Source: Corythucha ciliata | Lineage: Eukaryota > Arthropoda > Insecta > Hemiptera > Tingidae | Length of the DNA: 64,000 bases | Direction of reading: 5' to 3' | Assembly (NCBI GenBank): GCA_038030265.1 | Contig: CM075941.1 | Coordinates: 18,104,001-18,168,000, forward strand | Shown: positions 1 through 64,000 of the stretch, one piece after another | Numbering within the stretch: the stretch's first letter is position 1 | Layout of the letters: each line of letters begins with the position of its first letter | Position numbers and translations under genes: made by a program | Notes under the pieces: generated by a model | What the model was told of the DNA's origin: nothing | What the model saw: only the letters and a program-made list of their open reading frames with translations | Databases searched by the model: none

Positions 1-900
1 GCGGCTAAAATTCTTTAAAAATCGCTAATTGGCGGTTTCTGGAGGCATCGCAATTTCACTCCAATTTCAAGCTTCAGCTGCAAATGTTACAATAATTTCG
101 CGGATAATGAGCTAGGAAACCTCCAATTTCTCGGGAATCAGTCAGGAAACTTCCCATTTTGCGGATATTTAGCTTCATATAATTATTGCAAAGTTGCGGC
201 TATTCGTCAGGCTTGAGGCGCTGTTGACCCTCCAGCCGGCTACTCGTAGTAGAAGGCTCGAAACTTGTGATTTCGCGATAATAAAGACCAGCATTTTATT
301 TAGGTTCGGAAGATGTATTTTAGCAGCTATTTATTGAGGAATTTGGCACCGTATGGGGCCGACGACTCCACCCCCTCACACTCTCTATCTTTAAACTCCA
401 TCGCAGAGTGAAATATTCGCCAAATTTTCGAAAAAGGATCGTCTAATAACGTGCTAGTGATCATTTTCAGGTATTGATAGGAAAACACAAAATGCTGTAG
501 TTCCACAGTAAAAACCTGTCGATCTGGCATAGCTGCTCTTAGGTCTCCTCTTGCAATTTAGCTCCGAATAAGACAATTCTGCGTCTATTTGGCATCGAAC
601 TTTGCTTTGTATAATCAAGTCCGAAAATTAAAACTAATGTTTCACAATTTAAGTATCCCCCCCCCCCTGAAATAGCAAAATCTAGGTTGCTTATCCGCGT
701 TATCAAGTAGTTTCGCGACTGTTTATCCCTAAACGTGCGTATTAGTGATATTTAGCATCGAAACTTGCAATTTCGCGGCGTTTTGTCCTTGGAGTTTCGA
801 CTCTTTGGCCACCACTTGCAATTTTTGAGGCTATTTAGCTTCGAAACTGGCGATTTCACAGCTATTTAGGCCTGATTTTTTGCTGTTTTATCACTATTTT
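1..900. repeat. Degenerate array, ttcgcggctatttagc-type motif
   Basis: Loose repeats of a unit near 30 bp combining aatttcgcggctatttagc with gaaacttgcaattt. The same motif type recurs, partly inverted, at 63400-64000. There is no gene in 1-1331; 900-1331 downstream of CDC73 shows nothing I recognise. Confidence 0.6.
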
Positions 901-1331
901 CTGCACTCAACACAAGGTTCAGACAGTGAATAATTATTGACTTTAGAAGCTGAACAACTTGGGAGGCAAAATTTCAATAATTCTACAAACAACTAGACGA
1001 TGAGGTAGTGGGCGTATGTCGTAGGGGGAGCGAATAGGTTCAGTGCGCTTAAAGAGCGTGCCATTCAAAAATTTACATTATTTACAAAAATTAACACAAC
1101 TGGTAAATTCCGTGATATTAAATTATCGGCGACGCCACTATCTAGAACGAGAAGAAATAAAATACATTTACGAACGTGGCGGAACGCTGAGAAAGATTCA
1201 TTGAGAACAATGGCGAAAAGTGAGCATCAAATCAGAATCTAAGGTGTGGTTTGTACTTGATCATATGCCTAGGAAATGAAAGAAAATCAATATTTAGCTG
1301 TCGAAAGATGATGAAAAAATAAGGGTCAAGT

Positions 1332-4300
1332 TTACTTGTCTAGTTTCTCCCAGAAAACCATGAGAGCCGCTCTATCCAAATGTCTTTTGTTGCGCGACAG
1401 TTGAATAACGCAGACGGCCCACCTTGCGACGTTGTTGTCTAATTTCATTTCATCATATTTCAAATGAAAAGCACAGACTGAAAAACAGCTACAGTTAGAG
1501 GCAATCCATTTTATGAAACTTGATAAAAAACTATACTTTTTGAGAATATTTCAACCGGATTGCCATTCCAAGGCCATCCTTTAAACTGCCAGGCAGGCCC
1601 CATGACAAACACAGCGACCACACGGTCCCAGTCGGCCTGAGTCAGTTTGCCAGGATTGTCAATCACACGGTACGGCACAGTTAAATTGCCATCTTTCCGC
1701 CTCTGAAGTAGAACTTCGTTGCTGCGTTTCTCTCCCGCTTGTTTCTTTTCTTCGGTCGTCACGTACCTGGAAATAACGGATATTTCACGAACGTGATCGA
1801 CGTACGTCTTGTCACAGTTTCGCTCACCTTAAATCTTGCAAGATTTCTTTAGCGTTATACATGGTGATCAATGAAGAAGTTGCCGACGGTATGATGATAA
1901 TAGGCGTTCTCGAAGCTCGTTTTGACGGTTGATTAGATGCGTTTAGTCTTGCCTATCAAACAAAATAATGCCAATTTTAGCTAAATTTTCCAACTTTAAC
2001 TAAATCTTTAAAACACTAACTTGAGCTGTAGGGACTAATGACTGAGGAGATGGCTGAGTCGGCTGTTGTGGAGGCTGTACAGCCGGTTTCTTTGGTTGAT
2101 TCCCTTCCGTGACCGATTTGAGAGTCATACCGTGGTATGTTCCCATAGTATCAATCTTGAACCCCTCAGTTTCTGCAATGTTTTATATACATTTTAATAT
2201 CTAATAAATAGGCGGAATAAAACTGATGGGTTGTATTACCTTCACGCTGTCTAATAAACCTTTCTTGATCGTAACGATTATAAACAGCAGGCTGAGGAGC
2301 AGGTTTAACCGGATTGGTTTTCGGAGTGACGACAGGAGTTGGAGGCGGCCTGTACCTTCCGTCTTCTCTGGCTTTGATCGACTGAAGAACGGCAAAGATG
2401 TTCTTTGCGAAGTTCTAACGATTTCCATAACACTTTTGTTTAACGCGTTTGATCCCCTCGCCTAGTAAACAATCAAATACCTTTCCATTGCTCTGCAGGA
2501 TCGTTGTCCTCGTCCGCCATTGTCTCTCTCTCGAGACGATGTCTTTGGTAACGTCGGCGTCTAAATCCAAGACGACCTTTAAATCTGATCCAAGTTGAAT
2601 ATCATCCTGACTCTTGATCGTCGTCCTTTTTTTAGCAAGTCGTTTCGCTTTTATGGCCGCGATTTTCTCAACCGACATAGCCTCGGACAGTGAACTATCA
2701 GAAAAACGTGGCGAGAAAAAAAAAAAAAAAAGTTAAGAAATTGCCCTGTACAAATTTACAACACAAAAAAATCCCACCGTACATGATATTGTCAACTGTT
2801 ACGGACGCCTCTTTCGGCGCGTCCAAACGCGCCGCCAGCTGTTGCTTCACCAGTTGTACTTGAATTTCCTCGAGTCGAGGTTTTTTCGCCAAATTTTCCG
2901 AAATATCTTCGGCGGCTCGTTTCACCTGAGTGGGAATTTCCAGGGGAGCACTTTTGTCGATGGACATGGACGACGCTGTCTCACCATTGAGATAGGCGAG
3001 AAGATCTTTTCGATCAGGACGACGTACCACAGGTATGTTTTCGGCCTAACAATGCATTTATTAGAAATATTGTATTACTATTTTCTTGTTATATTGCATT
3101 ATTAATACTATTGTAATGTACTAAGACAAGGGTCGTCTAATTTGCAAGTAATGTACATGATATTTATTATAAATAATGTTTTTATAAAAAATATTTATTA
3201 GAGGTTTAAGCTCGTTTCACACTTACCCGGTGTCACGCGGCTCACGTGTACAATCCGCATGACACCGCTTTCTCACACGTAATACCGCACATGTGTGAAG
3301 GTACTCGCGAAACAAACGAGCCTTAGGGTGGCCAGATCTCCGGGTTTCGCCCGAAGTCTCCGGGCCTGAGACCCGATCTCCGGCAGGCCGGGTGATTTTC
3401 TTAATCCGATCCGTGTTTTCTTATTTCGTGTATGAAGAGTTCCGCGTGTATATTTTCTAATTGCATGGCTGGGGGAGTGCCGAGTGGCTATGTACTAAAA
3501 GAAAGGGCGGAGAAAAAAAAACAGGAATCCAAGTGCATTGGCGTGTTTGAGGGGGTTGTGGGGACTATGCCCCTTAGTTGTTCGAACTGCCCCCCCCCCC
3601 TCTGAGTTAATATTTCTCAAGCTCTTCGTCATTACTCGTTTCTTCAGCTTCAACTGAGCGTTCTTTCTCAGCCACGGGGGGAGACTCGAGTCCTATTTGA
3701 AAAGCACATTGCTCAGGGCTGCCAATCCCCCCTACCCAAGCTGAAGGGCGCAACCCCCTCCTCCACCCCTCACCGACCATACTGAACGGAAAGTCAGTGC
3801 TGCAGATCGTCCATAAATCATCAAAGATCCACGAAATTTGGAAATTCGGGCGCTTGGTAGAGCTAAAACCGCGAAATTAATATTAGTGATTCCCCACGAA
3901 ATTGCTTTTGAATGGGTGGAAAGCGCGCAATTTTGTTTCAACTGCAGCGAACCCTGCGAAATTTCATATTTTTGGCTGAGCCAGCCCCGCGAAATTGTTG
4001 TTTTTTTTTTTTAGCCAACTCCCCGAAATCATTTTCTGTATAAGTCTGCACTCCCCAAATTTAGTGTTTAATAGTAGAACCCTGCAAAATTGAGTTTTTT
4101 TTTGTTTTTTTTCCCCCTTTTTTTCAGTCTTGAGTCAAACGCTCCAAATTGATTTTTCGAGTGACCCAAACATGTGCAATTGTTTTTATGTTTTTTTTTG
4201 TTTGATTGGTGGGGGATGAGCCAATCTTTGTGAATTTGTTTGAATTGGGCCAACCACGCGAAACATTTTTTTTGGAAGGACTCAGATCTGTAAAACCCTG

Positions 4301-7300
4301 GGAAATTGGTTTTTGTGATCAATAATACACAAAATTTGGACTTTGAAATGGCCAACCCCGAGAAATGTAATTCATCAAGTACGAAATTGTGGTTGAAATC
4401 CGCACATTCTAATCATTTTTAATTAATTAAGCAAAATGATTTTTAAAAATTATTACTTTTGATTAATTTAAAAATTCTAGCAATTGGATAAACGTGACAC
4501 AGGAATCATCAGTTTCGTCTCCGCGGCTACGAAGAGTCACGTTTAGGTGCGCAATTTTGCTTTGATAGTGGTGAAGGTGGGAGAATCTTGACCCTCCTTG
4601 GAAAATGTTTCGTTACGGTCCTACTCCCAATTCAAGTTTCTCAGTCAAGTAAACGGTGAGTCCGCAGTGTTCTTGTTTCTTGACCCACCAGCGAGATTTC
4701 GTGGGTTTCTGTCTTCAAAGAAACTAATTTCGCGAGTTTGGCTCATTCAAAAAGCCAAATTTCGTGAGTTTGGCACTCTCAAAACACCGATTCTGTGGGA
4801 TTGACTCTTTCAAAACCTCAATATCCCGGTAGGAAATCAATAGTTAATTGTCCTCTTCACAGATTTTAATCTTTATTTGGCGGAACTAGTTTTCGGCTCA
4901 CGGAGCCATTATCAACGCCTTCAAACTTTGGGGTTTACATATGGGGAATACCCGTGTCAATTTCCATAGCGTGTCAAAATATAGGTACCTATCACTTACA
5001 AAGACTAGGGACTAAGTGATAGGTACCTATATTTTGACACGCTATGGAAATTGACACGGGTATTCCCCATATGTAAACCCCAAAGTTTGAAGGCGTCGAT
5101 AATGGCTCCGTGAGCCGAAAACTAGTTCCGCCAAATAAATAATAAAATCTGTGAAGAGGTTAATTAACTATGTATTGATTTCCTACCGTTATACATCCTT
5201 CACAACGTCGCAGCATCAAAAGTAGAATGATTTCAATATCCCGGGTTTGGCTCTTTATAAGAACAAATCGCGGAATGACTTCATTGAAATCCAATTTTCG
5301 CGAGTTGTAAAACCGAATTTCGCAAGTTTTGCTTCAACCGTTTGGCTGTCAAAAACAAGTTTTGTGGATTTCACTATTTCTCACTCAAAAACCTAATTTT
5401 CGAGGGTTTCGCTCAGACAAAAACAGAATTTCATGAGTTGGGCGCTTTCGAAAACAAAATATTGCTGGTTTACAAGCTCAAAAATAATTCGTGAAGGGGG
5501 GGAGGGTTTCTAGTTACAAAGTTAATTGTCCCGGGTTTGGCACGAGTGGGAAGAGGTCAAACCCAATTGAAATCAAAACCCCCAAAAAAATTAAATTCAA
5601 AACACCAATTTCGGGTGAGCTGGGGGGGAGGCACTTGCAAAAAACCATTTTCCCGAGGTTGTTTTTTAAAAAAATAATTTCGCGATGTGACTCCATATAA
5701 ATCCGAATCTCGCAAGTTTGGCTTTTTCACAACCAAATTTCACTGATTTGGATGCTACAACAGCCAATTAGGTATGGATGGGTGAGGGTCACATGCAAAA
5801 AACAAGGTTTCGTGGTTTTGCTGATTTTTCTAAACAACAACTAACTTGGGGGGGATTATTGATAAAATAAATTGTATAAGCTCGACCTCCTTCAAAACCC
5901 TTATTAAGCGAGTTTGACTCTCTCAATAACCAACTTAAGTATGAATGGGGGGGGGGGGGTATCATCCTAAAAAAATCAATTTTGTGGGTTTGACAAACAG
6001 AATTTTACTGTGCTTTGGCTCTCAGAAAAACCAACAAATAACATCGGGTGATTTTCTCGTTTCAAAAACCAATTTATGGGGTTATCCTTGAACAACGAAT
6101 TTAGCTCTCAGAACCTACTCCGACGGTTTGGCTATTAAAAAACATAATTTCGTGTGTCTAGCTCTTTCAAAAGCCAAATTTCGTGAGTTTGGCACTCTCA
6201 AAACACCGATTCTGTGGGATTGACTCTTTCAAAACCTCAATATCCCGGTAGGAAATCAATAGTTAATTGTCCTCTTCACAGATTTTAATCTTTATTTGGC
6301 GGAACTAGTTTTCGGCTCACGGAGCCATTATCAACGCCTTCAAACTTTGGGTTTACATATGGGGAATACCCGTGTCAATTTCCATAGCGTGTCAAAATAT
6401 AGGTACCTATCACTTACAAAGACTAGGGACTAAGTGATAGGTACCTATATTTTGACACGCTATGGAAATTGACACGGGTATTCCCCATATGTAAACCCCA
6501 AAGTTTGAAGGCGTCGATAATGGCTCCGTGAGCCGAAAACTAGTTCCGCCAAATAAATAATAAAATCTGTGAAGAGGTTAATTAACTATGTATTGATTTC
6601 CTACCGTTATACATCCTTCACAACGTCGCAGCATCAAAAGTAGAATGATTTCAATATCCCGGGTTTGGCTCTTTATAAGAACAAATCGCGGAATGACTTC
6701 ATTGAAATCCAATTTTCGCGAGTTGTAGTAGTTGAAAAACCGAATTTCGCAAGTTTTGCTTCAACCGTTTGGCTGTCAAAAACAAGTTTTGTGGATTTCA
6801 CTATTTCTCACTCAAAAACCTAATTTTCGAGGGTTTCGCTCAGACAAAAACAGAATTTCATGAGTTGGGCGCTTTCGAAAACAAAATATTGCTGGTTTAC
6901 AAGCTCAAAAATAATTCGTGAAGGGGGGGAGGGTTTCTAGTTACAAAGTTAATTGTCCCGGGTTTGGCACGAGTGGGAAGAGGTCAAACCCAATTGAAAT
7001 CAAAACCCCCAAAAAAATTAAATTCAAAACACCAATTTCGGGTGAGCTGGGGGGGAGGCACTTGCAAAAAACCATTTTCCCGAGGTTGTTTTTTAAAAAA
7101 ATAATTTCGCGATGTGACTCCATATAAATCCGAATCTCGCAAGTTTGGCTTTTTCACAACCAAATTTCACTGATTTGGATGCTACAACAGCCAATTAGGT
7201 ATGGATGGGTGAGGGTCACATGCAAAAAACAAGGTTTCGTGGTTTTGCTGATTTTTCTAAACAACAACTAACTTGGGGGGGATTATTGATAAAATAAATT

Positions 7301-10300
7301 GTATAAGCTCGACCTCCTTCAAAACCCTTATTAAGCGAGTTTGACTCTCTCAATAACCAACTTAAGTATGAATGGGGGGGGGGGGGTATCATCCTAAAAA
7401 AATCAATTTTGTGGGTTTGACAAACAGAATTTTACTGTGCTTTGGCTCTCAGAAAAACCAACAAATAACATCGGGTGATTTTCTCATTTCAAAAACCAAT
7501 TTAGGGGGTTATCCTTGAACAACGAATTTAGCTCTCAGAACCTACTCCGACGGTTTGGCTATTAAAAAACATAATTTCGTGTGTCTAGCTCTTTCAAAAG
7601 CCAAATTGGCTTTCCCATAATCCGATTTTTGTGTTTTTAATTTTCCGAAAATTAGTTTCGCAGGCTTGGTCAACTCGATAAACTATAAATTTAGTACATT
7701 CAGAAACCAAATTCACGGATTTTGAGGTTCCTTCATACCGTGAATTTTGTGATTTGGAAATTCAGCAGATTTTCGATCATTCAAAATCTAAATGCCATGA
7801 AACTGGATCCTCCAAACTCCAACTTCACGGATTTTTTGTCGTTCTGAAATGTAATTCGCAGGATTGTTCTTTCAAACCCCCGATTTCTCAGGTTTCCGCC
7901 CTTATGAGATCCTAATTTCGTGATTCTGGGCTCTTTCATCATTCAGCCGTTTTTGTTAGGGACTAAACACGAAACGCTCTTTCAAATGGACCAAACGTTG
8001 GAAACTTCTCTTTGAAAAAAAAAAAGTGTTAAATCCCGTGAAGCTGGCTGGCTTTCTTAGGGAGCCAACCCTGGAGAAATTGGTGTATAACGTGTCAGTG
8101 TCCGACCCACAAAAGTTTGTTTTATAAAAAGCCAAATAGGCGAATCGCTTTTAACAGGGCGTCAGTGGCGCAATTTCAATTAGCCAAAACCGCGAAATCG
8201 GGATCTGTGAGTGTCAAAACCGTGAATCATTTTAACTTAACCCGTGTCCTACGTAAGGCGGGACCTGCGTGATTTTATCGTTTGTAGTAGATTTTCATCG
8301 AAAACGCCCAGTTAGGACAGGCGTTTTCAGTTGTAAACGCTTAAAACGCTAAGCGCTGAAATCGCGCGACTCCTGCTCACAAAGGACGGGGTCTTGTCCA
8401 ACAAGCGGAATGCTTTTCAGAACGAGTCAACTCAGCGACAAAATTTGGATTTTGAACGTTCCAGCACAACGAAATTGTTTCACCCTCCTGTCAGTACTTC
8501 CTAGGGGCGTAGACAGCCATTGTGCCAGAAGGGGGCCGCCTGGTCAAAATCGATTGAGGGTAGAACTGACAACTGAGCGTGCATTATCATAAAATTGGTT
8601 GATTTTTTTGCAGCCAATCAATAGAGAAAAAGTTCATTCTCGGTTTTTTGAGAGTATCCCGTGGCGAAAATTGAGGAGAAGCGCTAAATATTAACTAAAA
8701 GTGTGGGGGAAATGCTAATTCGCTACTAAAATACTCATTAAAACACTCATTTGTTTTTTAAGGAAGCTAAACCCTCGAAATTACTTTTTTTAGTGCTCAA
8801 ATTCCACGAAATTGCTTAAATTAATGTTGAAATTATGTTTCAGTGAGCAAAACCAGTGAAATTTCTTATTTAGCAAGTGACCAAAAAACACGTGAACTTC
8901 CTGTTTTAGTGAACACATCCTGCGAAACTGACTTTTCGGTGAGTGAAAGCCTATGATTTTTCTTCTTTCTAGTGAGAGGTACCCGCCAAATTGTTTTGGT
9001 TCATCAGTCATTCTGATTTTGGGTAACCTAAACGTTTGGGATCAAGTTGATTTTAACTTCTCGCCTGCTGCCCTGGTGTTTTATGGGTCAAAAGTGAGTC
9101 CAAAAATGGATGTTTTCAAAGGTTTTGAGATCATAGGAATGTGGGGCGTCGATTTTTCATACGAATCTGGTAGAATTTGCCGTATAATTTCCCTTAAGTG
9201 GGGTCTGGTCTCTATTTCCCGCCTCGGAGATTCACGGGGCTATTCGGTCGAGGCTCTCCTCTCATTATGGCGCCCATAGAGTCCATCAACGACCTCCTGA
9301 CCCGTACGTCGCCGCCGGGGAGGACTTGCGCCTCATGAGTAAGCTCTTTGGCCAGAATCAGGTAGCCCTGTTTGGGCTGATGGACTAGTTTCAGAAACAT
9401 GAGCCAAGCTCCCAGCATCTTCACGTTAATTCGTTGTTGCGGCCCTCAACGTCTCCCAATCTCATGGGAGGGGGCAGGGGGTTGAGCTGCTCTCCCCTGC
9501 CCTCCACTGGCAACGCCCGCGTTACTTCCACATTCCTTTTTTTTTTGCGTTCGCTCGAGGAACACTTCGTGCGCGATTTCGCTCTTACAAGAGAGCCCAG
9601 ACCAGCGATAATAACTCGAAAATGCAAAATCACCTCTTTAAGTGGGCCTAACCGACGAAATTTGGTGGGAGGGCTAACCAATCCTCGGCAAATTGAGCTT
9701 TCTATTGGCCAACCGTGCGAAATTTGTTTATGAAAGGTGCCAGGCCCCTGAAATCTCTTTAAAATGAGCAAACACCATGGACGTTTTAATTTTATCGATG
9801 TGAATTCCGTGGAGTTGCCCTTTTCATCAAGGAGCCAATCCCAGGAAATTGTTTTCCAATGTACCAGATCCGCAAAATTTGGTTGTTCAAAAAGCCAAAT
9901 CAAAAATATTGTTTGTTTTTTAAGCAGCCACCGGCGAAATTGGTTCTCGAATTAGCCACAGGAGCAAAATTAGGTTCTGTAAGTGCTGAATCCACGAAAT
10001 TTGAACTTTGAAAGAGCCCAACCCACGGAATTTCATTCATGAAGGCTCCAAATGCGTGAAATTGATTTTTAAAAATCATCTTGCAGGCATACAGAACAAT
10101 TTTGTCCAACGGCATCACTTAAATGAGCCAAGTTGGCCTATAATACATACGGATGTATACGCCTCCCCCTCCGCTCTGACCAAACAATTCATATGTACCA
10201 CCGGGCGAAGAGCCTGGGCTATCTGGTCCAGATGATCTGGCAACCCACTATCACTACAGAATTTAATACTCAAAAATACGGTACCCAAACTGAGACACTT

Positions 10301-10653
10301 ACCGCAGCCTGTCGCACGTACACAGGGTGAGTGAGCTGAACATTCTTAAGTAGGAAAAGCAAGCATTCCAGCGTGTAATACTCTTTGGCTCCATCCTTAC
10401 CAGACCTGAAGGACAATAAAAGGGAAACATCACTCTCAATATGCGCAGTATGGAACCAAAGAGGGGTCTTTTACGGGCACCAACGCTGAATGTATAACTC
10501 CCTCGCACTTCAGATCACTTACCCATACGTCAAATAATTTGTTTTAACCGCCTTGGGCCATGAAAACTCTCCAAAAATAATATTGTTGTCTCTTTCGATG
10601 ATGTCTTTCTTATTAACATTGTACTGGCGAAGAATGCTCAATGGATCAGCCAT
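1332..10653 (-). CDS. CDC73: CDC73/parafibromin, Paf1 complex subunit, 9 exons, complete
   Basis: Subunit of the nuclear Paf1 complex, which rides on RNA polymerase II and promotes elongation and H2B ubiquitination. Exons on the minus strand, 5' to 3': 10523-10653, 10303-10405, 2783-3045, 2481-2694, 2240-2414, 2021-2172, 1828-1952, 1537-1766, 1332-1477. Phases agree at every junction, giving 512 aa against 531 in human. Seen: start [48 protein letters not shown]; a basic KKPR nuclear-localisation-like stretch; [54 protein letters not shown]; and the C-terminal Ras-like domain with [20 protein letters not shown]. Intron 2 is 7.26 kb and full of repeats; the others are 59-117 nt. Oddity: the protein stops at FWEKLDK, about 11 residues short of the usual C-terminus. 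The start is the first ATG of exon 1 and matches the family N-terminus. Function is by homology. Confidence 0.96.
3207..3324. repeat. Short inverted-repeat (MITE-like) element in CDC73 intron 2
   Basis: The arms aagctcgtttcacac and its approximate complement gtgtgaaggtactcgcgaaacaaacgagcctta bound a GC-richer centre. The next 500 bases (to about 3830) hold only homopolymer tracts and no recognisable feature. Confidence 0.5.
3830..4740. repeat. Degenerate array, gcgaaattggttttt-type motif
   Basis: Repeats of roughly 30 bp around a core accc(g)cgaaattggttttt with gagcc linkers up to about 4380, then AT-rich sequence to 4560 and the inverted form (ttcgtgggtttggctctttc) from about 4640. It is part of CDC73 intron 2. 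Confidence 0.65.
4829..5188. repeat. Large near-perfect palindrome, copy 1 (MITE-like)
   Basis: Two arms of about 170-175 bp fold back around a short centre (cttacaaagactagggactaag, near 5009). Outer ends are CGGTAGGAAATCAATA and its complement. Arms differ at only a few positions. There is no coding capacity. Confidence 0.92.
6248..6606. repeat. Large near-perfect palindrome, copy 2
   Basis: The same foldback as at 4829-5188, carried in the second copy of the tandem block. It has one base fewer in the left arm (tttgggttt in place of tttggggttt). Confidence 0.92.
7605..10302. repeat. Degenerate gcgaaatt arrays in the 3'-proximal half of the window's CDC73 intron 2
   Basis: The inverted form of the motif runs to about 7980. 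The direct form (about 30 bp: tgagc..aacc.gcgaaattg.tttt) is clearest at 8750-9180 and 9600-10090. A GC-rich non-repetitive island at about 9190-9550 interrupts it; its minus-strand frame ([20 protein letters not shown]) looks coding-like but I recognise no family. 8230-8750 holds nothing recognisable. Confidence 0.6.
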
Positions 10654-11100
10654 GTTTCCTCGACTAACAGATCACTTATATTCACGAATGAGAACACCAC
10701 AAATTTACTCGGATATTTCCCCTGATTTAGCGCACAAAAAGGGGATCGCGGGAACAGTACCACAAGTAATAACAAATAATTATTTTTTGTTCACTTTAAA
10801 ACGACTGCGAGAAGGCGAAGTGAGGATACTTCTTGGCAATTCCTCCTCTTGACTGGTTATCCGGCCACAACTTGAACTTGTTAAACAAAACAGCCGTTAT
10901 TGCTCTCCCGAGACTACCAACCGGCTCTTGTTGGACGAGTCACTCAAAATAAAACAAAATTTCAAATATAATTTCAGGGCAAAATAGGCAAAACAGAACT
11001 ATTGCCTTCAAACAGTTCGATTCAGCCCAAAGAACGGGATGCTTGCCTCTGCAACGAGGAATTCACCTAGTTTTTGGCTTAAAAAAAAAAAAAAGTACAT
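10654..11100 (-). promoter_or_regulatory. 5' flank and probable 5' UTR/promoter of CDC73
   Basis: The stretch directly upstream of the CDC73 ATG is free of the degenerate arrays and has no gene of its own. I see no clear TATA box. It is assigned as leader/promoter only by position. Confidence 0.4.
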
Positions 11101-13130
11101 TTTTATAAAAGTGTTCGAAAATTGAGAAAAAGCGCTGATTTATTAACTGTTATAAAAGTGAAAAAACCGCTAAATCGTAACTGACAATTTATTAACACTA
11201 TTACGCGGCTAAAATTGAGAAAAACCTATGAATCGCGCAGTAAATTTGCGGCTGAACTGGAGAAAAAGCGCGATTTGCTAGTTCTTGAAGTTATTTAACT
11301 GCTGATGATATTGAGAAAGTTGCACCGGCGGCTTCTGAAGGGAAATTAGCTGCTAAAATCGAAACAATACGCTGATCTCCAATTTCTAAAATTACTAAAA
11401 TTGTGAAAGGGGGCAAATATGTGCACCTCTTGGGCGGAATTTCGCAGCCACTAAAATATAAGAGAAACAAATGCCGCTGTATGCTGATATTCCGGGCAAA
11501 AATGTCAAAAAAAGCCTCATTCGTGGCATTTGAGAGATTGCGCAGAAAATTAATGAAAAAATGGGTCTTTCGCGCTATTGTGGTGACTTTCGGCGAGAGA
11601 ATGGAGAAAAATTGCTAATTCACATATTTCTGAAAAAACCGCTACAAAAATGAAACAAACAAAAAAGCAAGAGTTTATGGCTAAAAACGGTTACATACGA
11701 GTCTGTAACGCATTAGGACATTTTCATGTACAGCCGTTACCATGGCAACCGTTGTCATGGTAACCGTTGCTATGTGAGCCGTTACCATGGCAACCGTTGC
11801 TATGGTAACCGTTACCATGGCAACCGTTGCTATGGTAACCGTTGCTATGTGAGCCGTTACCATGGCAACCGTTGCTATGGTAACCGTTACCATGGCAACC
11901 GTTGCTATGGTAACCGTTACCATGGCAACCGTTGCTATGTGAGCCGTTACCATGGCAACCGTGGCTATGGTAACCGTTACCATGGCAACCGTTGCTATGT
12001 GAGCCGTTACCATGGCAACCGTTGCTATGGTAACCGTTGCAACGGGACCATTTGGGACAAATTTCGTTAGCAATTTTCGTGAGCAAATTTCGTTAGCAAT
12101 TTTCGTGAGCAAATTTCGTGACGATTTTTTTTTTATGTGCCATATGAAAGACATGAAAATGTCAAAATGAGAAAACGATCATTCCTGGCCAAAAATCAAA
12201 GATAGAAATGAATAAAAACGCTTATTCGTGACAAAAATGGAGAAAATCTTCAATTCGTGGCTTTTGATAAAAAGCACTAATTTCATGCATGTATAACTAA
12301 AATGAAATAAACTAAAAATAACGCTGTAATTTTAGGCTGAAATTGAGAAAAGCGTACCAATTCGCGGCTTCTGAACGCCACTTCGCGGCTAAAACAGGAG
12401 CAATACGCTGACCCCTGTTTCGCTGTATTGGCTCGTATAGGCGCGCTGCTTTTAGGGAGAAATATTGTGTAAAGATAGGGGAAAGTGCTAATATTCGGCT
12501 CATACATTGCAAAAAAAAGCGCTCATTCATGGCTAAAATTGATAAATTGCCAAAAATTGAGAAAAATCGTTATTTCGAGGGTCAATAAGGCTATCGAGAC
12601 TCTATTACGGCTAGAATTCAGGAAAAAACTCTTATGTTGCTGTTTTCCTAAGGCAAGTCTGGGGTTGAAATTGAAAACAAGTATACTAATTTGTGTTGCG
12701 AAAAGTAGAAAAAGTCGCCACCTGAACTGAACGGAGAAAACGCTTATTCGCGGCGGGGGAAAAAATGGAAAAGCCTTAATAATTCACGACTATAATCGCT
12801 GAAAAAGTTGCTTGAAGCTGTAGAAATGAAATAAACAAAAAACGCTAACTTATTGCGGCTGAAATTGGGAAAGCACCAATTCAGGTCAAAAATTGAAAAA
12901 ATGCGCTGATTCGCAGCTATAATTGAGCAAAAACGCTCATTCACGGCGGTTTAAATTGCGGAGGAAAAACGCTAAGTTTGCGGCTAAAACTGAGATAAAG
13001 CACTAATTCACGATTAAAATTAGTACTTAGTACGATTAAATTAAGGAAAGTTTATAAAGCGGCTAAAACTTTATAAAAGCGATGATTCGCGACCAATACT
13101 TCATTAGACAGCAGAGCGCTATATTCACGG
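11100..13130 (+). repeat. Degenerate 30-bp array, gcgctaattcgcggctaaaattgag motif
   Basis: Best units read gcgctaattcrcggctaaaa followed by ttgagaaaaa, about 30 bp. Individual units are diverged by substitutions and short indels but phase is often kept for several units. Interrupted by the X-box minisatellite at 11733-12041. No gene is seen. Confidence 0.75.
11733..12041. repeat. X-box minisatellite (30-bp unit, RFX-type palindromes)
   Basis: About ten 30-bp units alternate GTTACCATGGCAAC with GTTGCTATGGTAAC or GTTGCTATGTGAGC. I count nine exact GTTACCATGGCAAC copies. This 14-mer fits the RFX X-box consensus GTNRCC-(N0-3)-RGYAAC with a 2-bp centre. Because the period is a multiple of three, long repetitive frames are open on both strands (Met/Ala/Thr/Val-rich or His/Gly/Cys-rich); I do not regard these as genes. 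It lies about 1.1 kb upstream of the CDC73 start codon. Confidence 0.93.
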
Positions 13131-13768
13131 CCAATATTAGGACTCATGAGCGTAGCCAGAGGTGGGCAGCTGCCTTCCCCTAGACTCGAAAGCGCAGATT
13201 TAGTGGGGCAGCATATGCCCACCCCCTAGATACATTCGGAAAGTATAAATCCTTCGGGATAACTACATTTTGTTTCGTCGGCGCTCATTAATCAAATAAT
13301 TTCTCGAATTTCGCTAATAAAAAAATCAATTTCAAGAATCTTTGTTGCTCACAAAACGAATTTTACAAGGGTGACATAATTCAAAGACCAATTTCGCGGC
13401 TGTTGCGCCGTAAGAATACCTACCATTTTAGCACCGATTTTAGCAGATCTGACTCAACTAAAAAGCAAACAGATGTTAAAGGGTTGGTCGACAAGGTCTG
13501 TTTAAGCTTTGTTAAGGGTTTAAAGTTTTAAACGATATTGTACGCAAAATGCAAAATTATGACTGGGGTTTAAACTCTTAAGCTCAGCTTTGGGATAAAC
13601 AGGACTTTGAACCCACGTGTTCGGCCCGGGCCTAAACCACAATCTTCGCGATTAGATCGCCATTTCGACCTAATATCGCCAGATTTGAGGTAAACCCACT
13701 AAATTTATTTTTAATGTGAAATCGCTAGTTTTGCAGTGAAAACATACGTTTTTAACTTAAGGTCGATC

Positions 13769-13941
13769 GTCCACTGGAAGCGTTTTCGAGCGGCGCTGCA
13801 ACGAGCGTACATTCAAAAAGGCTTCAATTGAATTCACTGCAGATAAGCCTGCAGTGGACGATGTCACATTCAAGCTGAAGCTTTGGGATACACGCTCATT
13901 GTCACGCATCGTAGCGCCGCTCGAAAACGCTTCCAGTGGAC
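13769..13941. mobile_element. MITE with about 29-bp terminal inverted repeats
   Basis: The left end GTCCACTGGAAGCGTTTTCG (13769 onward, continuing AGCGGCGCT) is matched exactly in reverse complement at 13913-13941. The interior of about 115 bp has no frame. The flanking 13130-13760 holds nothing recognisable. Confidence 0.8.
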
Positions 13942-13949
13942 GACGTACC

Positions 13950-14890
13950 GATCTAAAACTTCATATTGGGTTGAAACTCGTCAGTTGTGTGATGAAATTT
14001 CCGGTTCTGAGGTAAATCCTCCAGTTTCCGGGTAAGATTTTCTTTATGAGGGAAACTGACGAAATTAGTTTAACAGTAAAATCACCCAGTTATAGAGTAA
14101 TTCACAGTAGTGAAATATTCAGTTTTTATATCAGACGTCAGCTTTGGCTTGAAATCGTAAGTTTTGTGTTGAAATCGTCAGTTTTATGTTGAAATCGTCA
14201 GTTTCCAAGACGGAGTCGTTAGGTTTAGCGTGAAATCGTTGTCTGTTCACGGAAAAGCGCCAGTTTTTGGGAAAAATCGACAGTTTAGGAAAGTTTTTGG
14301 GATGAAATCGTTAGTTTTGGGATTAAAACACCCAGTTTTGAGGTGAAATAATGTATTTGAGCTTTTTTGAGGTTTTAAACCGTCAAATTTGGTTTTGGGG
14401 TAAAATTGCCAATTTTGTGGTAACGTAATCAGTATGGGGCAACACGTCAGCTTTGACTTGAAATCGTCTGTTTTGGTATAAAATCGTCAAATTTTAGGCA
14501 GTTTTGTGGTTAAACCGCTGGTTTTCAAGTCAGAGTCGTCCTTTTTAATTTAAAATCATCCGTTTTTGGGAAAACTTCATGTATCAAAGTGACATGTATC
14601 AGTTTTGGTGTAAAATATCCGAGAAATCAAACGTTTTTGGAGTGAAATCGCCACTTCATGAGGGATAAAATCGGCAGTTTCTATTGCAAATGGTCTGTTT
14701 TGGTAAGATCAATCGTTTTTCATCAGTTTGGTTTAAACCCGCCAGTTTTAGGGTGCCACCAGTGTGTGCTGTGAAATCTTTAGTTTAGGGGTAACACTTC
14801 GGCTCTGGCGTGAAATCGCCAGTGTGAAGTGAAATATTCAGTTACTGAGTGAAATCTTTAGTTATGGGTGTAAAAACAGCAGTTTTGAGT
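13950..14890 (+). repeat. Degenerate 21-bp array, gaaatcgtcagttttg motif
   Basis: About 40 loose units of tgaaatcgtcagttttgggg-type sequence with a spacing near 20-22 bp. The same motif occurs inverted (aactggcgattttaaccc) at 37900-38340 and 38530-38600. Confidence 0.75.
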
Positions 14891-15246
14891 TAGAAATCGT
14901 TAAGCATATATAAGCGCTAAATTTGCAGCGGACAAAGCGCTAATTTTTGTAGTTATACAACTACTAAAAATCAATAATTCGCATTTCCTCAATGTAAATT
15001 CCAGACCAAAATGTTGAAGAAACCACTGATTCGTGGAGTAAAGAGGTCAGGTCATTTTAAGGGTGAAAATATGAAAAAACCGCCAACCGACAAGGATAAA
15101 GCGTTAGTTCACGGATAAAATTATAACCCTTACTCCAACTCTAATAAACTGTAATTAGCTGCTGAAACTGAGTAAAATCGCTAATTAGCAGCTAAATAAT
15201 AGAAAACTGCTAATTCACAGGATAAAAACACTACTTCGCGGCTAAT

Positions 15247-15763
15247 AGAGAGTTATTGCATAACCGTCTGACGGTTAACGTTAACGGTTATGTGACGTCA
15301 TGATAAGAGTAAAATTCAAATTTTGACTTCAAGCGTTAACCACAAACGTTTAAAGACCAGTGTGAGGAGGTGTTTTATTAATTTATTTAAAGCAATTAAG
15401 TGCATCTATGCCCTACCATGTGTTCATATTTTAGCGCAACTATTATTTGCAATAGGGAGTTATTGCATAGCTGTCTGATGCTTAACGTATACGGTAATAC
15501 GGTTATGTGAGATGTGACGTCACCATAAGCGTAGCCGTTTGAGTTGGTGGAAAAAGAGTTATTGCAAATAATAGTTGCGCTAAAATACGAACACATCGTA
15601 GGGCATAAATGCACTTAATTGCTTTAAATAAATTAATAAAACACCTTCTGGTCTTTAAACGTTTGTGGCTAACGCTTGAAGTCAAAATTTGAATTTTACG
15701 CTTATCGTAACGTCACATAACCGTTAACGTTAACCGTCAGATGGTTATGCAGTAACTCCCTAA
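15247..15763. mobile_element. Foldback MITE, copy 1 (cataaccgt..acggttatg ends)
   Basis: The left end gagttattgcataaccgtct and the right end gatggttatgcagtaactcc are inverted repeats. Further inward gacgtcacataaccgttaac is repeated in both orientations, and the middle holds a second palindrome around gttattgcaaataatagttg. 14890-15245 is again gcgctaattcgcgg-type array. Confidence 0.8.
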
Positions 15764-15935
15764 CCCTAATGTGAGGAAAAAAACACTAATTTCGAGGCTA
15801 AAATTGAAAAAACGCCAATTCGCGATTTCTAGGGGCAACTTCGTGGCAAAAACTGTCAGTGCCGTCTTTTAGGCGGGGGCCCGACTGAAAAAAACGCTCA
15901 TTCACAGCCAATGTTGAGAAAATTCACGGTTTTCA

Positions 15936-16622
15936 GTGTGAAAATGGACATTTTGTCCAAAGTTAGCGAAAGATTCTTGGAGTAAACTGGGAAAATATCA
16001 GGATATTTTTATAAATGTCAGTTTTTGACAACTGTTGAAAGCTAGACTACATTAGCTTCCCAGCGCCCGGCAAATTCCTCTAAAACTGTATGAAGTAATT
16101 AAGTTTAATACTTCATGCTTATTTTACTTCTGTCCTTTGCAATTTTTTGAGAAAAATCCATTGTTATACCAAAAAATGAGGCAATTAGGCCCATTTTGAG
16201 TGCCTAAAGGAAGATACGAAAGCTATTTCAAGAAACATTTTTTAGCTTATTCCACTTTTATTTGTCTTTCCTCATAGATGAGCATAGGAAAAGTGAACTA
16301 AGCTGAAAAAAAAAGTTTTGGGAATGGCTCTTGATCTTCTTGTAGGCACTCAAAATGGGCCCAATTGCCTCATTTTTTTGTATAACAATGGATTTTTATC
16401 AAAAAATTGCAAAGGACAGGAGTAAAATAAGCATGAAGTAGTGAACTAAGTTACTTCATACAGTTTTAGAGGAACTTGCCAGGTGCTGCAGGGAGCACCA
16501 TGGCTAATGTAGTCTAGCTTTGAACAGTTGTCAAAACAGACATTTATAAAAATATCCTGATATTTTCCCAGTTTACTCAAAGAATCTTTCGCTATCATTA
16601 GACAAAATGTCTTTACTCACAC
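15936..16622. mobile_element. 680-bp foldback element
   Basis: Arms of about 330 bp: gtgtgaaaatggacattttg at the left is mirrored by caaaatgtctttactcacac at the right. Internal landmarks such as actgtatgaagtaa and gggcaattgcctcatt-type stretches occur in both orientations. Arms are diverged by several percent. No coding frame is seen. Confidence 0.85.
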
Positions 16623-17575
16623 AAAAAAAGAGTGCTCTTTTCAGTGGTGTCGTTGGATTTAACCTAGGACGCTTACTTCCCATGTTACAGATGTTTTTGT
16701 TGTGGAAACCCGTGATGTGCTAAAAAACAACAAATTGATTATCTGAACTAGGAATGGAAATCTGGCCTTAGGTCATAGGACATTTTTTGTTGCATTTTGG
16801 GTGTACAATCACCCCTCTCATTTTGTTCAACCAAGTACCAATCACCGTGTATTTGAGTGCTACGGGTCTTGAAAAATTACCCTACCAATAAAATCTCGCT
16901 TTTTGGCGAGATTAGGTATTTTGTTGATTGACTGTATTTCCTGAACTAACAGACCCATGATGCTCGGGCATCGCTTAAATTGTAGCAAATTTAGTTGGCT
17001 TTAACAATGTACACTGTGGTCATGCTCGAAAAACTCTTTCCTCTGGTATTTTTGTTTGAAAACCCAGAAAAAGTGATGAAATTTCTTAGTTTTTCGAGTG
17101 CCACGAGTTAAGCACAAGGTTTTGAGGGTTGCAAACTTGAGTAATAACTGTTCTCATTGGTCCTAACAACACGCAACAAAAAAATCAAGTACATGCATGT
17201 TTGCGATTTACCCCGATTATTGTGTCTATATTGACTGGTCTATTAAAAAATATGGGAAATTCAATATTACATTTATTGTTAACAGGTTCTGTGGCGTCAA
17301 GCCAATGGAAAAGTCGGAAAAGCTTCAAACCCTCTAATTTGAAGTATCGGTTTTCGGGGTCAGGGTACTTTTTTCTGGGGGAAAATAGGATGAGAAATCC
17401 AAAAAAATATATTTAAAAATCTATGATGAACGGTTTTCATGCTATCACAGAAAAACGGTGTCACTTCAGGTAAGAACACACCCCAAAATATATTTTAGGC
17501 TGCAGCGTATGTGAAATTATGGTTACTTTCCCCACGAAATATGAACATTTATAATACGGATTTTCTTTTCAACTA
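16623..17575. other. Unassigned single-copy-looking sequence
   Basis: About 950 bases with neither the degenerate arrays nor a convincing gene. It lies between two duplicated blocks (15440-15935 and 17580-18510), so it is probably part of the insertion or duplication that separated them. Confidence 0.4.
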
Positions 17576-17579
17576 TTAT

Positions 17580-18510
17580 TTGCAATAGGGAGTTATTGCA
17601 TAGCTGTCTGATGCTTAACGTATACGGTAATACCGTTATGTGAGATGTGACGTCACCATAAGCGTAGCCGTTTGAGTTGGTGGAAAAAGAGTTATTGCAA
17701 ATAATAGTTGCGCTAAAATACGAACACATCGTAGGGCATAAATGCACTTAATTGCTTTAAATAAATTAATAAAACACCTTCTGGTCTTTAAACGTTCGTG
17801 GCTAACGCTTGAAGTCAAAATATGAATTTCACGCTTATCGTAACGTCACATAACCGTTAACTTCACGATATTTGACGAGGTCATGATTTAATGATTTAAT
17901 AAGATGTCCGTACTAGACCTCCGTATTCAAATATTTATTAAATGTCCGACGTTTCGCCCATGTTAGGGCATGTTCACGGACTTATCTGTACAAAAAAAAA
18001 CAATTAACCACGTCGGCGGCCCTACAGAATCATACAAGGGTGAAACAACAACAACTCACCTATCTCTTTTCAAGTGAATATTGCACTATAAAAGAATGTA
18101 TAACGTCGGTGCGTTTTTTGCACGCACAAACGTTACACAAACAAAAACGCACCGACGTTATACATTCTTTTATAGTGCAATATTCACTTGAAAAGAGATA
18201 GGTGAGTAGTTGTTGTTTCACCATTGTATGATTCTGTAGGGCCGCCGACGTGGTTAATTGGTTTTTTTTGTACAGATAAGTCCGTGAACATGCCGTTAAC
18301 GTAACCGTCAGATGGTTATGCTGTAACCTCCCTAACCATAATGTGAGGAAAAAAACACTAATTTCGAGGCTAAAATTGAGAAAACGCCAATTCGCGATTT
18401 CTAGGGGCAACTTCGTGGCAAAAACTGTCAGTGCCGTCTTTTAGGCGGGGGCCCGACTGAAAAAAACGCTCATTCACAGCCAATGTTGAGAAAATTCACG
18501 GTTTTCAGTG
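17580..18510. mobile_element. Second copy of the foldback MITE, with its flank and a nested insertion
   Basis: 17580-17868 repeats 15450-15720 almost base for base. 18296-18510 repeats the MITE end and its downstream array flank (15735-15943, including ggcgggggcccgactgaaaa). Between them a different palindrome is inserted. Because the flank is copied too, this is a segmental duplication and not a second transposition. Confidence 0.85.
17969..18292. mobile_element. 324-bp palindromic element nested in the duplicated MITE
   Basis: Arms of about 155 bp (catgttcacggacttatctg ... cagataagtccgtgaacatg) with matching interiors, including aacgtcggtgcgtttttt and its complement. Near-perfect, so young. 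17870-17968 is extra sequence outside the palindrome. Confidence 0.85.
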
Positions 18511-19028
18511 ACTGAGATAAAATGATAATTCATCTCCAAAGTGAAAGAAATTGCTAATTCGGGCCTAAAATCAAGAAAACCCCATATTGTCGACTAAAAT
18601 GTGTGAAAAGCTCTAGTTGAGAAAAAGCTCTAATTCACAGATAATTGACAAAATGCCAATTCGCGATTAAAATTGAGAAAAGATGCTTTGCAAACGGCAA
18701 GACGCCTTGCTCGGCCTCGTCCCGCTAAAAATTTCTGGCGACGATTCAGGCGCATTTGCTAGTGACCAAGTAACGTCGTGATGATGGTTTCAAGCGCAAT
18801 CAGATGATACGGATTTTTCATATCGATGGGCTCCCGGACTATAATAAAATGAGTTCTGGAATACAATTTTGATTTCGCACGAAGCCCGCTTCGTGCTCAG
18901 TAATATTTTATTTTGTATTCTAACTTCAGTTTCATTCTTCATACGTATTCATTCACTTACATTATACCCGTTTTAAATCTCACGTCTGATTTGAGTATCT
19001 ACGGTGTAATTAAGTTGATTCCTGTCAT
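18511..19028. other. Array remnant and 3' flank of the DNAJC30-like gene
   Basis: The gcgctaattcgc-type array ends near 18700. The remaining 330 bases contain a short palindrome (gcacgaagcccgcttcgtgc near 18877) and no gene. Confidence 0.4.
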
Positions 19029-19639
19029 CTATTTCATTCTAGTTGTCCTGTCGTTACGAGTTAACCACCACAGTAGAGCGCACCCGACAGTTAAAATGAA
19101 ACAGCTCACGTACGTACGTTCGCTACTAAATTGTTGCTCATCTCTAATGTTCTTGAGCGTGTTGTACTCCTCGAGATTTTCTTTGTTTTTTCTAATCGTG
19201 CTCGTATAATGCAATCGCGTCCAATGGTCGAAATCATAAATCGGTGCTCGTCCTCCAGACTGTCTCGCCTCAGCCGAACTGCCGTCTTCCTCGTAGCCAG
19301 TTTTTGAGTGTTTATCCCACGCGACATCGGATTCCAATGCTCCCAGATCGTACAGCCGGCGAGTTTTCGGATTACCTATCACCTTGAAATCACATTTTTT
19401 CAATTTCATACTAGACATCGTCATTTTAACACAGCGCGACTGACCTCGTATGCGTTCGATATTTCCTGAAATCGGTCGTTGTCTCCTTTTTGTTTGTCGG
19501 GATGAAATACTTTCGAGAGCTTGTAATAAGCAGTTTTGATCTCATTTTGTGTCGCGTTGTTGTTTATCCCTAAAACTTCGTAGTGAGATTTTTTCGATGC
19601 CGAACAGAAGTAGCGTTGGGCACAGAGTCGAACAAGCAT
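19029..19639 (-). CDS. DNAJC30: DNAJC30-like mitochondrial J-domain protein, 2 exons
   Basis: Small type-III Hsp40. Exon 1 is 19445-19639 and exon 2 is 19029-19382, joined phase 0 across a 62-nt intron (donor gtcagt, acceptor ttcaag). Predicted length is 182 aa. The J domain spans about residues 17-75 (HYEVLGINNNATQNEIKTAY) with the Hsp70-activating HPD at 46-48 and the end motif EVIGNPKTRRLYDLG crossing the splice. The N-terminus MLVRLCAQRYF is basic and hydrophobic, fitting a mitochondrial presequence. A single membrane segment lies near residues 158-175 (CFILTVGCALLWWL) with a basic tail. J domain first and a C-terminal membrane anchor is the DNAJC30 architecture; other short membrane J proteins such as DNAJC4 are alternatives. 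DNAJC30 acts at the inner mitochondrial membrane; that role here is inference. Confidence 0.8.
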
Positions 19640-19950
19640 TACTCCCGCAGATCAAGAATTAGACCGGACCACTCAATTCAACATCTCGAAAATAATTGGA
19701 AGGAAAATAATTTGACACTTCCTTATCACTATTATCTAAAACAGTGCTGAAAGGTTTTAAATTTTCCAGATGATGTGCAGCCGCGCACGGATCGTTCGTG
19801 TTCACTCTTTGGTGGTGGAGTAGCCGACGGTTTGCTGTGCCCAACTGTGTGGTGAGGGTAGTATCCTGATAGGCCTGATGTCCTACTTTCCCCGGACGTG
19901 TCCTTTGTCCTACTTAGTAAAGAGTCCGGGGACATCTAGGCTCAGGGGCG
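19640..19950 (-). promoter_or_regulatory. 5' flank/UTR of the DNAJC30-like gene
   Basis: Non-repetitive sequence upstream of the ATG at 19639. Short frames here show no family resemblance. Assigned by position only. Confidence 0.35.
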
Positions 19951-20019
19951 TAGCTAGCCCGTGATCAAGGGGTGAGCAGCTGGGCACTGATCCAGAGTTG
20001 GGGGGGCTCACGTCTTAAG

Positions 20020-20930
20020 AAAAAGCGCTCGTTCGCGGATGAAATCATTTGCTGCTAAGACTGAGGAAAAACACCCATTCACGGCTAAAATTGAGGAATA
20101 GCGCTGATTCACGTTAAAGTTGGGAAATAAATCTCATTGTTCGTGGTTGAAATGAAGACAACACACCATTTTGCGATTTCGCAAATCCCGGGCGCAAATG
20201 AAGCACAAGTCGCGCACAGTTCGGGCCGAAATGAAGAAAATGCGCTAATTCACGGTTTATAGAGCTTATAGAGCTGATTGACCGTTTTTATAGTTTGCGG
20301 GTACAATTGAGAAAGAGCACGCTTTAGCGCATACATTTTTTATATAGTGCTTATTCACGCGCCGGCTAAAATTTAAAGGAAAATTGTTTATTTGCGAGAG
20401 AAATTGAGGAAAACGCCCATTTCAAGATTTCGCGTTGCAATGTTCGGGTCAAAATTAATAAAATTCGCTAACTTGCGGATTATGCGGACCATTTCACTGC
20501 TAAAATTTGAACGGAGGGAAAACTTACTCAAGGCAGAAGCACTATAAGGCAGGGAAAAAGCACTATAATTTGCTGTTAAAATTGAGGGAAAACGCATTGG
20601 CAAAATGTTACCATTTGTTGTTGTTTTGTGGAATTGCCGTGGCTAAATTTGAGAAAAAGCGTTCATCCACAGGTCAAATTGAGGAAAAACTTTTGCGGCT
20701 GAAATTGACAGCTAGAACGCACCAATCGGCGGTGCTATGCGTAAATTAAATAGTAAATAAAAAATGCATTATTCTAGGTTTTTTGAGACCTTTTCACGGC
20801 TAAAGTGAAGAAAATGGGGTGGTCCGAGGTAGAATTGAGAAAAAGCACTCAGTTTCAGCTAAAATTAAGGAAAAAAGTCAATTCGAGGCTAAAATAGTGC
20901 TCATTCACGTGTAAACCGGGGGAAAAAATC
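20020..20930 (+). repeat. Degenerate 30-bp array, ttcacggctaaaattgaggaaaa motif
   Basis: Same family as 11100-13130; good consecutive 30-mers begin at about 20085. 20930-21240 shows nothing recognisable. Confidence 0.75.
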
Positions 20931-21239
20931 CTGTGCAACTCCTCTTGACGAAAACTGGATCCACGCCCGTGGGCAGCTTCACTGGGGAAAATATCAGATG
21001 CACCAGTGCCTCTTTGCAAGCTTTATTTAACAGGATCTGGAGGTTGGAATCGCGTCAAATCACCAGAGACAAAGTTTGCACAGAAAACTGCCACTATCCG
21101 TCAAAAAATAAATATCGGCTGGAAGACTGTCGTTTTTAGACTTCTAATAGAAGTTCTATTATGCATTTTATGTCGAAAAACTGAAAACTTCCCCCTCGAA
21201 AATTGATACATTTCCTCTCCCACCCCTGTCTGGCTGGCA

Positions 21240-23350
21240 CAGCGGGCTGAACACGGTTTAAGCTAGCCAAGACCCACGAAATTGTGCTATTTCAAGAGGG
21301 GTAACAAATGCTCGCGAACATGATTCTCTAATAGCGAAATTGGTGTTTTAGTGAGCCAGCATCGCGACTATGGTTTATAACAGTGCAAAATCCATAACGT
21401 TTTTGAAAGAGGAAACTTCACGAAGCAAGCCAAGCCCAGACCCACAAAATCGGGGTTTTGGTGAGCTCGCGAAAATGATTTTTAGCGAGAAATACACAGA
21501 AAATTGGCTTTGTCAAATTGGAGTTTGTCCCCCGTATGTATTCTGACGAGGATTTCTCTCCCATAGTAACCACTTTTATTGAAAAGCAGACGTTTGTTTG
21601 TTTAAGCGAAATCGTCAGAACACATTTTCGTCAGAATTCGCATGCATAGTAACCCTGCTATAGCCTTAGTTAGTGGTTGAAATCTGAGATGTTGGTGGCT
21701 TGTTGAGGCAGAGCTGCGATAATGGTCTTATAGTGTGTGAAATTTGGTTTTCACGACAGTAAAAAGCACAGCGAAGTTGGTGTATTAGTGAGCGAAATTC
21801 GAAGAATTGTTTCTGTTGCTGAGCAAGTCCTGCGAAAAATTTGAAGATTTGCAAATGTGTTAGTCCTGTTGGATTTTAACTTTTAGATGGAATTTGTGGG
21901 TGGGCAGCTGCCCCCCCGCTGGCTACGCCCATGCCAGGCTCATTTTTCAAGTGTCTGGGGAGTGGTCAAAATTGCTTTCTTTTTTTTTGGACTACTTTTC
22001 GCTAGGGTAAACAAGATGTCAAAGTGTTTCCGAGGACGTCGACACGAAAAAAAAGTAGGACGCTTGCGATGGAAAGTAGGACACAATAGTAGGACGCCTG
22101 AAAACAAGTTAACTTCGACTAATCCCAGGAGATCCGTTTAATGTTAAAATTGTTTTTTACTAGTTAGAATGAATCGAATCCGCAAAATTAGATTTTTAAC
22201 GAGTGAAAGTCCGCAAAAGTTGTGTAGGAGCCAAAATGATGTAATTTTGATTTTAAATAAACGAAATTCGGGAATTCGGTTTTTGAAAGATTCAAATTAA
22301 TTTTTTTTAATCAGCCAAATTAACCTGCGAAACTGATTTTAGTGGGACCGAACCCCACAAAAATTTTGTTTTTAACAGCGTGAAAATCCGCGAAATCGGG
22401 GTGGAAATAACAAAAATCTGTTGAATTGGATTTTTAAGGTTCTAAATTTGAAACATTTTGTTATGGAAGAGAGAAACTGGAGGTTGAAAACTCCAAAATT
22501 GCTAAATTGGCTTTTCTGTGGTTCGTTTTCCGCCTAATTCGTTATTCGAATAAAGTGAACCCGCGAAACTAATTTTAGTAATAGTCGCGAAATTTGATAT
22601 CCCGAAAATTGGGTTACAAAAGGACCCAAGTCCCTGAAATCGGGTTTCATGGGAGCCCTGTCCACGAAATTGGATTCTGAATGAGCGAAAGTTCACAAGA
22701 ATGGTTTATGAAAGAGCGAAACTCACGAAAATTTGGTTTTGGAAAGAGCAAAACTCACAAAGTTTAGTTTTAAAAGCGTGAAAATCCACCCAACCCAACT
22801 TTTGTGGCGTTAACTCTTTAAAAAGTCAGTTCCGCAGAACCGGTTCCTTCAAAAAACTTATTAGGCAAAAAAACTACAAATTACAATTTCGCTGGAGATT
22901 TTTACTCTTCCAATAACAACGTTTCAAGTTTGGCACCTTAAAAACCAAATTTCACGGAATTTTGTTATTTCTTACCCCAATTTAGCTGATTTACATGCTA
23001 AAAAAAAACAAATTTCGTGGGGTTGTCTCTTTCAAAAACAAATTTTACGAACCTTCGCTCTTTCAAGACCCAATTTCACGGGCTTTTCCGCTTTTAAAAC
23101 TCAATTTCAAAGATTTGTAACTTTCAAGAAAACCCAAATTTCGTGGCTTTACCTCTTTATGAAATATTCAGTCAGGGAACTTTTATAATTTTGGTCAAAT
23201 ATTGGGACCCAAACTCACAAAAAGTTGTCCCTGAATATTGCAATTACACCAATATTCGTCAGGGCATGAGTGCGGCGGCCATAACTGGGTCCGCGGCCCT
23301 GAAACTAACTTTTGGTGAAAATTGTGCCTGAAAACATCCAATTTCGCTTA
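21240..23350. repeat. Degenerate gcgaaattgg arrays, direct then inverted
   Basis: The direct form (gcgaaattg.tttttagtgagcc) runs 21240-21870 and 22160-22760; the inverted form (caatttcgtgg.tttggctctttcaaaa) runs 22790-23350. The switch of orientation near 22780 makes this a very large, blurred inverted repeat. A gtaggac motif cluster lies at 22050-22100. No gene is seen. Confidence 0.65.
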
Positions 23351-23842
23351 TATTTTCCTCCAAAATGTTTCAATTTTCACGGACGAAGGAAACTGTCAAT
23401 TAAGCGTATGTTTCAAACACTTCAACTGTAAATGAGAGATTTCTCGTAACTTAAGCTGCTAATGATGTTAAAACTATCGTCTATTGATTAAATAATTTAT
23501 CGGAGGCTGACAGGGACATATAAAATGTGTTACCTAATGCGAAATGCCCCGACAAACGATCTCGTCCAATTGTTTCCATTAAAAAATCACATTTCGAAGG
23601 CCGGATTGTCGACTCCACCACTAAGCCTATTTCCGAAGTATGAAGGAAAAGGCAATACGATCTCACAACTACTATCGTTTTTAGAAATACGATCAATAAT
23701 AACAAATATGTATATCTGAAGTTTAAGCAAATTACTAATTGTAGCATTACTTAGTAAGTGTAGAAACGTGCTCTCCAGTGTGTTTTGATTTTTTAGTTCC
23801 ACCTAAACCGCAAAGAAGCACGAGCCAAAAAAACAAGCGCGT
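23351..23842 (-). other. 3' flank of the USP7-like gene
   Basis: Follows the TAA at 23843-23845. Frames here (for example one ending GGVDNPAFEM) might be a further C-terminal exon, but no matching donor was found before the stop, so they are left out. Confidence 0.35.
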
Positions 23843-26800
23843 TTAAATTTTTCGTTTTTCCCTCAAAGGTTCTGTTGGGTTGGAACCGTGGCAGATTACA
23901 ACACAATGCTGCCCAGGAGTAGCGACGTACGTGATGAAGAGTTTCCACATTTCACTGTAATCTTGAATATTCAATTTGGTGAATACTTGTTCCTTGATTG
24001 AAGATAAAGTGTCAGTCTGAAAAATGAAAAATTGTGCCGCTGTTGGAACTCAAGTCAGAGTGGCAATTATCGTGGAAACAAAGAAAAAAAGTGTGTACTC
24101 ACTGCTTTAACTTTCACGAAAAAAAGAATCTCGGAAGAGAACGTTCTCTCAAAATAATCAACGACAGGGGTCAAGACTTCGTCCTCAGAAATACTAACTT
24201 CGTCATTGGGAATTTCTTCCAGCCTGAACAAGGCTCTTTAAGAAGACAATCATCTTAATAATGAATAGTATAATTCAGTAAAACTGATTCACCTGTAAAT
24301 TATAGGGGGGGACGGTAGTGTTTCTAGAAAAATCTCCTCGGTAAGAACACCAGGAGGAACGCTTCCGTCGGCTCTTTCGAGCAATCTGAAATCCCGGAGG
24401 TTCATTTATGTGTATCACAACATCCCACATTGGCCTGACCTTAGCTTTCCTGAGCCGGCAGGGCTCAATTTCACAGACGCTTTGGCTAACTCAAGAAGAT
24501 CGGCAACTGTGCCTCCTTTGTGACAATGCAAGGTCATCTCCTTTTCTTCGGTCGTGTCAGGCTCTCTCCACAAAACCTACAAAGGGGCGTTGCTTAACTA
24601 TACAGATAAACTTAGAACAAAACAGCGGTGTATAACCTTGATCGGTCGCTGAATTTCCCATTCGGACAAGGGGACTGTCAACTTTTGATAGAATATTTTC
24701 TTCGGAATTTTAGATTCAACGTTCGGGAAAATGGTACTGAGAGCCCCGTCGAAACTACAGCTGATCGGTTTACCCCATTCCATTCCACATCTTGGCGAAA
24801 AAAAAATAATGGAAAACAAACTGGCTCATGTATTCACCCTTTTTTCTCGAACACTATGCATAAAAACCTGCACGGTTTGAAAAACTGAAGTTTCAACGGG
24901 TCCACTTTAGCGATTTGAGCTACGGTTTTAACCATTTCGGTGTAATTCATTAGCAATGATAGCTCGACGGTTAAACCAGGATCATTCGATATTGTTTTAT
25001 CAATAAATGTAATTTTAGTACGATTGTACAAAATTCTGAAAGTAAAAATTTGTGTTGTAGAAACAGATGAAATTAATAGCGTTTTCCATTTGCATTAAAT
25101 TCAGCTCAGGGGCCGAGCATTTCCACCCGTCTTCTCTGAATTATATTATATGGTAATAGAGAAGACTTGTAGAAATGCTCGGATCCAGATCTGAATTTTA
25201 TGGAAATGGAAAACACCGTTAGTTTAGTAGTGCAATGAAAGTTACCTAAAATATTCCACACATGTATTAAATTCGTGCTTCTGCTCATTATTCTTCTTTT
25301 GAAATACAAGAATGTCTCCGTCCGAAAGTTGGAGCACAGCCTGCAATAATAATGCCTTGGATTGTATAAAGAAAGTCATGGATGATTCCGGTTTCAGGTT
25401 AGCTTAGGGCGCAGCACACACAACAAGAGGTCAATCAGTTAAGTAGCTACACAAAAATCTGCTTTTACAAACCAAAGCCAAACAAATTTTGGTTGGGCCG
25501 CAAGCATTGCATTACTGACAAGCTTGTGTGTAATGCGCCGGCCAGAGATTAAACCAGCATGCGATTAACATACAGCTGACTTGAAATTTGGGGGAAAAAA
25601 CTCGAAAGTTCAGTTGATCTATAAAGCCGATTTGACACAGCTCAGATATTTCTAGGAATGTCTTGAATTTTTTAACGTCATACTTTTCGGATAGGAAGAT
25701 TGACATTTTTAATCTGCTGAGTCAAGCCTGGCGCGACTTCTTCAAAGACGAGCAGTTCGGTAGCTGTTTCAAACCCAGCAATTTCGTTCAACGTCGGAAT
25801 AAGTTGAGCTGAAAAAATTAATTAATTTGTCAGATTAAATCAACGCCATAAGACGCCGAACTTACAAATACTATGAACATCAGGAACGTAGCGATGGCCA
25901 CAGTAACACATTTTATTCGTTTTCGGGTCAAACAGTTTGAAAAATAGTAACACGTCCTGATCATTGTCGTACGAAGGTTTCAGCGTCAAACACAATGTTG
26001 ACTTGAGTTCGAGGAAGACTGTCCACTCTTCGTTATTGCCGGCAATGTCGTGAATATTTCGTTTCGAACTATTCAGATTCAGAAATGTCGGCCGGTAAGT
26101 TTTGTTTGTCCGCGTAACAAATGGCCACAGCTTTAGTTGTTCGGGAGGGTATTTCTGTATGGTCATAAGTTATAACAAAAAGGATAAAAGAAATAACAGC
26201 GAACGAGTAAGAGAAAGGTGTCTTACGAAAACTGATGATAACTGTTCCATTAATTCTTGTAGAGTGGCAAGCTTACGAACGCGAAGCTCTTGGTACTGAG
26301 CCCGATCTCGGTCGAAAAGATCATTACCCTGGTGACTTAGGAAAATGTCTTCAAGAATGACTCGAACGGTCATAAAGAACTTGCGTTCATCCTTCCTTTC
26401 TTTGATTCTTTCTTTTAACTGTTCAAACAGCGTGTCAAATGCAATGAGTGATCGGAGGAGTAAACTTTGAATATTAGTAGGAGGTTGCTTGGATACATCC
26501 TGATCATTTTCCAAACCTATAGTGATGGAGTGTAGAGAGTGATCAAAACAAAACAAAACGAGACAAACTGGAACAGGGTGAAGAAGGGGGCTGGTCCATT
26601 TTTTTGTCTTCATTTCAGTTCACACAATATAACGCTGCCTAGCAATGATTTTGCATAAATCGTGCAAAATCGTTTAGGTTCAATCAAGGTGCGTATAGAA
26701 TCCAAACGCGAAAAAAATAAATAAAATGCCCGTTCCTGGCCTTTTCTGAAGGATCAATAGACAAAAATCTCTAATTTCGTACATGGTTGGACCTAACATC

Positions 26801-29800
26801 TCGTCAGCCCAAACCTTATTATGCGAGTAACTCTGTTACGGATAATTTCCCCCTCACAGCAGGTTGGTATTATATGGGCAGTTCATCGATTTTAGGGCGC
26901 GAATAGTTAATTAATCTTTTAAGGGTGCGAATTGCTTCGGCTCAGCAGCATGTCAGATTAGACATTTTAAGGCTAAAGTGGACGACAAGTGTGCGAGAGA
27001 GAGGGAATATAGCCGTAGCGATTCTACCTTTCACGGCCGCAAAAATTCGCCGATTTTGTTTTTGTAAATTGATTCATACTCATTGATGCCAAAATTTCAA
27101 GGTAATTGGGTCGCTGATTTTTAAAATGACTCTAGCCCATACAATTTTAAATTCAAAATTTGAAAAAATAAATTTTTGGAGAAAACTGGATTATGCCACG
27201 AAGCAGCGTAAAATCTTGAATACGAAATGTATTTTGTTTTTTATTTTGGTCCAGAAACATCGTCCGAAAGAGAAAAATGCGACATCAAAAAGAATAGCCG
27301 CCCCAAGGCCAGGGTAGTCATTGTGGTGTGTACGGGAGGGGTCACTCGAACGCCTTCTCAGCTTAGCTCCTTCCTTTGCACTCACGCACTCCAGAAATTA
27401 GTTTCAATACATCACCGCATTTATTTATTACTTTGCCTAGGTTATTAATTAATTGGTTGATTGAATTATACCTATACATAATCATGTACAACAGGTGCCT
27501 ACAGGATGTTTCAGAATACAGAAAGTAGACCTGATTTTGGTACCTATTTTTTTTTTTTAATTTTTATTTGAGTATAAAACATTCATTTATTGGAACATTG
27601 CCGACTACTTCCAGGGTTACTCCCCATACTCAAGGCATCCAGGCCGAAACAAATCTGTCTGTCACATATCAATCAAAATTCCTAAAAATCCTGCTGACGG
27701 ACGTACAAGGAAACTTGTTTCTCAGTAGACCTATTTTGCAATCTAAAATACGAATTACATGCACAGTCCGAAACTCAATAGTTTCCAGATTTTTCAGGCG
27801 TTTTCAAGGCATGGGTACCTCGTTTTTCTCAATACATTAGCAACTTTGTCCGTTCCACGCGAAGCTTGTCGACTTCTGACATCGGATTCGAAAATATCAC
27901 AATTTTTTTGTTGTTCGGAATAACAGTTTCTGGTAGGAGTTATTTATTTATTGTGACGATGACAGCGTCTCAATCTGGACAAATCCGAGTTTTTCAATTT
28001 TGTCATGAAAGTCAACCCGACCTTGATAGCCCTAAATCACTTCACAGGACTTCCCTTTTAGAAATACTTCTTATGTTACATATTATGTAACCTCGTTCAA
28101 ATCATTTATTTGGGTTATTGTGTTACAAGCTGGAATTTAAACCATTTTGCTTCAAAAAATAGAGCTTCATTTATTCAAAATCGAACATTTTGACTATAGG
28201 GTCAAATTAATAGGAAAAATAATGCGTCTTTGTAGGCATAATATACTGTTACTATTGAGTTTTAAGCCGTAGCTATACAGACGATTTTTCATTTTTAGGG
28301 TTTAGGGTTCTATTTTCTTTTTCTCCTTCTTCTTTTTCTGAGCTTTCACCGTCCTGCTTTCCACAGACATGCCAAACTTTTTAGAGCGTCCGGGCAGAGT
28401 TCAAAATTGTCCACTTTTTGTCCTACTTTTCGGTCGAGTTGTAACGTAATTGATTTAACATTTCAACTTGTAACGTCCGGCGTGTCCAACTCCCATCTTT
28501 TACGTTCATCAATGAACAAAGTTGCGGGGCCAACTTTTGTTGCAAAACCAATCACGCACGTTTGGCACTTTTGGAAAAATGTTTCGTTATTTTGCCTGCA
28601 AAACCCAATTTCAAAGATTTTTGCTGTTTAAAAACTAAATTTTGCGGATTCTTCTCGTTCCAGCTCGTTCAAAAACCAAATTTTCGAGAGTTTTGCTCTA
28701 ACGTGAACCATTTTTAAGGACTTTCGCTCTTTCAGGGACCAATTCCGTGGTTTTTGCTATTTATAAAATCAGTTTGGCAATTAATTCGAAGAATTAATTG
28801 CCGAAAAACGAACGACAGAAGATCAAATTGTGTAGTATTCGGCTCGAGGGCCCAACGAAAATGGTCTAATCGTTACGTTAGTACGTTACCAATCTCATAA
28901 GACGGCAACAGCGGGCGGCGGGACAAGCAATAAAACCAAAAATGTCTGCTCATGGTGTTATTTAGCACAATGCTTCCTCGAGTAACATATCTTCGTTGAA
29001 CAGGGCCGGATCTATTAGGTAGTGTGGGGAGGGGTGTAGGAGGGGTATTTTCTCCAAGGCATCACTCGCCAGGGGCAGCAATTGATCTCTTATTAAGAAG
29101 ACAAATCTGCCAAAATTAGCATAGATAATTCGAGAACAAAATTTTGGCTAATCGTGCACGTCAAGTCTGCACTTCACACTGCCCCTGGAGTCCCTCATAT
29201 TGGGCCGATCTAATTCAAAATGAAATGGGACCATCTATAGTCTAACCTACGTTCATCATGAATATTTCATCAAATTCGGTTGGCTATTCTAGAAGATATG
29301 AGCGTTGGTCAGAAGTGTACACTACGCCCCCCTGGAGCCCCTCCTATTGGACCGATTTAAACCAAATTGAAATGGGACCATCTGTAGCCTAACCTACGTG
29401 TATCACGAAGTTTTCATCAAAATTATTTGGCTACTTTAGGAGATATGCGCGTTGGTATAAAGTGTAAAGACACACTGACAGACACGGAACCAAAGTTGTT
29501 CAGAAAGCTCTGAAACGCGGCAAGTGGAATTTTTTAAATCGAAGATCAACAATTTTTTCACCTCGAGAAACAATCACATAGCTTCCCATTCCTTCGGTAT
29601 TCGAGGAATTAATTTTTATTCTGGCGAATCTGTGTTGTCTATTTGGCCACGTATGTTTCCCTTAATAACGCTAATGCGTTGCACTCGCTCCCTTTGAATT
29701 AAGTTGATATGTTTTTTCATTGTTGTTAAAAACGAGCTTAAAAAAAGTGGGCTATAATCCCGCATTCAATCTTGCACGATTGAAAACAGTGCGGGATTGC

Positions 29801-32800
29801 GAACCCTAGTTACAACTGATGATTGTAATCATCAGGACTCCCAAAGAGCCGAGGCAGCAAGATCTGCCCAAGATTTCGGCCATTTATACCTTCACTCATG
29901 GGGCCATTATAGGCGATTTTTGACCTATTGTGTCACACCGGAAAACTTCGTCAACCCTGACGGATCGTAAATCCATTTATTTTCATTTTTGTTCATTGTT
30001 TCATTTCATTTCATTTATTTCTCAGCTCAACAGTAAAAAACACCAAACAGAGCAGTCAAAACAGAGACAATAATAATAAAATATAAACAAAGAACCACAG
30101 GGTGTATAAATAAGGTATTATCACAGTCAGATATTAGGATTATCACAGTAACTGATAATTTTTCCCTTAAAAGAATTGAAAGGATCGGAGAAGATATCAC
30201 AGCTCAGTGGTACAGAATTGGCCAATGAAGCAAAACGAGACAGCGTATAATGCCTCCCGTAATTGGTACGGAACGGTGCAACATTAAATGTAGCACCCGT
30301 CAGTCTCTGACATCGCTGTGGAACTCTCAGAGCTAGATCAGAAAGGACTTCAGGACAGAAATGTGGGAGTTGAGGACCTTCCAGACAAATAACAGGCTTG
30401 AAACTCTTCGTCTATCCGCTAACGATTGTAATCCAGTGGCACGAAGTCTCTCACCATACGATAAAACTCCCGAAACCCCAAATTTGAAAGATAGATACCT
30501 GGTAGCCCTACGCTGGACCGACTCAAGGAGAGCGACCTCAGATTTCAAAAAAGGATCCCAGACGATGCAGGCATATTCAAGATTGCTCCGAACCAATGAC
30601 TGATACAGCAATTTCACGGCGAACGGATTCCCGAAATTCGCCGTAAAGCGCTTGTTTCGTCCATTCAAGTCATCTATCTACACCAAAATCAACTTATTTC
30701 TACGAATTATTTTAGGTCGCTCAACGTATTTTTGTTTCAAGATATAATATACCAATCTCAACAAATTATGAAGCTTTACCTATTTGATTCAACGAAGCTC
30801 CTCATAGAGAGACATTTTAGCTACAGAACTGACGTTTCCAGTTTCCACCCCTACTGGGAAAACGAGAGGGGGTTCCACCCCCCCAGTAAGTAACCGACTT
30901 TCTGATGCATCTAATAGACTTCGAGTTTTTGCTCAATCGGTGGGGCTCCAAATTGAAAACAAATACTACCTTCCGTGTCCATTTCAATAACGGATAAGAA
31001 CAATAATTTTAGCGCTGGTGTGCGGTGAATATAGCATAATGTATTGTATAGTAAATATGTACCTACAAATAACAGGTAATTCGAGGAAAGCGTGTAATTA
31101 CATCAACTTTCAACTGGATATTTCTAAATCACTATCCCCATCCTCACCTGTTTCGAATTTCAGAAAATGTAAGTACTAGCCACGGAAGCTGAACGTGAAA
31201 AATAAAAATGGAATTTAGTGAGCCTAATATTCATAATTGTACTAACAAATAATGAATGAATTGGAAACTAATTCCTGGAGCGTGTGAGTGCAAATAAGGA
31301 AGGAGATAAGCTGAGAAGGCGTTCGAGTGACCCCTCCCGTACACACCACCATGACTACCCTGGCCTTAGGGCGGCTATTCTTTTTGATGTCGCATTTTTC
31401 TCTTTCGGACGATGTTTCTGGACCAAAATAAAAAACAAAATACATTTCGTATTCAAAATTTTACGCTGCTTCGTGGTATAATCCAGTTTTCTCCATAAAT
31501 TTATTTTTTCAAATTTTGAATTTAAAATTTCCGGGCAAGATTCATTTTAAAAATCAGCGACCCAATTTCCTTAAAATGTTCGGCATCAATGAGTAGGAAT
31601 CATTTTACAAAAACAAAATCGGTCAATTTTTGCGGCCGTGAGAAGTAGAATCGTTTGGCGAGCGCAGTGGCGCGATCTCTTGACACAGAAAATTTGACAC
31701 AGAAACTCACTAGAGACCTATGGACTTTAGCCTTAATGGCGTGAATCGTGAGTTACGACATCTGCAAGGCGCAAAGGACCAGTTTAGCCATTTTCAGGGC
31801 CCAAATCGTTTGCATTTTAGTCATTTTTAGGTCGTGATTTCCAGTCAAGGTTTTCTGTAGCGCAAGAGAAGTCTGGTAGTTTATAACTGTAGTCATTCGA
31901 AGGCGCGCGAATCGTCATTCTGTAGCCCCTGTTGTAGGGCGCGAATGATCCGCTTGGCCATTGTTGGGGAGTGAATAGCCAGATGTGCTATTTTAGGGCA
32001 CGAACCAGATATGCTATTTCAGGGCACGAATCGTCAGCTCAGACATTTTCAAGGCGTGAAAGCTCAGTTTGGCCCATTTTGACAATGGTTGATTTCGTCA
32101 TTTTCATGACAGAAATCATCTGTTCAGGCCTTTGAATCTTCAATTTAACCATTTATGGGACGTATTTAGGGTCAAGTTTGCTGATTTTAGGGCGTAAGTA
32201 GTCAATTTGGCAATTTTCAAGGCGCAAACTGTCAGAAAGCTCATTTCTAGGGCGTCAATATAGTCACTTATGGTGGATTTCACCACCTCGGCTTAAGGTT
32301 CGGCTTAACATTAAGTAGGACTTAGGAGAAAAAATGCATTGAATTTTATGTAAACGAGGTTCGGCTCAACTAAGCCGAACCTTAAGCCGAGGTAGTGAAA
32401 TCCGTCATTAGTCATTAGTTTTCAGTTGCAGGGTACGAACTAAGTTCAGTCATTTTCAAGGCGCGAAATGTCAGTTTAGCTATTTTGGGGCCAATTGACC
32501 GGCGCCCTTCTGGGGTTTGCCATTTATTATAAGGCTGCGAATAGTACGTCGAGTGAAGATACGTGAATATGCCAAGTTATATTCTTGGCGCGCGAATGGT
32601 TTATTATGTGATTTTCCGGGCAGGAATCATCTATTTAGAAATTTTCAGAGCGCTAATGGTCAGCTTATCAATTTCAAGGCGCGTAGAGTCAATTTGGCTA
32701 AAACTTTACATTAGGGTTCTACCCCCACACTATCCAACTGGAAATTGACAGTCCCCCCCCCCCATATTTATGTTGCAAGTTTTAGCAATGTATAAGAGAA

Positions 32801-35800
32801 GCGGTGGGAAAATCAGATACGAGAATGGGTTGAGGGGAGTGGCTCCCAATCTTGAATGATTATCGCTGTGTTTAGAGCGTTCAGTGAGGAGACTAGTTTC
32901 CTGTGGTACCTGACCATCAACAGGATTGTTTGGATGTGTGTGTATTTTGCTGTTTGTTGGTTGTTTTTGAGAACTGGGACTAATTGTTGTTATGCCTTCT
33001 TCAAGTTGTTTTCGACCAACGGATGCCTTGAAAATGGGGTGCAATTACCCCGAAACTAGTCGGCATATTTAAATAAAATAAAAGAATGTTATACTCAAAT
33101 AATTAATCAATTACCTAAATCATTTAACATTCACGATATAATCAAAATTTGAACAACAAAAAGATCTAACCTCAAAAGCCTAAACACATAAAGCTCGAAT
33201 CACAGAGGCAGCAACCCCAAAATGCACTAACCACAAAAAGCTCTTACTGCAACAAACACGACTCAACCACAAAATGATTCAACCTCAAAAGCTTGGACCC
33301 CAAAAAGCTCGAACCACAAAAAATATAACCAAAGAAAAATTGAACCACAGAAACTTGAACCCCAAAACTACCTAACGCCGAAAGCTGGAACCTCAAAATA
33401 CTCTAGGCACAAAATAAATTAACCACAAAAAGCTCGATCACACTAACCCTAAAATGTGCAAATAACCAAAAGCTCTAACCACAAAAAAATTCAACAACAC
33501 AAAGCTCTAACCACAAAATAATGCACTAACCACAAAAGTTCTAACCGCACACCTGACCACAAAAAGTGTAACCACAGAAAAATTGAACCCCAAAAAGATC
33601 AAACGCCGAAAGCTGGAATTGAACAGCTCGAATAATACAAATATTAGGCCAGAAGTGTGGGAACATCCAACAAATTGAGTAGTATAATTGAAGATATCAT
33701 GGCCGTTATTCAGAAATCTTCCTTCTCAAGTACGAGTCAATAATCTTCCTTCTCAAAGTACGATTTATCTAGAAATGTGATCTGTCTTAAACCTCGGCCG
33801 GATTCCATAAATTCAAGTCAGATCTCTGAGTACGGTTCATAATCTTTAAAGATATAATCACTTCACCTCTTGAGATATGTCATCCACGGTCACATCTTGA
33901 AGTACGTTTGGCATGTCAGAGTCTCTTATATAAACCAATACGCAAGCTACCGGTGAAGCGCCACCTCCGAAGTTATCATCGATAGCTTCTGTTTCCTTAC
34001 AGGCCGAAACAAGGTCATCGTCGAACTCGAACCACTAGATGAACAGAAGAGAACACACATATATGTATAGTAAAAGAAAGATAAATAAAAAATTTAATTG
34101 TTGAAAACAAACGTACTGGACCGTGCCCTTTAGGATTGACGAAGACGGCGAAGCCATCTCCTACGTCGTCTCCAGAATGAATTACAACGGCGTGAAGCGT
34201 ATACACAGGAAGGGTGTTCTTGGAATATTCCAAGAATTTGGAGAGATCTAGTTTTTCCGGAAAATCAAATCTGTTTTCGGATGGAGACAAAACGCATAAG
34301 AAAAAATTAATCAGCCAAACCTCCTTTTTCACCTGTTGTTCAATTTCTCAAAGAAGCCACTACGAGCGTCGTATTTGAATCTCATCAAATTCAGATAGAG
34401 TACCGGAGGAAATTGGGTGAAAATGACGCTAATTTCAGCTTTCTGCAGGCCATACTCCCCAGCGTCGAACTTATTGATTCCGTCAAGTACTTGCGGCTTG
34501 ACAAAGTCTTCGAATGACTCATAAACTTCGAAAAAAAAAATTAAATTTCTATTCCTAGAACAGGGTTATACGCTTACTGTTTTTCTTTCCTTCTACATTC
34601 AGATTGATATCGTAGAAATCTTCAGTCCTTTCAGTCTGATAATCAACATTTGTACAACGGATCAACGACTGCAAGTTTAAACGTTGATCACTTAAATGGA
34701 CTCAAACATTAATGTGAGGGTTAAATTCACCTTCATCTCTCCTTGGAATAGGTTAAGTATTCCTTCCTCGCTTTTTCCTTCCATTTCTCGGTAAAGAAGA
34801 TCTAGAATCTTTAAACAATTGTACAATGAACTTAATTCGCGGGGTCTCCCTGCAAGCAATGAGGATACCCTACCCTAGGGAAATAGTCAAGAACGCCCTG
34901 CTTCTGTGAGCCTATAGATTGCCACAAGCTTTTCACTTCAACAGGCCTGTTGCTGATTTGAAGATCGTGAAAAACTTCTTGCAGAGCGAGAACGACGTTT
35001 TTACTTGAGTCAAGCCGTACTGGAATTTTATACAGGTTTTTACGAAACACGTTCGTATGATACAGCGTTTGAAGAATCGAATTCAAGTAGGACGTCTCTT
35101 TGCCATTATTCAAGCCTACGTAACCGGTATTATCTTTAGAATACCAGCCCAAGCCGGTGGGAACACTCGCTGACACGGAGGCCTGTTCGGACAAGTAGTT
35201 ATCGTATCACCACGGAGAAGAAAACATGAAAGTGAAAACTAAAGGCATTAGAACCTCTAAAATGATGGTATCATTCTTAATGTACCCGGCGTTAGGATCT
35301 ATCAAAACATTCCACGAAATGTACTCTTCATATCCCCAGCAACTCGATTCTGCATCATAGGATTTAACTGATAATGATAACTCTAAAAATAAGAAGCCCA
35401 GAAACGTTAGACTGCATTGTTTGGCTTTAGATATTGTGGTGCGATAGTTTTCCAATACTTTTTACCAATGGAGCGACCCCTTTCTTCTGAGGTATCAATT
35501 TCAACTCACTAGAGACATCGCAAGACCAGAGTTTCCTTTTTGATTTCCCGTTACACTAAAATCAATTTCAACACGATTTCAAATCTCGTATGTTTAGTAG
35601 TAATCTTACAGTAAATATAACTAAATATATACTCTAAGGTAGTAACACATAACAAGCGTCAAACCTCAAGGAAAACGCCCAAGTGAGAGACTTCATCAGA
35701 GCCTTCGGTTAGAGCTCGCGGGATGTCACAACATAAAATCCATGGTAGGTGGCGCACATAACATGCAGCCGAACGGTATGTTTCATTTTTCACAAGCTTG

Positions 35801-36024
35801 GTGACATCATTTAGTATGAATCTAAAAGTTGCTCTAGATCTGGACCGGTCTGCAATGCGTTTGGAAAAGTAGTTATGTATTTTTTTTCATTTTTTTATTG
35901 CCTAATACTGTATGTATATCAAATAGTGGAGGGCCTCAAGACTGGTGTTTACTAGAGGGGGGGGGGATCGTGCTGGATGTGGGCGGAGCAGTCTGGACTC
36001 TGGGAATCCGGAAGGAGTATAATA

Positions 36025-36069
<45 letters not shown>

Positions 36070-36967
36070 GGAATAATAATAATAATTAGTGGGCGCCGGG
36101 CTTCGAACCAGTCAGGCGCCAAAGCCTCCTTAGGGCTCATTCCCCGTACCCTGATCCAACTGTGCACTTCACACCCGTACTACGCGGGCGTTTCGGCCGG
36201 TGCGCGATTTGTTGAACGCACACCGCCGGGAACGCCCACACGGAGCTGAGTGCGCCGTGTCACAGCTCGCCGCTACCTTGTGTAGCGAAATGGGCAATAG
36301 CTTCGAACCCAAGCCCGCTAGGTTGCGAAGCGAGTATTATATTCATTACATCATCGAGGCGCGCTACCAGGAGTAGAAGGTGTGAGGTATGATTTGTGTA
36401 TGAAGGTGGTGCGTTACTGCTAGAGAGTAAAGTCATGAGAAAAAACAAGGCGCAACACCAGTCAGAGAGCTCTCGCTTTAAAGTTCCGAGTCTCGCGACC
36501 CTGTTCAAACGATCGTAAGGTTTGATATTATTAGTAGAAGCGCTCAAACTACAAGGGTTAGTTGTAGGTAATACATGCAAAAATCGTAGCCTGTAGGAGC
36601 CTACGTTTTCAGTATTCCCTCGCTGGTTCCGCCATCGACAGACCAGTTTCTGATGTTCTTTTGTTGTTCATTTTTTTCGGGAAAATTGCATTTCATTGAT
36701 CCACTCAAACTTCACATAACTTGGAATGATATCAACAAATTATAAATGAAATTTAGGCCGTGATACAAATTGTTAATATCAAATGAGACATCTTACAAGA
36801 GCCTCCATTCCCCCCACAACATTCGTAGGCTCCTACGGCTTCGTTTCTAGCATGCATGCGAGCCACAGTGGTAGCAGGCAACACCCTTCAGAGGCTCGTT
36901 TCAAGGTTACAACTAGTTACTCACATTCGTCTGAGTCGATCTCGGTGACTTCCGAGTTGGTCTTCAT
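23843..36967 (-). CDS. USP7/HAUSP-like protein, 20 exons, catalytic Cys and His lost
   Basis: USP7-family protein, 997 aa (human USP7 1102). Exons in transcript order: 36925-36967, 35665-35849, 35459-35555, 35255-35382, 34874-35182, 34731-34808, 34578-34668, 34333-34525, 34117-34270, 33867-34034, 26227-26418, 25866-26154, 25684-25808, 25246-25340, 24868-25035, 24637-24790, 24440-24576, 24293-24385, 24103-24223, 23843-24016. All phases fit and no stop interrupts. MATH/TRAF domain at about residues 20-150 (CYVRHLPWILCC; CWGYEEYISW), USP catalytic fold at about 165-480 (DNTGYVGLNNGKETSYLNS; PPVLYLNLMRFKYD), then the ubiquitin-like repeats (FLSHQGND, FFKLFDPKTNK, DGDILVFQKK, DKTISNDPG). The Cys-box residue is Ser182 (codon 35090-35092), the catalytic His position is Gly414 (34153-34155), and Asp431 is kept. 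It is probably a pseudo-deubiquitinase paralogue. The exon 5/6 and exon 1 boundaries are the least certain. Confidence 0.9.
25079..25215. mobile_element. Palindromic MITE in USP7-like intron 14, family copy 1
   Basis: gcgttttccatttgcattaa ... ttatggaaatggaaaacacc, with gagcatttccacccgtcttc and its complement inside. It fills the intron between exons 14 and 15. A relative lies at 37174-37312, and 44740-44800 may hold a degraded third. Confidence 0.85.
27018..27410 (+). repeat. Left arm of a 400-bp inverted repeat pair
   Basis: Includes acggccgcaaaaattcgccg, gaagcagcgtaaaatcttga and gtgtgtacgggaggggtcac. The reverse complement occurs at 31261-31655 with a few percent divergence. Confidence 0.88.
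29190..29460 (+). repeat. Two diverged copies of a 125-bp sequence
   Basis: Both units run cccctggagtccctcatatt / cccctggagcccctcctatt ... aaatgggaccatctatagtc / aaatgggaccatctgtagcc ... agatatgagcgttgg / agatatgcgcgttgg. Identity by eye is about 80 percent. No conserved frame was established. Confidence 0.75.
30120..30668 (-). pseudogene. Truncated LINE reverse transcriptase, C-terminal part
   Basis: Translation of the minus strand gives a typical post-YADD LINE tail: LLYQSLVRSNLEYACIVWDP, LLESVQRRATRYLSF and a Tyr-Gly-Glu-Arg-Leu region. After a frame break near 30335 it continues (RLTGATFNVAPFRTNYGRHY). The 5' part is missing, as in most 5'-truncated LINE copies. It lies in the large tenth intron of the USP7-like gene, in the same orientation as that gene. 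The clade is Jockey/CR1-like by feel only. Confidence 0.75.
31261..31655 (-). repeat. Right arm of the 400-bp inverted repeat pair
   Basis: Reverse complement of 27018-27410. The two arms enclose about 3.85 kb that includes the LINE fragment. Confidence 0.88.
31720..32710 (+). repeat. Degenerate 30-bp array, ggcgcgaatcgtcagtttgg motif
   Basis: Units combine ggcgcgaatcgtcagtttgg with ccattttcaa. The same family is more extensive at 42060-43640, and a trace occurs at 26890-27000. Interrupted by the MITE at 32275-32403. Confidence 0.75.
32275..32403. mobile_element. 129-bp MITE with 33-bp perfect inverted ends
   Basis: ggatttcaccacctcggctt at 32275 (continuing to 32307) is mirrored at 32371-32403 with one or two mismatches. 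Nothing is coded inside. Confidence 0.85.
33130..33640 (+). repeat. Degenerate 18-20-bp array, aaccacaaaaagctcg motif
   Basis: Many units of aaccacaaaa followed by agctcgaacc-type sequence, ending about 230 bases before exon 10 of the USP7-like gene. 32710-33130 holds a C run and no gene. Confidence 0.75.
36017..36087. repeat. (TAA)n microsatellite
   Basis: About 70 bases of nearly uninterrupted ataataata. It directly adjoins the tRNA-related sequence at 36088-36310 and may be that element's tail. Confidence 0.95.
36088..36310 (-). repeat. Possible tRNA-derived SINE
   Basis: The minus strand has two matches to a Pol III B box, GGTTCGAAGCC (near 36105) and GGTTCGAAGCT (near 36300), and a simple (ATT)n tail on its 3' side. 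The sequence is GC-rich and unlike its surroundings. The A box is not convincing. Confidence 0.45.
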
Positions 36968-37173
36968 CTTCGTTTCCCACACACGGGGTGATTTACGGTT
37001 TTGTCTTTCTTGACTTCTAAAACATAAATAAGGGGTTAACCTCTTCAGAAAGAAGATCGTGGTTGTGAATTTCGATGATTATTTTTTAAAATGTCATCCC
37101 CCACACCTTGAACTCATTGAACTATTTTGCATGGCTATAGAGAAGGGCATTGCCTTTCTTTTGTCAGTCTTAT

Positions 37174-37312
37174 GGCATTTTCCATTTGCCTAAAATTCGG
37201 CTCTGGAGCTGAGCATTTCCACCCGTCTTCTCCGTTACCATATGATATAATTCAGAGAAGACGGGTGGAAATGGTCGGCTCCAGAGCTGAATTTTATGCA
37301 AATGGAAAAGCG
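37174..37312. mobile_element. Palindromic MITE just upstream of the USP7-like gene, family copy 2
   Basis: gcattttccatttgcctaaa ... ttttatgcaaatggaaaagc, with gagaagacgggtggaaat in both orientations. About 200 bp upstream of the first coding exon, so it may overlap the promoter. Confidence 0.88.
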
Positions 37313-37899
37313 TAAAACAAGTGAAAAATGAGTTCTTACATTTGCGCTCCCCCCCCCCCACATATTTTTTAGCAGAAAACAGAAACGGCAACCTCAGACC
37401 CGAACCCTCACGAACGTCATGTTTGGACTAAATATGCCGTCACTTATTGTATACTCCCCTTCGTGTTCAATACCCGGGTGCGGTGAATTCCAAATTTTTT
37501 GGCCAAATGTAGTCGAGTTCCAGATGCGTAGGGGTGAATTTTTGGCATTTGATCAATGAAATGGGTTTCTGGCTGAGACGCGGGAATTTGTGTTCCGAAT
37601 TCAGGTTAGATTCAGGTAAATAGATAGTCCTTTTCTTGTGCTTTTTTATACCGAATCACCAGGAGCTTAGCCAGCCCACACGAGTAGACGATGTCGGATG
37701 TTCTAGGCACCTCAGCAAAAGAACTGGTAGTTCATCAAATCGTCAAATTCTTCCCCAGAAACTGAGTTTACACAAAAAGGGCCGTAATCCATCGAAAACT
37801 AACAACTCCGTGGCGAAACTATCGGTTTTAGCCTTCTATTCCTCTTTTACTGTCCAAAAATTGGCAATGTAGTCCCCGGAAATCGATACTTTATAGGAA

Positions 37900-38600
37900 A
37901 GGCTTTGCACTCAAAAACTGGATGGCCGATTTTTCATCGACGTCTTGTCTGAGAGACGTAAAAATCGAACATTTTTTAGTTCAAAAATGGCGTTTTTTAA
38001 CCCAAAACTGAAGATTTCCCTCTAGAACTCAAAATTTTACTTCAATACTGTCAATTTTACGCCAAAGCCGATGTGTTCGCGATGTGTGAAACTAAAGATT
38101 TCACAGCACAACTGGCGATTTTAAAACCCGGGCTTTACCCAAAAGTTGAACATTTCACAATTCACCCTAAAACCGCGGCTGGACTGGATAATTTACCTCA
38201 AATCCGGCAATTGTACCACAAAACTGATGAGTTTAACCTAAAATTGAAGTTTTTACGCTTAAACTTAAGTTTTCCCTGTTTAACTGGCCATTTTACCCTA
38301 AAAAAAATTTAGTGAGTTTACCTCTAATCTGGCGATTTAAGCTCAGAATGGCTATTTAATCGCGATATAGGCCCGAATTGACCACATGGGTTTAAAGTTC
38401 CGTTTATCATAAATATGAGCTTATCAGCTTATATATCCCAAGCATAAATTCAGCATTTTGCATACAAAAGCGTTTAAACCCTGAACAACGCTTCAACGGA
38501 CATTGTCGACCCACAGAAAAGAAATGGAGATTATAGTAGGCTCTAAAATTGTGATTTTGGCCAAAAACTGGCAATTTTACCACTGAGCTAGGGTGTTTTA
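37900..38600 (-). repeat. Inverted form of the 21-bp gaaatcgtcag array
   Basis: Units such as aactggcgattttaaccc and aaaactgatgagtttaacc are the reverse complement of the 13950-14890 family. 37330-37900 and 38600-39000 show nothing else. Confidence 0.6.
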
Positions 38601-38999
38601 GGTGTTTTTTTGTACAGAAAAGCCAAATCTGAAAAATTGGCTTTTTAGCTGTGTCAGATCAGTAAAAACGGTATTTTACGGCGCAAAACCGCGAAATTGG
38701 TCTTTAAATTATGTCACCCAAGTGAAATTCGTTTTGTGAGCAACAAAAATCCTCGAAATTTATTTATTGTTTTTTTTTTTTACGTGAGTGTCGACGAAAC
38801 AAAATGTGGTTATCCTGAAGGATTTATACTTTCAGAACGTATAACGGGTGGGCAGCTGCCCACCCCGGCCCCCTCTGGCAACCCCCATGAGAATTACCAC
38901 ACTCTGGGACTGAAATGTTTATTGCCGTTTTGGAATCGATTCGATTTAAAGTATTTTTTGAGTTTTCATTGTGAAAACTTTTTTGAGTTGTTAGCTGCT

Positions 39000-39600
39000 A
39001 AAGAAATCACACTTTTTATTAATTTCGCGGCGAATTAGCGATTTTTTCAAATTTAGCTGTGAGTTAGCGCGTTATGGGTTGTCTGATGTAGGGCGAGGCA
39101 TTTTTTAATGATATGATTATAGATTTAGGTGTCCTGATGCCTCTTGTTTCTTTAGCATTTAATTTGATTCAAAAATAACAACGATGGCAACGTTTCGGCA
39201 CCCTTGCCACAGTCACGCCAACATATAAATTGAACCGATCTAAAACGGCCTCATGGACACTGTGTCTAATACTGAAAAAACAAGAGGCGTAGAAAAAATC
39301 ACTAATTTGCAGCAAAAATTGTGGAAAACGCTCGAGGAAATTCAAGAAACATCGCTAATTCACGAATAAAAAAGCTACTTTGCTGTTTAAGTTGAGAAAA
39401 AGCGCATTATTTATGTCTTTGGGAGGGGGGGACATCCCATGCCCTAAATCCGCTGCTGAATTATTGAAAGCGTTACACGCGGCCAAATGAGAAAAGCGCT
39501 AATTTGCTGATAAAGTTGACTAAAAGCACTCATTCGCGGCTTAAACTTGGCATGAGCGCTATAATTGGCAGATAGGGTGTGGAAATAGCGGAAATTTGGC
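39000..39600 (+). repeat. Degenerate array, gcgctaatttgctgataaagttgac type
   Basis: Same family as 11100-13130 and 20020-20930, more eroded. 39600-39890 is unassigned. Confidence 0.55.
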
Positions 39601-39889
39601 TAAAATAAGGAAACGCCGTAGAGCAGTGGTTCTCAAAGTGCGAAGAAGAGCTTCCACTTCCACGCAATGACATGCAACGGAAATGGCCAGGCCAAACGCT
39701 CATTTATGACCACTTTTGAGGGCAGTGACAGCCCTTTTGGTGCATTTTGATCGGGACCTAATTACCAGAACCGTGAAGAGAATATTCGAGCCCAGGGACG
39801 AAACTAAATGAAGCCCTTTCCCCTCGGTGAGTAGCAGACCCAGTGCCACCCTCGCTTCTTCCTCGAAAGGCCTACATAAAACCTCAGTG

Positions 39890-40210
39890 AAGCATCAATC
39901 GCAGCCAAACTCCAAAACCACAAGAAGGCCCCAAAAATGTACAACGACCCCATAAGGCACAACCAAAGCCATGGTTCAACCTCAGCGAAGATGTAATTAC
40001 AGTAGAACCTCCAACGACAGCAACGTCTCAAGCGCAAAGAAGGCCCAGCCACAGCCAAGGTCCAACCACAGAAAAGGTCCAACCACAGCAAATGGCCAAC
40101 CACAGCGAAGGTCCAACCACAGCAAAGGTCCAACCACTGCAAAGATCCAACCACAGTAAAGCTCCAACCACAGCAAAGGTCTAACCACTGCAAATCTCCA
40201 GCCACAGTTG
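39890..40210. repeat. Minisatellite, agcaaaggtccaaccac unit of 17-18 bp
   Basis: Consecutive units near 40060-40200 are close to identical. The minus strand stays open through them and reads as repeated Trp-Leu-Asp-Leu-Cys-Cys-Gly-Trp; I treat this as a by-product. The accac core resembles the 33130-33640 array. Confidence 0.85.
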
Positions 40211-41700
40211 AGCTCCCAGTAAAGCTTTCCCTTTTTTCTCTCCTTTTTCTTGGCAAAAATGTGACGTTCCTGAAGTTTCCTATATTTGTATGGTTGGTCT
40301 AAACCTTAAGGTCATGGGAACAAGGTCTCGCCCCCCTGGAAATCGCTTGCGCCCCCCTGGTTGAGAATCACTTCCATAGAGGTTACAAATAGAGGTTTAT
40401 ATTATAGTAGAGACGACTTAGGGGCCTCTTTGAGATTTCCGCCCAGGGCCCCGTTACTTGCAGGCACAAGCTCTCGTCGCTACCGGCGGTAAATCTTACG
40501 ATCCGTCTCCGTCTCTGACCGTGTCAATCGGGATAGGATAACGTCTTGTTAAAATTATGACGCCCTTTCGACAAGGGGCCAGGGGGGAAAGTTCGAAGGG
40601 GTGTTTAAGGGGTCACGTATACAATATTATTGCACAAACTAGTTTGCGCAATATTTTGTTTCCAGATGTTTACTGAATAAAAATGGGTCATACATTATAT
40701 TGTGCAACCCATCAATACAACCCACAAACGCTCAATTTTATTGTACAACCGCAATTTTATTGTTTGCGCAATATTTATTGTACGTGTATGGGCCGCTTTA
40801 TAATTTTTACACGGCATTATTCAACCACAATTAAAATGGTTGTCACGTGTATACCACCCGTATTATTTCATACAACACCCCTTCGTACCTCAGGCCCAGG
40901 AGGGCAGGTCGTGTCACCGTCACATGTCATGGCATGGGGCAGGGCGTGACACAAGCGTAGCTCAAGACTCTGCCAGGGCCTGGCATGCGCGGAGCCTGAT
41001 GCAAAAGAATCCTAGTGAGGTCCGAGTAAAAGCCTTTTAACAAGGGTATGAGAGTCTGCAACCCAGTTTTGAACGATTCGTACAACGCCGATTAGTAGAG
41101 TTGTAAAGTACGGGGAAAATATCACAAATCATGTTCATTTGTCACATTTTAACATGTTTGCTTCAGTGAGATCAGAGATCACTCACTTGATCTTACTGAT
41201 CACACGATACAGCGTCGTGAGCGCGATTGACTGAATTAAAATTACTCAAAGTCATGTTAAAATTTTGAGAGCAAAATAAGCTTTTTAATTTACTGAAAAA
41301 CAAAACACGCCAGCCTAGCCCTCGTTACTAACCATGGGCTCTGGTGGACCCATTGAGGAAGGAAAAGAGAGGAAGGAGCATAAGTTGAAAAGAGTGACGC
41401 CGATTTTCGCCATATTGGTGGTCCCTCGGCCATAAGATTTACGATATAGATAACAGAGCAGGGGCCGTGATGAAGTAGTGCTCAGCACAAATCCTGATGC
41501 GTTCCGGGACTACCAATGTGGCGTATGTTGGCTTCACCCCGTTAACTTGATTTTACATCTATCGCTCCCTCCTCTCTCTTCATCATTGGCGGATTTAAGG
41601 GGGGCTATAGGGACTTAGCCCTAGTCCCTAGGGGACTTAGCCCCTAGTTGGTCGTATTAGCCCCCCACCCTCCAGGATGTTTATTCTCAAGCCCCTTTTC
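40211..41700. other. Gene-free stretch
   Basis: No gene seen. 40615-40790 holds repeated, partly inverted copies of ttgcgcaatattt and ttgtacaa. A short GC-rich segment lies at 40870-41000. Confidence 0.4.
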
Positions 41701-43640
41701 CAAAAACTGTCAAATTGATAGTTTTTAACGCCGAAAATGACAGTATCTATAGGGCAACATTGGCAGTGTTTCGAGAACGAAATTTACAGTTTCCAGAACG
41801 AAATTGACAGTTTTGAACGACGATATTGATAGTTTCTTGTACTCTGATGCAAAACCTCGTTATCAAGGTTTGGGATATTTGTTATGTTGGAGGAAATTGA
41901 GGTTCCAAGTCAAAATTGTCAGTTCCTGAGGCAAAATGAACAGTATTGTAAGTCGAAATTGACAGTTTGAAGTACGACAATCACAGTTTTGAATGTTGAA
42001 ATTGACAGCTCGACCGAAACTGATAGTTGCCAAGGGAGGAATTAAGAAAATCCATGCGGTCTGAAACCCGAATTCTCGTTAGTGACTTGAGTTTGCAATT
42101 TTTAGTGCCTGACTAGTCGTTTTGGTGATAGTTAGGGTACGAATCGTCAGTTCAGGCATTTTTAAGGCACGTATGGTCACTTTGGCCATTATTGGAACGC
42201 GACTGGTCGTTTTTCAAGGCGCAAATCTGTCAGTATAGCCATTGTGGGGAGAAAGGGCGTGAATTGTCAATGCGACCAGCGGCCCGTTTTAGGGCTTGTC
42301 CAGTCTGTTCTACCACTTTCAAGGGACGAATTGTCGTTTTCCAAAGAGCGCGAATGTCCAGTTTGATCATTTTTAGACAGAAACTTTGAAGATTGAAATT
42401 TTTAAGGCGTTTGGTTATTTCGGAGCACGAATCGTCAGTTCAGCCATTTTCAATGGCTTTTTTGGCCATTTTCAAGGTACGAGTCGTCATTTTAGGCACT
42501 TCCAAGGCGCGAATCGTCATTTTAGCCAGTTTTAAGGCGTGAATAGTCCGTTTGACTATTTCCAGGGGACTGTTTAGCCTCTGTAGAGCACAAACGATCA
42601 GTTAGGTCATTTTTAGACCGTGAACTGCTGGTACGAGTAGAGTAGGTCATTTACAGGGCGTAAATAGCCAGTTTTTAAGGCCAGGATCGTCGTCAGTTTA
42701 GACATTTTCAAGGCGTGAAGGCTCAGTATGGCTATTTCTGACGCGCGAATGGCCAATTTTGCCATTTTAAGGACATGAATCATCTGCTTAGAGATTTTCG
42801 AAGTGCGAATTGTCAGTTTAACCATCAATCGTAGGCCACATAGAGTCAGTTTTGCCAATTTTATAGGGCGTGAATAGCCAGTTTGGCAATTATAACGCTG
42901 CCAGTGTGGCCATTCCTAGGGCATGAATCCGTCATTTTAGTCAATTGAAAGTTACGAGTTCAGTTTTGACATTTTTATTGAGTGAATTATTAGTTTGACC
43001 ATTTAGAGAACTCAAACAGTCAGTTCTGCCATTTTTTTAAGGAGCGAATAGTCCGTCACGCCATTTATATGCCATTTCTTGAGCGTAAATTGTCAGTATT
43101 GTCATTTATAGAGAGTGAATAGCCAGTGTGATATTTTCAGAGCATGAATCGTCAGTTTTTCTATTTTTAGGGTTCGTAAAGCCTTTTGGGTCATTTATAA
43201 TAAGCGCGAATCGTCAGTTTTGCTTTTTTAAGGACGCAATGAGTCCCGTCAAGCCAACGCCCGAATGGTCAATTTGGCCATTCTTGGCACGCAAATGGTG
43301 GTGGATTTTTAGGGCAGGCATTGTCTGTTTAGGGATTTGCGGAGCGTGAATTGTTAGTTTGCCCATTTTTAGAGCGCGTTACGTCAGCTTGGCCACTTTT
43401 AGAGCGGGAATCGCTAGTTTTAGCCAGTTGTAGCTCGTGAATGGAAGATTTAGCCAGTTTCATAGCAGGATTCATGATCATTTCATGCATTTTCAGGCTG
43501 CGCGAACCGTCAGTCTAACCACTTTTAGACCGCGTGAAGTCCGTAGGGCTTTTTTTTAGAGCGGTAATTGCCAGTTTGGCAATTTTTAAGGCGTCTTAAG
43601 GTCCGAATAGGCATTGAATTGATAGCAAGTCATTATTATT
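41700..43640 (+). repeat. Long degenerate arrays: gaaattgacagttt, then ggcgcgaatcgtcagtttgg
   Basis: 41700-42040 repeats a gaaattgacagttttgaa motif. 42060-43640 repeats ggcgcgaatcgtcagtttgg plus ccatttttag at about 30 bp, the longest run of this family in the window (roughly 50 units). Confidence 0.78.
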
Positions 43641-43725
43641 AGAGCGAAGGACACAATTTCATAAGCCTCTCCCCCTGCTGTATTTTGTTTTTAAAAACAG
43701 CCAGAGCCATGAAATTTCTCTTTAA

Positions 43726-43869
43726 AGCCGGATACACACATGCGGTACTTGCCAAGTAACGAGCAACACATTTTTGAAATTCTCAGCTGGTTGGTTTGTA
43801 GACAATTGCTAGAAATTGATTGAATATTGGGCAAGTTACTTGGCAAGTACCGCATGTGTGTATCCGGCT
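43726..43869. mobile_element. 144-bp MITE flanked by TTAA
   Basis: agccggatacacacatgcgg at the left is mirrored by ccgcatgtgtgtatccggct at the right, with about 36-bp inverted repeats in all. TTAA lies at each boundary (43722-43725 and 43869-43872, overlapping one base), suggesting piggyBac-type mobilisation. Confidence 0.85.
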
Positions 43870-43879
43870 TAAAATGAGC

Positions 43880-44720
43880 CAGTACGCTCATTTATCCTCT
43901 AAAAAGGTGTGAAATCCCGTGAAATTGGCTTGTCTAAAGGGAGCCAACCCCACGAAATTGGTTTCTGACCTACGAAATCCGACAAATTTGGTCTCAAAAA
44001 GTGCCAAACCGGAAACTTTTCTTATAATGAAGTAGCCAAAACCACGAAATTGGGTTTTGCGGTGTGTTGAATGGACATCGAAAGTGTCTAATGAGGGGAA
44101 TTGCATTCATGAAGAGTCAACACGGTGCAAATTGACTTTGTAGGGAGTCAATTCTGTGGCAGTGGCGTTTGAGCGAGGAAAACCTTTGAAATTCGTTCTG
44201 AGAGAAAAAACCCGCAAAATTTGGACTTTGACTTGATCTGCAAGAGGGGGGGGGGGGTCATGAGCTCAGTGCTAAGCCCCTTTATCATTGTACCTTAAAT
44301 CCTCCCCTGCTCTTCATACATCCATGGGTGGACTCCACGGACGTTTTTTCCTCTCTGTTCAATCCCCATTCTATCATCCATGAGGCCTTTAGTACCTTTC
44401 TTCTCACTTGTTCTGGTGAACTTAAGCTCGTCATAACCCCTGTTCGAACGAAAGTTGCTGTTTTATCGTTATAAGATAAAAAGGCTCCATCCATGGGGTC
44501 TGTCAGACCACCTCCCAATTTGTTTCCTCTGCTGCGGATCTCCTTATGTGGCCAGTACCTAGGCCGTTGCCGGCCCTCACCTGGCCTGTACCCCATCTTC
44601 GGCCCAGACTCCCCAGCAGAGTCGGTCCCATCACTCAGCTCGACCCGTTAGCCGCGACTGTGGTGGCCAGCCAGTCGCGCCCGAGAGGCACCACGTGAAG
44701 GTGGGTCTTTCCCACCTCCA
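43880..44720. repeat. gcgaaattgg array, then an unassigned GC-rich block
   Basis: 43880-44230 is the direct gcgaaatt array. 44280-44720 is GC-richer, non-repetitive, with a minus-strand frame (MGYRPGEGRQRPRYWPHKEI) and a terminal ccagtcgcgcccgag palindrome. It may be a LINE or other retroelement 3' region, but I recognise no domain. Confidence 0.4.
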
Positions 44721-44827
44721 CCTCCCACCTTCTGTTTGCGTTTTGACAAAATCCCAAAATCCAATCTAGGGCCAAGCATTTCCTCTTGTCTTCTCCGTGA
44801 ACATAATATGTAATTCTATCAGTTGGA

Positions 44828-45146
44828 GTTCTTCAGATGGGGATGGATGGTGCGAGGGGAAATGACGTAAATACTTACTTGTGAAGCATTTGAGGGAACT
44901 CTAAAATTTTTTGTTTACAAATTACATGAAACTTGAAAAATCCCCCCCCCCCCAGTAAACTCGTCTAACCCCTCTTCCGCGCATCACCTTTTTCAATAAG
45001 TAAGTTTTGACGTAATTGAACCCCCACTCAAAATGTTTAAAAAAGCATCGTTGACTGATATCAAAGTTTAATGTGAGCAATAGACTTGTGGAAGAGCCCT
45101 CTTTAAGCAACACCAACTTTTGAAAAATGTGCACGTTCCCCATTTG
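44828..45146 (+). repeat. 320-bp interspersed repeat, copy 1
   Basis: Aligns directly with 60855-61187 through cttacttgtgaagcatttga, gtaaactcgtctaacccc, tagacttgtggaagagccct and aacttttgaaaaatgtgca. A C run inside varies in length. It has no coding signature. Confidence 0.9.
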
Positions 45147-45719
45147 GGAATTAGGGATCAGATCTTTTATTGTTTATAGCTATTTGTAGTCCGCCGTCTA
45201 CAACCCCAAAAACCGTAAAATACTGCATTTTTGTGAAGAAAGCACCAAACTTTGCAGAAATGTTCTATGGACCAATTAGAAAGATTTTAGTCGCGGTTCC
45301 TGAAGAAGCGACGATGCTCAAAATTCGAGTTAACTTTTTTGAACGAATGAGTTAGCAACTAATAGGAATGTCTGATCATAAAGCAAAGACGCCATGAACA
45401 ATAGATCTGCTCCAGCAACGTGTTTGGAACATGTTCAGAGAAGAGTTACCATGGGACCAGCGAATGATGATTCCATTTTATTTCCTGGTTTCATGGCAAC
45501 TCTGATCCGAACATGTTCGAAACTCCCGGCTGGAACAGACCAAGTATAAGGTTAAAGTAATTACAATGAAATCAAGTCGATTTTGAGTAAATTTTACCCC
45601 TTTAAATTGCGTGTCAGACCCTAAAACGAACTGCACGTTAGTGGTTCCTTTCATTGGAAAACAGTAGAGTAATGTCGTACTTTTTGTTGTCGCGCATGCC
45701 ATTTTGAAATGCTTGGATG

Positions 45720-46310
45720 CCATAGTGCATGGGATATGAGGTTTTCGACATGAACATCTCCAGGAAGTCTACTTGTAGCCACGCTGATCGAGTTCCAGTT
45801 GTACGCGGCACAAATTGACAGTAATTTCGACCAAACTAGAAACCAATTCCCATCCTGAAAACGCCATCACCATTCCGTGGGAGCCGGAGGTGAACCGTTA
45901 CCCTGAAAGAGATCTACCGCACACCTGGCCAGCCCTGATACGCTGATCTCTTAATGGTTCTACCAGTGCGGCACGAGTTTGTGGAATGGCACCAAGGGTT
46001 TCCCCTCAGTGCAGAAAGGCACTTTCGTGCGTAATTAAGACTTATCTTTTTCTGCATGGGCTCCATACAATGCAGCGACGAATTTTTAAACTTCCTCGAT
46101 GAAGTCATCTGAAACATGCGACGCCTGAAAGGAAAGCTGTTTGAACGCTTGTGTTGTTTTTTCATTCTTCCATGCTGGCCAGGCCGAACGTTTACTTTTG
46201 GTAGCAAAGAAAATCTCTGCTCCCCACCATTATTCTTTTTAGTCTTTTCTGCACCGATACAAAAAAAAAAAAACACAACAGAGACAAAAGTGTCTCGACT
46301 TGTTTTCATT
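45720..46310 (-). pseudogene. Possible decayed transposon-associated protein
   Basis: One minus-strand frame shows FVAALYGAHAEKDKS, KPLVPFHKLVPHW and LFQGNGSPPAPTEW separated by several stops. The pattern resembles a cysteine-rich repeat-associated protein common in invertebrate genomes, but I cannot name it. 45170-45720 is otherwise without an assigned feature. Confidence 0.25.
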
Positions 46311-47104
46311 GTAGATATAATTATAATAACCTTTCATTTTCAATGGTACCCCTATTAAAGCCCTGTTCACACGACCGTGATCGGACCGTTTCGTCTACAG
46401 AATATGTTCGATATACATCAAGTATGAGGCAATTTTCCTAATTTCATGAAATTCGGTTAAGTACTTTGAGAGAAATTGCTTCGGGGGGGGGGGGGGGCAA
46501 GCACTCATAGAGGCTGACAAATGAGGATAAGGGCAAAATGTGCGGGACAAAACTTGTTCTATATACTCTTGTGATACCACTACAGTTTTCAAATCCCTGA
46601 AAAAATGCAATTCATTTTTAAATAATTTACATCCCCAAGTACCCCTCTGCCCCCCCCCTGTGCCGCCCCCAGTTGGAAAAGTTGATGGAACGGCGACTCA
46701 GATCTTTATATTGGCCCATAGAACATTCCTGCAAAATTTGGTGTTTTCTTCACTAAAATGCAGTATTTTATGGCGAGGCCGACGTACTATTGCTGTTGGT
46801 TCTTACTTTTGAGATTAAGACTGTGGAAACGGGCTAGTTATATCAGTAGGTTTATAAGTTAGTAAGCGTTCTGGATACTACTCTGATTTCTGTTTGTTAC
46901 CTTTCACTAGTGAGGCTGTGCAGCTATTCAACAAATTTTCCCAATGAAAAAGACTGTAATACACTTCACAAAAGAGTGCTGAATCATTAAGTTGAATTTA
47001 TTCTTATAGAGAACCTCCGAAAATGAAAAAAAAATATTAGTAGGTGTGTCCCAGAAATTCATGTTAGCAGCGGAGGGCTATAGGATCTAAAATAAGGTAG
47101 GTAC

Positions 47105-47600
47105 TCACCCGTCGAGTCGAGCGAACACACCACATGCAAAACGTGCGTTTCTGAACTACCGAAAATTAAGTTCAAATAAGTGAAATTGAAGGAGGACAAA
47201 TTAAATTGTGGAGGAGCGGTGGTCTGCAATGAACTAAAACTAATAAGCTGAGACAGAGAGAAGCTGAAAACTGAAAAGGTCTGACTTCGAATACTGGACT
47301 GACCGTACCGTGACAACTTGAACTCGCCAAGTATACAAAAATTTGAGGGAGTAGTAGTGAACACTAGCAGTCAGCGTTTTCCAACGTACGCTGGGTGAAG
47401 ATACATAGAAGGTTGTGCGGGGCAAGCTGAGGAGTGGGGTACGACGAAAGAAGCAAAGAACGCTCTTGTTCAAGTTTCAAACGGCTGGCTTGTTCAAAGT
47501 TAATTTTTGTAATGGTGATGTGTGTGAGTATGTAAGACAGAAGACTAAGAATTTGTAATTCCAGCATAAGACTCCCAAGGATTAACTGTGAGCTTTATAG
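47105..47600 (-). promoter_or_regulatory. Possible promoter and first exon of an unidentified minus-strand gene
   Basis: On the minus strand a TATAAAG box (near 47597-47603) precedes about 450 bases of non-repetitive sequence that ends in a strong 5' splice site, GACG-GGTGAGTAC (near 47108-47116). Several short frames lie inside; none is recognisable. The downstream exon was not found. Confidence 0.3.
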
Positions 47601-47897
47601 AAGAAGTGCAAATTCATCGGCCTTAACATCGCTTTATGAACAAAAAATAAATATTAGTTTCCATTCTTTCTCCCAGTTTAAAAAATGTGTTAGTACGTTT
47701 ATGATTTAATGTTCCAGTGCTGTCCAACTAAATGCTAATACTAAATTTAAGCCAAACAAGCTTATTTCACGTTAACCAGGCTCTTAGATTTACCTTAGTT
47801 TACCAAGGGGGGGGGGGCTTTTTTTGCCCGCACTGTAAAATCTTCGTTTATACTATTCTACTGCATGGAGTTTTTGCATAATTACAAACCTTAGATA

Positions 47898-50377
47898 TGT
47901 CGCAGTCATTTTGTCAAATCCGTCATTTTACTAAATGCCTAGGCAAACTGTCAAATATTCGTTTTTGTTGGAAGAAAACACGCATTTGACAGATTGCCTA
48001 GGCGTTTAGTAAAATGATTAGTAAGTATATAAGACTAGGCATTTAGTAAAATGACTAGGCGTTTAACTAAATGACGGGCAGGGGTCCGGCAAATTGTAAA
48101 ACGAGTGAGGTTGTGAATATCTAGTGTTTAATAGGACTTTAATTAAATTTTCATGTTTTAGATTTGTAGCCGTAGCTCAAAGCAATGGTGTTTTTTTTTT
48201 TACAAGGACATCGACGAACCGTTGTTTCTCTGGACTTGGAACCGGTCACGATTAACGGCGTCGTATCAACATCAACAAAGTTCAAGCCGATAAAGCCAAT
48301 TCTTTATATGTAATGTTCTGATATTTCGTGTCCTAATCAGATTTCCGGCTGCCTCTGAACACTTCACTCCCTTCAACATGAACCACGAACAGCTCTTTTA
48401 TCGCGAAATAGACGCGTATTTTGTAGATAAACCGCGCCAAAAACCGTGGACAGTACGCGAAATGAACAGTAAAATTACCGAGTTGCAAAATATTAAAACC
48501 TCAAAATCGTCCAAGACCCAACAACAGTACTTCTTGCTCCGCACGTACGATGTAATCGAGGTAAGTTGAGCCACCTTTGTAGTTGAAATACATTAATTTA
48601 ATTTTGCAGTGCGTTTTCCTGTCCGTCTGTTTTTTCGTCTGTTTCAACTTTGTTTGTTGTTTGTTTTCAGGTCGCTGGTAAACTTTGCATGATCCGAAAG
48701 CCGAAAAGTGAGTCAGATATTGTTTATCAAGTACCCTACGAACAATTGTTTGCAAAATTGGACGAATGCCATAAAGCGACAGGACACGGTGGGAGAGACA
48801 AGTTGATCCACGCGTTACAGCGAAAATATGATGTTCCCCGCCCTGCTGTAACTGCTTACCTTAAGCATTGTTCAGTGTGTATCACCAAAAAGCCAATCCC
48901 TCAAAAAGGGGTCGTGGTGAAGCCCATAATTTCCCACAGATTTAATGCGCGTGGTCAGATTGATCTCATTGATCTTCAGTCTACACCTGATGGGGAATAT
49001 AAATGGATAATGCACTACCAGGATCATGCGACTAAGTTTTCTCAGCTTCGTCCTTTGGTGTCAAAGAGAGCGGCTGGAGCAGCATTAGAATTATTAAAAA
49101 TATTTTTGGATAAAGGAGCTCCTCAAATCTTACAATCCGATAATGGAAGAGAGTTTGTGGCTGAGGTAGTCCGCGAATTGATAGAAATGTGGCCCACTTG
49201 TAATGTAATAAATGGTCGGCCTAGGCATCCACAATCTCAGGGTTCGGTGGAGAGGGCTAATCAAGATGTTGAGCAAATGTTACGTGCTTGGATGACTGAC
49301 AACAATTCTACAAGGTGGTCGATGGGGCTGAACTTTGTTCAGTGGCACAAGAACACGTCTTTCCATCGGACAATTGGTCGAACTCCGTATCGGGCGGTGT
49401 ATGGTTGTGATCCAAAAGTTGGCATATCAGGTGAGATCCCAACCGAACTGCTTGACAAATTTATTGAAGAAGAAAATGTCATACTCTACTCAAGTGAAAA
49501 ATCGTCGAATGAAGGTGCGTCGTCTGATAGAGGATGTGAAGATCACGATAATACAACGAGTACAACATCAGAAGAACCTCGAGAGGAAGATCTCCGTGCA
49601 ATACAGGATGACTGTCGCGAAAAACAAGAAATCGCAGCCAAGCGAATGCTCCAGAGGTCATCGAAGCTTCACGATGCACTGAAGGTAGGAGATACAGTCA
49701 TCGTACACGTTCCAAAAGTAGATCGAGGACCACTCGACAGTAGGAGCATCGAAGGCATCATACTCCAGGCAAAAGAAAGTACTTGGAGGGTTGGAACGAA
49801 AGCTGGCGTGTTGACGCCGTGCTGCTCACGGGACCAACTAGCGAAAACGGATAGCCACCAAACCGAAGATGATGTTCCTTTGGACAAGAGTGTCTCGATT
49901 CGAGAGGCAGTTGCATTTTTTTCTCAGTTCGGCGGTCAAGGTATGCCGAAATGCAACTGCAAGGCCTCAGCGAAAAAATGTTCGTCCAGCAGGTGTTCCT
50001 GTTTGAAGAAAAAAAATCAAGTGCTCATCTCGCTGCCACGGAAGCTCTCCGTGTGAAAATAAGTAATAGGACCCTGACTGACTTCTTGACGATCTACGTG
50101 AGTAGAGAAAATTTTGTATTGATAATAATATTGTATTATTTGTTATATTATTGCTAGTTTGTATTAAACACTTATTCACGACCTCACTAGTTTTTCAATT
50201 TGCCGGACCCCTGCCCGTCATTTTGTTAAACGCCTAGTCATTTTAGTAAATGCCTAGTCATTTTACCAAATGCCTAGCCAATCTGTCAAATGTGTGTTTT
50301 CTTCCAACAAAAACGAATATTTGACAGTTTGCCTAGGCATTTAGTAAAATGACGGATTTGACAAAATGACTGCGACA
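47898..50377 (+). mobile_element. Complete Ginger-type DNA transposon
   Basis: A 2480-bp element bounded by long terminal inverted repeats, left 47898-48134 and right 50162-50377. The outermost 8 bases are TGTCGCAG at the left and the exact complement CTGCGACA at the right; TGTNR-type termini are the Ginger signature. A 4-bp duplication GATA flanks both ends (47894-47897 and 50378-50381), as expected for Ginger. The TIRs contain internal sub-repeats of a motif like CATTTTACTAAATGCCTAG. It carries one intact spliced integrase gene, so it may be autonomous. Confidence 0.93.
48378..50056 (+). CDS. Ginger-type DDE integrase/transposase, 2 exons (KRBA2-like)
   Basis: Transposase of the surrounding Ginger element. 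Exon 1 is 48378-48560 and exon 2 is 48671-50056, with a 110-nt phase-0 intron (donor gtaagt, acceptor ttttcag); predicted 522 aa. An H2C2 zinc-binding integrase N-terminal domain is visible (CHKATGHGGRDKL ... LKHCSVC), followed by the retroviral-type rve core with the acidic triad in IDLIDLQ, LQSDNGREFV and HPQSQGSVERANQD. The Gln-Gly-Ser-Val-Glu context of the third residue is typical of this group. The C-terminus holds a cysteine-rich knuckle (CNCKASAKKCSSSRCSC) like the CXC/tesmin modules of related host-annotated proteins. No stop or frameshift interrupts the frame. The start ATG gives MNHEQLFYREIDAYF; an upstream non-coding exon is possible. Confidence 0.92.
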
Positions 50378-50849
50378 GATACATAGTGATCACGTTTACG
50401 TGCTAACATCACGGGTGGGGGGGGGGTTGTGGAGTGAAGGGGGAACTAGATGAAGGGAGCTTGATAATTTCAAAGTCTTATGCCTTTCGGGTGGGTTGGC
50501 GGGGAGGGGGATGCCACGAAAATAAAAATGCATGTTACTTTTTTAGTGTGAATTACACAGTTTGCAATTCCATTAAAAAAACATGCATGCATTAGCAAAA
50601 ACGTTTGACTGATCCGTGAGGGACCAGGGGGGCTTTTTTGACCTTAACGGTTTTTTCTTAGAAATAATTAGATAATTCTCTTGATAGACTGCAGATCTGT
50701 AAGATTCATCATATTCATGTCAATCCAGACACTTTTTCAGGAAGATATGATTTTTTGTGATTTTTTTCCATCAATATTAACGAAATTATAGCGAATATTC
50801 TAAAATGCGGGCAAAAAAAAGTCCCCCCATGGTAAAGCGAGGGTTAATT

Positions 50850-52100
50850 AAGTAGAATTTTTGTCGAGCAACTCCACTGGGGAGCACAAGCTTTTTCTAG
50901 CTTATTCCCCCGTGGCCATTCTACACTTCTGTTTTAAAATTGTCACTAATAATTGTATTTGGCAATAAATAAATAAATAAACAAATAGAAGTAATGTTCC
51001 ATAATGTTATATTACTTACCTACAAATGTTCACCCCTGAACATGAAAGAGCGCATATTGTAATACTCTTCAAACACGGCGCAATAATTAATCAAATTAAT
51101 AAGAACAGTAATTGTTACGAAAATAGAAAGTACACCACGATTCCTCGACCCCCCTCCAATCAGCCCTCGTCTACTACTCGGCATACATTTTCTGGCCTTA
51201 TTTCTGCACCAAACCTGGTTTTTGAGGACTCGTTTTAATCTTCAGGAAATTCCGCATAAGCAGTAGTTTTCCTTTTTTCAAATAAGTCGAAAAAAAACCG
51301 TGAAATTACAAGGTAAAAGTTCAAGGCGAATTTAAAATAACTTCTGGGATGAAATTGGAAAAAAGGAAGACTAATGCATGTGCGGAATTTCCTGAAGATT
51401 AAAATGAGTCCTTAAAAACCAGGATTGGTGCAGAAATAAAGCCAGAAAATGTATGCAGAGTAGTAGACGAGTGGTGATTGGAGAGGGGTCGAGGAATCAT
51501 CACTGCAGTAGGTTTTCACGTCTTAAACACCTGGAAAACACTATAGGTGAAGGGTAAAGTAATTAATTTTACGACCTAAATTCACCCATTAGATAAGCGA
51601 AGAGTTGCTTTTTAAACAGGTAAGGATGTAATGCTGAAGAGAAGTTTGATTCGCATGACCGTAATGCTAATGCTTACAATAAAACTTCTAAAAACTACGG
51701 CTGTTAACTATTTCCTGAAAAGGAAGAGCCGAGATAGGGTTCGGAGAGACAACTGGTATAGAAATGGAGGTGAATTCATTTTTACCATCAACTATAGTTC
51801 TCGATTATTTTGATGATATCGAAAGAGACTTTCGACCCGGAAGTGAAGACAGAAACACCCTCTTTTCAATATTCAATAATTGCCTTTTTTCTTCTTTTTT
51901 TTTTGTGTGAGGTTGGTGAAATCTTTTACGGACTGACAGGTAGGAGCTTGCGAGTCTCCTCTCCCTTCGTGGTCGGACTCCCCGAGGCACTAAAACACCC
52001 TTCCCAAGTTCCTACTGCCTCCTTTATAGGATTGCCCCGGGACCACCTTTCGGTATTACTTCAGGACAATCTTTTTATGGCCTTTGAAGGCCCCGCCTTG
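50850..52100. repeat. Foldback element and unassigned flanks
   Basis: About 120-bp arms at 51135-51258 and 51380-51502 mirror each other (tctactactcggcatacatt / aatgtatgcagagtagtaga; ttaatcttcaggaaattccg / cggaatttcctgaagattaa). 50850-51130 and 51503-52100 hold no recognised gene. Confidence 0.75.
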
Positions 52101-52116
52101 TCTACTTTTTCTTTTT

Positions 52117-52799
52117 TCACCCAAAAAGCCCTCTCTTCAATCCTTTATTTTGAGAACCGTGCCTACATAAGTACTTAAGGCATCCCAGACTTCCTTCCTT
52201 TCCAAATTCTTTGTACCGTATCCGGACAGAATTCTCTAATGCGAGCAACGAGCTCGTCCCTGAGCTGAATCCATTTCGAGCACACAAAGAACCTATATGA
52301 TAGACACCGTCGTCCTCCATGAGGCAGTACCTGCACTCGCCGTCAGCTGCTTTCCCTATCCTCGCTCCCATGACCAGTGCAAGAACTGGGTCAGGTAATA
52401 CCCCACCTCCCCGTGTCTCCTATATTGGTCCATCCTTCAACATCCACAATCAATATTGCCGCCCGTGCTCGCCAGATCTGCATCGGTCTTCCTTCCTCAC
52501 TGAGCGGGGCTTGCTCCCCCTTACGCAGATATATTCTCCTCCTTTCATCCACCATTATGTCTATCGGTATTACGCTCGCTACAACCTGAACAGCAAGACC
52601 AGAAACTGTTCTGGAAATTCTTAACGCGTCTCTCCTTTGAACTGAGTCCAATCTAATCCTGTACTTCTCGCACTCCAAGTGCTTCGGCCCAGACCTCTGC
52701 CGCATATAGCATTACAGCCTCTGCCGTACGCATTAGGAGCCTCCTGTTCGCTGGAAATGGACCCTACACATTGGCCATCAGCCTACTGAGTCTTCCCAC
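52117..52799 (-). pseudogene. R1-like LINE relic, ORF2 C-terminal part
   Basis: The minus strand reads RRLLMRT(A)EAVMLYAAEVW-like, then VQRRDALRISRTVSG, VASVIPIDIMVDERRRIYL and a terminal Cys-His knuckle region (CRYCLMEDDGVYH). This order (post-RT thumb, IPI..ER.RIY motif, zinc knuckle) is typical of R1/LOA-type non-LTR elements. Stops and frame breaks are present. The upstream continuation lies at 54167-54296, separated by the hAT-like insertion. Confidence 0.7.
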
Positions 52800-54158
52800 C
52801 AGGCGCGGATCCAGAGTCGGCTTTTTTCGGACTTTTCCAAGTTTTGGCACATTTTCCAGGGAAAATTGAGCATTATCCATGAGGGACTCATATGAGCCAT
52901 GTCCGGCTCGGATCGACTCACTTTGAAATTATTCAGCCTAAAAATCCATTTTTGCTTTTAAAAAGCAATTATCGGCAAACATGATGAAAATTTAAAAATG
53001 GACAAAACCGCGTATTTTAGACTTTTCACGACAGAGGGATTCAGAAAATCAAGATGGATTTCCAGTCTTACGGGCCTTTCAATAAGTAATCACTGTGATT
53101 TTACAGGACGTTGCATAAAAAGAGTCGCACGAATTTTCCCGCACACGGTGGCCACATGATCGACAGCTTTCTGAATTAGAGCAAAAGCTCCACACCACAT
53201 AAATGCTTCAGCCGCGAAAAAAGGCCAACCACAAAACAAATTGACTATTTCTGCTTCAAATTGGCAATTTCTATTTCAAATTAATAATTTGTAAATTAAT
53301 TTGACAATTCCATAATAAAAATGACAAATTCCCCTTGAAACTGACGATGTTCTCATTACATTGACACCTTCTAAACTGAAAATTTAATCGAAAATTCAAC
53401 CCCCATCCATAAAGTAAATTCCCATAAAATTGCAAGTTTCCTCATATAACAAACAATTTTCTTATGAAATCGACAATTTCTTCGTGAAACTGACAAGTTT
53501 TTTCATGAAATAGACAATTTCACAATTTTCACCTAAAAATGTCTCTTGGTGAGGCATTTCGTATGGATTTTGTCTTGAAATTGACGATTCACGTGAGAGT
53601 GATTCCCCGAATGTTGTCTTTTGCCAACAGTGGGGCATTGTGTTGTGTGTGAATTCCGGTTTGAATGCGAAAATAATGCTTAGCATGAAAATAGCGCGCG
53701 AACTTTCCCGCGGACAGCGCTGAAGTCCAAAGAAGAGTTCTAATGCACATGGAACTTGCTGGGCAGCTCAGGTGTCTTGTCTCATGGATGGATCCATGGG
53801 TGCTTTTTAAGACATGATGATAGCAACCTTACATTCGGGGTGTGTTTGTTTTTTAACGAGCGCTCGTACTATAGTGACACTAGAGAAAATCGCGGAGCGA
53901 CCATGACGCGAAACATTCATTTCTGGACCGTTTAAGGGCCACTGCACTAGCGGTCTGGTAGCGTGTCAATGTCAACCTGGAACCGCTTGTATTTCAACCA
54001 ATTGGTTGAGCACGCGGCTCAGGGGACTCATGAATCACGTGTTTCTCAGACCAGTACCTTTGAGAAAATGGTCCTAAAATTTGACTTGATGGGCTTTTGG
54101 AGTCGGTTTTGACGATTTATTTGCACAAGTGACTTCGACTTCAAGGGGGCCGCCACTG
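52800..54158. mobile_element. hAT-like non-autonomous element with 8-bp target duplication
   Basis: CTTCCCAC occurs immediately outside both ends (52792-52799 and 54159-54166), an exact 8-bp target-site duplication as made by hAT transposases. Ends are short imperfect inverted repeats: CAGGCGCGGATCC at the left and, read inward from the right, CAGTGGCGGCCCC. The 1359-bp interior has no transposase frame; 53220-53540 is a degenerate array of a tgacaattt-type motif. It interrupts an R1-like LINE relic. Confidence 0.8.
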
Positions 54159-54166
54159 CTTCCCAC

Positions 54167-54296
54167 TACGATTGCAGCTTTGTCCGCTGCCTTGCTTATG
54201 TGGGCTTTCCATCTAGCATGACTCCAAGATACTTAATTGAATGAGCCGCAGCTATCTCCTGGCCTCCGACCTTCATCGTTATTCTGTAACCCAATA
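54167..54296 (-). pseudogene. R1-like LINE relic, upstream piece beyond the hAT-like insertion
   Basis: The minus strand encodes KVGGQEIAAAHSIKYLGVML followed by a disrupted HISKAADKAAIV. The YLGV.LD motif lies just after the reverse transcriptase core in R1-type elements. Reading across the removed insertion into 52799 continues as VGRLSRLMANV, which is the expected next segment. Confidence 0.65.
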
Positions 54297-54545
54297 GGGT
54301 TATTTATTTATTTACAACACTATTGACGTGTATGTTCCTTAAAATGTCCGGCAATTAGTGAATTAATTGAGTTTAGAAGGCTCTTTTCTACGGACAATTA
54401 TGGGATTACTCCCCTCCTCACGCACTACCATTGTCACAACTGTGAATTCGAGTGAGTAGGGACGCATGCCATGCACTGACCCGATAGGTGCAGTTTGAGT
54501 TCCGGAAGGGGATTTCTCCTGGGTGGATTCGCTCTTTGCGTGGGC

Positions 54546-54610
54546 TCCCGGGGTAGGCTCAATTGGCGCGAAATTAGGAGGTCGTGGGTTCGAATCCCAC
54601 CTGGAGAGCA
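54546..54610 (+). repeat. tRNA-like fragment (Pol III box remnants)
   Basis: TAGGCTCAATTGG resembles an A box with one extra base, and GGGTTCGAATCCC is a perfect tRNA T-arm/B box. The interval between them is too short for an anticodon arm, so this is a tRNA pseudogene or SINE head and not a working tRNA. Confidence 0.5.
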
Positions 54611-55084
54611 ATTTTTTCTCGGAACTCAAAACAAGTAAAGAATAGTACTTAGTAGGTATTTCATTTAAAGATTAATTTATTTATTTTCAGCCTCCCCACT
54701 CCCTCGAATTCACAGTTGAATTCACATGACAGGTGTTCACGATGATGGGCGTCTATGAAGCGTGGTGTCTACGTAGGGTGGTGTCTACGTACTACGAAGG
54801 GGGGTGTCTACGAAGAGAGGTGTTCGTTCACGATGATGGGCGTCTACGACGGACGGTGTCGAACAGTGGTGTCTACGTTCTCTAAAGGTGTTGACATGTA
54901 TACATATAGCAACTCGAGCCTTGGACGAGTGAACATCTCTTGCCTGCTCGAACGAGTAACACCCTAATCAAGGAAGCGTCTCTCTTCCGATAAGTTTTTA
55001 TTTTATTTCTCTTTGTTGTTTCTCTTTCATTTCTATAGACAGGAACTTAACTTAACTCTAAGTATTAATACTTCACAAATCGAG

Positions 55085-56455
55085 ATGAGTGGGGTAGACG
55101 GGGGGAAACCCCCCGATACCGATGTTAATATGGAAAGTGTGGAAGCGTTACATACGGGAAATACTCCTATTGAAACGGGCCAAAGAGTGGAAAAAAGAGT
55201 AGAAATAAACAAAACTGACCAAGTTAAGAACAAAGAGCAAACTCGTCTCTCTTTCTATTACAATCAGACGGATAACGGTCCGTTTATTCTTTATCTGGAA
55301 AGTAAGAATGAAGATAAAATGGGAGTATCACGTATACATCCAATGTCGATCGGAAAATTAATTTTCGAAAAACATCCAAACTTGTCAGAAAAAATTGTTA
55401 CTATAAAAAAAAGCGGGCGAAATAGAATTTCAATCGAACTCAACAATTACGCATCGGCTAACTCACTTATGGATTCTTCGGTCATAAAAGAAAATGGGTT
55501 TAAAATGTACGTTCCTCATCACCTCGCTTGTCGTCGTGGCGTAATACGAGGTGTAGATAAAACGTTAAGTGATGATGAAATTAAAGAAGTTGTTCGTGGT
55601 CCTTTGGGTGAAAAGCTCGATATCCTTTTTGTCAAACGTTTTTTCCGTCGCGTTAATTCTGATGCTGGCTCTTCCTCAGCGCCATCATATTCAGTTTCAT
55701 TTACCATAAGAGGACAAGTCCTCCCCTCTCATGTATTCATTCACCACGTGATCTGTGCAGTCCATCCTTATGTTCAAAAAGTCGTTCAATGCACCAAATG
55801 CCTTCGTTATGGTCATTTTAGTGATCAGTGTAAAGGATCTACTCGTTGCGCGAGATGCGGTGATTCACACGATACTAAAGAATGTGATAAAGACAGGAGT
55901 AAATGTATCCATTGCGGCGGCCCTCATTCGGCTACAGATAGGAATTCTTGCTCTCAGTTCGGAATAGAACAACGAATTAAAAAAGTGATGAGTGAATCAA
56001 ATATTCCATACTATGAAGCCAAAAATTTCGTTACCGGAAACAGTTTTGCTGCTTTGTCCAAAGCTCCTCCATTATATAGCACAAAAGAATTTCCTCCTCT
56101 TATCCGGAGTAATGTAAACAATATGCCACAAAGACTTGCCTCTTCCAGCTCTTTTCCTAGATCTACTAAACGTCTACGCTCTCCTTCTCCCGTTAAATTC
56201 AAACACACAGAACACATTAATAACTATACTCATAAGAATATTTCCGGTGGCTTAGTTCGTTCTAACCCTCATAGCTTTTCACCCTCAACGTCTTCCTCAT
56301 CTCTTCTAAATGTTGCTAATCAAGAGTTTATTACTATAATAGAGCAGTTGCTAAAATCCCTAGGTGTTGACACATCAAAATTCACAACCGAAGATATTAA
56401 AATTATGCTTCGTGAAACACTAGAAAATCAAAATAAAGATAATCCGAATCCATAA
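55085..56455 (+). CDS. LINE ORF1 nucleic-acid-binding (gag-like) protein
   Basis: A 456-residue ORF1 protein of the I-type LINE; it binds the element RNA. The chosen start is the ATG giving MSGVDGGKPPD at 55085; the open frame extends upstream to 55013 without a better start. Three consecutive CCHC-type knuckles are visible: CTKCLRYGHFSDQC, CARCGDSHDTKEC and CIHCGGPHSATDRNSC, preceded by a region (about residues 100-220) in the position of the PRE_C2HC/RRM-like domain. The C-terminal part is Ser/Pro-rich and low in complexity. The frame is intact, unlike ORF2 just downstream. Confidence 0.9.
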   Translation: MSGVDGGKPPDTDVNMESVEALHTGNTPIETGQRVEKRVEINKTDQVKNKEQTRLSFYYNQTDNGPFILYLESKNEDKMGVSRIHPMSIGKLIFEKHPNLSEKIVTIKKSGRNRISIELNNYASANSLMDSSVIKENGFKMYVPHHLACRRGVIRGVDKTLSDDEIKEVVRGPLGEKLDILFVKRFFRRVNSDAGSSSAPSYSVSFTIRGQVLPSHVFIHHVICAVHPYVQKVVQCTKCLRYGHFSDQCKGSTRCARCGDSHDTKECDKDRSKCIHCGGPHSATDRNSCSQFGIEQRIKKVMSESNIPYYEAKNFVTGNSFAALSKAPPLYSTKEFPPLIRSNVNNMPQRLASSSSFPRSTKRLRSPSPVKFKHTEHINNYTHKNISGGLVRSNPHSFSPSTSSSSLLNVANQEFITIIEQLLKSLGVDTSKFTTEDIKIMLRETLENQNKDNPNP

Positions 56456-56479
56456 GTATATATACTATATTTTCTATAA

Positions 56480-59400
56480 ATGGTTCTTCGTCTGCATATT
56501 TTTCAGTGGAACGCTCGATCCCTTGCATCTAAACTGTGTGAGGCCGAGAGTTTTCTGAACCAAGAAAGTTTTGATATAGCAGCAATATCGGAAACATGGT
56601 TTAAACCAAATCATACGTATAAAATCAATGGATATCAATTAGTTCGTAATGACCGGTCTGATGGCAAAGCCGGAGTTGCCATTATAATCAAACAAAACTT
56701 GAATTTTAGAGTTATTGATAATCTGTATCACATTGATGGTTTGATGACCGTGGGAGTGTCATTAAATCTTCTGTGTGGTGGCATTCTTAATGTAATTTCC
56801 CTATATAACAATCCAGTCAACAGTATTAGTCAACACCATTGGGAAGCCTTCTTTAACTCGGTTCCACATCCTTCTATAATTCTTGGGGATTTCAACTGTC
56901 ACAATACAGCATTTGGTTCGACATTTTCCCAGAAAAAAGGCGTTGATCTTCTTAACGCAGCAAGCTCTTCCAACCATATCTTTTTAAACACAGGAGCTCC
57001 CACTTGCATAAATTCTCCAAATCCAAGTAATCTATCCGCAATTGATTTAACTTTCTGTTCTTCCGGAATTGCTCCCTATTTCACGTGGGAGGTTATTCAA
57101 GACCCAATGGGATCTGATCACCTCCCGATTCGTGTAAGCTCGACGTTATATACACCTAGTTCCATAGTATTTCCTACTTTTAGAAAGTGGCGATCTGTCA
57201 GATAAGAATAGTGCTACATATGAGGCACTGGTCAAAAATATCAATGAAGCTTGTGAAGTATCGATGCCGCTTCGCTCTAAAAGACCAACAATAAAAAAGT
57301 ACCCAGTAGAATGGTGGAATCAAGAATGTTTGCACGTCACGAAAGAGAGAGCGAGAGCTTATAATGATTACAAACAAGTTCCCAATTTAACGACTTATTT
57401 AACTTACAAGAATCGAAGTGCTCGTGCTAAACTAGTATATAAAAGAGCTAAACGTACAGCCTGGCGAGAGTATTGCGATAGCTTAAATAAAAGTACCCCC
57501 ATTAAAGAAATATGGTCCAAAATCAGAAAACTAAAAAATCCAGCTCTAGTACAGAACTCTATCACGCCTGGTGACTGGTGTGAAGAGCTTTTACAAAAAC
57601 TCACTCCCAATATGGTATCGCCACAGATAAGTTTTGATAGCCCTAGAACCCCAAAAATGTCAAATATGTTAATTAGAAATGTCACCATTACTGAATTGGA
57701 TTGCGTGATTTCCCATACTATTAATACGTCACCAGGCATGGATAACATTGATTACCCTATAATTAAAAATTTACCTGTCTCGTCTAAACTTACTATGATA
57801 CATACTTTCAATGAAGCCATAGAAACAGGTGAAATCCCTCCTGACTGGAAAAACTATTGTGTCACACCCATATACTTAAACCAGGCAAAACACCAAATCT
57901 TGTGGAGTCGTATAGACCTATTTCCTTGTCATCTTGCGTCTTGAAAACATTCGAAAGAGTGCTCAAGCACAGGCTTGAATACTGGCTCGAACATAATAAA
58001 ATTTTCCCGTACAGTCAGTTCGGTTTTCGTAAGGGCAGATCCTGTCTCGACAGCATCACTCATTTAGTCACCGACGTTTATCACGCGTTTTCAGAAAAAC
58101 AAACTGTCTTGGCCTTAATGTTAGATGTTTCTGGAGCCTTTGATAATGTTAATCTAACAACTCTGGCAAATCAAATGCTCGATATAGGTATCTGTCCGCA
58201 ATTTGTCAAATTAGTGTTGTCGTTAACGAACAACCGGATCATTCAATTACTCGTAAATGACAAAATGCTAGGTCCTCGCATAGCTCAACTTGGTTTGCCA
58301 CAAGGAGGTATTCTAAGCCCACTATTATACGCCATTTATGTGTACGCGATAGAGAAATTCTTACCTCCAGGTGTGCGTATTCTACAATACGCTGACGACG
58401 TGTGCCTCTACGTGGTAGCCTCGACACCCACAATAGCATTGCCAATTCTCGAAGAAGGACTTAAAGCCCTTCGGTGCTTTTTGATTAACTTGGGCCTTGA
58501 TACTTCACCTTCTAAATCGACTGTAATCCCTTTCTCACGCTCTAGATCATTCCCTCTCCCAACAAGCATTACTATGGATGGCCTTCTGTTTCCTGTTGAC
58601 TCTGAAGTTGAATTTTTAGGAATTTATCTAGATCGTAAGCTAAATTGGTCAAATCACATTAACAATATCGTAACAAAGGCAGAGAAATACATAAATGTGA
58701 TGCGTATGGTTTGCAATCACAGGTGGGGTGCTGATCCTGCCACAATGTTGACTTTCTATCGTGCAACCGTTCGTTCTATTTTTGATTATGGAGCGATATT
58801 CTATGACAATGCAGCTTATACCCATTTGCGTAAACTAGATGTGGTTCAATTTCGGTGTATTCGACTCTGCCTTGGGCTACTGAAGTCAACCCCTGTAGAC
58901 GTACTGTTGAGTGAAGCTGGAGAGTTTCCACTTGGAATTAGACGATCGATTTTGGCAGATAAGATGGTGCTGAAAATTAAAGGCCTTTACCCATCATTGT
59001 TTGCTAAAATATCAGAGTTGAATCTAATTGATTTAACCACCGCTTATTGGAGAAAAAAGAAATCCCCTTTGTTGACCACCAGTTTCCGGCGAACGAATAA
59101 AATCAGCCATTCGATTCACTCGGATTGTTCTCTTCCAATGTTTAATATACCAGGGCCAATTTTTTCGTGGTTCCCACAGAATGGGTTGGATATCGAAGTA
59201 AATTATTTCAGTGGCTCTCTTTTGCCATGTACCCCCACCTTCATCGTGCCCGAATCACAAATTACGTTATTATATCCGGACAATTATCAGATTTTCACAG
59301 ATGGTTCTGCATCGAATTTGGGAGTATCCTGTGCAATTTACGACCCAAGAACTCAATATCGTAAACAATTTTTACTAGATCCCAACACCTCTGTTTTCAT

Positions 59401-60151
59401 GGCTGAACTGGTGGCCATATTTGAAGCTATTAAATATTACGTTGAGGCAATAAATCACAATAAATTATTAATCTTGTGTGACAGCAAAAGCGTAGTTAGT
59501 ACATTTGGAAACATTAAAATGTCGTCGAAAACTCACAAGACTATGATAGAAATAATTAAATTATTGTTCGATATAAAGGAGGAAAATAAATCGGTATCTC
59601 TAATGTGGATTCCGGCCCACAGGGGTGTAACGGGCAATGAAAATGCGGACATATTAGCCAAAACCGCCCATACCGATTCTTCGGGTGTAAAATTGAACTA
59701 CACATTCCCTTACTTTGATTTCTTCAAAAAAATTACTCCCATCCATCTTGAAGATTGGAATCAGACTTATGTGTCCTCAAATAAGGGAGCATTTTATAAA
59801 CAAATATTCCCTCGTGTTTTAAATAAAACTTGGTTCTCTGAAAGTTCTCTATCCAAGGACGGAGTAAAAAGCATATGTAGGCTGAGAACTAATCATGGTC
59901 TTTGTCAGCATTATTTATTTAAATTGAATTTAACGACAGCTTCTGAATGTCCGACATGTCAGGAACCGGGGACGCTGGAGCACGCAGTGATGGTCTGCAG
60001 ACAGTACGAAGGATCTCGAAATATGTTTTTCAGCAGACTTCCAAGTCTCCTCTGCTGTCCATTTAATTATTTAACTATTCTAGAATCAAGTTGCCCATCA
60101 GTCTACAAACTCCTGTATGATTTTTTAAAAGACAGTCACCTTGTAGTTTAA
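56480..60151 (+). pseudogene. LINE ORF2: endonuclease, reverse transcriptase, RNase H; two frameshifts
   Basis: The APE-type endonuclease is in frame 56480-57205 (QWNARSL, ISETWFKP, ILGDFNCHNTAFGS, SDHLPIRV). A frameshift near 57190 moves reading to the frame of 57264-57944 (linker and start of the reverse transcriptase). A second near 57880 moves it to the frame of 57857-60151. That frame holds FGFRKGRSCLDS, the catalytic LDVSGAFDNV, GLPQGGILSPLLY and the YADD box; then RNase H with IFTDGSASNLGVSC, MAELVAIFEA, ILCDSKSVV and WIPAHRGVTGNENAD; and a C-terminal CPTCQEPGTLEHAVMVC knuckle. All catalytic motifs remain, so the copy is young and only two small indels from open. It could also reflect assembly error. 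Confidence 0.9.
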
Positions 60152-60190
60152 ACCCGTAAAACACCTCTGGCTATGGTTTTCTAACTAATG

Positions 60191-60221
<31 letters not shown>

Positions 60222-60854
60222 CAACTCGCACGCAGTAGGTGCTAAAAATACTGAACCGTAGTGTCTACTTGAGTGCTAGTTTACGTGGTAGCAATTTTCT
60301 TGGTGTCTCTTGTCTTGCCAGCCCAATATACATATGTGTATACTGGTGCCCCCAATCCAACCAAAACGGGAGGCAAAAGTGCCAGTGGCTCTGGCCATGG
60401 GTAGGAGTTGGGAACACGAGTAGTTAAAGAGTCACTCCCTTCTTCTTTTTGCCCCATTTATTCTTTTTATTCCCGGTTTCAAGAATTGATATACTTTTAC
60501 GCACTTCTGGCATGTAAAGCGGCACTATATATGCCAGAAGCATAAAGATCTGGCATATAAAATGCCGCTTTACATGCCTGTTTGTTGCTTATAAAGTTGA
60601 ACTTAATGCACATGTGCATTAGGACAAATAAAACCCATTTCACCGGTGCATTAGAATTCTAATGCATATAAGTGCATAAAGTAATTACGTCAGAGGTTAA
60701 GTTATCAGGTTATCACTATTATATTCTCAGACAATGGGGAACTTGCATGAATCTCAGATTGGGTAGAAAAGCATACCGGTAAACTGAACTGAAGGATAAC
60801 AACGGAAGTTGCAACCCGATTGGTGCGTTTTAAGAGTTTTAAAAAAGGTTCAAA

Positions 60855-61187
60855 GTTCTTCAGAAAGGGATGGATGGTGCGAGGGGGAAATTCCGTAAAT
60901 ACTTACTTGTGAAGCATTTGAGGGAACTTGAAAATTGTTTGTTTACAAATAACATGAAAAATTTGCCCCCCCCCCTCCCAGTAAACGCGTCTAACCCCCT
61001 CTTCCCCGCATCATCAATTTCAATAAATAAGTTTTGACGTAATCGAACCCCCACTCAAAATTTTTAAAAATTCGCTAAAAAAGCATCCTTGGCTGATTTC
61101 AAAGTTTAATGTGACCAATAGACTTGTGGAAGAGCCCTCTTTAAGCAACACCAACTTTTGAAAAATGTGCAAGTTCCCCATTGGGAA
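60855..61187 (+). repeat. 320-bp interspersed repeat, copy 2
   Basis: Direct copy of 44828-45146 with small indels. Between the LINE tail (60221) and here, 60500-60585 forms a short palindrome (ggcatgtaaagcggcac / gccgctttacatgcc); no gene is seen. Confidence 0.9.
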
Positions 61188-61389
61188 CCGTCTGCAAGGT
61201 TTTAGCGACTGTTTTTTTGTTTAATTGTTGTTTTCCAGTGGCCCAGAGAAATCGGTAAGTTTTTATACCACCGACTAATTTATTTATAACATTATGCAGC
61301 ATGCTACGATGTTACATATTTTCGTTAATGGGTACCATTTCAAATAGCGAGTGAAACCAAAGGCGAAATCGGTGGGTTTCGAACTCCAC

Positions 61390-61496
61390 CAGGGGGCTGA
61401 TTCTATAACTCTCAAATTCAAGCAACAGGGTACCTCCCTACGCCCTCCTTCCATTTTCTGTTGCGAAAATTTGAGAATTATAGAATAAGCCCCCTG
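61390..61496. mobile_element. 107-bp MITE
   Basis: cagggggctgattctataac at the left, continuing tctcaaatt, is mirrored by aatttgagaattatagaata then agccccctg at the right. Confidence 0.8.
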
Positions 61497-61699
61497 AAAT
61501 ATAAAAATCGCCTTGGCGACCACCTCTAGTTTGTTGCCTCCAAAATCAACTCACCTATGAGCCAAAGCCAAGTTATAAACATGTGAAAGACCGGGCAAAA
61601 AAAAGTAACAAACTTCTCTGAAAACTCGCATCGAACTCTGCTAATTTTGTTTTACTTTTTACGTTTTATGTTTTAGGTTATTTTACGTTTTTTTATAGT

Positions 61700-61860
61700 T
61701 GAGTGACGCGCGTAAAATAGCGAATACACCTCGTGCATAGGTCGATTTTATACGCGAGTTGTTATTTATTGCCCTCGGCGGCGCCTCGGGCACTAACCCC
61801 CGAGGGCAATAAATAAGAACTCGCGTATAAAATCGTACTTTACGCACTCGATGAATAATA
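61700..61860. repeat. 160-bp foldback
   Basis: gcgagttgttatttattgcc is mirrored by ggcaataaataagaactcgc, with a GC-rich loop (cggcggcgcctcgg). Outer parts (cgattttatac, gcgtaaa) also match in inverse. Confidence 0.8.
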
Positions 61861-64000
61861 TACTATTACTACCTATGTTTTTTTAATTTAATTCCGGGGA
61901 CATTAATTAAGTAAAATAAATTGATAAAATAAAAAAGAAACGTGGGCTTACGAACTAGGTTGAACGTCCAAATACTAAAAGAAAACAACTAATAATAAAA
62001 GGAACGGACTAGGTTAAATACTTACTTAGGTACTTCGCTACTGGCTGTGTACATTTTTATTTCTTTGGCCGTATTACAATTCCCCTGTTTATTCACTTCG
62101 TGGTGAAAAGCTGAAGGATATTTGATAGCCTTTTTTAGGCAAAGATTGATTACGGTGCTATAGTCGACGGTTCGGCGAGGAAATCCTGGTCGATGTCCCT
62201 GGACCGATTATGCAAACTCGATGAACGCAAATTATAAGAAATAAATTTCATCCACCTGTAGCTAAGCATAAGTGGGCGGCACGACGTTGGGGTCGGGCGT
62301 GTCGTTGCCTACCCTCAGTTGAAATACCTCGGTCGGGCGTGGTGTAGCATCCCGAATTGTAATTGAGTCCGTTTCTTCCCCGGACCCGTTTCTTCGAACG
62401 GACAACTGACGGTCAAAATTATAACTCTCTTTCGAATATTTTTCAAATGCCGAAATTTGGAATTGAACCCAATTTTTATCATTGTCACTACCTACTCGTT
62501 GTTATTTCTACAACAAAAAAGAAATAACGGTTGGTAGAGGGGGCTTACCCATCCCATATCATTTTTTTTTTTTTTTTTTTTCAATCCGCTCCAATGAACA
62601 GAATTTCACATCCCTTTCTCCCTCGCCTTCTATTATTAGTCGAGTTGGCTAATAGTCTGATGATGCCATGAATTTTTCCGGTCCGGAAATTCCTTCAAAC
62701 GAGATGTAATATGTACGACAGAGATGGAGCGATGAGCAGGTGAAGAGAATGAATGCGTGATCCAAAAAAAACCTGTCTCCCACCATGCGAGTGATACAAA
62801 AAAAGGAATAAAATGAAAAAAAAATAAAAATCGCGAGTTAGGCCCACTCGAAAAAACTAAGTTCGAGTCTTTCTTTCACAGCACAAAGTGTCGCCTCATC
62901 AAAAAGTACAATTTCGCTGCATCAAATACAAAATTCCGTTAACCTAGTCAAATGAAGGAATTTCGAGGGGTGGGCTCATTAAAAAATAACCCAATTTCAC
63001 TAACCTTACTCAATAAAAGATTTTAAAATTCAAAATTATCCTCGGCCTTTGGTGAATGGGATGAGGTATTGAGGACCAACGACCAAGGGCTTCCAATTTA
63101 TGCCCAAAACCTGACTTTCTAAAACAAGCTAAGTAATTATCCCAAAGGATCCCTAAAATAGTTGATTAATTTAGCCACTAAAAAAATGGTTATCGGCCAC
63201 TGAAACATCTCTTTATTCTAAGAATTTTGGAACTGAGCAAGAAAACCGTAAATTTCACTCCTGAAGCCGGTTACTCAGCCTAAAAATCAGCCGATGTACC
63301 TATACCCTCACCAAAACTAATTGTCCTTTTGTGTGTCGAATAATTGAAATTTTGCCACCGAATTGTTCAGCTCTTAAAGTGATAATTAGTTAGCGTGTGA
63401 ACCTCGTGTCAGCAAGCTTCAGGGTGGAAAATAGTCACAAAACTGCATAATAGTCGTATTCAAGCTCAATAGCTGTGAAATTGTCAGTTTCGGAGGTAAA
63501 CAGCCGCAAATATTGCCAGTGGCGGTCAAAGAGTCGAAACTCGAAGGATAAAATGCAGTGAAGTTCCAAGTTTCGAGCTGAATAGTCGCGAAACTATACT
63601 TGACTGGGTAAACAGCCTAGAAATTGCATTTTCAGAGGGAACACTGATAAATTGTGAAGCATAAATATTAATTTGTGGACGTAGTTATACGTCCCTTTAA
63701 ATGACTAAACAGAGTAGTCAGTCAATAAACAAATTTCAAGGCCAAATAGCCGCAGAATCGCCTGATTTGGAGCTAAAAATCAACAAAATTGCGAGTTTTT
63801 GAGCCTTCAATTTCCATCAAATGGCCGGTTACGGTGCTAAATGACCGCGGAAATTGCAAAAGGTAGCCAAAGAGTTGAGATTTGAAGCGTAAATAACAGC
63901 GAAATTGTGAGTTACGATGGAATAAACCGTGAAGTGCAAATTTCGAGGATAAATAGTAGGAATTGAAAGTTCGGTGCATAATTTCCGCGGAATTACAAGT
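61861..64000. other. Gene-free end of window; degenerate arrays resume
   Basis: 61861-62830 has no gene; a 20-base T tract lies at 62562-62581 and gtcggg(c)gtg is repeated near 62290-62340. 62830-63100 has weak gcgaaatt-type units and 63400-64000 the ctaaatagccgcgaaattg family seen inverted at 1-900. Confidence 0.45.

Follow-up and report, generated by a model that had tools for sequence, protein, structure and literature searches.

USP7 is a central deubiquitinase (DUB) which usually activates itself through its C-terminal tail, and whose non-catalytic functions are hard to tell from its enzyme activity. Pseudo-deubiquitinases (pseudo-DUBs) are an already known kind of protein. In insects, the OTUD4-type pseudo-DUBs (CG3251 and Otu of Drosophila) are duplicates in which the catalytic Cys is replaced by Ser and which have been retained as genes, and a Ser-containing copy showed no activity (PMC4654579). 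In the USP family, USP39, USP52/PAN2 and, formerly, USP53 and USP54 have been regarded as pseudo-DUBs, and scaffold or allosteric roles were proposed for them (PMC10919355 and PMC12037411). USP52 was first called inactive and its activity was reported later (PMC5876348 and PMC10919355). Since several of these USP proteins were later reported as active, inactivity deduced from sequence alone is no proof.

The window analyzed here, a stretch of 64,000 nucleotides, contains a 20-exon gene (hereafter W, table 1). Similarly to USP7/HAUSP of the same genome, of Lygus, Cimex and human, W carries the MATH, UCH, ICP0-binding, and USP7_C2 domains by Pfam, and it is 46–47% identical to the best listed hemipteran USP7 matches. 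It is unlike USP7 in its replaced catalytic Cys and His, the rewritten QHDVQEF motif, the absent tail, a shorter linker, and a branch about 10 times as long as that of the normal copy. W and CG3251/Otu are alike as insect duplicates with a Cys to Ser replacement and further changes suggesting that ubiquitin handling was lost; however, the latter belong to the OTU family and their function was probed by RNAi and biochemistry, whereas W is known from sequence only (PMC4654579). With USP39, USP52/PAN2, USP53, and USP54, W shares a USP fold without the usual triad, but these are not paralogues of USP7.

We consider it rather probable that W is a pseudo-DUB which originated from an old USP7 duplication and was kept by selection as a non-catalytic binding protein. 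If so, a full-length copy that is inactive yet maintained by selection, next to an active USP7 gene, would point to the portions of USP7 that serve a purpose other than catalysis, in this case primarily the UBL1-3 array, and less so the MATH pocket and the USP domain. Loss of the catalytic Cys in duplicated insect DUBs, a pattern described for OTUD4 (PMC4654579), would then reach the USP family as well.

Gene structure and origin of W

The exons of W join in frame into 997 codons and a stop, with GT-AG borders at 19 out of 19 introns. The Cys-box codon is TCC (35092–35090), which puts Ser182 where USP7 has its catalytic Cys, and the His-box codon is GGC (34155–34153), with Gly414 at the site of the catalytic His; the third residue of the triad, Asp431, is still present. 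The 20 exons, the 997 residues, and these three positions had been proposed in the first-pass annotation, and they are borne out by the splice sites and by the comparison with the normal USP7. An alternative model of 998 aa, differing in three splice sites, was dropped because the normal USP7 of the same genome favors 997 aa. The homologue residue counts, the count at highly conserved sites, the simulation, the Pfam search, and the active-site clustering given below were run on the 998-aa model, and the main counts were repeated on the 997-aa model. A frameshift at the border of exons 5 and 6 (34874|34808) was ruled out by the short intron located there, which is matched by one in the normal gene; without splicing, translation across this junction runs into a stop.

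Table 1. Positions of W and its exons in the window
Feature	Position	Strand	Remarks
W, 20-exon gene, putatively inactive USP7 paralogue of 997 aa	23843..36967	-	G000:C5:18127843-18140967
Exon 1, proposed start codon	36925..36967	-	predicted from frame and splice signals only; least certain exon
Exon 2, MATH domain	35665..35849	-	
Exon 3, MATH domain	35459..35555	-	97 nt, same in normal USP7
Exon 4, MATH domain end	35255..35382	-	
Exon 5, Cys box	34874..35182	-	Ser182
Intron between exons 5 and 6	34809..34873	-	65 nt; position matches normal USP7
Exon 6	34731..34808	-	78 nt vs 81 nt in normal USP7
Exon 7, USP domain	34578..34668	-	
Exon 8, USP domain	34333..34525	-	
Exon 9, His box	34117..34270	-	Gly414
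Exon 10, Asp box	33867..34034	-	Asp431; 27 nt shorter than in normal USP7
Exon 11, linker and UBL1 start	26227..26418	-	30 nt shorter than in normal USP7
Exon 12, UBL1-2 (ICP0-binding domain)	25866..26154	-	
Exon 13, UBL2	25684..25808	-	
Exon 14, UBL2	25246..25340	-	
Exon 15, UBL3	24868..25035	-	
Exon 16, UBL3/UBL4	24637..24790	-	
Exon 17, UBL4-5	24440..24576	-	
Exon 18, UBL4-5	24293..24385	-	
Exon 19, UBL4-5	24103..24223	-	acceptor confirmed by normal gene and W2
Exon 20, derived C-terminus in place of the USP7 tail	23843..24016	-	common to W2

A catalytically complete second USP7 of the same species, the search for which had been suggested when the locus was first described, is located on another contig with Cys, His, and Asp intact (C1:40463754-40478136, from the MATH exon onward). 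Its presence excludes W as the sole USP7 of its species. In the 18 comparable exons, the intron positions and phases of the two genes are identical, and these common introns exclude a retrocopy origin of W. Exon lengths differ in 10 of the 18, always by multiples of three, a regularity which is partly built in by the equal phases and by the three splice sites of W fitted to the normal gene. The identity of the two proteins is 53% (504/957, aligned part), with dN 0.35 and a saturated dS of 2.3 (NG86). In the phylogenetic tree, W is the sister of the normal USP7 of its own genome (support 0.988) inside the heteropteran group, and its branch length is 1.10 vs 0.106 for the normal copy. An old duplication of USP7 at the DNA level in a true-bug lineage would have produced the second gene, which would have retained the introns, the MATH-USP-UBL layout, and the reading frame.

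Active site and domain-by-domain conservation

Among 120 listed homologues (the best 120 of 1119 matches, with 7990 candidates scored), the catalytic Cys is present in 120/120 and the His and the Asp in 119/120 each, the exceptions being gaps. In W, the Cys box has changed from NQGATC to NGKETS, with retention of the Asn ahead of the change, and the His box from NHGGHY to DVGDGF. The QHDVQEF and switching-loop regions are rewritten, with a gap of five residues. Near-invariant sites are altered in 100 out of 257 cases in W vs two in the normal USP7, and W differs at 98 of the 255 sites with conservation of at least 99% (998-aa model). The change rate of W is 0.38 at conserved vs 0.66 at variable sites (rho -0.15), that is, conserved sites are changed weakly less often. 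Clustering of the USP-domain changes near the active site was not significant (32/67 vs 41/122, p = 0.06, 998-aa model).

The Pfam search (998-aa model) recovered MATH, UCH, USP7_ICP0_bdg, and USP7_C2 in the order of USP7, each over its cut-off, and the UCH match covers positions 1–254 of the 254 of the profile with 138.6 bits. The activating tail (…YLEKAIKIYN) is not found in exon 20, and a search for a downstream tail exon with 117 homologue tails as queries gave no convincing match, the best one lying beside exon 20, out of frame (E 0.79). Domain order and phylogenetic placement are thus those of USP7; the Cys-His-Asp triad and the activating tail are not. With the DUB fold present and the catalytic Cys and His gone, W corresponds in sequence to what is called a pseudo-DUB. 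Having lost both of these residues together with QHDVQEF and the tail, W would neither catalyze nor activate itself in the way usual for USP7, and we infer that it is catalytically inactive.

Within W, the USP domain has changed fastest and the UBL1-3 array is the best kept. In detail, the fraction of the tree length taken by W is 0.67 for the USP domain, 0.23 for MATH, and 0.07–0.09 for the UBL domains. Since branch lengths >2 in these trees are saturated, we rely solely on how the domains differ from one another. Conserved sites are changed at 6/47 in UBL1-3 vs 105/256 elsewhere (p = 1.3e-4, 997-aa model), the same contrast on the 998-aa model being 5/46 vs 101/252. In UBL4-5, 12 of the 27 conserved sites are changed, yet the overall rate is low as in UBL1-3. 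In UBL2, the two acidic residues at human positions 758–759, which presumably have a role in partner binding of human USP7, are replaced by Leu-Gln, and classical UBL2 partners may therefore not bind. The MATH pocket is altered too, which weakens the earlier proposal of a decoy for USP7 clients as regards the MATH route. It had also been suggested that the Cys to Ser change tends to keep ubiquitin binding; the replacement itself stands, but the surroundings of the active site are widely rewritten in this fastest-changing domain, and binding of ubiquitin through it appears doubtful. The UBL array, chiefly UBL1-3, would hold partners also met by the normal USP7, and W would act as a scaffold or competitor tuning USP7 or its partners.

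Selection on W and alternative readings

A third locus, W2, is partial and broken, that is, truncated and frame-broken, without exons 13–15 and without the USP domain; it carries the derived C-terminus of W. The selection test between W and W2 spans 286 codons of the UBL part, with the presumably dead USP domain outside it, and gave dN/dS = 0.141/0.433 = 0.33 (95% interval 0.24–0.48), 0 out of 300 bootstraps reaching 1. The respective omega by YN00 is 0.50, the interval for the UBL1-2 piece alone extends to 0.90, and the altered C-terminal exon shows 0.13. Differences by codon position are 50/26/72. The ratio of 0.33 is an indication that purifying selection acted on the lineage once the C-terminal change had occurred and, since W2 is broken, the share of W itself should be lower. 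W has no stops, whereas the neutral simulation at the same divergence gave a mean of 26.4 and a minimum of 11 (300 runs, 998-aa model). Signs of a neutral pseudogene (stops, frameshifts, an omega near 1) are therefore absent in W, in contrast to the broken W2, and the intact gene proposed in the first-pass annotation agrees with these results, as does selection on the lineage following the duplication, the omega referring to the UBL part. W would then be held by purifying selection in its UBL part, the whole protein being measured only against a saturated dS.

That W is dying or recently dead, having lost its active site in a late relaxed phase after long selection following the duplication and without a stop so far, is unlikely but deserves weight. 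Such a gene would explain why highly conserved sites differ only weakly less often than variable ones, and the decay of the sister copy W2 and the absence of a W orthologue among the matches listed in three protein searches (best 120 of 1119; 5; 12) are consistent with it. It is harder to reconcile with 20 intact exons and 19 intact introns, an uninterrupted frame of 997 codons, the low W–W2 omega despite the broken W2, the distribution among codon positions, and the kept C-terminal exon. That the changed codons stem from errors of assembly, to which the use of one assembly could lead, or that W is a wrongly joined model of a single USP7 gene, is extremely improbable, given that the normal USP7 lies at a locus of its own and shares only about half of its residues with W, that the changes are spread over the entire protein, and that W2 agrees with W.

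It is also quite improbable that W has remained a protease whose nucleophile is Ser182 or some other residue, or which acts on a different modifier: the His is lost too, the QHDVQEF and switching-loop regions are rewritten around the gap, the tail is missing, and in the insect OTUD4 case a copy with Ser showed no activity (PMC4654579). The retained Asp431 and Asn, as well as the precedent of USP52 (PMC5876348 and PMC10919355), speak for such an activity. Within the reading of a selected non-catalytic binder, a more specific and rather unlikely form would make W a dominant regulator dedicated to USP7, in which the UBL docking array was kept, the self-activating tail lost, and the MATH and USP surfaces refitted for new partners, so that W would sequester or redirect USP7 partners or shield them from a pathogen factor. 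In that case W would represent the first pseudo-DUB to have arisen from USP7 itself; a limited literature search found no pseudo-DUB derived from USP7.

No match listed shows W-like features. The best full-length identity to W among the matches listed is 47%, and partial matches to the catalytic piece reach 53%. In a motif scan of five further matches, four (P0121, P0122, P0124, and P0125) have the GGHY His box, and P0123 has a normal TCY Cys box with the His-box pattern unmatched. L014/L027 (C6), divergent and matching USP7 in the USP domain only, were set aside as another USP gene.

Structure of W and its normal counterpart

The USP7-like paralogue of the window (W) is organized in 20 exons, and its product of 997 aa has a sole stop at the end. 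All 19 introns are GT-AG, bearing out the stop-free frame proposed in the first-pass annotation. Their length is 52-343 nt, except for intron 1 (1075 nt) and intron 10 (7448 nt; by eye, largely repeat-like sequence). As for exon 1 and the start codon, we only infer their placement. The reported loss of two catalytic residues was also confirmed: the Cys box has Ser182 (codon TCC, 35092-35090) and the His position Gly414 (codon GGC, 34155-34153), with Asp431 retained. Pfam searches with the initial 998-aa model (three splice sites off) matched MATH, the full length of the UCH (USP-type protease) profile, USP7_ICP0_bdg, and USP7_C2, and the top chains in the Protein Data Bank comparison were USP7.

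Among the best 120 of 1119 matches, the closest homologues are hemipteran USP7 proteins (46-47% identity), and W groups with heteropteran proteins, that is, Lygus, Cimex, and two others, a placement that makes a true bug the most likely source of the window. The catalytic Cys is present in all 120, and His and Asp in 119 each, the single exceptions being alignment gaps at those sites.

Searches of the source genome (G000, 400.9 Mb, 57 contigs; the window is C5:18104001-18168000) located the second, catalytically complete USP7 (CAN) for which a check had been proposed; in it C, H, D, and the QHDVQEF motif are intact and the tail is complete. Exons 2-19 of W pair one to one with 18 CAN exons with identical intron positions and phases, and the exon lengths, partly by construction, are equal in 8 pairs and differ by multiples of three in 10. 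This exon-for-exon match indicates that W is a DNA-level duplicate. W is sister to CAN (support 0.988), with a branch of 1.10 versus 0.106 for CAN; synonymous sites between them are saturated (dS 2.3 by NG86, 69% of 4-fold sites different; dN 0.35).

A third copy, W2, resembles only the C-terminal half of W. Its exon 12 (86% identical to that of W) has a disrupted reading frame and forms a fusion with exon 16, exons 13-15 are missing, and no N-terminal W exons were found within the 50 kb examined. W and W2 have in common a derived C-terminus not found in CAN. The copy count is based on domain-profile and exon-DNA searches of the genome: PF12436 matched three loci (CAN 3, W 2, W2 1), PF14533 the same three loci, exon 12 retrieved W and W2, and USP exons retrieved W and CAN. 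Directly downstream of W2 lies a repeat also occurring at window 60732-61183.

Coordinates of the USP-type genes and other elements
Feature	Position	Strand	Remarks
W	window 36967-23843	minus
CAN	C1, 40463754-40478136		MATH exon to stop
W2 (L035)	C1, about 33003620-33004999	minus	5'-truncated, frame-broken partial copy of W
Piece resembling end of reverse transcriptase ORF	window 30127-30677	minus	inside intron 10 of W; by eye
Minisatellite	window 11734-12038		~10 copies of 30-base unit
Retroviral-type integrase-like open frame	window 48602-50056	plus	484 aa; by eye
Non-LTR retrotransposon-like frames	window 54968-60151	plus	overlapping, different frames; by eye
Its zinc-knuckle ORF	window 54968-56455	plus	by eye
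Its endonuclease-like frame	window 56480-57205	plus	by eye
Its reverse transcriptase/RNase H-like frames	window 57168-60151	plus	by eye
Another USP gene	L027:7567-8973	plus
Helitron-type element	L049:4842-9974	minus	ends in USP-type UCH domain
Helitron-type element	L050:4814-9937	minus	ends in USP-type UCH domain

Regions lost and kept

At the 257 sites with at least 99% conservation in the 120 homologues, W is altered at 100 and CAN at 2. The Cys box, the His box, and the QHDVQEF/switching-loop region are rewritten, the last also carrying a gap of 5 residues. Conserved USP-domain sites are changed at 32/67 within these boxes versus 41/122 outside (p = 0.06), a difference short of significance, so the domain is relaxed as a whole. 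The C-terminal tail of USP7 is absent; with 117 homologue tails as queries no tail exon was found downstream, and the sole hint (23909-23796) is out of frame and weak (E 0.79). The USP7 END-WGF stretch of the MATH domain is altered with one residue inserted, and the Trp and Arg of the VRxLPW stretch are retained; these residues take part in substrate binding. The acidic pair at human 758-759 of the second ubiquitin-like domain (UBL2), which has a binding role, is Leu-Gln in W, and therefore W may fail to bind the partners that USP7 holds there.

Of the sites that are invariant across four heteropterans and show conservation of at least 97% elsewhere, W has altered 6/47 in UBL1-3 versus 105/256 in MATH, USP, and UBL4-5 combined (Fisher p = 1.3e-4; 5/46 versus 101/252 on the 998-aa model). 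On a fixed tree, the W branch relative to all other branches was 0.67 for USP, 0.23 for MATH, 0.07 for UBL1-2, 0.08 for UBL3, and 0.09 for UBL4-5. By rate, UBL4-5 is kept as well as UBL1-3, but less well by conserved sites (12/27 altered).

Selection and possible role of W

The main rival explanation is that W is a gene dead too recently for stops to show. When neutral evolution was simulated down to the same identity, stops averaged 26.4, with at least 11 in every one of 300 runs; W has none. The W-W2 dN/dS, which covers the C-terminal part and not the USP domain absent from W2, is 0.141/0.433 = 0.33 (286 codons; 95% 0.24-0.48; 0/300 bootstraps at 1 or more), or 0.159/0.318 = 0.50 by YN00. 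By piece it is 0.13 (0.04-0.26) for the last exon and 0.32 (0.16-0.90) for UBL1-2, and differences at codon positions 1, 2, and 3 are 50, 26, and 72. Since W2 is broken, the value of W itself should be lower; the few whole-codon changes polarized by CAN are 8 synonymous and 5 nonsynonymous in W, 10 and 11 in W2.

The simplest account, judged from sequence, is that W would be a pseudo-deubiquitinase, pseudo-DUBs being an established class. USP7 would have been duplicated, the duplicate would have lost catalysis and the activating tail, and selection would have retained it for binding of a putative partner via the UBL array. PMC10919355 reports a noncatalytic function for USP7 of other animals, UBL4-5 supporting catalysis and the remaining UBLs mediating interactions. 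It also describes certain USPs, formerly listed as inactive, that were later found active, so sequence alone is insufficient for inactivity. A close parallel, from PMC4654579, is the OTUD4-type insect duplicates with Cys to Ser. No inactive USP7 paralogue was found in a limited literature search; the case for novelty is weak.

Across the genome, UCH gave 79 matches; for 6 of them the surrounding open frame is 1922-2624 aa long, and two of these were read. The Helitron-type elements, with Helitron_like_N, PIF1 helicase, and endonuclease domains, occur on contigs C1, C3, C5, and C6. The USP gene of L027, probably USP47, is 36-51% identical to USP7 in portions of the USP domain.
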